In this document: piece by piece, positions 1 to 41,222 of the stretch
How the letters are laid out: the number at the start of each line of letters is the position of its first letter
Position numbering within the stretch: the first letter of the stretch is position 1
Assembly: GCA_014381745.1 (NCBI GenBank)
Contig: JACNLA010000042.1
Span: 1-41,222 of the forward strand
Direction of reading: 5' to 3'
Length of the DNA: 41,222 nucleotides
DNA from: Actinomycetota bacterium
GTDB lineage: Bacteria; Actinomycetota; Acidimicrobiia; Acidimicrobiales; MedAcidi-G1
Translations under genes and position numbers: made by a program
Notes under the pieces: generated by a model
The model's database searches: none
Told to the model about the DNA's origin: nothing
Seen by the model: the letters and a program-made list of their open reading frames with translations, nothing else

Positions 1-1048
1 TCAGGCCGTGGGCGACCATTCCCATGATGGCGGCGTTGATGCCGAAGTCGGTGAGGGTGGCGATTCCGAGCATCACGAAACCCATGTGGGCCACCGATGA
101 GAACGCTATGAGGCGCTTCATGTCTGTCTGGGCGAGGCATCCGAGGGCGCCGTAGATGATCCCGATGACGGCCAGCAGACCGATCCACGGTGCCCACTCC
201 ACAGCAGCCTCGGGGAGGAGCGGAATGGCGATGCGGATGAACCCGTAGGTGCCCAACTTGAGGAGCACCGCTGCCAGGATCACAGACCCGACGGTGGGCG
301 CCTGGGTGTGGGCGTCGGGCAGCCAGGTGTGGAACGGGAACATCGGAACCTTGATTCCGAAGCCAAGGAACATGCCACCGAAGATCCACATCTGTGCGGT
401 TCGGGAGACCCCGTGGGCGAGCACGTTGTCAGCCACCTCTGTGAAGGCGAATGACTCAGCGCCGGTCAGGAAGAACAGGGCCAGGAAGCTGACGAGCATC
501 AGGGCTGATCCGAAGAGGGTGAAGAGGAAGAACTTGAGCGAGGCGTAGCGCCGGTCGTCGCCACCCCAGACGGCAATCATGAAGAACATCGGCAGCAGGA
601 CGATCTCAAAGAACACGAAGAACAGCACCATGTCCTGAGCAACGAAAGTCCCGATCATCCCGGTTTCGAGGATCAGTATCAGGATCAGGAAAGCCTTGGG
701 GTTGCGTGGCTCCGGGAAGTGGTTCCAGCTGTAGATGATGCACAGGGGAACGATGAACATCGTCAGCAGGATCAGCGGCAGCGACATGCCGTCTATGCCG
801 ACCAGATAGCGGCTCCTGATCACATCGATCCACATCTCGTCGACCACGTACTGGAGGCGGCCGGTTGCGCCCATGTCGAACCAGGCAAGGAGGAGCACCC
901 CGACAAACGCCACCCAGAGGGAGGTGACGAGCGCGACCACCTTGTGTTGCTTCTCGCGTGCTCCGGGAATGAGCAACATGATCGCCACACCCACGAGGGG
1001 TGAGAACGTGGCGAGGGTGATTCCCCAACCGTCGAGCAGGTTTTCCAT
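1..1048 (-). CDS. nuoM: NADH-quinone oxidoreductase-like subunit M of the EFG-less complex I, 3' end outside window
   Basis: Antiporter-like proton-pumping membrane subunit. The minus-strand frame is open from an ATG at 1048 (protein begins MENLLDGWGITLATFSP) to the window edge with no stop, giving about 349 residues of the usual 500 or so. Recognisable family stretches are VGIDGMSLPLILLT, the FFEIVLLPMFFMI helix, FLLFT-type TM helices, and FPFHTWLPDAHTQAPTVGS around the conserved channel region. It starts 11 bp after the nuoL stop, so it belongs to the same operon. The carboxy-terminal third and presumably nuoN lie to the left of the window. A second nuoM at 10044-11636 is a clear paralogue but divergent in sequence. 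The assignment to NuoM rather than NuoL or NuoN is firm from the HTWLPDAHTxAP context and gene order. Confidence 0.93.
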   Translation of the reverse strand, partial: MENLLDGWGITLATFSPLVGVAIMLLIPGAREKQHKVVALVTSLWVAFVGVLLLAWFDMGATGRLQYVVDEMWIDVIRSRYLVGIDGMSLPLILLTMFIVPLCIIYSWNHFPEPRNPKAFLILILILETGMIGTFVAQDMVLFFVFFEIVLLPMFFMIAVWGGDDRRYASLKFFLFTLFGSALMLVSFLALFFLTGAESFAFTEVADNVLAHGVSRTAQMWIFGGMFLGFGIKVPMFPFHTWLPDAHTQAPTVGSVILAAVLLKLGTYGFIRIAIPLLPEAAVEWAPWIGLLAVIGIIYGALGCLAQTDMKRLIAFSSVAHMGFVMLGIATLTDFGINAAIMGMVAHGL

Positions 1049-1059
1049 CTCGGCGTCTC

Positions 1060-3321
1060 CTAGACGATGACTATGAGTATTCCGGCAAGGACGGTCGCAG
1101 CAGCGAAGAGAATCGCTGCGTAGTCCTGGACCTTGCCGGACTGGATCTTGCGGAGCTCCTCACCCGTGTCAGATGAGACACGACCTGAGGAATTCACGAC
1201 GCCGTCGACCACGAGTTGGTCGACCTTGTCGTACACGAACCGGCCTGCCGACACTGCTGTCTCACCAGCCAGGTCGACGGTTCGGTCGATGACATTCTGA
1301 TTGACCCGGTAGGCGGCTGCCGCAACGGGTCCCTTGGTTCCACCGGCGATAATCCCGGTGTAGAGGTGGTCCAGGTAGTACTTGTTCGTCAGCAGGGTGT
1401 GGCCCTTCCTGGCAAGTGCGAACCGGGAGGTGAGGCCGTCGGGAAGCTCCGTAAGGCTCCGGCCGGCGGCCACAGATGCTGCCGCGACCCTGCCGAAGTA
1501 GTAGCGGCCTGCAACGGCCACCCCTGCGAGAACCACGAGCGTCGACGCGATCGCAAGGGACCAGCTGGGCGTGGCGTGGGTGATCGTGGGGAAGTACCCG
1601 GCCACGGGCTCCACGTAGTGCCCGAAGCGCTCCTGAAACGACTCGGGTGCGAGCTGGAAACCGGACGGAAGGTTCAAGAACCCGGCAACCATGGCGAGGC
1701 CGGCCAGGATCCAGAGTGGAACGATGATTCGGGGGCCCGACTCGTGGGGTTCGCCGTGACCGCGGTACTCCCCGTGGAAGGTCAGGTAGACGCAGCGGGT
1801 CATGTAGGCCGCTGTCAGCGCCGCCGTCACCATTCCCATCACCAGCATGAGCGTGTAGGCGCCGTTGCCTCCGGTGCCGCCGAGGAACCCCCAGCCACCT
1901 GTCCCCGCCAGGATTTCGTCCTTGGACCAGAAGCCGGCGAAAGGCGGTAGGCCCGCCAGGGCGATGCTGGCGATCACGAACGTCTTGTAGGTGTGCGGCA
2001 TGACCTTGCGGAGGCCGCCCATGTCGGACTTCATGTCGAAGCTGTGAACGGCGTGAGCCGCTGAACCGGAGCCGAGGAAGAGGCAGGCCTTGAAGAAGGC
2101 GTGGGTGAACAGGTGGAACATGGCAGCGGTCCATGCGCCCACGCCGAGGGCCATGACCATGTAGCCGAGTTGCGAGATGGTCGAGTAGGCGAGCACCTTC
2201 TTGATGTCGCGCTGCACGAAGGCCAGGGATGCACCGACCAGGGTGGTGAGGCCCCCCACCACCGCCATCAGGTTGATGGAGCTTCCGCCGATGGTGAGGC
2301 CCGAGAAGAACACGCCGTAGAGGCGGGCGATCATGAACACGCCGGCCACGACCATGGTGGCGGCGTGGATGAGTGCCGACACCGGGGTGGGTCCGGCCAT
2401 GGCGTCAGGAAGCCAGGTGTGAAGGAAGAACTGACCCGACTTGGACATGACCGCGGCCATGAGGCAGCAGGCCGCCACGAGAAGAGCCGTTTGAGGCAGC
2501 ATCCCAGCTGCCGCCAGGGCGTTGGTCTCGGCGATGGAGAACGACCCGAAGCGGTCAGGCAGGGCCGATCCAACGATGAAGAAAAGGATGCTCACGCCGA
2601 CGATCAGCCCCATGTCCCCGACGCGGTTGGTCAGGAAGGCCTTGAGGGCCGCGTCGCTGTTGGGTTTCTCCTCCCACCAGTGGCCGATTAGGGCGAAGGA
2701 GCAGACGCCGACCAACTCCCACGAGGTCAGCAACTGCAGGGTGTTCTCTGAGAGGACCAGCATCAGCATCGAGGCGCTGAAGAGGGACAGGAACGCGAAG
2801 TAGTGCGTGTAGCGCCGGTCGCCGTGCACGTACTCGGTCGAGTAGATGTGCACAAGCAGCGAAATCAGGGTGACGACCACGAGCATCATCACGGCCGGCC
2901 CATCGACCAGCGTTCCGACCGAGAACTCCACGCCACCGGCCTGGAACCAGGTGACCGTGCTGCTCACTGCCAGGGAGGCCTCACCGTGGCCACCGCCGTG
3001 GCCAGCCTCGGCGTGGTCGCCGGACTCGCCGTGGTCGATGGCGACCACCGAGGCGTGGACCTCGTCGCCGTGGTAGTTGTCGCGGTGGTCGACCCAGGCT
3101 GCGGCAGTCAGGATCGACAGCACGAAGGCGATCAGGAGGACGGCTATACCAAGCTCGGAGCCGCCGCGGGGCATGCGCTTCCCGAAGAACAGGATGGTCA
3201 CGAACGAGAGCGCAGGCAGGAACGGAATCAGCCAGGCGTTGCGCAGGAACCAGCTGCCGCCCTCGGTGATACCGAGCGGCAGGTCGACGGTGGCCACGGC
3301 CAGGGTGAGGAGGTCGATCAT
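1060..3321 (-). CDS. nuoL: Complex I antiporter-like subunit L (EFG-less set)
   Basis: Large proton-translocating membrane subunit of complex I, 753 residues, longer than the roughly 610-650 typical of NuoL. Family signatures include LLTSWELVGVCSFALIGHWW, the FLTNRVGDMGL helix, FLHTWLPDAMAGPTPVSALIHAATMV and LPPFAGFWSKDEIL. The extra length has two sources: a histidine-rich hydrophilic loop at residues about 79-112 (seven His, many Gly, Asp and Glu) between early membrane helices, and a long C-terminal region with a final membrane helix at the extreme end, as expected for the NuoL lateral-helix extension. It follows nuoK by 7 bp and precedes nuoM by 11 bp. The paralogue at 11633-13561 lacks the His-rich loop, so the loop is specific to this copy. 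Confidence 0.95.
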   Translation of the reverse strand: MIDLLTLAVATVDLPLGITEGGSWFLRNAWLIPFLPALSFVTILFFGKRMPRGGSELGIAVLLIAFVLSILTAAAWVDHRDNYHGDEVHASVVAIDHGESGDHAEAGHGGGHGEASLAVSSTVTWFQAGGVEFSVGTLVDGPAVMMLVVVTLISLLVHIYSTEYVHGDRRYTHYFAFLSLFSASMLMLVLSENTLQLLTSWELVGVCSFALIGHWWEEKPNSDAALKAFLTNRVGDMGLIVGVSILFFIVGSALPDRFGSFSIAETNALAAAGMLPQTALLVAACCLMAAVMSKSGQFFLHTWLPDAMAGPTPVSALIHAATMVVAGVFMIARLYGVFFSGLTIGGSSINLMAVVGGLTTLVGASLAFVQRDIKKVLAYSTISQLGYMVMALGVGAWTAAMFHLFTHAFFKACLFLGSGSAAHAVHSFDMKSDMGGLRKVMPHTYKTFVIASIALAGLPPFAGFWSKDEILAGTGGWGFLGGTGGNGAYTLMLVMGMVTAALTAAYMTRCVYLTFHGEYRGHGEPHESGPRIIVPLWILAGLAMVAGFLNLPSGFQLAPESFQERFGHYVEPVAGYFPTITHATPSWSLAIASTLVVLAGVAVAGRYYFGRVAAASVAAGRSLTELPDGLTSRFALARKGHTLLTNKYYLDHLYTGIIAGGTKGPVAAAAYRVNQNVIDRTVDLAGETAVSAGRFVYDKVDQLVVDGVVNSSGRVSSDTGEELRKIQSGKVQDYAAILFAAATVLAGILIVIV

Positions 3322-3328
3322 CGGCGGC

Positions 3329-3628
3329 TCAACCCCTCATCAGGTCGATCTGGGTCAGATCGATGCTCTTGCGGTTCCGGTACAACAACAGGATCATGGC
3401 CAGACCCACACCGACCTCGGCTGCGGCCACGGCGATAACGAACAGGGCGAAGACCTCGCCGGCCAGCTGGTTTCCGAAGGCGGCGAACGCCACCAGGTTG
3501 ATGTTGACGGCGTTCAGGATCAACTCGATCGACATCAGCACGAGCACACCGTTACGGCGCGCCAGCACCCCGTAGACGCCAATGGCGAACAGCGCCGCTG
3601 ACAACAGGAGGAACTGGTTCAGGTACAT
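3329..3628 (-). CDS. nuoK: Complex I subunit K (EFG-less set)
   Basis: Small three-helix membrane subunit, 99 residues, normal for the family. The conserved MSIELILNAVNINLVAFA helix carries the membrane Glu that forms part of the proton path, and a second Glu sits in the VAAAEVGVGLAMI helix. It lies 2 bp after the nuoJ stop and 7 bp before nuoL, in the standard J-K-L order. The other copy (13565-13870) has the same key acidic residues (MCVELMLNAVNLTFV and VVAAAEVVVGLAV), so neither paralogue looks degenerate. Confidence 0.95.
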   Translation of the reverse strand: MYLNQFLLLSAALFAIGVYGVLARRNGVLVLMSIELILNAVNINLVAFAAFGNQLAGEVFALFVIAVAAAEVGVGLAMILLLYRNRKSIDLTQIDLMRG

Positions 3629-3630
3629 GC

Positions 3631-4185
3631 TCAGTCCCCCCTCGCCACGACGATCGCACCGATAAGGGCCGCCAGCAGCAGTACCGAGATTGCCTCGAAG
3701 GGGACGATGTAGCGGCTGAAGATGAGGTCGGCGACGTCAGCCGTGAGGCTGGGCTCGGCCCGGCTCAACTCGGCGTCACGGAAGGTGTCAAGCAGGGCTG
3801 CCGCCATGACCGCCAGCACAAGGGCGCCGACCATTGCCGCTATTCCACGACGCTCACCTCCGACACCGTCGTCGGCGCCGAAGGACCCCTTGGTGAGCAT
3901 GATCCCGAACAGGAACAACACGACGATGGCGCCTATGTAGACGAGCACTTGGGTGACGCCAACGAACTCGGCGCCCAGCAGGATGAAGATGCCAGCCGCA
4001 CCGGCAAGGACGATCACCAGGTAGAGGGCTGCATGCACCACGTTGCCGGTTGTGACCATGCGCACGGCGCTCACGAGCATCGTGATCGCCATGATCGCGA
4101 AGGCGATGTTCTGGGCGACCAGAAACTCACCCCCTGTGAGGGGGTCGAATCCGGTGACAGCGGCGAAGATGGCAGGGGTGCTCAC
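3631..4185 (-). CDS. nuoJ: Complex I subunit J (EFG-less set)
   Basis: Membrane subunit of the proton-pumping arm, 184 residues with about five hydrophobic segments. The hallmark third-helix region is present ([23 protein letters not shown]), in which the Tyr/Gly-rich stretch forms the pi-bulge helix. The start overlaps the nuoI stop by 4 bp (4182-4185), indicating translational coupling. A charged cytoplasmic or periplasmic stretch ([15 protein letters not shown]) follows the third helix. Length and motif order match NuoJ; the paralogue is at 13870-14460. Confidence 0.94.
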
Positions 4186-4691
4186 TCGGGCACCTTCGCC
4201 TTCTTGGCCTCGCTGCCCGACTCATAATCCTGGAAGTCCGGAACGGTCTCCATCCAGCGGCCCAGCAGGGACTTGTCATGCAGGAGATCGGCGATCCTGG
4301 GCTCTGAGTACTCGTACTCGGGTGTCCAGAAAAGGGCTTCGAACGGGCAGACCTCGACGCAGATACCGCAGTACATGCACAGGGCGAAGTCGATGTCGAA
4401 GCGGTCCAGGGCGTTCTTCTTGCGAGGCTTGCCTCCCGGGCGTCGGGGAGGTGCCTTGTACTTGTGCCCCTCGATGTAGATGCACCAGTCGGGGCACTCG
4501 CGGGCACACAGCATGCAGGCGGTGCAGTTCTCCTCGTGGAGGGCGATGACACCCCGGGCACGCGGCACCGGCGCCTCCTTGACCCTCGGGTACTGGACCG
4601 TGTGGGATCCCTTCACGAGGGTGCGCACCATCGTCTTGAAGGTGACCCCCAGGCCGACGAGCATCCCGGGCAGCTTCGGCATGGCTGGCAT
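4182..4691 (-). CDS. nuoI: Complex I iron-sulfur subunit I (EFG-less set)
   Basis: Peripheral-arm electron carrier with two [4Fe-4S] clusters (N6a/N6b type), 169 residues. Cys ligands are visible at about residues 56, 59, 62, 66 ([11 protein letters not shown]) and 105, 108, 111, 115 ([11 protein letters not shown]), with an additional Cys70 in PDWC. A Lys/Arg/Pro-rich insert (residues about 77-92) separates the two clusters. The ATG at 4691 overlaps the nuoH TGA by one base (TGATG), so I chose this start. Because no nuoE, nuoF or nuoG is present in this set, NuoI and NuoB are the only Fe-S subunits seen. Any donor must therefore feed electrons into or near this protein (inference). Confidence 0.93.
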
Positions 4692-5728
4692 CAGAACACC
4701 ACCTTCAACACACCGGTGACCACGATGTTGACGAGCGAAAGGGGGATGAGGAACTTCCATGCCAGTTGCTGGAGTTGATCCTCGCGAAAGCGTGGGTAGG
4801 TGAAGCGGAACCAGAAGATGAGAAAGGCCACGAGGACCATCTTGCCGATCAGCACGAGGGGTCCGATGACGTTGAACAGGTTGTCCGTCGGGTCGAGACC
4901 GGGCACGTACCAGCCGCCGAGGAACATCGTGGCCGCCAGCGCCGAGAAGATGCCGGCAGTGGCGAACTCGCCGATGAAGAACATGAGGAACCGCAGGCCG
5001 CTGTACTCGGTGAGGTAGCCGGTGACCAGCTCGGACTCGGCTACGGGCATGTCGAACGGCGGCTGGGTGAGCTCGGCCTGGACGGCAACGAGGAAGATGG
5101 CGAAACCCACGAACTGGGTGATGATGAACGGGTTTCCGATGGCACCCCATCCGAAGATTTCGCCGGTGGCCTGTGCCATGACGATTTCCTGGACGTTGAG
5201 CGTGCCTGCCTGGATGACGACACCCATCACAGCGAGCACCAGGGGGAGTTCGTAGGCGACCAACTGGCCGGCAGCCCTGAGGCCGCCGATCAGCGAGTAC
5301 TTGCTCGCCGACGCCCAGCCGGCCATGAGGATGCCGATAACCGAGATGGACGAAACGGCAAGGGCAAGGAAGATCCCCGTGTCGACATCTATGAACCAGA
5401 GGTCCGGGCCGGCCGGAATCACCAGGACCAGCAGGAACGTAGAGATCAGAACCACGAACGGCGCCAGCTTGAAGACGATCCGGTCGGCAGCAGCCGGGAT
5501 GAGGTCCTCTTTTTGGAGGAACTTGCCCACCTCGGCCAGCAGTTGCAGCGAGCCGTAGGGTCCTGCCTCCATGGGGCCCAGCCGGCTCTGCATGAAGCTC
5601 ATCATCTTGAAGAGGAACAGGTAGACGAGCGTCCCGGCGGGCAACAGAACGGCAACCAGGCCGATCAGCGCCCGCAGGCCCGTCTGCTGCCAGTAGGCAA
5701 GCTCGATGGCGAGGATCGTGTTGCTCAC
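4691..5728 (-). CDS. nuoH: Complex I subunit H (EFG-less set)
   Basis: Membrane subunit that helps form the quinone-access chamber, 345 residues with about eight helices. Family motifs include [22 protein letters not shown], the [24 protein letters not shown] loop, [25 protein letters not shown] and [27 protein letters not shown] placed the start at the GTG whose last two bases fall in the TGA of nuoD (GTGA overlap at 5725-5728). The usual NuoH start region ([12 protein letters not shown]) begins there. The direct nuoD-nuoH junction is the evidence that nuoE, nuoF and nuoG are missing between them. Confidence 0.93.
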
Positions 5729-6897
5729 CGGTCGATGTCCCCGAGGATGAAGTAGAGGCTGGCCAGGATCGAAACCACGTCGGGGACGTACGTGCCCTCC
5801 AGTACCCACGGCGTGATCGAGATGTTGTTGAACGAGGCCGAGCGGATCTTGACCCGGAACGGAACCAGGTCTCCCTTGGAGACCACGTAGTAGCCCATCA
5901 CCCCGAGGGGGTTCTCGGTCTCCACGTAGGCCTCACCGGCCGGGACCTTGATGATTCTGGGAACCTTGGCCATGACCGGACCCGACGGGATCCCGCCCAG
6001 CAACTGCTCGATGATGCCGCAGGCCTCACGCACCTCCTGGAGCCGCACCCAGTACCGGGCGAACGAGTCACCGTCCGGGTGGGTCCAGACCTTCCAGTCG
6101 ACCTGGTCGTGTACGAGCCCCACGCCACCGTCCCGGCGCAGGTCCCAGTCGACACCGCTTGCCCGGATGTTGGCGCCTGACAGCCCGTAGGCAAGGCCCA
6201 CCTCGGCCGGTATGACGCCGATACCTCGGGTACGTGCCTGGAAGATCTCGTTGCCGGTTACCAGGTCCTCCATCTCGTCACAGAAGGTCCGGATGCGATC
6301 AAGGACACCGGTCGTCTCCTCGATCCAGCCCTTGGGCAGGTCGTCCTTGAGCCCACCTATGCGATCAAAGTTTGGGTGGAAGCGTCCACCGGTGACCGCC
6401 TCGATCTGGTTAAGCACGAACTCGCGGTCACGGAATGCGAAGAACACCGGGGTAACGGCACCCAACTGCACGCCCATGTCGCCGAGGAACAGGATCACGT
6501 TGGCGATCCGTGACAACTCGAAGAGGATCGTGCGAATCCACTGGGCCCTCGGCGGTGCCTCGACCTCCATGAGCTGCTCGGCGGCAAGAATGAAGGGCAC
6601 CTCGTTGGCGAAGCTCCCCAACCAGTCGATGCGGTTGACCAGCGTCGTGACCTGCGGGTAGGTGCGGACCTCGGCCAGCTTCTCGTAGCCGCGGTGCATG
6701 TAGCCCATCATGGGGTCGGCCCGGAGGACCCTCTCACCATCGAGCTTCACGATCACGCGGAGCGTTCCGTGTGTGGCGGGGTGCTGTGGACCCAGGTTGA
6801 GGGTCATGCCCTCGCTCTCGAACTCAACGTTCACACGTGCATCGCTGGCCTGCGCGGCTATGTAGGCGAGCTGGTTCCTGTTGGCGACGTCGTTCAT
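5725..6897 (-). CDS. nuoD: Complex I 49-kDa-type subunit D (EFG-less set)
   Basis: Quinone-site subunit related to the large subunit of [NiFe] hydrogenases, 390 residues. The family hallmark [15 protein letters not shown] is at residues about 33-47, followed by [12 protein letters not shown], the [12 protein letters not shown] loop and the C-terminal [19 protein letters not shown] and [18 protein letters not shown]. The hydrogenase-type Cys pairs are absent, as expected in complex I. It overlaps nuoC by 4 bp and nuoH by 4 bp. The other NuoD (20832-22106) aligns by eye across the same blocks but differs at many positions (GPSHPSTHG), so the two sets are not a recent duplication. Confidence 0.95.
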
Positions 6898-7586
6898 GAC
6901 CCGTCCCCGTCGTCGTCAGGCTCGTCGCCGTCGCCGGGCATCAACTCAACGTCGACGATGCCGGGCCACGGCTTCACCCGGCGTGCCAGCAACGGGTAGT
7001 CCTTGCGCAGCGGGTTCCCCTCGAACTGCGAAGGCAGGTACAGGTTGACCAGGTTGGGGTGTCCCACGATGGTGATCCCGAACATCTCCCAGGCTTCACG
7101 TTCGTGCCAGTCGGCACCGGGATACGAAGGAATCCAGGAATCGATCCTGGGATCGTCTGAGTCAAGGTCGGCTTTCAGGGTCACGCCGATGTGGCCCACC
7201 GGGTCATGGACTCGTGCGAGCATCTGGAAGCGGGTAGAGCCACCGGTGACACCCCATGCCATGGGCTCGGGATCCACCTCGGGGTCTTCGCCGCTCAGGT
7301 CGACCTGGGCGTCCATGTCGCGGCCGAAGGGAGAAGGCATCCAGTCGATCGCCGAAAGGAAGTTGAAGTAGGCCATCCCGCAGCGGTCACGCAACACGGT
7401 CGCTGCTTCAAGCCATGAATCAGCGGTGACCCTCACCCAGACGTCGGTGCCGGCCAGAACCTCGCTGGCCACGAGGCCTTCGCCAAGCTGCTCAGCGAGG
7501 GTCGCTACGATGGCGTCACGCGCTGCGTCAGACGCCGGCTCAGAACCTTCGGAAACCTCCTCGAGGCCGGTGTCAGGAGACGACAA
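6894..7586 (-). CDS. nuoC: Complex I subunit C (EFG-less set)
   Basis: Peripheral-arm scaffold subunit (30-kDa type), 230 residues. The NuoC signature is [14 protein letters not shown] (about 158-171), followed by [19 protein letters not shown]. The predicted start is TTG at 7586, overlapping the end of nuoB by 14 bp; other starts are possible, and the first about 20 residues are low complexity and acidic. The last 13 residues (about 218-230) are almost only Gly and Asp/Glu, an acidic tail missing from the 157-residue paralogue at 22127-22600. In the full-length complex NuoC sits next to the E/F/G module; here its partner is unknown. Confidence 0.9.
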
Positions 7587-8073
7587 TTGGGTCCCTCGTC
7601 CAGCGGTCGGTCATGTCCTCGGAGGCAATCCGCTCCTGCAACAAGACGATGCCCTCCAGCAGGGCCTCAGGCCTCGGTGGGCAGCCGGGAACGTAGACAT
7701 CCACGGGGATGATCTGGTCAACACCCTTGGTCACCGAGTAACTGTCCCAGTAGGGACCACCGCAGTTGGCACACGAACCCATCGAGATGACGTACTTGGG
7801 TTCAGGCATCTGCTCGTAGAGGCGGCGGACCACCGGTGCCATCTTGTCGGTCACCGTGCCTGAGATGACGACCATGTCTGCCTGTCTGGGGCTGGCAGGG
7901 AACGGGATCACACCCAACCGCATGACGTCGTAACGGGGTGACGCGAACGCTGCACCCATCTCGATTGCACAACAGGCGAGACCCCACTGGTATACCCAAA
8001 GTGAGTACTTGCGGCTGATGTTGAGAAGCGCCGTAAGTGGCTTCGGCATCTTGCCGTTCTCTACGAGTCCCAT
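7573..8073 (-). CDS. nuoB: Complex I iron-sulfur subunit B (EFG-less set)
   Basis: Carries cluster N2, the last Fe-S centre before quinone; 166 residues. Likely ligands are the tandem Cys34-Cys35 (GLACCAIEM), Cys101 ([10 protein letters not shown]) and Cys131 (VPGCPPRPE). The extra Cys104 replaces the usual Ser of CANSGG. The N-terminus is short, as in other NuoB proteins. The ATG lies 25 bp downstream of the nuoA stop. All N2 ligands are intact, so the subunit is presumably functional although the NADH-oxidising module is not encoded with it. Confidence 0.95.
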
Positions 8074-8098
8074 CAGATTTCCGCCCCTGCCGCTCCGG

Positions 8099-8464
8099 TC
8101 AGATCCACCGCAGGAGCCCCTTCCGCCAGGCGTAGAACAGGCCTAGTGCCAGAATGAAGATGAAGATCGCCATCTCGACCAGCCCGAACACGTCATAGAC
8201 CTCGAGCCTCGTGGCCCACGGAAAGATGAACACGGCCTCAACGTCGAACAGCACGAACATGAGAGCAAACACGTAGTACCTGATGTTGGACTGACTCCAC
8301 ATGTCGCCCTGGGGGTCGACACCGGACTCGTACACGACCGCCTTCTGGGAGGTCTGGCGGGAGGGCCGAACGAGGCTTCCGAGACCCAGGAATGCACCCA
8401 CCAGGAGAACGGCAACCCCGCCGAAGACGACGAGCGTCAACCAGTTGCGGAGGTAGTCGGACAC
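8099..8464 (-). CDS. nuoA: Complex I subunit A (EFG-less set), first gene of its operon
   Basis: Three-helix membrane subunit, 121 residues. The loop motif [12 protein letters not shown] is present (the Cys usual in this loop, YECG, is Ser here). The second-helix signature [22 protein letters not shown] carries the conserved acidic residues. The start is GTG at 8464. The 98-bp gap upstream, back to the nuoN stop of the other set, is the largest in the complex I region, so an internal promoter is possible, although I see no convincing one. The other NuoA (23205-23681) retains YECG and has a 40-residue C-terminal extension. Confidence 0.93.
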
Positions 8465-8562
8465 GGGGGGAGAACCTACCTATCCATGGGGGTCGTAGCC
8501 AACGTCATCGAAGGCCCGATAGGTGGCTGATGACCCCGGAGAAGGTAGTTCGTTCGCACGAA
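8465..8562. other. Intergenic gap between the two complex I sets
   Basis: 98 bp without a gene, between the stop of nuoN (full set) and the GTG of nuoA (EFG-less set). A short inverted repeat (TTCGT-TCGC-ACGAA, 8549-8562) lies directly after the nuoN stop. On the transcript it would be a 5-bp stem with a GCGA loop. It has no U-run and is too short to call a terminator. I see no clear -35/-10 pair. Confidence 0.4.
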
Positions 8563-10047
8563 TCAGCCCGCCACCAGTACGGGTACGGCATCGCGGGCAA
8601 GATCCAGGAGCGGTCCGGGAACGAGGCCCACCACCAGCACGATCACAGCCGAGGCGACGGCCACCACAAGTGCACCCAACGGTACCGCTCCGGAGGTCTC
8701 GGTCCCGGACGGTACCTCCTCCAGGTACATGGCCACGAGCAACCTCAGGTAGACGAACGCAGCTACCGCTGCTGCCAGCATCGCCACCCCTGCCAGCCAG
8801 TAGGCACCACCGTCGACCGCTGCGGCCAGGACACCCAACTTCACGACGAATCCGCCCGTGAACGGGATGCCGGCCTGGCCCAGGAGCAGCACGGTGAAGA
8901 CACCTGCCAATGCCGGATGGCGCCGACCCATGCCACGGTACGCATCAAGCCCGTGGCTGGCATCGCCTGTTCCGCTGACCACGGTCACCACCGCGAAGCT
9001 CCCGACCGTGAGGAATGCGTAGACCGCCAGGTAGGCCAACACCGACGAGTTGCCCCTGTCTGTGGCGGCTTGGAGGCCGACCAGGATGAAGCCCGCATGG
9101 ACGATCGACGAGTAGGCCAGCATCCGCTTCACGTCGGTCTGCACAACAGCCACCACCGCTCCGGCCAGCACCGTGGCGGCTGCGATGACCTGGAATGCGG
9201 GGCGCCAGTCAGAGACGTAGGTTCCGAGCGTGAGAACGAACACCCGCATGAGTGCGGCGAACCCGGCTGCCTTGACACCGGCGGCCATCCACGCCACCAC
9301 CGGTGTCGGCGCTCCCTGGTAGACGTCGGGGGTCCACGCATGGAACGGGACCACCGCCACCTTGAACCCGAGGCCCACCAGCAGGAGACCCAGCCCGGCC
9401 AGAAGCATCGCATCGTCGACAAGGACGTTCTGGGCCAGGAATGCGCTGATCCGCACCATGTTTGTTGAGCCGGTGGCCCCGTAGACGAGGGCAATCCCAT
9501 AGAGGAGGAACGCAGAGGAGAACGCTCCAAGCAGGAAGTACTTGAGGGCCGCCTCCTGGGACTCGATCCTCCTGAGGTGAAGTGCCGCCAGAACGTAGAC
9601 GGCTATCGAAAGGATCTCGAGGCCCAGGAACAACACGATCAGGTCGTTGGCCGAGGCCATTACCACCCCACCGGCCGCCGACATCAGCAACAGCACGTAG
9701 AGCTCCACGCCTGGTAGGTCCTCGCGGGGCAGGTAGTCCCGAGAAATCAGGGCCGCAGCGATCACGGCCACCGCCAGGATCCCCGTGACGAAAATGGATG
9801 AGCGATCGACACCAACGGTGCCGGCCAGGAACGAGTCGGCACCGTCTCTGCCGACCCTCGACCACATGGGCACCAGGTAGAGCAACACACCGAGACCCGC
9901 CACTGCAGTCCATGCGGGTGCCAACACAGCTGGCAGGCGACGAACCAGGGACGCCACCGTCAGGAGCAGGAACCCGGCCACAGCGAAGGTGATGAGGGGC
10001 ACCAGGGCCCACCAGGCGACGTAGGGCGTGGTCAGGGCTGCGATCAT
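8563..10047 (-). CDS. nuoN: NADH-quinone oxidoreductase subunit N (full set)
   Basis: Antiporter-like proton-pumping subunit, 494 residues, last gene of the 14-gene set. Typical NuoN stretches are ELYVLLLMSAAGGVVMASANDLIVLFLGLEILSIAVYVLA, KYFLLGAFSSAFLLYG, VPFHAWTPDVYQGAPTPVVAWMA and KRMLAYSSIVHAGFILVGL. HAWTPDVYxGAPTP is diagnostic of N rather than L or M. The start overlaps the nuoM stop by 4 bp (ATGA-type junction). Some 14 hydrophobic segments can be traced. The counterpart for the EFG-less set must lie beyond the left edge. Confidence 0.96.
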   Translation of the reverse strand: MIAALTTPYVAWWALVPLITFAVAGFLLLTVASLVRRLPAVLAPAWTAVAGLGVLLYLVPMWSRVGRDGADSFLAGTVGVDRSSIFVTGILAVAVIAAALISRDYLPREDLPGVELYVLLLMSAAGGVVMASANDLIVLFLGLEILSIAVYVLAALHLRRIESQEAALKYFLLGAFSSAFLLYGIALVYGATGSTNMVRISAFLAQNVLVDDAMLLAGLGLLLVGLGFKVAVVPFHAWTPDVYQGAPTPVVAWMAAGVKAAGFAALMRVFVLTLGTYVSDWRPAFQVIAAATVLAGAVVAVVQTDVKRMLAYSSIVHAGFILVGLQAATDRGNSSVLAYLAVYAFLTVGSFAVVTVVSGTGDASHGLDAYRGMGRRHPALAGVFTVLLLGQAGIPFTGGFVVKLGVLAAAVDGGAYWLAGVAMLAAAVAAFVYLRLLVAMYLEEVPSGTETSGAVPLGALVVAVASAVIVLVVGLVPGPLLDLARDAVPVLVAG

Positions 10048-11636
10048 CCGTGTTCACCGTGGCTGTCATCGAGAGGGCCGATCTCGGAACCCATCTGCGA
10101 GACGGGCTCGCTGAAGCCGTCTACGTGGAACTCCACGTGTCGTACCAGCGAATCCACCGCCGGTTCCATCCGCTCGATCACGGGCTTCGGGTAGACCCCC
10201 ATGAACACGATCAGGGCCAGCAGCGGCGCCAGGACCAGAGCCTCTCGCAGGCCCAGGTCGGGCATGTCGGCGTTGTCGCCCTCGGCCGGGCCGTGGAACA
10301 CACGCTGGTACGCCCACAACAGGTACAGGGCGGCCAGGATCACGCCGCCGGCGGCGGCAACCGCCCACCAGCGATGGGCGTTGAATGCACCCAACAGCAC
10401 GAGGAACTCGCCGACGAAGCCGTTCAGACCCGGCAGACCGATCGAGGACAACATGACCACCATGAAGACGCCCGCCAAAACCGGAGCCGACTTCTGGAGG
10501 CCGCCCAGATCACCGATCATGCGGGTTCCACGTCGTTCATAGATCATGCCGACCAGCAGGAACAGGGCACCGGTGGAGACACCGTGGTTGACCATCTGAA
10601 GCAATCCGCCCTCGATTCCCTCGGTGTTGAGGGCGAAGGTTCCCAAGATGATGAACCCCAGGTGGGCGACCGACGAGTAGGCGACGAGACGCTTCAGGTC
10701 GGCCTGCATTGTCGCCACGATGGCCCCGTAGACGATGCCGACCACCCCGAGTGTGAGAAACACGGGGGCGAAGTAGTGGGAGGCCTCCGGGAACAGGTAG
10801 AGCCCGAACCGCAGGAAGCCGTAGGTTCCCAACTTGAGTAAGACACCGGCCAGAATCACCGAACCGGCCGTGGGAGCCTCGGTATGGGCGTCGGGCAGCC
10901 AGGTGTGCAACGGGAAGATCGGGACCTTCACGGCAAAGGCCAGTGCGAAGGCGGCAAAGATCCACCGTGCCGCACCTGTGGAGAGGCTCTGGGCCTCGGC
11001 TATCGCCACGAGGTCAAAGGAGATGTCGGCTCCAGTGGCGTCTGCATGGAGGAACGCCAGCGCCAGAATCCCGACCAGCATCAGGGCCGACCCTGCCATC
11101 GTGTAGAGGAAGAACTTGGTGGCTGCCCTGGCGCTGTTCCCGTGGCCCCAGCGGCCGATGAGGAAATACATCGGGACGAGGACCACCTCGAAGCAGAGGA
11201 AGAACACGATCAGGTCCAGCGCCCCGAACACACCCATAACCCCGGCCTCCAACAGGAGCATCCAGGCGTAGTAGGGGCGTGCGTCGTGCCCGGGGTCGAT
11301 GGCAAGCAGGGCCACCGGGAACAACAGCCCTGTGAGGATCACGAGGAACAGGGAGATCCCGTCTATGCCGAACAGAAGGGAAACACCCAGGTCCCCCATC
11401 CATGGAGTCTCCGACAGGAACTGGAATCCGGGATCACCCACCTTGAACGCGCTCAGCAGCCAGAACGACATTGCGCCGGTCACAACTGCTGTCGACACTG
11501 CAACCAGCTTCAACAGCTCGGGGCGGCGGCGTGGGAGCACCATGACCAACAGGGCACCGAGGACAGGGGTCACCACAAGTGCCGGCAGAACCGGGAACGA
11601 ACTGGTTCCGGCTGAAGCGAGCAGTACGGCGGTCAC
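10044..11636 (-). CDS. nuoM: NADH-quinone oxidoreductase subunit M (full set)
   Basis: Antiporter-like proton-pumping subunit, 530 residues. Recognised by LLFGIDGISLFLVILTGLLFPVALLA, FFLCFEVVLVPMYFLIGRWG, FPLHTWLPDAHTEAPTAGSVILAGVLLKLGTYGFLRF and KRLVAYSSVAHLGFIILG. The conserved membrane Glu of the fifth helix is in CFEVVLVP. It overlaps nuoN and nuoL by 4 bp on each side, so translation is probably coupled. The C-terminus is acidic and His-containing (DDSHGEHG), without a known role. Confidence 0.96.
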   Translation of the reverse strand: MTAVLLASAGTSSFPVLPALVVTPVLGALLVMVLPRRRPELLKLVAVSTAVVTGAMSFWLLSAFKVGDPGFQFLSETPWMGDLGVSLLFGIDGISLFLVILTGLLFPVALLAIDPGHDARPYYAWMLLLEAGVMGVFGALDLIVFFLCFEVVLVPMYFLIGRWGHGNSARAATKFFLYTMAGSALMLVGILALAFLHADATGADISFDLVAIAEAQSLSTGAARWIFAAFALAFAVKVPIFPLHTWLPDAHTEAPTAGSVILAGVLLKLGTYGFLRFGLYLFPEASHYFAPVFLTLGVVGIVYGAIVATMQADLKRLVAYSSVAHLGFIILGTFALNTEGIEGGLLQMVNHGVSTGALFLLVGMIYERRGTRMIGDLGGLQKSAPVLAGVFMVVMLSSIGLPGLNGFVGEFLVLLGAFNAHRWWAVAAAGGVILAALYLLWAYQRVFHGPAEGDNADMPDLGLREALVLAPLLALIVFMGVYPKPVIERMEPAVDSLVRHVEFHVDGFSEPVSQMGSEIGPLDDSHGEHG

Positions 11637-13561
11637 AGCGTCGACCTCACGAGGAACCAGGTAATAAGGGCCACCGCGCCGACACCGATGCCGGATGCGT
11701 AGGTACGGACCATTCCGCTGTGGAACAGGCGACCAAGGCCGGCCAGCCTGCGAACCACATCGGCGACGCCGAAGACGGCACCGTCGACCACACGTTCATC
11801 GAACCGGTTGGTGGCATCGAATCCCTGCCTGCCGGGACCGCCCATGAAGCGGGCCACCGAGCGGTCAATCCTCCATGCATCGGCGAAGATCGCCTGCTCG
11901 AAGAGACCACGGTCGACCCGGGCCTTCACGTAGACGGCCACCGCCACCCCGATACCCACAACCCCACCGACGACTGCAATGGCGGCCAGCAGGAACTGTG
12001 TGCCGCCACCTATACCGAGGTGAACCTCATTCGAATAGAGGGACGGCTCCAGCCAGTGCTCCAGCCACTTCGTGGATGAGGAGAAGGGAAGTTGCACGAA
12101 ACCCGCCACCATGGCGAGGCCGGCGAGCACCACCAGCGGAGCCGTCATGGTCCGGGGAGACTCGTGGGGGGTGTGATCGGCCCGCAAGGCCGCTGCTCCA
12201 CCGTCTTCCTCGCCGGGTCGCTCGTCTGCGTAGCGGCTCTCACCGGAAAAGGTCATGGCCATCAGGCGGGTCATGTAGAAGGCGGTGAGGACTGCCGTCA
12301 GGAGGCCCACGAACCAGAGTGCAGGGCTCTTGTTCCATGCGAACGCCAGGATCTCGTCTTTTGACCAGAAGCCCGAGAACGGAGGCACCCCGGCGATGGC
12401 CAGCCAGCCCACCACGAAGGTTCCTGCGGTGACCGGCATGAACCGGCGCAGGCCCCCGTAGTGCCGCATGTCCTGGTCGCCGTCCATGCCGTGGATTACT
12501 GAACCGGAGCCCAGGAACAGCAGTGCCTTGAAGAATGCGTGGGTGACCATGTGGAACACCGCCGCCACGTAGGCACCGCTGCCCACAGCCAGGAACATGT
12601 AGCCCAGCTGGCTGATGGTCGAGTAGGCCAGAACCTTCTTTATGTCGGTCTGGGCCATGGCGATCGTCGCCGCGAACAGCGCTGTTCCAACACCCAGCCA
12701 GGCGATCAGGTCCGGTACCCAGCCGGCCGCGTCCGCTATCACCGGGTTCACCCGGGTCAGCAGGTAGACGCCGGACGTGACCATCGTGGCTGCATGGATC
12801 AGGGCCGACACGGGGGTGGGACCCGCCATGGCGTCGGGAAGCCAGAGGTAGAGGGGGAACTGGGCCGACTTGCCGACCGCTCCAACCAGAAGCATCACCG
12901 CTATGAGGGTTGCGGTCGTCTGCGCGACCGTGCCGGCTTCGCTGGCATCCAGAACGTCGACGTAGTTGAGCGAGCCGAACGTAAAGAAGGTGGCGAACAT
13001 GGCGACCATGAAGCCCCAGTCGCCGATTCGGTTCGTGACGAACGCCTTCTTGCCTGCTGTGGCGTTGGCGGGCTCGGTGAACCAGAACGAGATCAGCATG
13101 TAGGAGCAGGCACCCACGCCCTCCCACCCGAGGAAGGTCAGGAGCAGGTTGTCGCCGAGCACCAGCATCAACATGGCGAAGGTGAACAGGTTCAGGTACG
13201 CGAAGAACCTGGGGAACCCGGCATCTCCGTGCATGTACCCGACCGAATAGAGGTGGATCAGCGCACCCACGCCGGTGATGAACAAACACATCGTGAGCGA
13301 GAGCGGGTCCACGAGAAACCCGACGTCGACCGAGAGGTCGCCTGCCGGAATCCACTCGAACAGGGTGACTACTGCCCGCCTGTCATGTGCCGAGCGGCCG
13401 GCCATGTCCAAGAACACCGCAACGGTGGCGATGAACGACCCGGCCATGACCCCGGTGGCGAGCCAACCAGCGAACGGTTCACCTATTCGGCGCCCGCAGA
13501 AGATGAGCACGATGAAGCCACCCAACGGGAGTGCCGGCACGAGCCAGATGAGATCGACCAT
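11633..13561 (-). CDS. nuoL: NADH-quinone oxidoreductase subunit L (full set)
   Basis: Distal proton-pumping subunit, 642 residues, normal for NuoL. Visible motifs: FFAYLNLFTFAMLMLVLGDNLLLTFLGWEGVGACSYMLISFWF, KKAFVTNRIGDWGFM, LYLWLPDAMAGPTPVSALIHAATMV, KKVLAYSTISQLGYMFLAVG and VPPFSGFWSKDEILA. A hydrophilic loop rich in Glu, Asp and Arg precedes TMTAPLVVLAGLAMVAGF, followed by the C-terminal extension with a final helix. It starts 3 bp after nuoK. It differs from the 753-residue NuoL at 1060-3321 mainly by the absence of the early His-rich loop. Confidence 0.96.
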   Translation of the reverse strand: MVDLIWLVPALPLGGFIVLIFCGRRIGEPFAGWLATGVMAGSFIATVAVFLDMAGRSAHDRRAVVTLFEWIPAGDLSVDVGFLVDPLSLTMCLFITGVGALIHLYSVGYMHGDAGFPRFFAYLNLFTFAMLMLVLGDNLLLTFLGWEGVGACSYMLISFWFTEPANATAGKKAFVTNRIGDWGFMVAMFATFFTFGSLNYVDVLDASEAGTVAQTTATLIAVMLLVGAVGKSAQFPLYLWLPDAMAGPTPVSALIHAATMVTSGVYLLTRVNPVIADAAGWVPDLIAWLGVGTALFAATIAMAQTDIKKVLAYSTISQLGYMFLAVGSGAYVAAVFHMVTHAFFKALLFLGSGSVIHGMDGDQDMRHYGGLRRFMPVTAGTFVVGWLAIAGVPPFSGFWSKDEILAFAWNKSPALWFVGLLTAVLTAFYMTRLMAMTFSGESRYADERPGEEDGGAAALRADHTPHESPRTMTAPLVVLAGLAMVAGFVQLPFSSSTKWLEHWLEPSLYSNEVHLGIGGGTQFLLAAIAVVGGVVGIGVAVAVYVKARVDRGLFEQAIFADAWRIDRSVARFMGGPGRQGFDATNRFDERVVDGAVFGVADVVRRLAGLGRLFHSGMVRTYASGIGVGAVALITWFLVRSTL

Positions 13562-13564
13562 GCC

Positions 13565-13870
13565 CTATCCCCCCAGCACCGAGAGGTCGTCGACCGTCGC
13601 CCCGGAGCGACGCCGCATGATCGCAACGATCACGGCCAGACCGACCACGACCTCGGCTGCCGCCACGACCAGCACGAAGAACACCGAGAGCTGACCACCC
13701 AGGTCGCCGAGTTCTGCGCCGAGGCTCACGAACGTGAGGTTCACCGCGTTGAGCATCAACTCGACGCACATGAACATGACCAGGGGGTTGCGTCGGACCA
13801 GCAGGCCGACCGACCCCATGGAGAACAGTGCCGCTCCCAGCGCCAGATACCAGCCCGTCGTAACGACCAT
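13565..13870 (-). CDS. nuoK: NADH-quinone oxidoreductase subunit K (full set)
   Basis: Three-helix membrane subunit, 101 residues. Key stretches are MFMCVELMLNAVNLTFVSLG and FVLVVAAAEVVVGLAVIVAIMRRR, carrying the two membrane glutamates of the family. The start overlaps the nuoJ stop by one base (TGATG type). The sequence ends DDLSVLGG. Length and order are standard. Confidence 0.95.
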   Translation of the reverse strand: MVVTTGWYLALGAALFSMGSVGLLVRRNPLVMFMCVELMLNAVNLTFVSLGAELGDLGGQLSVFFVLVVAAAEVVVGLAVIVAIMRRRSGATVDDLSVLGG

Positions 13871-14460
13871 CAGGAGTCATCCCCAGTCGCCTCATCCGGA
13901 TCATCATCAACCTCAGCTATTGCCACAACAGGTAGTGGCTGCATGGGGCCGCTGAGGCGTCGGGCCAGCGCAACCGCGCCAACCACCGCGACGGTCAGGA
14001 GGATTGCGGTCAACTCCACGGCAAAGACCATGTCCGTGAACAGAGCCTCACCAAGACGACGCGTGTTGTCGCCGGCATCGCCGATCGGGGTTCCAGCGGG
14101 TGCACCGGTCAGACCGTCTACGGCCACGAGCAGTACCGTCGCCAGGAGCCCGGCCAGGGACATTCCCACCACCGCAGCCAGCGGACGCTGGCCGGCTATC
14201 GGCTCGATTCCGAGGTCGTCGGCCCGGTCGACACCGAGCAGCATGATCACGAACAGGAAGAGGATCACGATCGCACCGGCGTAGACCATCACCTGTACAG
14301 CAGCCAGGAAGGTGGCGTCCAGCAGCACAAAGAGCACAGCCACACCGAACAGGGTCTGCACAAGGAACAGCGCAGCGTGAACAGGGTTGCGTGCGAGCAA
14401 CACACCAAGAGCACCGGACAAGACGACCACGGCACTCACGATGAAGACGGCGACCTCCAT
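13870..14460 (-). CDS. nuoJ: NADH-quinone oxidoreductase subunit J (full set)
   Basis: Five-helix membrane subunit, 196 residues. The signature is LAAVQVMVYAGAIVILFLFVIMLLGVD, preceded by NPVHAALFLVQTLFGVAVLFVLL. The acidic C-terminus (EVDDDPDEATGDDS) is hydrophilic. It shares one base with nuoI upstream and nuoK downstream, so start and stop codons are interlocked on both sides. Confidence 0.95.
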   Translation of the reverse strand: MEVAVFIVSAVVVLSGALGVLLARNPVHAALFLVQTLFGVAVLFVLLDATFLAAVQVMVYAGAIVILFLFVIMLLGVDRADDLGIEPIAGQRPLAAVVGMSLAGLLATVLLVAVDGLTGAPAGTPIGDAGDNTRRLGEALFTDMVFAVELTAILLTVAVVGAVALARRLSGPMQPLPVVAIAEVDDDPDEATGDDS

Positions 14461-15074
14461 CAGGCACCTCCTTCGGGCCGGTCGTCGGCTGACTGACCGG
14501 CCTCAGGGCTGCGCACGCCATATCCGAGTTCGCCCGACCAGGCCACCTGACCGACGTGTGAGGCATCACCGCTGGGGGAGGTGGCACGCATCCAACCTGA
14601 GGTGGCCAGGTCTTCGCCCTCGCGCCAGTCCTCCCACGGGAGGTGCTGCGGTCTGCCCGTCTCGGCGTCCACGAGCAGCTCGTCCCTGCCGTAGATCGCA
14701 TCCGAGCGGCTGGTGAAGGAGAACTCGAACAGCTTCGTCTCTGTGATGGCCTGGGTCGGACAGGCTTCGACACACAGATCACAGTGGATGCACCGCAGGT
14801 AGTTGATCTCATAGACGAAGCCGTAACGCTCACCGGGGGAGACGGGATCGTCCGGAGGGTTGTCGGCACCCCTCACGTATATGCAGTTGGCTGGACAGAC
14901 CCCGGCACACAGCTCACAGCCGATGCACTTCTCCATGCCGTCCTCGTAGCGGTTCAGCACATGTCGACCGTGGAGACGCTCGGGCTTGTCACGTTTGCGG
15001 TCGGGATACGGGACCGTCACGCGCTTTTCGAACAGCTTGGCGAAGGTGACCGCGAAACCCCTCAGGTATCCCAT
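14460..15074 (-). CDS. nuoI: NADH-quinone oxidoreductase iron-sulfur subunit I (full set)
   Basis: Two-[4Fe-4S] electron carrier of the peripheral arm, 204 residues. Cluster ligands are at Cys50, 53, 56, 60 ([11 protein letters not shown]) and Cys95, 98, 101, 105 ([11 protein letters not shown]), separated by [25 protein letters not shown], which is the classical NuoI spacing. The C-terminal 90 residues are hydrophilic. The insert between clusters differs strongly from the Lys/Pro-rich one in the other NuoI (4182-4691), which supports distinct electron-transfer partners (inference). Confidence 0.95.
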
Positions 15075-16312
15075 CAGGCCTCCCCAAGTCCTGATGCGGA
15101 ACCAGCGGTCTCGTCGGCACCGCGATCGGCTTCTTCAAGCCTCTCGGCCTGTGCCTTGCGCACGGCACCGGACAAGAGAGAGGCGCCTCCCCAGAGAACC
15201 AGCACCCCGACAATGACAACCGGAATCGTGGGCCATCCCAGATCAGCAGCGACGTCGAGGGTGGCGATCAGAAGGAACCAGCCGAGAGCCGCCGGGATGA
15301 GGACCTTCCAGCCAAGATCCATGAGCTGGTCGTACCGGAACCGAGGCAGGGTGGCCCGGAGCCACACGAAGGTGAACAGGAACGCCATCACCTTCAGGAA
15401 GAACCAGAACAGCGGCCATACCCAGGCAACGCGCTGGGTAACTATCGGTCCGGCCGGACCACCCAGGAAGAGCGTCACAGCGATGGCCGACATGGTGATC
15501 ATGTTCATGAACTCGGAGAGAAAGAACAGCGCGAACCGGATCGAGCTGTACTCGGTGTGGAACCCACCGACCAGTTCCTGTTCGGCCTCGACCAGATCGA
15601 AGGGTGGACGGTTCAGCTCTGCGGTACCGGCAATAAGGAATATTCCGAACGGCACGATTCCGGTGGCGAGCACATTCCATGTCGTTGCCGACTGGCCGAC
15701 CACGATGTCGTGGGTTGAGAGCGAGCCCGAGCTGAGAAAGACCGTGGCTATGGCGAGACCCAGCGCAGCCTCGTAGCTGATCATCTGCGCTGAGGCCCGA
15801 ACAGAACCCAGCAACGGGTACTTGGAGCCCGATGACCAGCCGGCCAGCATCACCCCGTAAACAGCAACTGCGGACAGGGCCAGGAAGAAAAGGACGCCGA
15901 CGGGCGGGTCGGCCACCTGGAGGAAGGTAGACCGACCGAACATCGAGACGGTTCCGTCTCCTCCGTCGGAGAAGTCCCCCCCGACAGGGACGATGGCGAA
16001 GGCCACGAAGGCGGGGATGATCGAGAGGTACGGAGCCAACCTGAACACGACACGGTCGGCTCGCGTTGGCAGAAGGTCCTCTTTGAAGAACAGCTTGATC
16101 CCATCCGCCAGGGTCTGGAGAATTCCCCAAGGGCCTGCCAGCGCCGGGCCGATCCGGTTCTGCATGTCGCTGATGAGCTTGCGCTCGAACCAGATGACGA
16201 GCATCACCGCCACCAGCAGCAGGGCGAAGGCCACGCCAGCCTTCAACAAGACGATAAGGACAACGGTCAGGTCGATCCCGTCAACGAGGAGCGGATCAGC
16301 GGCCAGGATCAT
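15074..16312 (-). CDS. nuoH: NADH-quinone oxidoreductase subunit H (full set)
   Basis: Quinone-chamber membrane subunit, 412 residues. Motifs: [98 protein letters not shown] and [25 protein letters not shown]-terminal extension of about 30 hydrophilic residues (after [16 protein letters not shown]) is not part of the core family. The start overlaps the nuoG stop by 4 bp. The motif set is closer to the classical NuoH than that of the shorter 345-residue copy at 4691-5728. Confidence 0.95.
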
Positions 16313-18771
16313 CGGGCCTTCACCAGCCTCACGTCGATCACCGGCATTGAGGCATCGATCAACCTTCCGGCATCCAGCCCATCCTGGTTGAACAGGACGT
16401 GCGCCGTACCGGCCATGACCTGTGTTGAGGCGACCACCTCGGCGATGTGTTCTCCGCGCGGTCCGCTGATCTCCACGGTGGAGCCGTCCTCCAGGCCCAA
16501 CCGATCCAGATCGGAGGGCTCCACCCTGATGCCGGCACCGGGCGCGAGACCCGCAAGAGCATTGCTGTGGGCGTTCAGCACGCCGTTGTCGAACATGGAC
16601 CTGGTTACGACGAGCCTCAGCGTCGATTCCGTGGCATCAGGTACCTCGGTCACCGGGGGCATGGCGAGCGGCATCTGTCCCTTCGCAAGCAGACCCTCAG
16701 TTCCAGAGGCCCGAATGAGGTTGAGGCTGAGGTCGGCGTGGACCGCTGACACCGATGCCAACTCGGACCAGATCCCGTCAAGCGACGTGAACCCCAGGTC
16801 TGTTCCCAACCGCTCGGCAAGCTCGACTGCAATCATCCAGTCAGGGCGCGAGGTGCCGGGAGGCGATGAACCCCGCGCCACGACGCTGATGCGACCTTCA
16901 AGGTTCGTGAACGATCCGTCAACCTCGGTCGGCGCTGCCGCTGCCAGGACGATGTCGGCGCACTCCACCGTCGACGTGACGAACAGGTCGACTGCCACAA
17001 CCGTCCCAGCTTGCTCAAGTGCCCGTCTGGCCAGGTCGTGGTCGGGAAGGTCGGCCAGGATGTCGGCACCCAGGAGCACCAACACGTCGATATCGCCCGC
17101 TGCAGCAGCCTCGAGGGCGGCAACGCAGCCCAATCCGGTTTCACCCGGGAGACAGGACCAGACGTTCTCAAACTTGTCGCCTGAAGCCTCGAGGGTCGTG
17201 CGGCCCGGCAGGAAGCCCGGTGACATTCCCATGTCCAGGGCCCCGTGCACGTTTCCGCGACGCAGAAGCGAGAGAAAGCCGACGTCTGGCACGTGTTCCA
17301 GCAGGGCCATGGCTGCATCCACGACAAGGCCGTCTGTCTCGGCCAGGGATGTCCGGCCCCACAGCACCGTCACCGGACCGCCCGAGGAGATCACCGCACC
17401 CGCAGCGGCGACGTCGCCGGTCCCTCCTTGGAACATGGACCTCACAACGCCCGCTGCCTCTCCGGGTAGGACCCGGATGGAATGGGTGGCGATGCCGGTG
17501 AGGCCGGTCGCATGGGGGGTCAACTCGATGAGGGTGGCCCCGTCGTGGACCACGGCGTGGCGTAGGCGCAGGTAGAGGCTTCCCAACTCCTCCTTCGGGT
17601 CGGGACCCAGGAGGACGATGGTTCCACCAGGCGTGCAGGCCTCGTCGATGGTGGCCCGTGGCAGGCCCAACAGAACCTCGACCGGCAACCCGTCGCCCAA
17701 CTGGGCGTCGACGTTGTCGGTTCCCAGGATGCCCTTGGCCAACTTGGCCCAGGCGTACTGGGACTCGTTCGTGAGACGGGAACCACCCAGCACGGCGATC
17801 CGATCGGGATCGGTACCGGAAAGTGCCTCGGCGGTGGCCCCAAGGGCATCGGCCCATGTGGCCGAAACCTGCGTCGATCCCTTTGGGTCCTGACCGCCGG
17901 CAGCGCCGCCGCTAAGCAGCGGACCGGTCAGGCGATCTGGATGGTCGTAGGCCTCGAATACGAAGCGCTCCCTGTCAGAGAGCCACCCCCAGTTGACGGC
18001 GTCGGAGTCCAAGCCCATGAACCGGAGCACCCTTCCACGTGAAGACTGCACCGATATGCGGCTGCCGACGCTGTCGAGGACGCTCGTCGATTCGACCTCC
18101 TCAAGATCCCATGGACGGGCCTTGAACCGGAACGGAACCGCTGTGAGCGCTCCGACGGGACAGATCTGGACGGTGTTGCCGCTGAAGTACGAGCTGAAGG
18201 GCTCTCCGGGGAAGGTGTTCACCTGGGTACGGGAGCCGCGCTCGAGGAAGTGGATCAGACGATCGCCGGCTACCTGGTCTGCAAAGCGGGTGCAACGGTC
18301 ACAGAGAACGCACCGTTCACGGTCCAAGAGGACGTTGGTGTTGACCGGGATCGGCTTGACGAAGTGACGCTTCTCCTCGACGTACCTGCTCTCGCCGGGG
18401 CCGAAGGTCATCGTCTGGTCCTGGAGCGGACACTCGCCACCCTTGTCGCAGACAGGACAGTCGAGGGGGTGGTTGACTAACAGGAGTTCCAACACGCCGT
18501 CCTGGGCACTGCGGGTGCGTTCGGACTCCGTGTCGACCTGCATCCCGGGGCTGCAGGTGAGCATGCACGACGGCTGGAGTGCCGGTCCCCTGCCGGTGTC
18601 AACCTCGACCAGGCACATCCGGCACATTCCGACGGGCTCCATCCGGGGGTGGTGGCAGAACCGCGGTATATAGGTTCCGGTCCGCTCGCAGGCGTCGATC
18701 AGGAGCTCTCCCGGACGGGCGGCCACCGTCGAGCCGTTGACCGTGATCTCCACGGGCGCCCCGTCGCTCAT
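16309..18771 (-). CDS. nuoG: NADH-quinone oxidoreductase subunit G (full set)
   Basis: Large Fe-S subunit of the NADH module, 820 residues. The N-terminal [2Fe-2S] domain has Cys39, 50, 53 and 69. The N5 site is His101/Cys105/Cys108/Cys114 (HPLDCPVCDKGGEC). The N4 site is Cys154/157/160 (CVLCDRC) with Cys204 (QICPVGAL). In the following molybdopterin-oxidoreductase-like domain, the segment that carries extra cluster N7 in some bacteria has no Cys (STSVLDSVGSRISV, then WGWLSDRERF), like mitochondrial homologues. The rest is a degenerate MopB-like domain ending in a DLDRLGLEDGSTVEISGPRG dinucleotide-type barrel. It overlaps nuoF and nuoH by 4 bp each. Confidence 0.94.
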   Translation of the reverse strand: MSDGAPVEITVNGSTVAARPGELLIDACERTGTYIPRFCHHPRMEPVGMCRMCLVEVDTGRGPALQPSCMLTCSPGMQVDTESERTRSAQDGVLELLLVNHPLDCPVCDKGGECPLQDQTMTFGPGESRYVEEKRHFVKPIPVNTNVLLDRERCVLCDRCTRFADQVAGDRLIHFLERGSRTQVNTFPGEPFSSYFSGNTVQICPVGALTAVPFRFKARPWDLEEVESTSVLDSVGSRISVQSSRGRVLRFMGLDSDAVNWGWLSDRERFVFEAYDHPDRLTGPLLSGGAAGGQDPKGSTQVSATWADALGATAEALSGTDPDRIAVLGGSRLTNESQYAWAKLAKGILGTDNVDAQLGDGLPVEVLLGLPRATIDEACTPGGTIVLLGPDPKEELGSLYLRLRHAVVHDGATLIELTPHATGLTGIATHSIRVLPGEAAGVVRSMFQGGTGDVAAAGAVISSGGPVTVLWGRTSLAETDGLVVDAAMALLEHVPDVGFLSLLRRGNVHGALDMGMSPGFLPGRTTLEASGDKFENVWSCLPGETGLGCVAALEAAAAGDIDVLVLLGADILADLPDHDLARRALEQAGTVVAVDLFVTSTVECADIVLAAAAPTEVDGSFTNLEGRISVVARGSSPPGTSRPDWMIAVELAERLGTDLGFTSLDGIWSELASVSAVHADLSLNLIRASGTEGLLAKGQMPLAMPPVTEVPDATESTLRLVVTRSMFDNGVLNAHSNALAGLAPGAGIRVEPSDLDRLGLEDGSTVEISGPRGEHIAEVVASTQVMAGTAHVLFNQDGLDAGRLIDASMPVIDVRLVKAR

Positions 18772-20186
18772 GCCCCGGCCTCCGCTGCCACCGGAATGGA
18801 GTCCCGGCGTGTGATGAGGGCCTCGAACTCGTGGCGGAACCGGCGGATCGCCGATGTGATGGGGGCAACGGCCGAAGGGCCGAGAGGGCAGATGGTGGTC
18901 TGGGCGGGTGGAAACGGCACCGCCTCTAGATCTGCTGCGTCAAAGGACGCCACCGGATAGGGACCCGGGCTGATGTGGTTGCCGACGCTGAGAAGCAGGT
19001 CGATGTCTGACGGGCGACCCTCGCCGTCATAGATTCGTTGGAGGATCTTGTGTTCCCAACTGGTGCCCTCGCGGCACGGGGCGCACTTTCCGCAGGATTC
19101 GTTGGCGTAGAAGCGCACGAGCCTCAGGCAGGCCTTCACCGCATCGGTCGTCTCGTCCATGACCACGATCGCGCCTGAGCCGAGCATGGAACCGGCTTCG
19201 GACACGCCCCGGGCCTCCAGCGGTAGGTCGAGATGCTCGCCGAAGAACCAGGGGGCGGAGCCACCGCCGGGAATGAACATCTTCAGCTCGTTGCCGTCGC
19301 GGATTCCCTGGCAGTAGTTGTCACCGTAGAAGAGGTCGCGGAACGTGGTCACTCCCTGTTCGACCTCGTAGACCCCTGGCCTCTGTACATGCCCGGACAC
19401 AGCGAACAGCCGGGTCCCTGGCGAGGCCTCGGAGCCGTAGCCCTTGTATGCGTCAGCACCGTTCTCCATGATCCACGGCAAGTTGGAGAGGGTTTCGACG
19501 TTGTTGACAATGGTGGGCTGACCGTAGAGGCCGATGGCCGCCGGGAAGTACGGGGGCTTCAGCCTTGGCATGCCCCTATTCCCTTCGAGGCTCTCGATGA
19601 GGGCGGTCTCCTCACCGACGATGTAGGCGCCTGCGCCCCAGTGGAGGACTATGTCGACCGAGAAATCTGACCCCAGGATGTTGGATCCAATCAGGTCAGC
19701 CTCGTAGGCCTCGTTGAGGGCGACGGCTATGCGCTCCTGGGCGAGGGCCATCTCACCCCTCACGTAGAGGAAGCACTGCGACAACCCGAGGGCGTAACAG
19801 GTGATGAGGCAGCCCTCGATGAGTTGGTGCGGGTCGCGTTCCATGAGGAGGCGATCCTTGTAGGTTCCCGGCTCACTTTCGTCGCCGTTGACGACTAGGT
19901 AGCGGGGCCAGACACCCTCGGGGCAGAACCCCCACTTCACGCCGGCCGGGAAGCCGGCGCCACCGCGACCCAGGAGGGTGGCCTGCCTGACCTCGTCGTG
20001 GACCTCGGCGGGTGTTCGGGCGAGGGCGGCACGAAGGCCCACGTAGCCTCCGGTCTGCATTGAACGTTCCAGCGTGTACGAGTCCTCGAAGGGGAACCTG
20101 CTCGTCAGCAGGGTCGGACCGCCGTTGACCACGTATCCGGGGGCGTGCTCCACGTAGCCGTCCGGGCTCGGGTTCGTATCAGCCAC
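18768..20186 (-). CDS. nuoF: NADH-quinone oxidoreductase FMN/NADH-binding subunit F (full set)
   Basis: NADH-oxidising flavoprotein, 472 residues from the chosen start. The FMN/NADH site GRGGAGFPAGVKW is at about 73-85, followed by NGDESEPGTYKDR. The cluster N3 motif ESCGKCAPCREGTSWEHKIL and the distal TTICPLGPSA Cys complete the set. I chose the GTG at 20186, which lies across the nuoE stop, because the protein then begins with a normal NuoF N-terminus. The upstream open frame is nuoE read in another frame. This is the only nuoF in the window, so the EFG-less set has no visible NADH site of its own. Confidence 0.95.
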   Translation of the reverse strand: MADTNPSPDGYVEHAPGYVVNGGPTLLTSRFPFEDSYTLERSMQTGGYVGLRAALARTPAEVHDEVRQATLLGRGGAGFPAGVKWGFCPEGVWPRYLVVNGDESEPGTYKDRLLMERDPHQLIEGCLITCYALGLSQCFLYVRGEMALAQERIAVALNEAYEADLIGSNILGSDFSVDIVLHWGAGAYIVGEETALIESLEGNRGMPRLKPPYFPAAIGLYGQPTIVNNVETLSNLPWIMENGADAYKGYGSEASPGTRLFAVSGHVQRPGVYEVEQGVTTFRDLFYGDNYCQGIRDGNELKMFIPGGGSAPWFFGEHLDLPLEARGVSEAGSMLGSGAIVVMDETTDAVKACLRLVRFYANESCGKCAPCREGTSWEHKILQRIYDGEGRPSDIDLLLSVGNHISPGPYPVASFDAADLEAVPFPPAQTTICPLGPSAVAPITSAIRRFRHEFEALITRRDSIPVAAEAGA

Positions 20187-20832
20187 TGGTGTCGACCTCT
20201 GCTGTTGACGACAACCAGACCGGCTGCTCGCCTGCCTGCTCGGGCGGCACCACGCCGGCTCGTCGGCCCGCTGGAATCTCCTGGCGGACTCTTCCCAACC
20301 GACCGTGTTCAGGCATGTCGCCGGAGTCCCCGGCTGCGCCCCGCTGAATCGGGCTACGTCCCTCCCGCAGGTCTGCCACCACCTCGTCAAATACCCCGGG
20401 TGTGGCCCGATGGAAGTACCGGTAGTTCACAGTGAAGCACGGGCCTTCGGTGCAGGCAGCCACACACTCGACATCTTCGACGGTGAACATGCCGTCTTCG
20501 GTCGTGTCGCCGGCACCGGCTCCGAGGGTGGATTCGACGTGGTCTAGGAGCTCCTCGCCACCCAGGAGTTGGCAGGAGATGTTGGTGCAGACGTTGACCA
20601 TGTAGCGGCCCACCGGGTGAAATTTGAACATCTCGTAGAAGCTGCCGGTGCCGAGAACCTCGGCAGGGGTCACCCCGGTCAGGTCTGCAATCTGGAGCAT
20701 CGCCTCACGGGTCACCCAGCCCTCCTGCTCCTGGGCCAGGTGCAACAGGGGTATGACAGCCGACTTGGGTCGCGGATACCGGCCGATGATCTCAAGGGCC
20801 AGGCTCTGGTTGGTGTCGCTGAAGTACCCCAT
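20179..20832 (-). CDS. nuoE: NADH-quinone oxidoreductase [2Fe-2S] subunit E (full set)
   Basis: Thioredoxin-fold [2Fe-2S] subunit, 217 residues. Ligands Cys82 and Cys87 (CTNISC) and Cys123 and Cys127 (CVAAC) have the Cx4C...Cx3C spacing of NuoE. The N-terminal helical part (residues 10-60, LLHLAQEQEGWVTREAM) is typical. About 55 C-terminal residues after the core domain are hydrophilic and unlike other NuoE proteins; they may be disordered. Start and stop interlock with nuoD (20832) and nuoF. Confidence 0.94.
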   Translation of the reverse strand: MGYFSDTNQSLALEIIGRYPRPKSAVIPLLHLAQEQEGWVTREAMLQIADLTGVTPAEVLGTGSFYEMFKFHPVGRYMVNVCTNISCQLLGGEELLDHVESTLGAGAGDTTEDGMFTVEDVECVAACTEGPCFTVNYRYFHRATPGVFDEVVADLREGRSPIQRGAAGDSGDMPEHGRLGRVRQEIPAGRRAGVVPPEQAGEQPVWLSSTAEVDTSG

Positions 20833-22106
20833 CAGCGGTCCACCTCGCCCATGATCGGGTCCACCGATGAGATCACGGCGACGGCGTCGGCGATGAGACC
20901 ACCCTCCATGAGGTGGGGAAGCGTCTGGAGGTTTACAAAGGAGGGACCCCGGATGTGCATCCGGTAGGGGTTCGGACCACCGTCGGACACGAGGTAGCAG
21001 CCAAGCTCACCGCGTGGTGACTCGACCGCCACGTAGACCTCGCCTTCGGGAACGTGGAATCCCTCGGTGAAGATCTTGAAGTGGTGGATGAGGGCTTCCA
21101 TGGACTCGTCGATGCGTGCCCTGGGTGGAGGCGTGACCTTCTTGTCCTGGGTTCTGTAGTCACCGTCGGGCATCAGTTCCAGGATCTGCTCGACGATTCG
21201 CAGCGACTCGCGTGTCTCGTTGAGGCGGATTGCGAAACGGTCGAACGAGTCGCCGTAGGTTCCCACGAGCACGTCAAAATCGACTTGGTCGTAGGCCAGG
21301 TAGGGCTCGTCACGTCGCAGGTCCCAGGCGTATCCGGTGGAGCGAAGGATCGGACCGGTCGCAGAGAGGGCGAGGGCCTCTGCGGGGGTCATCACGCCGA
21401 CTCCCTGCAGGCGTTCCCTGAAGATGGGCTGGCCGGTCAAAAGGGTGTCGTATTCGTCCAGCCGTGGCGGGATCAGGTCCAAAAGGCGCCGGACGTCGTC
21501 GCGCCATCCGTCGGGGAGGTCGGCCGCCACGCCACCGGGTCGGATGTAGTTGTGGTTCATCCGCAGGCCGGTGACCTTCTCGAAGAAGCGCAGCACCTCT
21601 TCGCGCTCCCTCCAGCCGTAGATCATCATCGACACGGCGCCGAGGTCCATTCCGTTGGTCGCCTGGAACAGCAGGTGGGAGGCGACCCGGTTCAGCTCGC
21701 ACATGAGCATCCTGATCCAGGTAGCCCGCGGTGGAACCTCGATGCCGAGGAGTTTCTCGGTGGCCAGGGAAAACGCAAGTTCGGAAAACAGCGGTGCCGC
21801 GTAGTCCATTCTGGTGACGTTGGTGGGGCCCTGGAGGTAGGTCAGGTTCTCGCCGGTTTTCTCCATGCCGGTGTGCAGGTAGCCGATGATGGGCTTGGTC
21901 CGCAGCACCGTCTCGCCCTCCATCTCCAGCATCAGGCGGAGGACGCCGTGGGTCGACGGGTGTGACGGCCCCATGTTGAGGATCATCCGCTCATCGTCGT
22001 CGGGGTTGTCGGGATCGCCGGCCAGGTCCCGTGCCTCGGCTTCGCTGACCCGCAGGACGGCGCTGCCGTCGCGTCGGTGAACGCGCTCGGCGTCGCCGAG
22101 ATCCAT
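20832..22106 (-). CDS. nuoD: NADH-quinone oxidoreductase subunit D (full set)
   Basis: Quinone-site subunit, about 424 residues. Hallmark LNMGPSHPSTHGVLRL follows an acidic linker (DPDNPDDDERM). Further blocks: KPIIGYLHTGMEKTGENLTY, RLMLEMEGETVLRTKP and the terminal SSVDPIMGEVDR. The start is ambiguous. The ATG at 22106 has AGGA six bases upstream; a GTG at 22130 overlaps the nuoC stop and would add eight residues, with GGAG upstream. I took the ATG. All catalytic-region blocks are intact. Confidence 0.93.
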   Translation of the reverse strand: MDLGDAERVHRRDGSAVLRVSEAEARDLAGDPDNPDDDERMILNMGPSHPSTHGVLRLMLEMEGETVLRTKPIIGYLHTGMEKTGENLTYLQGPTNVTRMDYAAPLFSELAFSLATEKLLGIEVPPRATWIRMLMCELNRVASHLLFQATNGMDLGAVSMMIYGWREREEVLRFFEKVTGLRMNHNYIRPGGVAADLPDGWRDDVRRLLDLIPPRLDEYDTLLTGQPIFRERLQGVGVMTPAEALALSATGPILRSTGYAWDLRRDEPYLAYDQVDFDVLVGTYGDSFDRFAIRLNETRESLRIVEQILELMPDGDYRTQDKKVTPPPRARIDESMEALIHHFKIFTEGFHVPEGEVYVAVESPRGELGCYLVSDGGPNPYRMHIRGPSFVNLQTLPHLMEGGLIADAVAVISSVDPIMGEVDR

Positions 22107-22126
22107 GGTGGTTCCTGCCTCGATGC

Positions 22127-22600
22127 TCACCGTGGCTCCGGAGCTTCCCTGAACTGGATCGGGATCCTGCCTGTGTCGACGTCCTTGCGGAGTGGATGGC
22201 CCTCCCACTCCTCGGGCAGCAGGATCCTGGTCATGTCGGGATGCCCGTCGAACACGATGCCGAAGAGGTCGAAGACCTCGCGCTCCATGGCTTCGGTCCC
22301 GGGGAACAGGTCGAACAGGGAGGGCACCGCTGGATCGCCCTCTGGAACCTGAACACGGAGCCGGATGCGCTCACAACGCTGATGGTCGTGCAGCAACACC
22401 ACCACCTCGAACCGTTCCGGTGTCACGTCGGCTGGAAGATCGTTGCGGCCGGGGTGGGCCACATAGTCGACTGCGGTCACGTCTACGGCGGTCAGAAAGC
22501 CGTCGTCACGCAGGCCGCTGGCCGTTGCGAACAGCTGGTCTGGGCCAAGGTGCATTACCCGCTGGCCGCGGGAGAGGGTCTCGGGAACGGCCGTGGTCAT
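22127..22600 (-). CDS. nuoC: NADH-quinone oxidoreductase subunit C (full set)
   Basis: Peripheral-arm scaffold subunit, 157 residues, a compact NuoC. The signature region is [41 protein letters not shown]. It lacks the N-terminal extension and acidic tail seen in the 230-residue copy at 6894-7586. Overlap with nuoB is 4 bp at 22597-22600. Confidence 0.93.
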
Positions 22601-23205
22601 CGGGAACCCAGCTGGACGGGTTGCTCGGTGGACCCGCCTGTGGGTGGCTCCTGTACGTGAATCGCCGCTCCGCCCTCGTTTTCATCGCGGCGGCGGGTCA
22701 GCTCGCCGGTACGGATGTTGTCGTGGAGGGTGAGGATTGCGTGCATGAGGGTCTCGGGCCCGGGTGGACAGCCCGGTGCGTAGACGTCGACCGGGACCAC
22801 CTGGTCGACCCCCTGAACGATTGCGTAGTTGTTGAACATCCCGCCGCTGGATGCACAGACGCCCATGGAGATGACCCACTTGGGTTCCATCATCTGGTCA
22901 TAGATCTGTCGTAGGACGGGCGCCATTTTCTGGGATACCCGGCCTGCCACGATCATCAGGTCGGCCTGACGCGGCGAGGCCCGAAAGACCTCCATCCCGT
23001 AGCGGGCGAGGTCGTAGTGGGCGGCTCCGGTGGCCATCATCTCGATTGCGCAACATGCCAGGCCGAACGTGGCCGGCCAGCAACTACGCGCTCTGGACCA
23101 CTTCACCAGATCCTCGATGCGTGCCGTCACGAAGTTGTGGTCCAGCCCCTCGAGGCCGTCGTCGCCCACCCGTGAGACGTCACCCAGGATCGGTAGGCGC
23201 CGCAT
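22597..23205 (-). CDS. nuoB: NADH-quinone oxidoreductase iron-sulfur subunit B (full set)
   Basis: Carries cluster N2; 202 residues. Ligands are Cys51-Cys52 (GLACCAIEM), Cys117 ([10 protein letters not shown]) and Cys146 (APGCPPGPE), the classical spacing. I chose the ATG at 23205, which overlaps the nuoA TGA by one base; the longer open frame upstream is nuoA in another frame. The C-terminal 40 residues are hydrophilic and variable. Confidence 0.94.
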
Positions 23206-23681
23206 CAGGAATCGCCTCCGGTGCGGCCCTCGAGGCCGACCTGGCGTATCCCGGCGCGCGAAACGGTCGTCGACGTGGTCCGGGTTGCTGAGACGACGTC
23301 TCCGGTCTGTGCCTCGCGGCGGATAGGTCCCCACTCGAGGGCGCCGTTGCCTATCAGGTAGACGAACGACTCGAATACGGCCAACGAGAAGACGAGAACG
23401 GCTATCAGGCCGAAGAGGCCCATTTCACCGTGTGCTATCGCCCACGGGTAGAAGAAGATGATCTCGATGTCGAACACGATGAAGATCATCGCCACGAGGA
23501 AGAAACGAACTGGAAAGCGCTCGGGCGCCTCGCGACCCGGGATGATCCCGCACTCGTAGGGCGCTTCCTTCTTGTCGTTGGGGCTGCGGGGCGCCAGCAG
23601 CCTCGAGGCAAAGAAGCTGAGCGCCGCGAACAGAAACGCCAGAACGATCAGGAACACGATGGGCAGGTACTGACCGAGCAC
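23205..23681 (-). CDS. nuoA: NADH-quinone oxidoreductase subunit A (full set), first nuo gene
   Basis: Three-helix membrane subunit, 158 residues. The loop motif [10 protein letters not shown] and the second-helix signature [22 protein letters not shown] are present. About 40 residues at the C-terminus (Thr, Arg and Gly rich) extend beyond the family core. Only 49 bp separate it from the unknown membrane protein gene upstream, and I see no terminator there. The complex I genes are therefore probably read through from the bc cluster (inference). Confidence 0.94.
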
Positions 23682-23730
23682 ATCAACCTCCCTGTCGCCG
23701 AGAACCGGCCCTACGGGCGACTACCACGGA

Positions 23731-24741
23731 TCAGGCTCCTGCCGCTTCGAACTCCTCACGCCGTGCCATGACCTCCTTGTCACGGACATGGAGCCAATGG
23801 CAGAGAGCGAGAAACACGAGCAGGGATCCGATCGTGACGAGGGCCGGCCGTAGCCTCACGCTGCCCAGGTCGCGGACCATGACAACCGAAACGACAGGCT
23901 CATCAACGTCTGCGACGGGCCTCGGCGGGGCCTCACCCGGGATCGTCGGCTGGTCCACCACGGACTGGAGTTGGACCACGGTGTACTTGACAGGATTTGT
24001 GATCCGAGCCGAGTTGGTGACCCACAGGCTGATCCTGTCCCACCGGTTCGGATCGTCGGACAGGGTCGGCTTGCCACCCGTCGTGAAGGCGTCCAGGAGC
24101 TTGAAGTCTCCACTGGAGCCAAAGCCGAGGTCACTGTGGGAGAGCACGTCGGCCACTGCCTGGGCCTGGGCATCGCCGGCCTCGGTGGTGGCCAGGAGGC
24201 GCCATCCGCCTAGATCGCCGAAGCCTGCACCGTCGGTCACCTCTGGGGCAACGGCAGCCAACTCCGACCTGGTGACGGTCTCGTTTCGGACCTGTCGGTC
24301 GGCACGCAGCCGTTCAAGCTCCTCGGCGGGAAGGTCGGGGTACTCGCTGGCAGTGGGAAGCAATCCGTATTCGGCCACAGCCCGGGCTTCGCCGGTCGAC
24401 ACCACCAGCTCATAACCGGTCGGTAGGGAGTCCGGATTGGGCAGGAGCCTGGCTTCGGGAAGCCCGCTGGCCGCCAGATCGCCGACGTTGATGTCGACGG
24501 TTATCCATGCGGGGCTGTCGCCCTGCCAACCCTTTCCGTACATCCACCAGGTGGAGCCCATGATGACCATCCAACCCATCAGGGCGGTGGCTGCGAGAAG
24601 GGTTCCAACCCTGATACCGGAGTTCGTGGCAAGGATCAGCCACACTGACCCCATGAGCACTGCAACGCCGGTGGCTACAACAAGGATCCCGGCGATATGC
24701 GGGTTGTAGGCGAGGCCTGCGAGCAAGACGAACGCACCCAT
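23731..24741 (-). CDS. Unknown membrane protein at the end of the cytochrome bc cluster
   Basis: I do not recognise a family. The 336-residue protein has two clear membrane helices near the N-terminus (about 15-37 and 43-66, the second ending in WWMYGKGWQG). A soluble region of about 220 residues follows, then one membrane helix near the C-terminus (RPALVTIGSLLVFLALCHWL) and a short charged tail. The soluble part has no Cys pairs or heme motif and carries a Pro-rich stretch (PTIPGEAPPRPVADVDEP). The ATG at 24741 overlaps the stop of the diheme cytochrome gene (TGATG); a GTG one codon earlier is possible. The tight coupling suggests an accessory or structural subunit of the bc complex, or a complex I-III linking protein. 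That role is inference only. Confidence 0.8.
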   Translation of the reverse strand: MGAFVLLAGLAYNPHIAGILVVATGVAVLMGSVWLILATNSGIRVGTLLAATALMGWMVIMGSTWWMYGKGWQGDSPAWITVDINVGDLAASGLPEARLLPNPDSLPTGYELVVSTGEARAVAEYGLLPTASEYPDLPAEELERLRADRQVRNETVTRSELAAVAPEVTDGAGFGDLGGWRLLATTEAGDAQAQAVADVLSHSDLGFGSSGDFKLLDAFTTGGKPTLSDDPNRWDRISLWVTNSARITNPVKYTVVQLQSVVDQPTIPGEAPPRPVADVDEPVVSVVMVRDLGSVRLRPALVTIGSLLVFLALCHWLHVRDKEVMARREEFEAAGA

Positions 24742-25931
24742 CACAGGCTCCTCTCGTAGGCCACGATGGCGTCGATCTGCTCGGGGGTGAGCAGTTGGCT
24801 GCGCTCCACGGTTCCGATCACGTCAAGGTCGTCGACCCGTCCGCCGTAGCCGGGCATTCCGCCTGAGCCGGTTCGGGCATTACCGAAGCCGATCCCGAAC
24901 TCAGAGCCGGTCCGGATGAACTCTGACTGCCGCTGGCTTGTCGAGAAATGTGCCTCTACCCCGGCCAGGTCGGGTCCCACGTGGCCCGCTCCGGGCAGCC
25001 AGCCGGTCAGGATCCCTGAGTCTGCTAGCCGTGGCCATGTCTCGAGCAGGTCGGCTGTCGCTGCCTCGCTGGTCGCGCCAAATGAGAAGCCGGGTGTGTG
25101 GCAGCGGGCGCAGCTGTTGGCGCCCTGGCCCGCTGCGTTGTTGAAGAGCAGTTCGCCGTACTGCAGGTAGTCGCTGCTGCCGGGTCTTGTTGCCTGTTCC
25201 AACCAGACGTCGATCGCCGCGTGGATGGCGTCCCTGTCGGTCAGCGACGGGTCTGCCGCTGTCACGATGGCCCCGACGCCGGCGCGCAGGCCGGAGTCGA
25301 TCTCGGCGGTAGCGGCGTCCTGATCCAACTGAATCGAGCGCATGTAGATGACGAGCTGGTCAACTTGCTGGGCTGTCAACGGGCCACCTCCGGGGAGGCC
25401 CCATGCGGGCATTGGCGTTCCGGGGCGCCCGTAGTCAAGGATGCTCCGCACCTCTTCCTCGCTGAACCTGGAGAGAACCGTGGTGAGAGCCGGTGCCTTC
25501 CATTCGACCTGGGCAACGAACTCGCCGTCGGAGTCGGCAACCGTAAAGGCGGCGACACCACCGACACCGCCGGGTCCATGGCAGCTGGCGCAACCCTCCT
25601 CGAAGGTCCGAGCGCCCTTGACCTCGAAGCGGTGGACCCAGTCGATGGCTGCGTTCTCCTGTCGGGCAGGTTCCATCAGCCAGTACATGGGCAGCACTAG
25701 GGAGACGGCGGCAAGCGTTACGAGCGACCAGGCGAGGCTCCGGTCAAGCACCCTGGTTTCCAGTTCAAAATCGTCGACATGGGGCCGCCGGTTGGCCGCC
25801 TGGTCGATTTCGGAACCGATCTCACGCTTTCCTATGCGAAAGCTGAAGAGCAGGTAGACGAGGAACCCGACCACCACGAGGACGGCCAGCACAAGGCCGA
25901 TCGTGCGTTGTGTGCTTGCTGCGAGGATCAT
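24741..25931 (-). CDS. Membrane-anchored diheme cytochrome c of the bc-type complex (QcrC-like)
   Basis: 396 residues with two N-terminal membrane helices (about 10-31 and 66-85) followed by two cytochrome c domains. Heme-attachment motifs are CASCH (114-118) and CARCH (274-278). Candidate axial Met residues are Met174 (GTPMPAWG) and Met359 (GGMPGYGG). A pair of c-type domains tethered to the membrane next to a Rieske/cytochrome b gene is the actinobacterial QcrC arrangement, in which the diheme subunit replaces cytochrome c1 and passes electrons on to the oxidase. The architecture here (two helices at the N-terminus, none at the C-terminus) differs from the classical QcrC, so I give no gene symbol. 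It overlaps the following gene and lies 33 bp after the Rieske gene. Confidence 0.88.
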   Translation of the reverse strand: MILAASTQRTIGLVLAVLVVVGFLVYLLFSFRIGKREIGSEIDQAANRRPHVDDFELETRVLDRSLAWSLVTLAAVSLVLPMYWLMEPARQENAAIDWVHRFEVKGARTFEEGCASCHGPGGVGGVAAFTVADSDGEFVAQVEWKAPALTTVLSRFSEEEVRSILDYGRPGTPMPAWGLPGGGPLTAQQVDQLVIYMRSIQLDQDAATAEIDSGLRAGVGAIVTAADPSLTDRDAIHAAIDVWLEQATRPGSSDYLQYGELLFNNAAGQGANSCARCHTPGFSFGATSEAATADLLETWPRLADSGILTGWLPGAGHVGPDLAGVEAHFSTSQRQSEFIRTGSEFGIGFGNARTGSGGMPGYGGRVDDLDVIGTVERSQLLTPEQIDAIVAYERSL

Positions 25932-25964
25932 CGGGTGTCTCGTTGGTCTCCTGACGGGGCGGGC

Positions 25965-26840
25965 CTAGTGGCCGCCGCCGGCGCCTATGCAGTGCGGACC
26001 CTCGGCCTCCTGGCCGGTGGTGTTGGTTCCGATCGGGGGTCCCTGGACGATCGTGCCGGTGTCAACCGTGAGCACGCCGTCGACTACGGACATGGCGAAC
26101 CTGTCCATTCCCCTCGGAGCAGGGCCTCCACGCTTCTCTCCGACCTGGTTGAACTGGGAGCCGTGGCAGGGGCATTCGAACCACTGTGATGAAACACACT
26201 CGGGAACCCGACAACCAAGGTGTGGACACTTCTGGTAAAGGGCCACGACACCGCTCTCGAATCCGTTTTCGACCCCGGCGGCCATGCCGGCCAACTCGGT
26301 TGACGAGTAGGCCGCCCGTGCCTTCTCGACGGCACCGTTGGGATACGCGGTGATCCACATTCGACCCTCGGGCCTGTAGAGAAAGCCGTTCTTATCCTTG
26401 ATCTCGGCAAGCAGCTCGACCATGTTGCCGACCTTCAGCTTTGAGCCAAAACCGCTGACACCCTGAGGCCACAGGAAGGCAATGCAGGCTCCGCCGAAGC
26501 CGGAGAGGCCAAGACCCATCATGCCGACGATGCTGCGGTTGAAGAACTGGCGGCGGGACACGCCGAGTGCCTGGGGGTCGGGCGCAACGAACGGCTCAGC
26601 CGGTGCGGACTCGACGACTGGTGCCGCTTCCACCTGGCGGGCTGCAACGGCCTCTTGTTCTACCTGGCGCCCTGTAGGGGGAGCGTCGGAGGACCCTGCA
26701 TCGAGAACCGGGTTGGTCCTGTCGTTGCGACGCGCCTCGCGGGACAGGCCTGCAGCGTTGCGTTCGCGGCGCCTTGAGGCACCGATGAGGATCACCCCGG
26801 CCATCACGACCAGCACGATGATGGGTATCACAACTACCAC
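25965..26840 (-). CDS. qcrA: Rieske [2Fe-2S] protein of the bc-type complex
   Basis: 291 residues. The order is an N-terminal membrane helix (3-21), an Arg-rich then Pro/Ala-rich linker, a twin-arginine motif (SRRQFFNRS from residue 95), a second hydrophobic helix (about 103-126) and the Rieske domain. Cluster ligands are Cys205 and His207 (CPHLGC) and Cys223 and His226 (CPCHGS), with Cys210-Cys225 as the usual disulfide. Cys215 is additional. The internal twin-arginine motif before the last helix agrees with Tat-dependent export of the folded domain, as in other actinobacterial QcrA proteins. The start is GTG at 26840, with GGAG seven bases upstream. It oxidises quinol together with cytochrome b and feeds the c-type hemes. 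Confidence 0.93.
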   Translation of the reverse strand: MVVVIPIIVLVVMAGVILIGASRRRERNAAGLSREARRNDRTNPVLDAGSSDAPPTGRQVEQEAVAARQVEAAPVVESAPAEPFVAPDPQALGVSRRQFFNRSIVGMMGLGLSGFGGACIAFLWPQGVSGFGSKLKVGNMVELLAEIKDKNGFLYRPEGRMWITAYPNGAVEKARAAYSSTELAGMAAGVENGFESGVVALYQKCPHLGCRVPECVSSQWFECPCHGSQFNQVGEKRGGPAPRGMDRFAMSVVDGVLTVDTGTIVQGPPIGTNTTGQEAEGPHCIGAGGGH

Positions 26841-26892
26841 TGTTCAGCTCCGGCGGTTCCGGCCTGAGGCCATGAGGGGGTGAGCGTTGACA

Positions 26893-27624
26893 TCACAGTT
26901 CGAAGAACAGGCCGCTGTTCCACGGGAAGATGAAGTTGAAGCCCGGTCCACGGAAGAACGATCCGATCATCACGAGGACGGCCCAGAACATGAGGTGCAC
27001 GGTCATCAGCGAGATGGCAAACTTGCGGTCCTCGGGGGCCTTGGACGGGTTTTTGTCGATGTAGGGGGCCATGATCAGGAGAATGAGGCCGATGCCCGGG
27101 ATGGTCACACCGGCGACCATCGGGTGAAACATTGTGAGCATCTCCTGAAGACCCAGGAAGTACCACGGTGCCTTGGAGGGATTGGGTGTCTGGTTGAAGT
27201 TGGCCAGATCCAGCAGGGGTGCGTTCACGAAGATCGAGAACAACAACGTGAACAGGGTTACGGCCAGAGCTGCAAGGAACTCGGCCACCAGAAGGTGGGG
27301 CCAGACGTGCACCTTGTCCTGGGGAACCGACTTGGTGTCCTGGATGGAACCTGACTTGACGACGGTGAGAAGGCGCTGGTTGTGCCCGTCGGGACCGCTG
27401 CCCGGAGCAGGCGCACCTGAGCCGGTCGGAACTGGATCGGCACCCGCCGCCGGCTGGTCTGCTGCGGCCTTGCTCCTGTCGAGGAGATGGACGGGGATCT
27501 TTCCCTCGGTCGCGTCGCCGGGTGAGGGCTCTGGGGCGGCTGGCGTGTCGGCAGCGGCCGAGCCTGCGGCCTTCTGTCGGGCCTCTTCGGCCCGCTTGCG
27601 TAGGTGTTCGGGGATCTCGGTCAT
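26893..27624 (-). CDS. Cytochrome b C-terminal half (subunit IV type) with TEIPEHL N-terminal tag
   Basis: 243 residues. The C-terminal 135 residues form a three-helix subunit IV-like domain (helices near 111-133, 172-190 and 204-224). The quinol-oxidation-site motif reads APWY at 152-155 in place of the classical PEWY. The N-terminal 95 residues are soluble, Ala/Pro/Gly rich and probably disordered. They begin MTEIPEHLRKRAEEAR and contain a second, looser copy, KIPVHLLDRSK, at 42-52. A near-identical N-terminus is found on the divergent cytochrome c at 29676. The gene follows the b6-type gene by 15 bp; together they make a split cytochrome b as in b6f complexes. Confidence 0.9.
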   Translation of the reverse strand: MTEIPEHLRKRAEEARQKAAGSAAADTPAAPEPSPGDATEGKIPVHLLDRSKAAADQPAAGADPVPTGSGAPAPGSGPDGHNQRLLTVVKSGSIQDTKSVPQDKVHVWPHLLVAEFLAALAVTLFTLLFSIFVNAPLLDLANFNQTPNPSKAPWYFLGLQEMLTMFHPMVAGVTIPGIGLILLIMAPYIDKNPSKAPEDRKFAISLMTVHLMFWAVLVMIGSFFRGPGFNFIFPWNSGLFFEL

Positions 27625-27639
27625 CGTCGTGTCCCTGGC

Positions 27640-28407
27640 CTAGAGGGGTCCGGAGATTCCGCCGTCCTTGCGGACGCGCCAGAAGTGGATTGCCATGAAG
27701 ATCACCGTCACAAAGGGCAGCATCAGGACGTGTAGTACGTACCAGCGCAACAGGGTGTCGGTGCCGATCTCGACGCCACCCAGGAGAACGAACCTGACCT
27801 GGGACCCAAACACCGGTGTGAAGCCCATCATGTTGGTGCCGACCGTTACCGCCCAGAGAGCAAGTTGGTCCCATGGCAGCAGGTAGCCGGTGAACGACAG
27901 CAGCAGGGTGAACTGCAGCAGCATCACGCCGATGACCCAGTTGAACTCACGCGGCGGCTTGTATGCGCCGTGGTAGAAGACCCTGGCCATGTGGAGGAAC
28001 ACGGACAGAACCATGAGGTGCGCGGCCCACCTGTGCATGTTGCGTACGAGGAGGCCGAAGCCGACCGCCGTATGGAGGGTCAAGATGTCGTCCCATGCCT
28101 GGGCCGCTGTCGGCCGGTAGAAGAACATCAGGAATATGCCCGTAACGGTGAGCAGGATGAACAGGAAGAAGCTCAACCCGCCCAGACACAGCGTGTAGCT
28201 CACCTTCACGGCGTGCCGCTTCACCTTTACCGGGTGGAGGTGGTAGAGGACGCTGTTCATGATCACGTAGGACCGGTTCCTGGGGCTGTCGCTGTAGCCC
28301 TTGCGGAAGATGGAGCCGGGTCTGAAGATGGATCCCCAGGCCTGAGAGCCCTGTACGCGCTCTGCCAGCGCCTGTCCGGTCGGCTTGGCGCCGTTGCTAT
28401 CGGCCAC
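27640..28407 (-). CDS. Cytochrome b6-type N-terminal half of the bc complex
   Basis: 255 residues, four membrane helices. Heme b ligands are His125 and His139 (13 residues apart) and His226 and His241 (14 residues apart). The 14-residue gap is the b6 pattern, against 13 in mitochondrial-type cytochrome b. Cys74 in YTLCLGG sits where b6 proteins carry the Cys that covalently binds heme ci. The YKPPREFNWVIG and GYLLPWDQLALWAV blocks and the terminal RKDGGISGPL also resemble cytochrome b6. It ends there and lacks the subunit IV half, which is a separate gene downstream. The start is GTG at 28407 with AGGAG upstream. An internal repeat (GSIFRPGSIFRK) lies in the soluble N-terminus. Confidence 0.93.
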   Translation of the reverse strand: MADSNGAKPTGQALAERVQGSQAWGSIFRPGSIFRKGYSDSPRNRSYVIMNSVLYHLHPVKVKRHAVKVSYTLCLGGLSFFLFILLTVTGIFLMFFYRPTAAQAWDDILTLHTAVGFGLLVRNMHRWAAHLMVLSVFLHMARVFYHGAYKPPREFNWVIGVMLLQFTLLLSFTGYLLPWDQLALWAVTVGTNMMGFTPVFGSQVRFVLLGGVEIGTDTLLRWYVLHVLMLPFVTVIFMAIHFWRVRKDGGISGPL

Positions 28408-28472
28408 TGTCGTTGTTCTCCTGTGAGCCTGTGTGGGTGTTCGTGTTCTGCATTGTTCCCGCCGGCGCCGAC

Positions 28473-28889
28473 TCAGCCGAGGCGCAGGCCGTAGCCGTAG
28501 CCGTGGCTGTTGGTGCGCTGGTGGGAGTCACCATCTGCGGGTGGGTCGGTCAACTTGCCGAGAATGATGACACCGGTGGGGCAGCGATCGACACAGAGGG
28601 CGCAGCGGGTGCAGATGTCGTCGTCGATGGTGAAGATGACGTGATCGCTGGGGTCGTCGCCGGGCATCTCGGTGCCGACGGCTTCGGCTATTGCGTCGGG
28701 CCTGACCATGTGGATGCACTTCCACGGACAGATGTCGACACAGCCCTCACACATGATGCACTCGGACTGGTCAATGTGGATGAACTGCTTCGGCTTTACC
28801 GCTGTGGCCATCCAGGCGGCATCGACCTCGCGCAGCGTGTAGTCGTCGACGAAGGTCGGGTGGGCGGGGTTGGCGTCGATGACGCTCAT
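28473..28889 (-). CDS. Two-[4Fe-4S] ferredoxin-like protein in the bc cluster
   Basis: 138 residues, soluble. Two CxxCxxCxxxC motifs bind two [4Fe-4S] clusters: Cys44, 47, 50, 54 (CIMCEGCVDIC) and Cys93, 96, 99, 103 (CTRCALCVDRC), with an extra Cys58. The linker between them is about 38 residues, longer than in small 2[4Fe-4S] ferredoxins. A 35-residue N-terminal part precedes the first cluster and a Gly/Tyr/His tail (SHGYGYGLRLG) ends the protein. It overlaps the small membrane protein gene upstream by 4 bp and lies 65 bp ahead of cytochrome b6. A ferredoxin is not a standard bc subunit. It may be an extra redox subunit or an electron carrier for the EFG-less complex I (inference). Confidence 0.88.
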   Translation of the reverse strand: MSVIDANPAHPTFVDDYTLREVDAAWMATAVKPKQFIHIDQSECIMCEGCVDICPWKCIHMVRPDAIAEAVGTEMPGDDPSDHVIFTIDDDICTRCALCVDRCPTGVIILGKLTDPPADGDSHQRTNSHGYGYGLRLG

Positions 28890-29341
28890 GTGCCTGCCCC
28901 CTCACGTACAAGCGGGCGCCCGTATTCAGAGGTCGGCACGGGTGCGGCTTCTTCGGTGCCCCGGTTCTGCCACTTCTTCCAGAGAACGGCGTTGCCGCCG
29001 AGACCCACGAAGTAGATGAGCACCGCGACGACGTCGCGGATCACCTGGTAGGTCATGGTGAAGGGAAGTGCCCATTCGACGATGCCCTGGTCGCCGGTCC
29101 AGGGCAGCGATGGCCCGATCAGGAAGCGATCGGGACGCCAGTTCAGCTCGCTGTCGGCCCAGGTCAGCCACTGGTGCGGAACCACGCCGTAGACCCAGAA
29201 CATGATCATGAAGACGTAGGTGGCGAAGAACATTGCCTCGCCCCAGGTGAAGTCCTTGTCGGCGGGACAGCGGTCACGGTATGCACCGGCACCGGCCACC
29301 ATGAGGGCCAGCACGATGATGGATACGACGAACGCGACCAT
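28886..29341 (-). CDS. Small three-helix membrane protein, first gene of the bc/nuo tract
   Basis: Not a family I recognise. 151 residues with membrane helices near 1-20, 36-55 and 99-120. A Trp-rich loop lies between the second and third (HQWLTWADSELNWRPDRFLIGPSLPW). The C-terminal 25 residues are charged and probably cytoplasmic or disordered. There are no heme or Fe-S motifs. The ATG at 29341 has a perfect AGGAGG nine bases upstream (29351-29356), the strongest ribosome binding site in the tract. Its start overlaps nothing, and it overlaps the ferredoxin gene by 4 bp. Being first in the operon and coupled to a ferredoxin, it could anchor that ferredoxin to the membrane (inference). Confidence 0.82.
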   Translation of the reverse strand: MVAFVVSIIVLALMVAGAGAYRDRCPADKDFTWGEAMFFATYVFMIMFWVYGVVPHQWLTWADSELNWRPDRFLIGPSLPWTGDQGIVEWALPFTMTYQVIRDVVAVLIYFVGLGGNAVLWKKWQNRGTEEAAPVPTSEYGRPLVREGAGT

Positions 29342-29675
29342 CGTTTGAATCCTCCTCGGCGGGTCTCGGCGACTGGGTGGTTACAGCGACTTAGTGAAGC
29401 GATGCACAAGCACTATGCCCGCCCCATGTTAGTAGGTGGTCCACGGACTCCACGACCCTCGATCGGTCCCGTCGTGACGTCCGTGCACAGACGGTGTGTC
29501 TATCACGCCGCGTGCGATGCGACTACCCCGGCGGGTGTCATCTGGCTTGTCCGGATCGGCACCGGACGACCTACAGTGCCAGCTAGCCTGCACCTGTCCG
29601 ATCAGCGGTTGGTGTACGGCCCACCGCACACTGAACCCAGACCGATCCGAACATCACGTCGCCCCGGAGACCACG
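29342..29675. other. Divergent promoter region between the bc/nuo tract and the cytochrome c gene
   Basis: 334 bp without a gene I can support. It holds the ribosome binding site of the minus-strand tract (29351-29356), a Rex-like operator (29393-29413) and a possible minus-strand -10 element (CATAGT, 29411-29416) abutting it. On the plus side, a candidate -10 (TACAGT or the nearby TAGCCT, 29572-29588) precedes a leader of about 90 bases and the GGAGA at 29666-29670. Plus-strand reading frames through this region lack a recognisable product. Confidence 0.5.
29393..29413 (-). promoter_or_regulatory. Putative Rex operator upstream of the bc/nuo tract
   Basis: On the minus strand the core reads TGTGCATCGCTTCACT (29408 to 29393), a near-palindrome. 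It fits the Rex operator consensus known from Streptomyces (TGTGAAC-N3-TTCACA) imperfectly. More telling, the 20-bp string GTGCTTGTGCA-N4-TTCAC (29413 to 29394) is repeated with the same 16 fixed bases at 39578-39597 in front of rex. It lies 52 bp before the first ATG of the tract, beside a possible -10 element, where a bound repressor would block transcription. Regulator assignment is inference. Confidence 0.6.
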
Positions 29676-30443
29676 TTGACTGAGATCCCCGAGCACCTTT
29701 TGAAGCGCTCACGCCAAGCCCGTGGCACCACCGCCGACGAGCCGACCGAAAAGGCAGACGACACAACCCCGGCCGCTACCTCCGGTGCCGTCCAGCCGGC
29801 CGCTGAGCCGGCCAGCACACCTGAACCGGCTCCCGCAGTACCGGTTGCCCCCTACAACGCTGCAGCCTCAAGCCGCAAGAAGATCCCCTGGTGGGCTGCC
29901 AGCGCACTGGTCCTGCTGCCAATCTGGGCCATCACCTACGTCGGCACTCTCGAACGCCCCCCCGAGGCAGGGTCCTCCGGTCTTCTGGCCGACGGCGACC
30001 ACGTCTACTCAGCGCGCTGCGCCAGCTGCCACGGAGCATCCGGCGAAGGTGGAGCCGGCCCGGCCATGACCGATGGCGAGGTAACAGCCACCTTCCCGAC
30101 CCCTGCGGAACACATCGTGTGGGTGGCGTCAGGCTCTGCAGGCGTCGGGCTCGGCAGCCCGTACGGCGACGAGGCCGTCGGTCGCGTTGCAGTCGGTGGC
30201 ATGCCTGGATTCGGCACAGCCCTGACCACAGAGGAACTGATCGGCGTCGTCCTGTACGAGCGGGCCCACTTCAGCGGCTCCGAGTTCGATGAGGGCCTGG
30301 CCGAGGCCATGGACGAAGCCATCCATTCAGGCCAGCTTGACCTCGAGGGCCACCTCGATCCGGAAACCGTCACCGTCGACGAGGTCCTCGACCTCCTACG
30401 GTCGGCCGAGTTCGGACAGGACGACCAGCTCGCCACCGGCTGA
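29676..30443 (+). CDS. Membrane-anchored monoheme cytochrome c with TEIPEHL N-terminal tag
   Basis: 255 residues. A soluble N-terminal segment begins TEIPEHLLKRSRQARG, then an Ala/Pro/Thr/Glu-rich linker (20-65), one membrane helix (about 69-90, IPWWAASALVLLPIWAITYVG) and an exported cytochrome c domain. The heme site is CASCH at 115-119, with a candidate axial Met176 (GGMPGFG). The C-terminal 55 residues are acidic. I chose the TTG at 29676 because GGAGA lies five bases upstream and the protein then starts with the same peptide as the subunit IV gene (26893-27624). The topology agrees with an electron carrier between the bc complex and an oxidase. It is divergent from the bc/nuo tract. Confidence 0.87.
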   Translation: MTEIPEHLLKRSRQARGTTADEPTEKADDTTPAATSGAVQPAAEPASTPEPAPAVPVAPYNAAASSRKKIPWWAASALVLLPIWAITYVGTLERPPEAGSSGLLADGDHVYSARCASCHGASGEGGAGPAMTDGEVTATFPTPAEHIVWVASGSAGVGLGSPYGDEAVGRVAVGGMPGFGTALTTEELIGVVLYERAHFSGSEFDEGLAEAMDEAIHSGQLDLEGHLDPETVTVDEVLDLLRSAEFGQDDQLATG

Positions 30444-30450
30444 GCCGGTG
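30434..30450 (+). terminator. Stem-loop enclosing the cytochrome c stop codon
   Basis: A perfect 7-bp inverted repeat (CACCGGC / GCCGGTG) with the TGA stop codon as its 3-base loop. A second hairpin follows at 30457-30472. No T-run is present, so intrinsic termination is uncertain; partial termination or mRNA end protection are alternatives. Confidence 0.4.
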
Positions 30451-30456
30451 ACCCGA

Positions 30457-30472
30457 GCTCCGTCCACGGAGC
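30457..30472 (+). terminator. Second stem-loop after the cytochrome c gene
   Basis: A perfect inverted repeat of 7 bp (GCTCCGT / ACGGAGC) with a 2-base apex, or 6 bp with a 4-base loop. It lies 13 bp after the cytochrome c stop and 35 bp before the next GTG. It lacks a T-tract. Together with the preceding hairpin it could reduce read-through into the flavoprotein gene. Confidence 0.4.
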
Positions 30473-30507
30473 CGAGATGACCCCCCCGGAAACCAGACAG
30501 GCCGGCA

Positions 30508-31827
30508 GTGCCTGAACACGTCCACGACCTGTTGGTCATCGGTGGCGGTCCGGCTGGCGCTGCCACCGCCTACTGGGCTGCCAGCGCCGGTCTCGACACC
30601 GTCGTGGTCGAGCGCAAGGTCTTCCCCCGCGAGAAGACCTGCGGCGATGCACTGACCCCCCGTGCCGTCCACCAGCTTGAGGCCATGGGCCTTGGCGCCA
30701 GCCTGAAGCGATACCACCGCTTCGACGGGCTCCGAGTGATCGCCCATGGGCGCACCCTTGAAATGGGCTGGCCGGACCACCCGGTGTTCCCCTCCTACGG
30801 ATACGTCGTCCGTCGCTCCGACCTGGACACGTTCGTCGTCCGCCACGCCGTCTCGGCCGGAGCAGCCCTCCACGAGGGAACCGATGCCGTGAGGCCCATC
30901 GAGGCCGACCACCCGGGCATTGCCGGCGCCGTCGTCGTCGACAGGGAGACAGGCTCCGAGCGTGAGATCCGGGCCCGCTACGTGGCGGTCGCCGACGGTG
31001 CAAACTCACGATTCGGTAGGGCGCTTGGAACGGCCAGGGACCGCTCCTACCCGATGGGCATGGCGATCCGCGGCTACTTCGAGAGCCCGATGCACGACGA
31101 TCCGTGGATCGAGTCGTCACTTGACGTCAGGGACCGGGCGGGCAACACCATGCCCGGATACGGGTGGATCTTCCCGGTCGGGGACGGCACGATCAACGTG
31201 GGAATTGGCCTGCTCTCAACGTTTCGCGACTACCGGTCGGTGAACACCTCCCATCTGTTCGAGGAGTTTGCCTGCACCCTCCCCGACCACTGGCAGATCG
31301 ACCCCACGGCGCCGATCGCAGCGCCGACCGGCGGGCGCCTCCCGATGGCGGGATCCGTCGGACCAAAGGCCGGCCCCAACTGGCTTCTGGTTGGCGATGC
31401 AGCCGGCTCCGTGAACCCGTTCAACGGTGAGGGAATCGACTACGCCTACGAGACGGGCCGCCTTGCTGCCGGGCTGATCGCCGAGGCTGCGGCCCGGGGC
31501 GACTCGGTGCTCGCCCGCTACCCGGGGATGCTCGACGACGAGTACGGAACCTATTTCAAGATGGCCCGGCTGTTCGCACGGGTAATCGGCAATCCCACCC
31601 TCATCCGTGAGCTGACCAAGGTCGGCATGCGTTCACGGCCGCTCATGGAGTGGGCTCTGCGGGTCATGGCCAACCTGCTCCGCGACGACGAGCCCGGCTA
31701 CTCGGAACCCGCATACAGGGCACTCGCCGCAGCAGTCCGGCTGGTACCCGACAGGTATGCAGAGATACCGGCTGTGACCCCCTCAGCCGCTCGCGAGTTC
31801 TCACCTCCTGACGCTCGAGTCGGTTGA
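30508..31827 (+). CDS. Geranylgeranyl-reductase-family FAD enzyme (possible menaquinone reductase)
   Basis: 439 residues. The N-terminal FAD-binding motif DLLVIGGGPAGAATAYWAA (8-26) with Glu35 at the end of the second strand is followed by the family signature CGDALTPRAV (45-54). Further motifs are VADGANSRFGR and the second FAD motif LVGDAAGSVNPFNGEGIDYAYETGR. This group reduces isoprenoid double bonds, for example in chlorophyll or archaeal lipids. In actinobacteria the MenJ member hydrogenates one bond of the menaquinone side chain. The location beside quinol-oxidising genes favours a quinone-tail substrate, but this is inference. The start is GTG at 30508. It is probably cotranscribed with the cytochrome c gene upstream unless the hairpins between them terminate. 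Confidence 0.85.
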   Translation: MPEHVHDLLVIGGGPAGAATAYWAASAGLDTVVVERKVFPREKTCGDALTPRAVHQLEAMGLGASLKRYHRFDGLRVIAHGRTLEMGWPDHPVFPSYGYVVRRSDLDTFVVRHAVSAGAALHEGTDAVRPIEADHPGIAGAVVVDRETGSEREIRARYVAVADGANSRFGRALGTARDRSYPMGMAIRGYFESPMHDDPWIESSLDVRDRAGNTMPGYGWIFPVGDGTINVGIGLLSTFRDYRSVNTSHLFEEFACTLPDHWQIDPTAPIAAPTGGRLPMAGSVGPKAGPNWLLVGDAAGSVNPFNGEGIDYAYETGRLAAGLIAEAAARGDSVLARYPGMLDDEYGTYFKMARLFARVIGNPTLIRELTKVGMRSRPLMEWALRVMANLLRDDEPGYSEPAYRALAAAVRLVPDRYAEIPAVTPSAAREFSPPDARVG

Positions 31828-31850
31828 TGCCGCACGATCCGGTGCCTGAG

Positions 31851-31868
31851 CGGGGAGAATGTTCCCCG
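31851..31868 (+). promoter_or_regulatory. Inverted repeat over the pgi ribosome binding site
   Basis: CGGGGA and TCCCCG are separated by GAATGT. The left arm contains the only plausible Shine-Dalgarno sequence (GGGGAG) and the right arm touches the GTG start at 31868. In RNA the pairing would hide the ribosome site. The stem is only 6 bp. Confidence 0.35.
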
Positions 31869-33499
31869 TGACCGGATCTGACACCAACGGCGGAAACGCA
31901 TGGGCCGCCCTTGAACGGCACCGGGACGAACGGGCCGGCACGTCGCTCCGGGACCTGTTCGACGCCGATGCAGACCGCGGTGAACGGTTGGCAGTGACCG
32001 TCGGGGACCTGTGGGTCGACTACTCAAAGCAGCCGGTCACAGACGAAACGATCTCCCTTCTCGCCGATCTGGCTGTCCAGCTGGATCTGCCGGGCTTCGT
32101 GGACCGCATGATGGCCGGCGAACGGGTCAACACCACAGAGGACAGACCGGCCCTCCACACGGCTCTGCGTTCACCCGCCGGCACCAGGGTCCTCGTTGAC
32201 GGCACAGACGTGATGCCCAGGGTCACAGAGACACTGGATCGCATGGCCGAGGTGGCCGACAGCCTCCGCAGTGGCCAGTTGACGGGTGTCACCGGCAGGC
32301 CCATCACCTCGATCGTGAGCCTGGGCATCGGGGGCTCGCACCTGGGTCCGGCCATGGCGACCAGCGCACTGACACACCTTGCCGACCCGACTATCGACGT
32401 CCGCTTCGCGTCAAACCTCGACGGTGCCGAGATCTCCACGGTTCTGGCCGATTTGGATCCGGCAACCACGCTTGTCCTGATCTGTTCCAAGACATTTACG
32501 ACCATGGAGACAATGGTCGCGGCGGAAACAGCCAGGGCCTGGCTGGTCGACGATCTCGGCAGCGATGTGTCGGCCCATCTGGCTGCGGCCACGGCGGCGA
32601 CCGACCTGGCGGAGAAGTTTGGGATCAGCCCCGACCTCACCTTTGCTCTTCCCGACTGGGTGGGGGGACGCTTCTCGCTGCCGTCCGCTGTCGGGCTGGG
32701 GCTCATGGCCGCCATCGGCCCGGATGCCTTCAGGGAAATGCTCGCCGGAATGCATCTTGTCGACGACCATCTGGCGTCGGCACCCGTGCACTCCAACGGC
32801 CCGATGCTGCTGGGCCTGTTCGACGTCTGGCACCGCACCATTCTTGGCACATCATCGCTGGCGGTGGTTCCCTACAGCAGCCAGCTTGATGGGTTCGCAC
32901 CCTGGTTCCAGCAGGTCTCGATGGAGAGCCTCGGCAAGCGGGTCACCGCCGGTGGAGGCCCCGTCGCCGGTCCAACCGGTCCGGTGGTCTGGGGCTCAAC
33001 CGGCACCGACGGCCAGCACGCCTTCTTCCAGATGCTCCACCAGGGAACCGAGCCTATTCCCGTCGACCTGATCGGTTTCGCACGTCCAACAGCCGATCCG
33101 TACATGGCCCACCACGGCCGCCTCATGGCGAACCTGTTCGCCCAGGCCGAGGCCCTCGCCTTCGGGATGTCGGCCGAGGAGGCCGCTGCCGCTGGCACCC
33201 CGTCAAGGCTGGTGGCTCACCGGACCTTTCCGGGTAACCGCCCCAGCACCACGATCCTGGCTCCGGAACTGACTCCATCGGTGCTTGGGCAGCTGGTCGC
33301 CCTCTACGAGCACCGAACGGTGGTGGCCGGGGCAGCGTGGGGCATCAACCCGTTCGACCAGTGGGGAGTCGAGCTGGGCAAGACGCTGGCGGTGCGCATT
33401 GCCGACGAGCTGGCCGACGACCCGGGTGACCTGGCGCACGACTCCTCAACCAACTCACTGATCAGTCGGTACCGCCAGCTGCGGGGACACTCCGCCTGA
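31868..33499 (+). CDS. pgi: Glucose-6-phosphate isomerase
   Basis: Interconverts glucose 6-phosphate and fructose 6-phosphate in the cytoplasm; about 543 residues, typical length. Family blocks include SLGIGGSHLGPAM, the sugar-phosphate-binding CSKTFTTMETM, the VPYSSQLDGFAPWFQQVSMESLGKRV block with the catalytic Glu, and GTDGQHAFFQMLHQG with the catalytic His. The C-terminal DSSTNSLISRYRQLRG has Arg where many homologues carry the active-site Lys (NRYK). The GTG at 31868 is preferred: the ATG at 31859 would sit directly against the GGGGAG ribosome site. It is the last plus-strand gene here and converges on hemL with a 21-bp gap. Confidence 0.95.
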   Translation: MTGSDTNGGNAWAALERHRDERAGTSLRDLFDADADRGERLAVTVGDLWVDYSKQPVTDETISLLADLAVQLDLPGFVDRMMAGERVNTTEDRPALHTALRSPAGTRVLVDGTDVMPRVTETLDRMAEVADSLRSGQLTGVTGRPITSIVSLGIGGSHLGPAMATSALTHLADPTIDVRFASNLDGAEISTVLADLDPATTLVLICSKTFTTMETMVAAETARAWLVDDLGSDVSAHLAAATAATDLAEKFGISPDLTFALPDWVGGRFSLPSAVGLGLMAAIGPDAFREMLAGMHLVDDHLASAPVHSNGPMLLGLFDVWHRTILGTSSLAVVPYSSQLDGFAPWFQQVSMESLGKRVTAGGGPVAGPTGPVVWGSTGTDGQHAFFQMLHQGTEPIPVDLIGFARPTADPYMAHHGRLMANLFAQAEALAFGMSAEEAAAAGTPSRLVAHRTFPGNRPSTTILAPELTPSVLGQLVALYEHRTVVAGAAWGINPFDQWGVELGKTLAVRIADELADDPGDLAHDSSTNSLISRYRQLRGHSA

Positions 33500-33520
33500 G
33501 CCACAGCTGGCCCATGCGCG

Positions 33521-34795
33521 TCACAGAAGGTCTGATGCCACCGCCGCCGCTGCGTCGGCGGCAATCGAGACCGTTTCGTCAACCACGGCCTCGTCGTGGG
33601 CGATGCTCGGGAACAGGGCCTCGTAGGCGCCGGGTGCCAGCGCTACCCCTCTCTCGAGCAGGGCATGGAAGATCCTGGGGTAGAGGCCGTTCTCGGCAAG
33701 GAGCTGCGCCTCGTCGAAATCGACCGGGCGGGGTTGGCCGAAGAACACACCAAGCAGCGAGCCGACCCGGGGAAGGACACACGTCAGGCCGGCAGCGGTG
33801 AACGCCTCGGTGAGGCCACCGGCGAGGCTCTCGGCTGTGGAGGTGAGCCGCCTGTAGGCGTCGTCATCGAGCAGTTCCAGGGTGGCCCGACCGGCAGCCA
33901 TCGCCAGGGGATTTCCAGACAGGGTGCCCGCCTGGTAGACGCCTCCGATGGGGGCCAGGTTCGACATGAGATCGGTGCCGCCACCAAATGCGCCGACTGG
34001 GAGGCCTCCACCGATGACCTTGCCAAAGCACCAGAGGTCAGGCATAACCCCAAAGAAGTCTGTGGCACCGCCGCGGGCCAGCCTGAAGCCCGTAATCACC
34101 TCGTCGAAGATGAGCAGGGCGCCCACTGCATCGCATGCGGTCCGGAGGCCTTCCAGAAAACCGGGAGCAGGGGCTACGAGACCCATGTTGGCCGCGACCG
34201 GCTCCACGATCACGGCGGCCACGGTGTCATCCAGCTCAGGCACGACGTTGTAGGGGGCGACCACGGTGTCGGCCACCGCACCGTCGGTGACGCCGTCACA
34301 TCCCGTGAGGCCCTGGTTGGCCACGCCGCTGCCACCGGCTGCCAGAAGGGCATCGGAATGACCGTGGTAGCAGCCCGCGAACTTCACTATCCGGGAGCGA
34401 CCCGTGGCTCCACGCGCCAACCTGATCGCTGACATCGTCGCCTCGGTTCCGCTGGATACGAACCTCACTGAATCGAGGCCTGTGATGCGGTCGACGACCA
34501 TCTCCGCCAGGATGACCTCGGCCTCGGTGGGTGCACCGAAGCTGGTTCCGTCTCCGGCGGCACAGGCGACAGCCTCGACAATGACCGGATGGGCGTGCCC
34601 CAGGATGCCCGGACCGTAGGACTGGACGTAGTCGATGTAACGACGACCCTCCGCATCCCAGACATAGGGGCCTTCGCCACGTTCAACGAAGTACGGGGTT
34701 CCACCGACTGAACCGAACGCCCTGACCGGCGAGTTGACCCCACCTGGAATGACCCTCAGCGCACGCTCAAAGAGCGAGGCGTTTGATCCGCTCAT
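33521..34795 (-). CDS. hemL: Glutamate-1-semialdehyde 2,1-aminomutase
   Basis: PLP enzyme converting glutamate 1-semialdehyde to 5-aminolevulinate in the C5 route of heme synthesis; 424 residues. The N-terminal RVIPGGVNSPVRAF, GTEATMSAIRLAR, LLIFDEVITGFRLARGG (Asp231/Glu232) and the PLP Lys259 in CFGKVIGGGLPVGAFGG are all intact. It overlaps hemB by 4 bp and ends the rex-hem cluster. The GFR-LAR and GGGLPVGA motifs separate it from other class III aminotransferases. Confidence 0.96.
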   Translation of the reverse strand: MSGSNASLFERALRVIPGGVNSPVRAFGSVGGTPYFVERGEGPYVWDAEGRRYIDYVQSYGPGILGHAHPVIVEAVACAAGDGTSFGAPTEAEVILAEMVVDRITGLDSVRFVSSGTEATMSAIRLARGATGRSRIVKFAGCYHGHSDALLAAGGSGVANQGLTGCDGVTDGAVADTVVAPYNVVPELDDTVAAVIVEPVAANMGLVAPAPGFLEGLRTACDAVGALLIFDEVITGFRLARGGATDFFGVMPDLWCFGKVIGGGLPVGAFGGGTDLMSNLAPIGGVYQAGTLSGNPLAMAAGRATLELLDDDAYRRLTSTAESLAGGLTEAFTAAGLTCVLPRVGSLLGVFFGQPRPVDFDEAQLLAENGLYPRIFHALLERGVALAPGAYEALFPSIAHDEAVVDETVSIAADAAAAVASDLL

Positions 34796-35775
34796 GACCC
34801 GATCAACTGTGCTGCCCTGCGTGTCAGGTAGGTGAGGATGAAGTCGGCACCGGCACGCTTTATGGCCAGCAGGTGTTCCATTGCCACGGCATCACCGTCC
34901 AACCAACCGTTGGCTGCCGCTGCCTCGACCATCGCGTATTCGCCGCTGACGTGGTAGGCGGCCAGGGGAACATCGACCTCGTCTCTGACCCGCGCCACGA
35001 TGTCCAGGTAGGCCAGTGCCGGCTTGACCATGACCATGTCCGCACCCTCGGCCAGGTCAGAGCGGATCTCTGAGAGTGCCTCGCGGGCATTGGGTGGGTC
35101 CTGCTGGTATCCCTTCCGGTTTCCACCGTCTGCAATCTCGACGTCAACGGCATCGCGGAACGGCCCGTAGAGAGAAGAGGCGTACTTGGCCGCGTAGGCG
35201 AGTATGGAGACCTGGTCGTGGCTGACAGAGTCGAGCGCCGAACGGATTGCAGCGACCTGTCCGTCCATCATCCCCGAGGGTGCGCACACGTCGGCTCCGG
35301 CCTCGGCCTGGGCGATGGCTGTCCTCTGGTAGAGCTCCAGCGTGGCGTCGTTGTCGACGGTGCCGGCGGCTGAGACGACCCCGCAGTGGCCGTGGTCGGT
35401 GTACTCATCGACACACAGGTCGGCCATGAGGACCATGTCGTCACCGACGTCATCGCGCAGGTCGCGTAGTGCCACCTGGACGACACCGTCTGGATTCCAT
35501 GCCTCGGACCCGATGGCGTCCTTCTTCTCAGGAATTCCGAACAGGATCACAGCAGGAACGCCCAGGTCCCTCAGCTCGGCAACCTCCCTACGGAGGCTGG
35601 AGCGCGAGTGCTGGACGACACCCGGCAGGGAAGCAATGGGGGCCGGATCAGAGATGCCCTCGCGCACGAAGAGAGGAGCCACAAGGTCGTCGACCGACAA
35701 CCGTGTCTCGGCTACCAGCCTCCTCATGGGTGCTGTGCGGCGCAGGCGGCGGTGCCGCTGTTCGGGAAAGCTCAC
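34792..35775 (-). CDS. hemB: Delta-aminolevulinic acid dehydratase (porphobilinogen synthase)
   Basis: Condenses two 5-aminolevulinate molecules to porphobilinogen; 327 residues. The two active-site lysines are in LAYAAKYASSLYGPFRDA and MVMVKPALAYLDI. The metal-site segment reads LCVDEYTDHGHCG (Cys121, Asp123, Cys131). It is a mixed form between the all-Cys zinc type (CxC...C) and the Asp type, with Asp at the middle position. The metal requirement cannot be read from this with certainty. It lies 23 bp downstream of hemD. Confidence 0.95.
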   Translation of the reverse strand: MSFPEQRHRRLRRTAPMRRLVAETRLSVDDLVAPLFVREGISDPAPIASLPGVVQHSRSSLRREVAELRDLGVPAVILFGIPEKKDAIGSEAWNPDGVVQVALRDLRDDVGDDMVLMADLCVDEYTDHGHCGVVSAAGTVDNDATLELYQRTAIAQAEAGADVCAPSGMMDGQVAAIRSALDSVSHDQVSILAYAAKYASSLYGPFRDAVDVEIADGGNRKGYQQDPPNAREALSEIRSDLAEGADMVMVKPALAYLDIVARVRDEVDVPLAAYHVSGEYAMVEAAAANGWLDGDAVAMEHLLAIKRAGADFILTYLTRRAAQLIGS

Positions 35776-35798
35776 CGTAGGAGCCTACGAAGACCAGC

Positions 35799-36548
35799 TC
35801 AGGACCCGGCCAGGACACACGCTGCGTCCACGAGTCCCGCAACTGAGTGGGGATCAGCCTCAACGACCCGAAAGCCCAGTTCACGGGCAGCGGCGGCACT
35901 TATCGGACCGATACACACGGCTTGAACGGGTACAGGCTCACCCAGGATGTCGACGTAGCGGCGGACGGTCGACTCGGAGGTGAATGTGACCCAGTCGGCG
36001 TCACGTGCCCGCTCCAAGAGGCCCGTGGCGATCACGGGCCCGACGTTTCTGTATGCCGTGACAACGTCGACCTCCCATCCGGCCGCACGCAGACCCTCGG
36101 GTAGAACGGGCCTTGCGACCTCGGCCCTGGCCAGCAGCACGCGACCACCAGGCGGTGGAGGCGGGAAGGCCTCCAGAAGGTCCTCGGCCACCGCCTTGTC
36201 CGGGATCAGGTCCACGGTCAGGCCGGCCTCGACCAGCGGCGCCGCCGTCTTCGGTCCGACAGCCGCGAACCTGGTTCCGGCATGGTCCTCTCTGGTTCCG
36301 CCTTCGGATGCAATCGCGGCGGCGAGGCGACGTGATCCGTTGGGCGAGGTGGTCACCACCCAGTCGTAGGTTCCAAGACATCGAACGGCCTCTGCGAGGG
36401 CCCGGCCACCGTCGATTGGATCGGCAATGGCAATAACGGGCATCTCAACAACATCAGCACCCTGTGCCACCAGCGCAGCGGTGAGGGAAGCCGCCTGATC
36501 GGTGGCTCTGGTGACGACCATCGTCGTGCCGGAGAGGGGTCCGCTCAC
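35799..36548 (-). CDS. hemD: Uroporphyrinogen-III synthase
   Basis: Closes and isomerises the linear tetrapyrrole made by HemC; 249 residues, a stand-alone HemD. Sequence conservation in this family is low. Supporting features are the two Rossmann-like halves, the MVVTRATDQAASLTAALVAQGADVVEMPVIAI start, the TTSPNGSRRLA and TFTSESTVRRYVDIL motifs, and AVCIGPISAAAARELGF. It overlaps hemC by 4 bp. In some actinobacteria hemD is fused to a uroporphyrinogen methyltransferase; no such fusion is present here. Confidence 0.92.
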   Translation of the reverse strand: MSGPLSGTTMVVTRATDQAASLTAALVAQGADVVEMPVIAIADPIDGGRALAEAVRCLGTYDWVVTTSPNGSRRLAAAIASEGGTREDHAGTRFAAVGPKTAAPLVEAGLTVDLIPDKAVAEDLLEAFPPPPPGGRVLLARAEVARPVLPEGLRAAGWEVDVVTAYRNVGPVIATGLLERARDADWVTFTSESTVRRYVDILGEPVPVQAVCIGPISAAAARELGFRVVEADPHSVAGLVDAACVLAGS

Positions 36549-37450
36549 GACCGCACCAACAGGTCGGCGCCACCACGCTCGTCGAGCAGGTGCCTTGCAA
36601 TGGCGTGTCCGATGGCGGTGCCATCGGGACCGGTGCGCTCCTCTCTGAGCAGCACCGCTCCATCGGGCGATGAGATGGCGCCGGTCACCAAGAGGTCAGG
36701 TCCGTCGACGTCATCGGTCGCGGGCCGGGCATGTGCCGCAATGGGGAGGTCGCAGCCGGTTCCCAACTCCATCAGAAACGCCCTCTCCGCATCTACCGCC
36801 CGCCTCGCCACCGGGTCGTCCATTCCGACAAGGTCGGGAAGCAGGTCGTAGTCGGCTCTGCACTCGACCGCCAGCGCGCCCTGGCCCACCTGGGGTAGAA
36901 GGACCGCTGGGTCCAGCGGGTCCACGACATCGGGTGACAGCCCCAGACGGTCCAGTGCCGCCTTGGCCATGATCGCCCCGTCAGCCTGCCGAGCCTTCTC
37001 GAGGCGTGTGCCGATGTTTCCGCGCAGACCGGTGAACTGAAGGTCGGGTCGGTGATGGGCGAGGTGGGCCCTACGACGGATCGAGCCGGTGGCAATGGTG
37101 GCCCCGACCGGCAGGTCCGCCAGGAGAGAGCCGACAAGCACGTCGCGTGGATCTCCCCGCTCTGGTACGGCCGCCAGGGTCAGCCCATCGGTCTCGCCGG
37201 CAGGCAGGTCCTTGGCCGAGTGGACAGCAAGGTCGGCACGACCGTCGAGGACCGCAGCCTGCACCTCTTTCACGAACACACCCCGGCCACCCATCTGTTC
37301 GAGGGGCGTTGTCTGGTCGCGGTCGCCGGTCGTCTCCACGACAATGATCTGGACCTCGACGCCGGGAATCACCTCGGCCAGAAGGGATGAGACACGCTCG
37401 GCCTGCCAGAGAGCCAAGGCGCTGCCCCGGGTCGCCACCCGGATGCACAA
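36545..37450 (-). CDS. hemC: Porphobilinogen deaminase (hydroxymethylbilane synthase)
   Basis: Polymerises four porphobilinogens; 301 residues. Motifs: IRVATRGSALALWQAERV at the N-terminus, HSAKDLPA (catalytic Asp81), GSIRRRAHL, RGNIGTRLEK and the cofactor Cys233 in LGTGCDLPIAAHA. The likely start is TTG at 37450 with GGAGG nine bases upstream; a GTG four codons later is an alternative. The gap to the hemA stop is 16 bp. Confidence 0.95.
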   Translation of the reverse strand: MCIRVATRGSALALWQAERVSSLLAEVIPGVEVQIIVVETTGDRDQTTPLEQMGGRGVFVKEVQAAVLDGRADLAVHSAKDLPAGETDGLTLAAVPERGDPRDVLVGSLLADLPVGATIATGSIRRRAHLAHHRPDLQFTGLRGNIGTRLEKARQADGAIMAKAALDRLGLSPDVVDPLDPAVLLPQVGQGALAVECRADYDLLPDLVGMDDPVARRAVDAERAFLMELGTGCDLPIAAHARPATDDVDGPDLLVTGAISSPDGAVLLREERTGPDGTAIGHAIARHLLDERGGADLLVRS

Positions 37451-37466
37451 GGCCCGTCGCCTCCGC

Positions 37467-38726
37467 CTACAGGTCGAAGAGGTCGCGCATGGCCTCGGCC
37501 AGACGCTCGCCGCGTGCCGTGCCGGCGGCGTCCTTCATGCGGACCGTCGGCTCGTGCAGCAGCTTCCCCACGATGCCGGCTGCGAGCGCCTCGACGGCCG
37601 CACGCTGCCGGGTGTCCAGCTCTCCGAACCGGCTGGCCAGCCTCTCCAACTCGCCCGAGCGGACCTGTTCAGCGCGGCCGTGGAGCTGGGTGATGAGGGG
37701 TGCGACGAGACGGGCTGTGGACTCGTCGACGTACCGGTTCAGCTCCAGGTCGACAATGGACTCGACGGCGGTGATCTCACGCTGACGTTCCCGGATGCCG
37801 ATGTCGGCGAATGCCCGCAGGTCGTCCATGTCGAGGAGGGTTACGCCATCAAGGTCGCCGGCGGCAGGGTCGACATCTCTTGGAACCGCAATGTCGACGA
37901 TCAGGAGCTCCCGGCCGTTGCGGCCACCTACCACCCCTTCGATGTCACCGTGTTCGAGAATTACCGATGTGGCACCGGTTGATGTGAGCAGCACGTCCAC
38001 GTCGGCGATGTGTTGCGGAAGCTCGTCGAGCCGCACGGCAATTCCACCCAGCCTGGCGGCTACCTCCACGGCTCTCTCCCAGGTGCGGTTCGCAACCAGG
38101 ATCTCGGATACGCCACCACCGTGAAGTGCCCTGGCCAGGCCCTCGCCCATCTCACCGGCACCCACCACGAGGACCCTGCGACCTTCAAGGCCGCCCAGCC
38201 TCTCTCCCGCCATGGCCACCGCCGCCTGGGAGACCGACGTGATGTTGCGTGAGATTGCCGTCTCGGTGCGAACCCGCTTGCCCACCTCGAGGGCATGCCT
38301 GAACAGGGGATTCAGGACCGGGCCGACGGCTCCCTCCTCGGCAGCCGTCTCCCATGAGGTGCGAACCTGGCCCAGGATCTCGTGTTCACCGAGAACAGCC
38401 GAATCAAGGCCAGAGGCGACTGCAAAGAGATGGCGGGCTGCGTCGGCGTCGTAGAGACCGGTCAGGTGGTCGGAGAAGTCCTCGGGGGCCACATGGGACC
38501 CCTCGGCGAAGAAGTTGCGAATGTCCTGGTATCCACCATGGAACTTCTCAGCGAAGGCCCAGACCTCGATGCGGTTGCACGTGGACAACAGAACCGCCTC
38601 GGTTATGTGCTCGCGCGACACCAGGTCGGCCAGCGCCTTGGGAAGGAGCGATGACGGCACGGTCATCCGCTCGAGCAGGTCGAGTGGAACGGTTCGGTGG
38701 TTCAGCCCAACGACGACTACCGACAC
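37467..38726 (-). CDS. hemA: Glutamyl-tRNA reductase
   Basis: Reduces glutamyl-tRNA to glutamate 1-semialdehyde, the first committed step of the C5 pathway; 419 residues. VGLNHRTVPLDLLERM and the catalytic Cys50 in LLSTCNRIEVWAF define the catalytic domain. The NADPH domain shows RVLVVGAGEMGEGLARAL, and an alpha-helical dimerisation domain ends the protein. The start is GTG. It follows rex after 112 bp, the longest gap inside the cluster; that gap holds a direct repeat that could serve regulation. Confidence 0.96.
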   Translation of the reverse strand: MSVVVVGLNHRTVPLDLLERMTVPSSLLPKALADLVSREHITEAVLLSTCNRIEVWAFAEKFHGGYQDIRNFFAEGSHVAPEDFSDHLTGLYDADAARHLFAVASGLDSAVLGEHEILGQVRTSWETAAEEGAVGPVLNPLFRHALEVGKRVRTETAISRNITSVSQAAVAMAGERLGGLEGRRVLVVGAGEMGEGLARALHGGGVSEILVANRTWERAVEVAARLGGIAVRLDELPQHIADVDVLLTSTGATSVILEHGDIEGVVGGRNGRELLIVDIAVPRDVDPAAGDLDGVTLLDMDDLRAFADIGIRERQREITAVESIVDLELNRYVDESTARLVAPLITQLHGRAEQVRSGELERLASRFGELDTRQRAAVEALAAGIVGKLLHEPTVRMKDAAGTARGERLAEAMRDLFDL

Positions 38727-38838
38727 TGACCGGGGCTCCTGTTCCTTGACTTCATGTCGAACCGGGTATGACAGACCCCAGCATTCCCGAACAGACCCCC
38801 GTGTGCCAACCCTCCGGGACCGGAGTCTTGGTCGTAGA
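38727..38838. other. rex-hemA spacer
   Basis: 112 bp without a gene. It contains a hairpin just after the rex stop (CTCCGG-GA-CCGGAG, 38812-38825) and two identical 9-bp direct repeats (ACAGACCCC on the plus strand). I see no clear promoter, though a separate hemA promoter is possible. Confidence 0.45.
38771..38799 (-). repeat. 9-bp direct repeats with 20-bp period upstream of hemA
   Basis: ACAGACCCC occurs at 38771-38779 and again at 38791-38799 (GGGGTCTGT on the coding strand). The period of 20 bp is close to two helical turns, so a protein could bind both on the same face. They lie 45-73 bp upstream of the hemA GTG. Confidence 0.4.
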
Positions 38839-39564
38839 TCATCCGGCGACTCGTCCGGATTCCTCGGAGAAGGTCCGCAGGTGCTCGTAGTAACCCAGAA
38901 TCTGAAGTTCGGTTGCCAGGTCCACCTTGCGTAGTTGGACCTCGGGGGGCACGGAAACTACGGCCGGGGCGAAGTTCAGGATCGATCGGATGCCCGCTGC
39001 GATGAGGTGGTCGACGGCCTCCTGGGCAGCGTGGGCCGGTGTTGCGATTATCCCGAGACGACAACCGGTCTCGGCAACCACCCCTGCCAGATCGTCAACG
39101 TGGGTGATCGCCAATCCGGAGATCTTGCGTCCGATGAGAGAACGGTCGGAATCTACGATGGCCGTGACCGGGAACCCGCCCGACATGAACCCGTCGTACC
39201 TGCTGAGGGCCTTGCCGAGGTTTCCGGCACCCACGATCACAACCGGTGTGACGACGCCACCCAGCACCGTTCGGATCTCGGCCAGCAGGCGATCGACGTC
39301 GTATCCGACTCCCCGGGTTCCGTGGGCTCCAAGGTGCGAGAGGTCCTTTCGCACCTTGGCAGCGTTCACGCCGGCCAGGTCCGCCAGTTGACGGGAGGAG
39401 ACCGTGGTGACCCCCTCGTCGGCGACCTCGACCAGGCCCCTCATGTAGATCGGGAGTCGCGCCAGGGTCGCCTCTGGAATCGGGTTGGGCGATTCACCGC
39501 TCGGGACTGCTCCGATTTCGGGACCACGTCGGATCTCGTCTGGTGTCTTCTGGTCCTCGGACAT
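38839..39564 (-). CDS. rex: Redox-sensing transcriptional repressor Rex
   Basis: NADH/NAD+-responsive DNA-binding protein; 241 residues from the chosen ATG. The N-terminal winged helix (about 33-85) carries VSSRQLADLAGVNAAKVRKDLSHLGAHGTRGVGY. The Rossmann domain has VVIVGAGNLGKALSRY (108-123) and the DSD acidic turn at the end of the second strand. The C-terminal helix includes LATELQILGYYEHL. High NADH releases Rex from DNA. In Streptomyces rex heads an operon with hemACD and also controls respiratory genes; here the same order is kept and extended by hemB and hemL. The longer frame upstream has no support, and the operator lies just upstream of this ATG. Confidence 0.95.
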   Translation of the reverse strand: MSEDQKTPDEIRRGPEIGAVPSGESPNPIPEATLARLPIYMRGLVEVADEGVTTVSSRQLADLAGVNAAKVRKDLSHLGAHGTRGVGYDVDRLLAEIRTVLGGVVTPVVIVGAGNLGKALSRYDGFMSGGFPVTAIVDSDRSLIGRKISGLAITHVDDLAGVVAETGCRLGIIATPAHAAQEAVDHLIAAGIRSILNFAPAVVSVPPEVQLRKVDLATELQILGYYEHLRTFSEESGRVAG

Positions 39565-39577
39565 GCCCCAACGGTAG

Positions 39578-39598
39578 GTGCTTGTGCACTCCTTCACA
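39578..39598 (+). promoter_or_regulatory. Putative Rex operator upstream of rex
   Basis: TGTGCACTCCTTCACA (39583-39598) matches the Streptomyces Rex operator consensus TGTGAAC-N3-TTCACA at 12 of 13 defined positions. It lies 18 bp before the rex ATG, consistent with autorepression. The extended string GTGCTTGTGCA-N4-TTCAC (39578-39597) also occurs upstream of the bc/nuo tract at 29394-29413. It may affect the divergent membrane protein gene too. Confidence 0.72.
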
Positions 39599-39679
39599 TG
39601 GCATCTCCGGATGGAATCGGCTCCCCCAGTCTTATTACCTGATGGCGGTTTCCTGCTTCGCGCCGTACCGTGCGCCATC

Positions 39680-40375
39680 GTGAGCATCCAGATCGCACTC
39701 GCCGCAGCAGCCACCCTCATTTCGTTGGGGTTCACGGCCACCGTTCTGGAGCGTTGGTTGGACGGACGCAGGCCACAGGACATGGCATGGACGGTGGCGC
39801 TCATGCTGTTCACCCTGGGTGCGGGGTCCATGTGGCTGGGAGCAACCATCGGCTGGTCGGATGGGCCGTTTCGGGCCTTCTACATCTTCGGAGCCGTCCT
39901 CAACGTTCCGATCCTGGCCCTGGGGACCGTCTACCTCATGGTCCCGAGAAAGAAGGCCGACCGCATCGCCCTCATCACGGTCGTGCTGTGTGCCTTCGCC
40001 GCAGGAATCGTGTTGATGGCACCGACCACGGGTGGCTTCATTCCCGACGAGTTGCCACAGGGAAGCGAGGTGTTCGGGCCCGGACCGCGGATCGCCGCGG
40101 CTCTGGCGTCGTCGATCGGTGCCCTGGTCGTGGTAGGGGGATCGGCCTGGTCGGCTGTCCGCCTCTTCCGCTCCGGTGGCGCACCTGCAGTGAGGGGCGG
40201 CACGGGGAACGTGCTGATCGCCCTGGGTGCCATAACGCTCAGCCTCGGCGGGCTCCTCAACTCGGTGGTTGACGAGATGACCGGCTTTTCCATCTCCCTG
40301 GTGATCGGAATAGCGATCATCTTCGCCGGTGCCCTCACGGCGACGAGCGCCGGCCGCGTGCTGACAGACGACTAG
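39680..40375 (+). CDS. Unknown multi-pass membrane protein divergent from rex
   Basis: 231 residues from GTG 39680, about seven hydrophobic helices. Short charged loops carry LERWLDGRRPQDM and VPRKKADR, and one longer loop (PTTGGFIPDELPQGSEVFGPGPR) lies between helices. No family recognised and no redox motifs. Start choice is uncertain because I see no strong ribosome site; an in-frame ATG at 39611 would add 23 residues. It shares the intergenic region with rex (39565-39679), so it may respond to Rex. Its TAG stop overlaps the stop of the small convergent gene. Confidence 0.78.
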   Translation: MSIQIALAAAATLISLGFTATVLERWLDGRRPQDMAWTVALMLFTLGAGSMWLGATIGWSDGPFRAFYIFGAVLNVPILALGTVYLMVPRKKADRIALITVVLCAFAAGIVLMAPTTGGFIPDELPQGSEVFGPGPRIAAALASSIGALVVVGGSAWSAVRLFRSGGAPAVRGGTGNVLIALGAITLSLGGLLNSVVDEMTGFSISLVIGIAIIFAGALTATSAGRVLTDD

Positions 40376-40461
40376 TCGAGCAGAAATACGAACTGGATGA
40401 CGGCAGCGCCCAGAATGGCCGCCAGGAGGACTGCGGTGACGATCGTCGTTCCGAGGCGCAT
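40372..40461 (-). CDS. Putative 29-residue single-helix membrane peptide
   Basis: Translation gives MRLGTTIVTAVLLAAILGAA, then VIQFVFLLD and TAG. It has a positive N-terminus, one hydrophobic helix and an acidic end, the profile of a small inner-membrane protein. The ATG overlaps the TGA of the DUF62 gene by one base (TGATG), so translation could be coupled. It is too short for composition-based tests to be decisive. It could be a chance frame, but the exact coupling and clean membrane-segment shape argue for a real gene. Confidence 0.45.
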   Translation of the reverse strand: MRLGTTIVTAVLLAAILGAAVIQFVFLLD

Positions 40462-41222
40462 CAGACAGGCTTGTTCCTTCCAAGCTGGACCTTCGTTACG
40501 GCACCACTGCCGTCACCGCCGGTCGCCAACACGACCGTGTCGCCGGCCGACACCCCGAGATCGAAAGCTGCCGACGCACGATCGACAACAAGGGTCGCGA
40601 GACCATAGGAGTCGACCAGCAGACCAAGACCACCGGTAGGTACCTCGTCGAAAGCCACCACCCTGACCACCGGCCTCGTCGACCCGGAGGTACGAACCTG
40701 GCAGCGGTCACCGACCTGACCCACAACGTTGCCGAGTTCGTCGGGGCCCACGTTCAGCTGGATGTTGCCGAACCGGTCCACCCAGAGGATCTCGGCGTGG
40801 ATGCCGTCCTCCTCGACGGACGCCACGGGCATGACGCCCGGCAGCAGGGTGGCAGGGTCAACCTCTTCGCCCAGCTCACCCAGACCGACACCGTTGGCCA
40901 GGTGCCCAGCCACGGGAGCAAACACGTCGCGACCGGCAAAAGTGGGGCCCGGTGCGGGCAGGTGGTACGCCTCGCTCGTTAGCGAGACTGCCCGGGATGC
41001 ACCTCCGACCAGCGCCACCGCTGGTGCGAGAAGGCCGTTGTCGGGACCTACCAGCACGGATTCGCCAGCGCCCACCTCGATGGCCACGGCCCGTCGGGAG
41101 GTTGCGACACCTGGGTCGACCACGGCGAGGACCACACCGGGGCAGAGGTACTGGGCGCTCCGCGCCAGGGTGAGACCACCCGCTCGGACGTCATGGGCGG
41201 GGATTCCGTGGGTTACGTCGAC
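40461..41222 (-). CDS. SAM hydroxide adenosyltransferase (DUF62 family), 5' end outside window
   Basis: The DUF62 family hydrolyses S-adenosylmethionine to adenosine and methionine and is related to SAM-dependent halogenases. The frame is open to the right edge, giving about 253 residues; upstream residues read VDVTHGIPAHDVRAGGLTLA, a family block, so the GTG at 41135 is internal. Other motifs are VVDPGVATSRRAVAIE (family Asp and Arg), VGPDNGLLAPA, FAGRDVFAPVAGHLANG (His) and the C-terminal-domain DRFGNIQLN. These fit the hydroxide-type enzyme (Asp-Arg-His set) better than a halogenase. The N-terminal Asp motif is outside the window. Confidence 0.9.
   Translation of the reverse strand, partial: VDVTHGIPAHDVRAGGLTLARSAQYLCPGVVLAVVDPGVATSRRAVAIEVGAGESVLVGPDNGLLAPAVALVGGASRAVSLTSEAYHLPAPGPTFAGRDVFAPVAGHLANGVGLGELGEEVDPATLLPGVMPVASVEEDGIHAEILWVDRFGNIQLNVGPDELGNVVGQVGDRCQVRTSGSTRPVVRVVAFDEVPTGGLGLLVDSYGLATLVVDRASAAFDLGVSAGDTVVLATGGDGSGAVTKVQLGRNKPV

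Follow-up and report, generated by a model that had tools for sequence, protein, structure and literature searches.

The two-[4Fe-4S] ferredoxin (Fd) encoded inside the bc gene cluster of the window (the whole stretch of 41,222 nucleotides analysed here) is, in the reading that we cautiously favour, a bc partner docked on the n-side whose electrons run in circuit with a complex I lacking NuoE, NuoF and NuoG (EFG-less). Fd would thus be a dedicated n-side (cytoplasmic-side) partner of a split-cytochrome-b (b6f-like) bc complex, docking at least partly via an RLL(T/A)xV peptide in the tail of subunit IV, beside a three-helix membrane protein (TM3), and the electrons it carries would run in one low-potential circuit with those of the EFG-less complex I.

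Fd carries two CxxCxxCxxxCP motifs (C44/47/50/54 and C93/96/99/103), whose eight cysteines are invariant in a 17-row alignment, and the Pfam families Fer4, Fer4_7 and Fer4_10 all score above cut-off. Together these identify it as a predicted dicluster 2x[4Fe-4S] ferredoxin, and the open reading frame, motifs and Pfam matches bear out the initial annotation on this point. The same annotation called the inter-cluster linker long; at 38 residues (C54 to C93) it is close to the spacing between the clusters of NuoI and is not exotic. The structural model of Fd was too poor for use (pLDDT 41).

The host genome assembly comprises 2.19 Mb in 44 contigs, of which the window is contig C44. Downstream of Fd lie genes for cytochrome b6, subunit IV, a Rieske protein, a cytochrome c and a 337-residue protein, followed by two complex I gene sets, nuo1 and nuo2 (Table 1). 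The clustering of cytochrome b6, subunit IV, Rieske and cytochrome c genes marks a predicted split, b6f-like Rieske/cytb (bc) complex. The nuo2 set, which in the window comprises nuoA-D and nuoH-L with no E, F or G (M being cut by the contig end), is a predicted 11-subunit complex I (nuoA-D plus nuoH-N), and its presence in the same tract as Fd had been correctly called; likewise, no E, F or G match at 1e-6 was found in any of the 20 nuo2 clusters checked besides that of the window. The 337-residue protein, for which Pfam and NCBIfam give no match at 0.001, is little conserved from family to family. Adjoining the tract is a gene for a geranylgeranyl-reductase family protein that in NCBIfam matches best to MenJ, a menaquinone reductase (346 bits; the cut-off is 700), and such a neighbour would agree with menaquinone being the quinone used. 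An IPEHLLKRSxxA-like peptide recurs in the subunit IV tail and in the cytochrome c of the opposite strand; across 80 named loci it was found in subunit IV in 55, in the opposite-strand cytochrome in 30 and also in 5 other frames, with three copies in the subunit IV tail of genome G018, and it is possibly a common docking peptide.

Table 1 Positions of features in the window and in compared loci and genomes (locus or contig handles precede the coordinates outside the window).
Feature	Position	Strand	Remarks
EFG-less complex I set nuo2	1..8464	minus	A-D, H-L; M cut by contig end
Complex I set nuo1	8563..23681	minus	complete (A-N)
337-aa protein	23731..24744	minus	recurrent bc cluster member
Cytochrome c	24741..25931	minus	two CXXCH motifs
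Rieske protein	25965..26840	minus	CPHLGC...CPCH
Subunit IV-like C-terminal cytochrome b	26893..27624	minus	long N-terminal tail
Subunit IV tail peptide R84-V89 (RLLTVV)	27358..27375	minus	proposed docking site; tracks Fd presence
IPEHLLKRSxxA-like peptide, subunit IV tail	27472-27498	minus	
Cytochrome b6-type cytochrome b	27640..28407	minus	putative heme-ci cysteine C74 (TLCLGGL)
Cytochrome b6 G37-Y38	28294..28299	minus	N-terminal segment
Two-[4Fe-4S] ferredoxin, Fd	28473..28889	minus	138 aa; ATG-start ORF; Fer4-type Pfam
Three-helix membrane protein TM3	28886..29341	minus	151 aa; upstream of Fd, 4-nt overlap with Fd start
Cytochrome c	29496..30443	plus	opposite strand; IPEHLLKRS tail peptide
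IPEHLLKRSxxA-like peptide, cytochrome c	29685-29711	plus	
Geranylgeranyl-reductase family protein	30508-31827	plus	
Type B flavoprotein-ferredoxin heads	L036:7152-9853; L037:5687-8508; L172:6214-8876; L173:3327-6477		
NuoD2 apart from other nuo genes	L085:8469-9659; L222:4771		genomes G193, G153
Distant NuoB/NuoD-like genes	G114:C8:254570-255976; G201:C28:6132-9721		G201 also NuoL/M-like

The AlphaFold2 model of TM3 displays helices at residues 2-24, 33-64 and 98-125 (mean pLDDT 84.6). Pfam gives no match for TM3 at 0.001 (DUF4199 at 0.0017) and the PDB none by fold at E ≤ 0.001, while sequence matches to the PDB were short and chance-like and were dismissed. Gene order was read in the best 80 named relatives, all of them near relatives and most titled Acidimicrobiia or Acidimicrobiales (two are titled Bifidobacterium breve, probably mislabelled). 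TM3 lies directly upstream of Fd in 79/79 loci with room for it and cytochrome b6 directly downstream in 76/76, an arrangement that is therefore not due to chance; the TM3 stop touches or overlaps the Fd start as aligned in 59 of the 79 (spacing -4 to 0 nt), the overlap being exactly 4 nt in 44. With the overlap in the window and the conserved order, the proposed coupling of Fd to a three-helix membrane protein at the head of the tract is upheld. Read gene by gene, eight loci from other classes (L075, L080-L083, L088-L090) also have Fd directly preceding cytochrome b6.

Eight bc clusters without Fd proved informative. They were drawn from a sample of the class and a sample of the phylum as genomes that gave no Fd match and whose type A cytochrome b6 (the type of the window) does not lie at a contig edge: G114 (L033), G036 (L034), G018 (L035), G256 (L071), G286 (L072), G305 (L073), G201 (L074) and G266 (L171). 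Class genomes with neither Fd nor a type A cytochrome b6 were excluded from the count of Fd losses, and G084, G111, G160 and G368, which are Fd-less with a type A cytochrome b6 at a contig edge, were not counted as losses. G096 gave no match in the genome search, yet 41 residues of Fd stand at a contig start. TM3 is found directly before cytochrome b6 in all eight clusters (in L073 by its profile, E 8.5e-38), four of which come from one family, f75.

We scanned the columns that are conserved in at least 90% of Fd-bearing rows, of which five bc subunits supplied 223 and nine nuo2 subunits 591. A single column fell below 1e-3, V89 of subunit IV, which is kept in 66/67 Fd-bearing rows and changed in 5/6 Fd-less ones (p 2.4e-6, about 0.002 after Bonferroni correction); L86 and L85 rank next. 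All three belong to the peptide R84-LLTVV-89, located in the subunit IV tail that precedes helix 1 and that we take to be n-side by b6f topology. The nuo2 part of the scan had only four Fd-less rows, three of them from one family, so that a nuo2 docking site may have gone unnoticed. The pattern R[LM]L[AT][VILM]V is present in 151/151 tails that are distinct, readable and accompanied by Fd beside cytochrome b6, a set that leaves out 10 unreadable tails, 26 duplicates and 3 loci with a cut cytochrome b6, and in 0/6 readable Fd-less tails (those of G018 and G201 are unreadable); in a shuffled-tail control it matched 3 times in 31400. The Fisher values ignore phylogeny, and the letters of the pattern were adjusted once initial results were in: an earlier pattern without M at one position missed eight Fd-bearing tails, all RLLAMV, and was then widened to [VILM], with position 4 narrowed to [AT].

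The Fd-less tails read RLADVI (G114), RLLAFV (G036), a shortened RIRSV (G256), RRQMPL (G286), RRLEMA (G305) and RRLGLT (G266). That of G036 departs from the pattern by one residue, the same-genus genome G096, which has both Fd and nuo2, reading RLLTVV against RLLAFV in G036, which has neither; the four Fd-bearing members of f75 that were read (G276, G315, G335, G363) all have RLLAMV. The peptide is lost both in G286, G266 and G305, where nuo2 is kept, and in G256, G114 and G036, where nuo2 is undetected, and hence follows Fd rather than nuo2; nor does it follow TM3, which all eight Fd-less clusters keep. Residue Y38 of cytochrome b6 is changed in 3/8 Fd-less rows against 2/71 Fd-bearing rows. 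We also summed relaxation over conserved columns, both for Fd-less rows (n-side tails 56/280, other positions 84/1386) and for Fd-bearing rows (84/5697 and 282/23892), and discarded this measure as confounded by clade, because Fd-bearing relatives in the f75/f44/f46 clade are equally divergent; single columns, comparison with matched relatives and the peptide took its place. The covariation of the peptide with Fd, whatever nuo2 does, speaks against the initial assumption that bc complexes can do without a ferredoxin, and suggests that Fd probably docks physically on the bc complex.

A second, divergent bc cluster, type B, was found at four loci (L036, L037, L172, L173; cytochrome b 52-55% identical), of which L036 and L037 are from one genus and L173 has cytochrome b and subunit IV fused. 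Directly upstream, it is headed by a GltD-like Fer4_20/Pyr_redox_2 flavoprotein with a C-terminal two-cluster ferredoxin domain. As an independent check on the peptide, the type B subunit IV tails fit R[VL]LGVV in 4/4 read (RVLGVV, RVLGVV, RLLGVV and RLLGVV), with G at position 4. A TM3-like ORF lies upstream in three of the four loci, weakly matched by the TM3 profile (L172 2.4e-7, L037 5.5e-7, L036 2.8e-4); the profile search of L173 ORFs gave no match. Counting duplicates, all type A loci with Fd-type clusters have the putative heme-ci cysteine (191/191), as have 8/8 Fd-less clusters; type B has Y or R at the aligned position (4/4). The putative ci cysteine does not track Fd, and the predicted docking peptide goes with the ferredoxin domain, not with TM3 and not with the ci cysteine.

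These observations bear on two other explanations. Fd could be purely a redox subunit of the bc complex that exchanges electrons with heme ci or the Qi site, independent of nuo2, as its synteny with cytochrome b6, the tail peptide and the cysteine found throughout type A would allow; yet that cysteine persists where Fd is missing and is absent from the type B clusters with their ferredoxin domain, and the joint absence of Fd and nuo2 described below is left unexplained, which makes this account unlikely. The alternative offered in the initial annotation, an n-side redox subunit in exchange with heme ci, accordingly survives in part: the tail peptide favours an n-side bc partner, but the link to heme ci is not borne out. 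Fd might instead not be a working carrier but help to assemble or mature the bc complex as the reductant for inserting heme or Fe-S clusters, a role that would suit a gene in the cluster that is dispensable in some lineages. We consider this improbable, given that Fd-less clusters keep the ci cysteine and, in 6/8, the Rieske gene (in G018 and G201 the contig stops short of it), that Fd and nuo2 are jointly absent, and that a lasting docking peptide would be unexpected for a maturation factor.

Fd, by our preferred reading a docked bc partner, was also compared with nuo2 in its distribution. Fd matches were obtained in 120/148 sampled genomes of the class (E ≤ 1e-15) and in 80/246 genomes of the phylum sample (E ≤ 1e-12), 16 of these in the class and 64 in other classes, among which G235 matches via a fusion-type protein only. 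NuoD2-type matches (E ≤ 1e-90 to NuoD2 of the window) occur in 128/148 and 113/246 genomes, respectively. Within the class, 117 genomes have both, 3 have Fd without NuoD2, 11 have NuoD2 without Fd and 17 have neither; 14 of the 17 belong to families f3, f5 and f6 and are uninformative, since only a distant cytochrome b is found there. Occurrence of nuo2 without Fd is common (the 11 class genomes and 39/97 NuoD2-type genomes outside the class), and of the 11, G018 is the one loss that was read, the others having no assembled or no type A region.

Among the eight Fd-less clusters, nuo2 is undetected in G114, G036, G256 and G201, which represent four families, with NuoD2, NuoB2 and NuoL2 all tried; these genomes are 93-96% complete, that of G256 being one 4.6 Mb contig. 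The other four (G018, G286, G305, G266) lack Fd and keep a nuo2 cluster without E, F or G. Six Fd-bearing genomes of other classes have no NuoD2 at 1e-90 (G168, G215, G232, G310, G335, G342): NuoB2 is present in G168, G215 and G342, NuoL2 in G310, and NuoD2 of G168 seems to be split between contig ends, while G232 and G335 (95 and 93% complete) have no NuoD2, NuoB2 or NuoL2 match, G335 also having no nuo1-type NuoL. In the class, G120 has NuoB2, and G104 and G140 (78 and 73% complete) remain without detected nuo2. Overall, nuo2 is undetected in 4/184 Fd-bearing genomes (120 in the class, 64 outside), namely G232, G335, G104 and G140, all drafts that are 73-95% complete and whose incompleteness could explain the result, as against 4/8 Fd-less genomes (Fisher p 8e-5, which ignores phylogeny). 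The expected co-occurrence of Fd with the EFG-less set is therefore favoured on balance, with half of the Fd-less genomes still keeping nuo2, and the contrary case, Fd and bc genes in a genome lacking the EFG-less set, is represented by four draft candidates and is not established.

In the window, Fd and nuo2 are about 20 kb apart, with retained genes between them. Fd-less rows, seven of the eight being included, are scattered in the cytochrome b6 tree, where G036 stands beside G096; G256 and G305 pair weakly (85/53) and may share one Fd loss. The joint absence suggests that Fd deals in the electrons that nuo2 handles, as donor, acceptor or supercomplex neighbour, and a circuit shared between Fd and the EFG-less complex I is an almost evenly balanced proposition, leaning slightly to the doubtful side.

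Fd could, alternatively, be simply the soluble donor of the EFG-less complex I, sharing the bc locus only for co-regulation. The same joint absence, with bc retained, would fit such a donor, the more so as the donor of the 11-subunit complex I is presented as an open question in PMC11238625; however, the subunit IV peptide goes with Fd also in genomes that have kept nuo2, four genomes (G018, G286, G266, G305) have nuo2 but no Fd, and there is no Fd gene in the five nuo2 clusters listed (L078, L079, L084, L086, L087). We judge this explanation quite unlikely. With those four genomes and the 39/97 outside the class, Fd is not a general or obligate donor, and the expectation for such a pair that neither partner is lost alone failed in the same four. 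The donor role initially proposed for Fd thus draws support from the four families that lack both but does not extend to the genomes that keep nuo2 without Fd; in the four just named, bc being kept as well, Fd is dispensable to each of the two complexes.

We tried KorAB as a common source of electrons for Fd and nuo2 and rejected it, as KorA does not follow Fd: KorA (TIGR03710) is found in 129/148 class genomes, including G114 and G036, which are without Fd and nuo2, and is missing from 11 genomes at least 92% complete that have both (G009, G023, G031, G039, G040, G071, G080, G091, G095, G122, G145). Three further observations were made on nuo genes. NuoD2 lies apart from other nuo genes in G193 and G153, so nuo2 is not a single cluster everywhere. 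Distant NuoB/NuoD-like genes occur in G114 and G201, which lack Fd and nuo2, and may belong to a group 4 hydrogenase-type complex. Finally, near-Acidimicrobiia genes in the distant drafts G187 (contig C115) and G277 (contig C498), with Fd at 1.2e-79 and NuoD2 80% identical, are probably contamination.

Returning to Fd as a docked bc partner in circuit with nuo2, the most likely flow, which we put forward tentatively, would be from reduced Fd to the n-side quinone site and/or to a nearby nuo2 complex. Judging from type B, this docking site may also be offered electrons that derive from NAD(P)H. More speculatively, the bc complexes of deep-branching Actinomycetota might have a built-in ferredoxin port, at which, in form A, TM3 and subunit IV keep Fd in place and, in form B, an NAD(P)H-flavoprotein-ferredoxin fusion docks on the same tail peptide, and would then act as a Qi-side ferredoxin/NAD(P)H-linked quinone oxidoreductase in tandem with the EFG-less complex I; this generalisation is possible rather than probable.

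Ferredoxin electron input to b6f-type complexes on the n-side is debated. A bc-cluster ferredoxin for which a docking peptide of six residues is predicted, and which some natural lineages have lost, makes testable both this question and that of the donor of the 11-subunit complex I, and, if true, a carrier docked on the inner face of the bc complex and tied to an NADH-independent complex I would be an unusual respiratory wiring. Among the matches listed in a search of titles and abstract openings of the open-access literature, with subscription literature mostly outside its scope, there was no description of a ferredoxin in an Actinomycetota bc cluster. Extra subunits are frequent in Rieske/cytb complexes, according to PMC4683180, which cites Ten Brink 2013, and PMC3578206 describes for Nitrospina a split-b operon along with a second complex I, for which reduction of ferredoxin is suggested.

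Compared with known systems, Fd resembles NuoI and other dicluster ferredoxins in its two [4Fe-4S] motifs, and NuoI (TIGR01971) tops its NCBIfam matches; with a score of 40.5 bits where the cut-off demands 113, however, identity as NuoI was rejected, and none of Fd's matches (best 25 of 58) reached its own cut-off. Unlike NuoI, Fd is encoded outside the nuo clusters, has an invariant CPW and a C58 present in at least 90% of the 17 rows, and, in the class, carries a GYxYG tail. The cytochromes of the ExtP/ExtQ selenite-tellurite operon are similar in that cytochrome b6 of the window exceeds the ExtP cut-off (300.6 against 290), but subunit IV falls under that of ExtQ (49.2 against 150) and the remaining genes of the cluster form a bc complex; the ExtP label on this cytochrome b6 is probably misleading and the naming a likely source of misannotation.

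Cytochrome b6f shares with the window cluster the split cytochrome b6/subunit IV, the putative ci cysteine and the Rieske protein, and the N-terminus of its subunit IV (PetD) is functionally essential as reported in PMC13287000. The window cluster differs in adding a CXXCH cytochrome c, an encoded ferredoxin, TM3 and, on subunit IV, a long tail that contains the RLL peptide, and its complex is probably menaquinol-linked. The 11-subunit complex I of Desulfitobacterium and Sulfobacillus likewise lacks E, F and G; excerpts of PMC11238625 and PMC4378227 describe its donor as unresolved, with a ferredoxin proposed, the former recording a failed search for a common donor and the latter both complex I forms in Sulfobacillus. 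In contrast to that type, nuo2 coexists with a complete 14-subunit set and is in part linked phylogenetically to the ferredoxin of a bc cluster.
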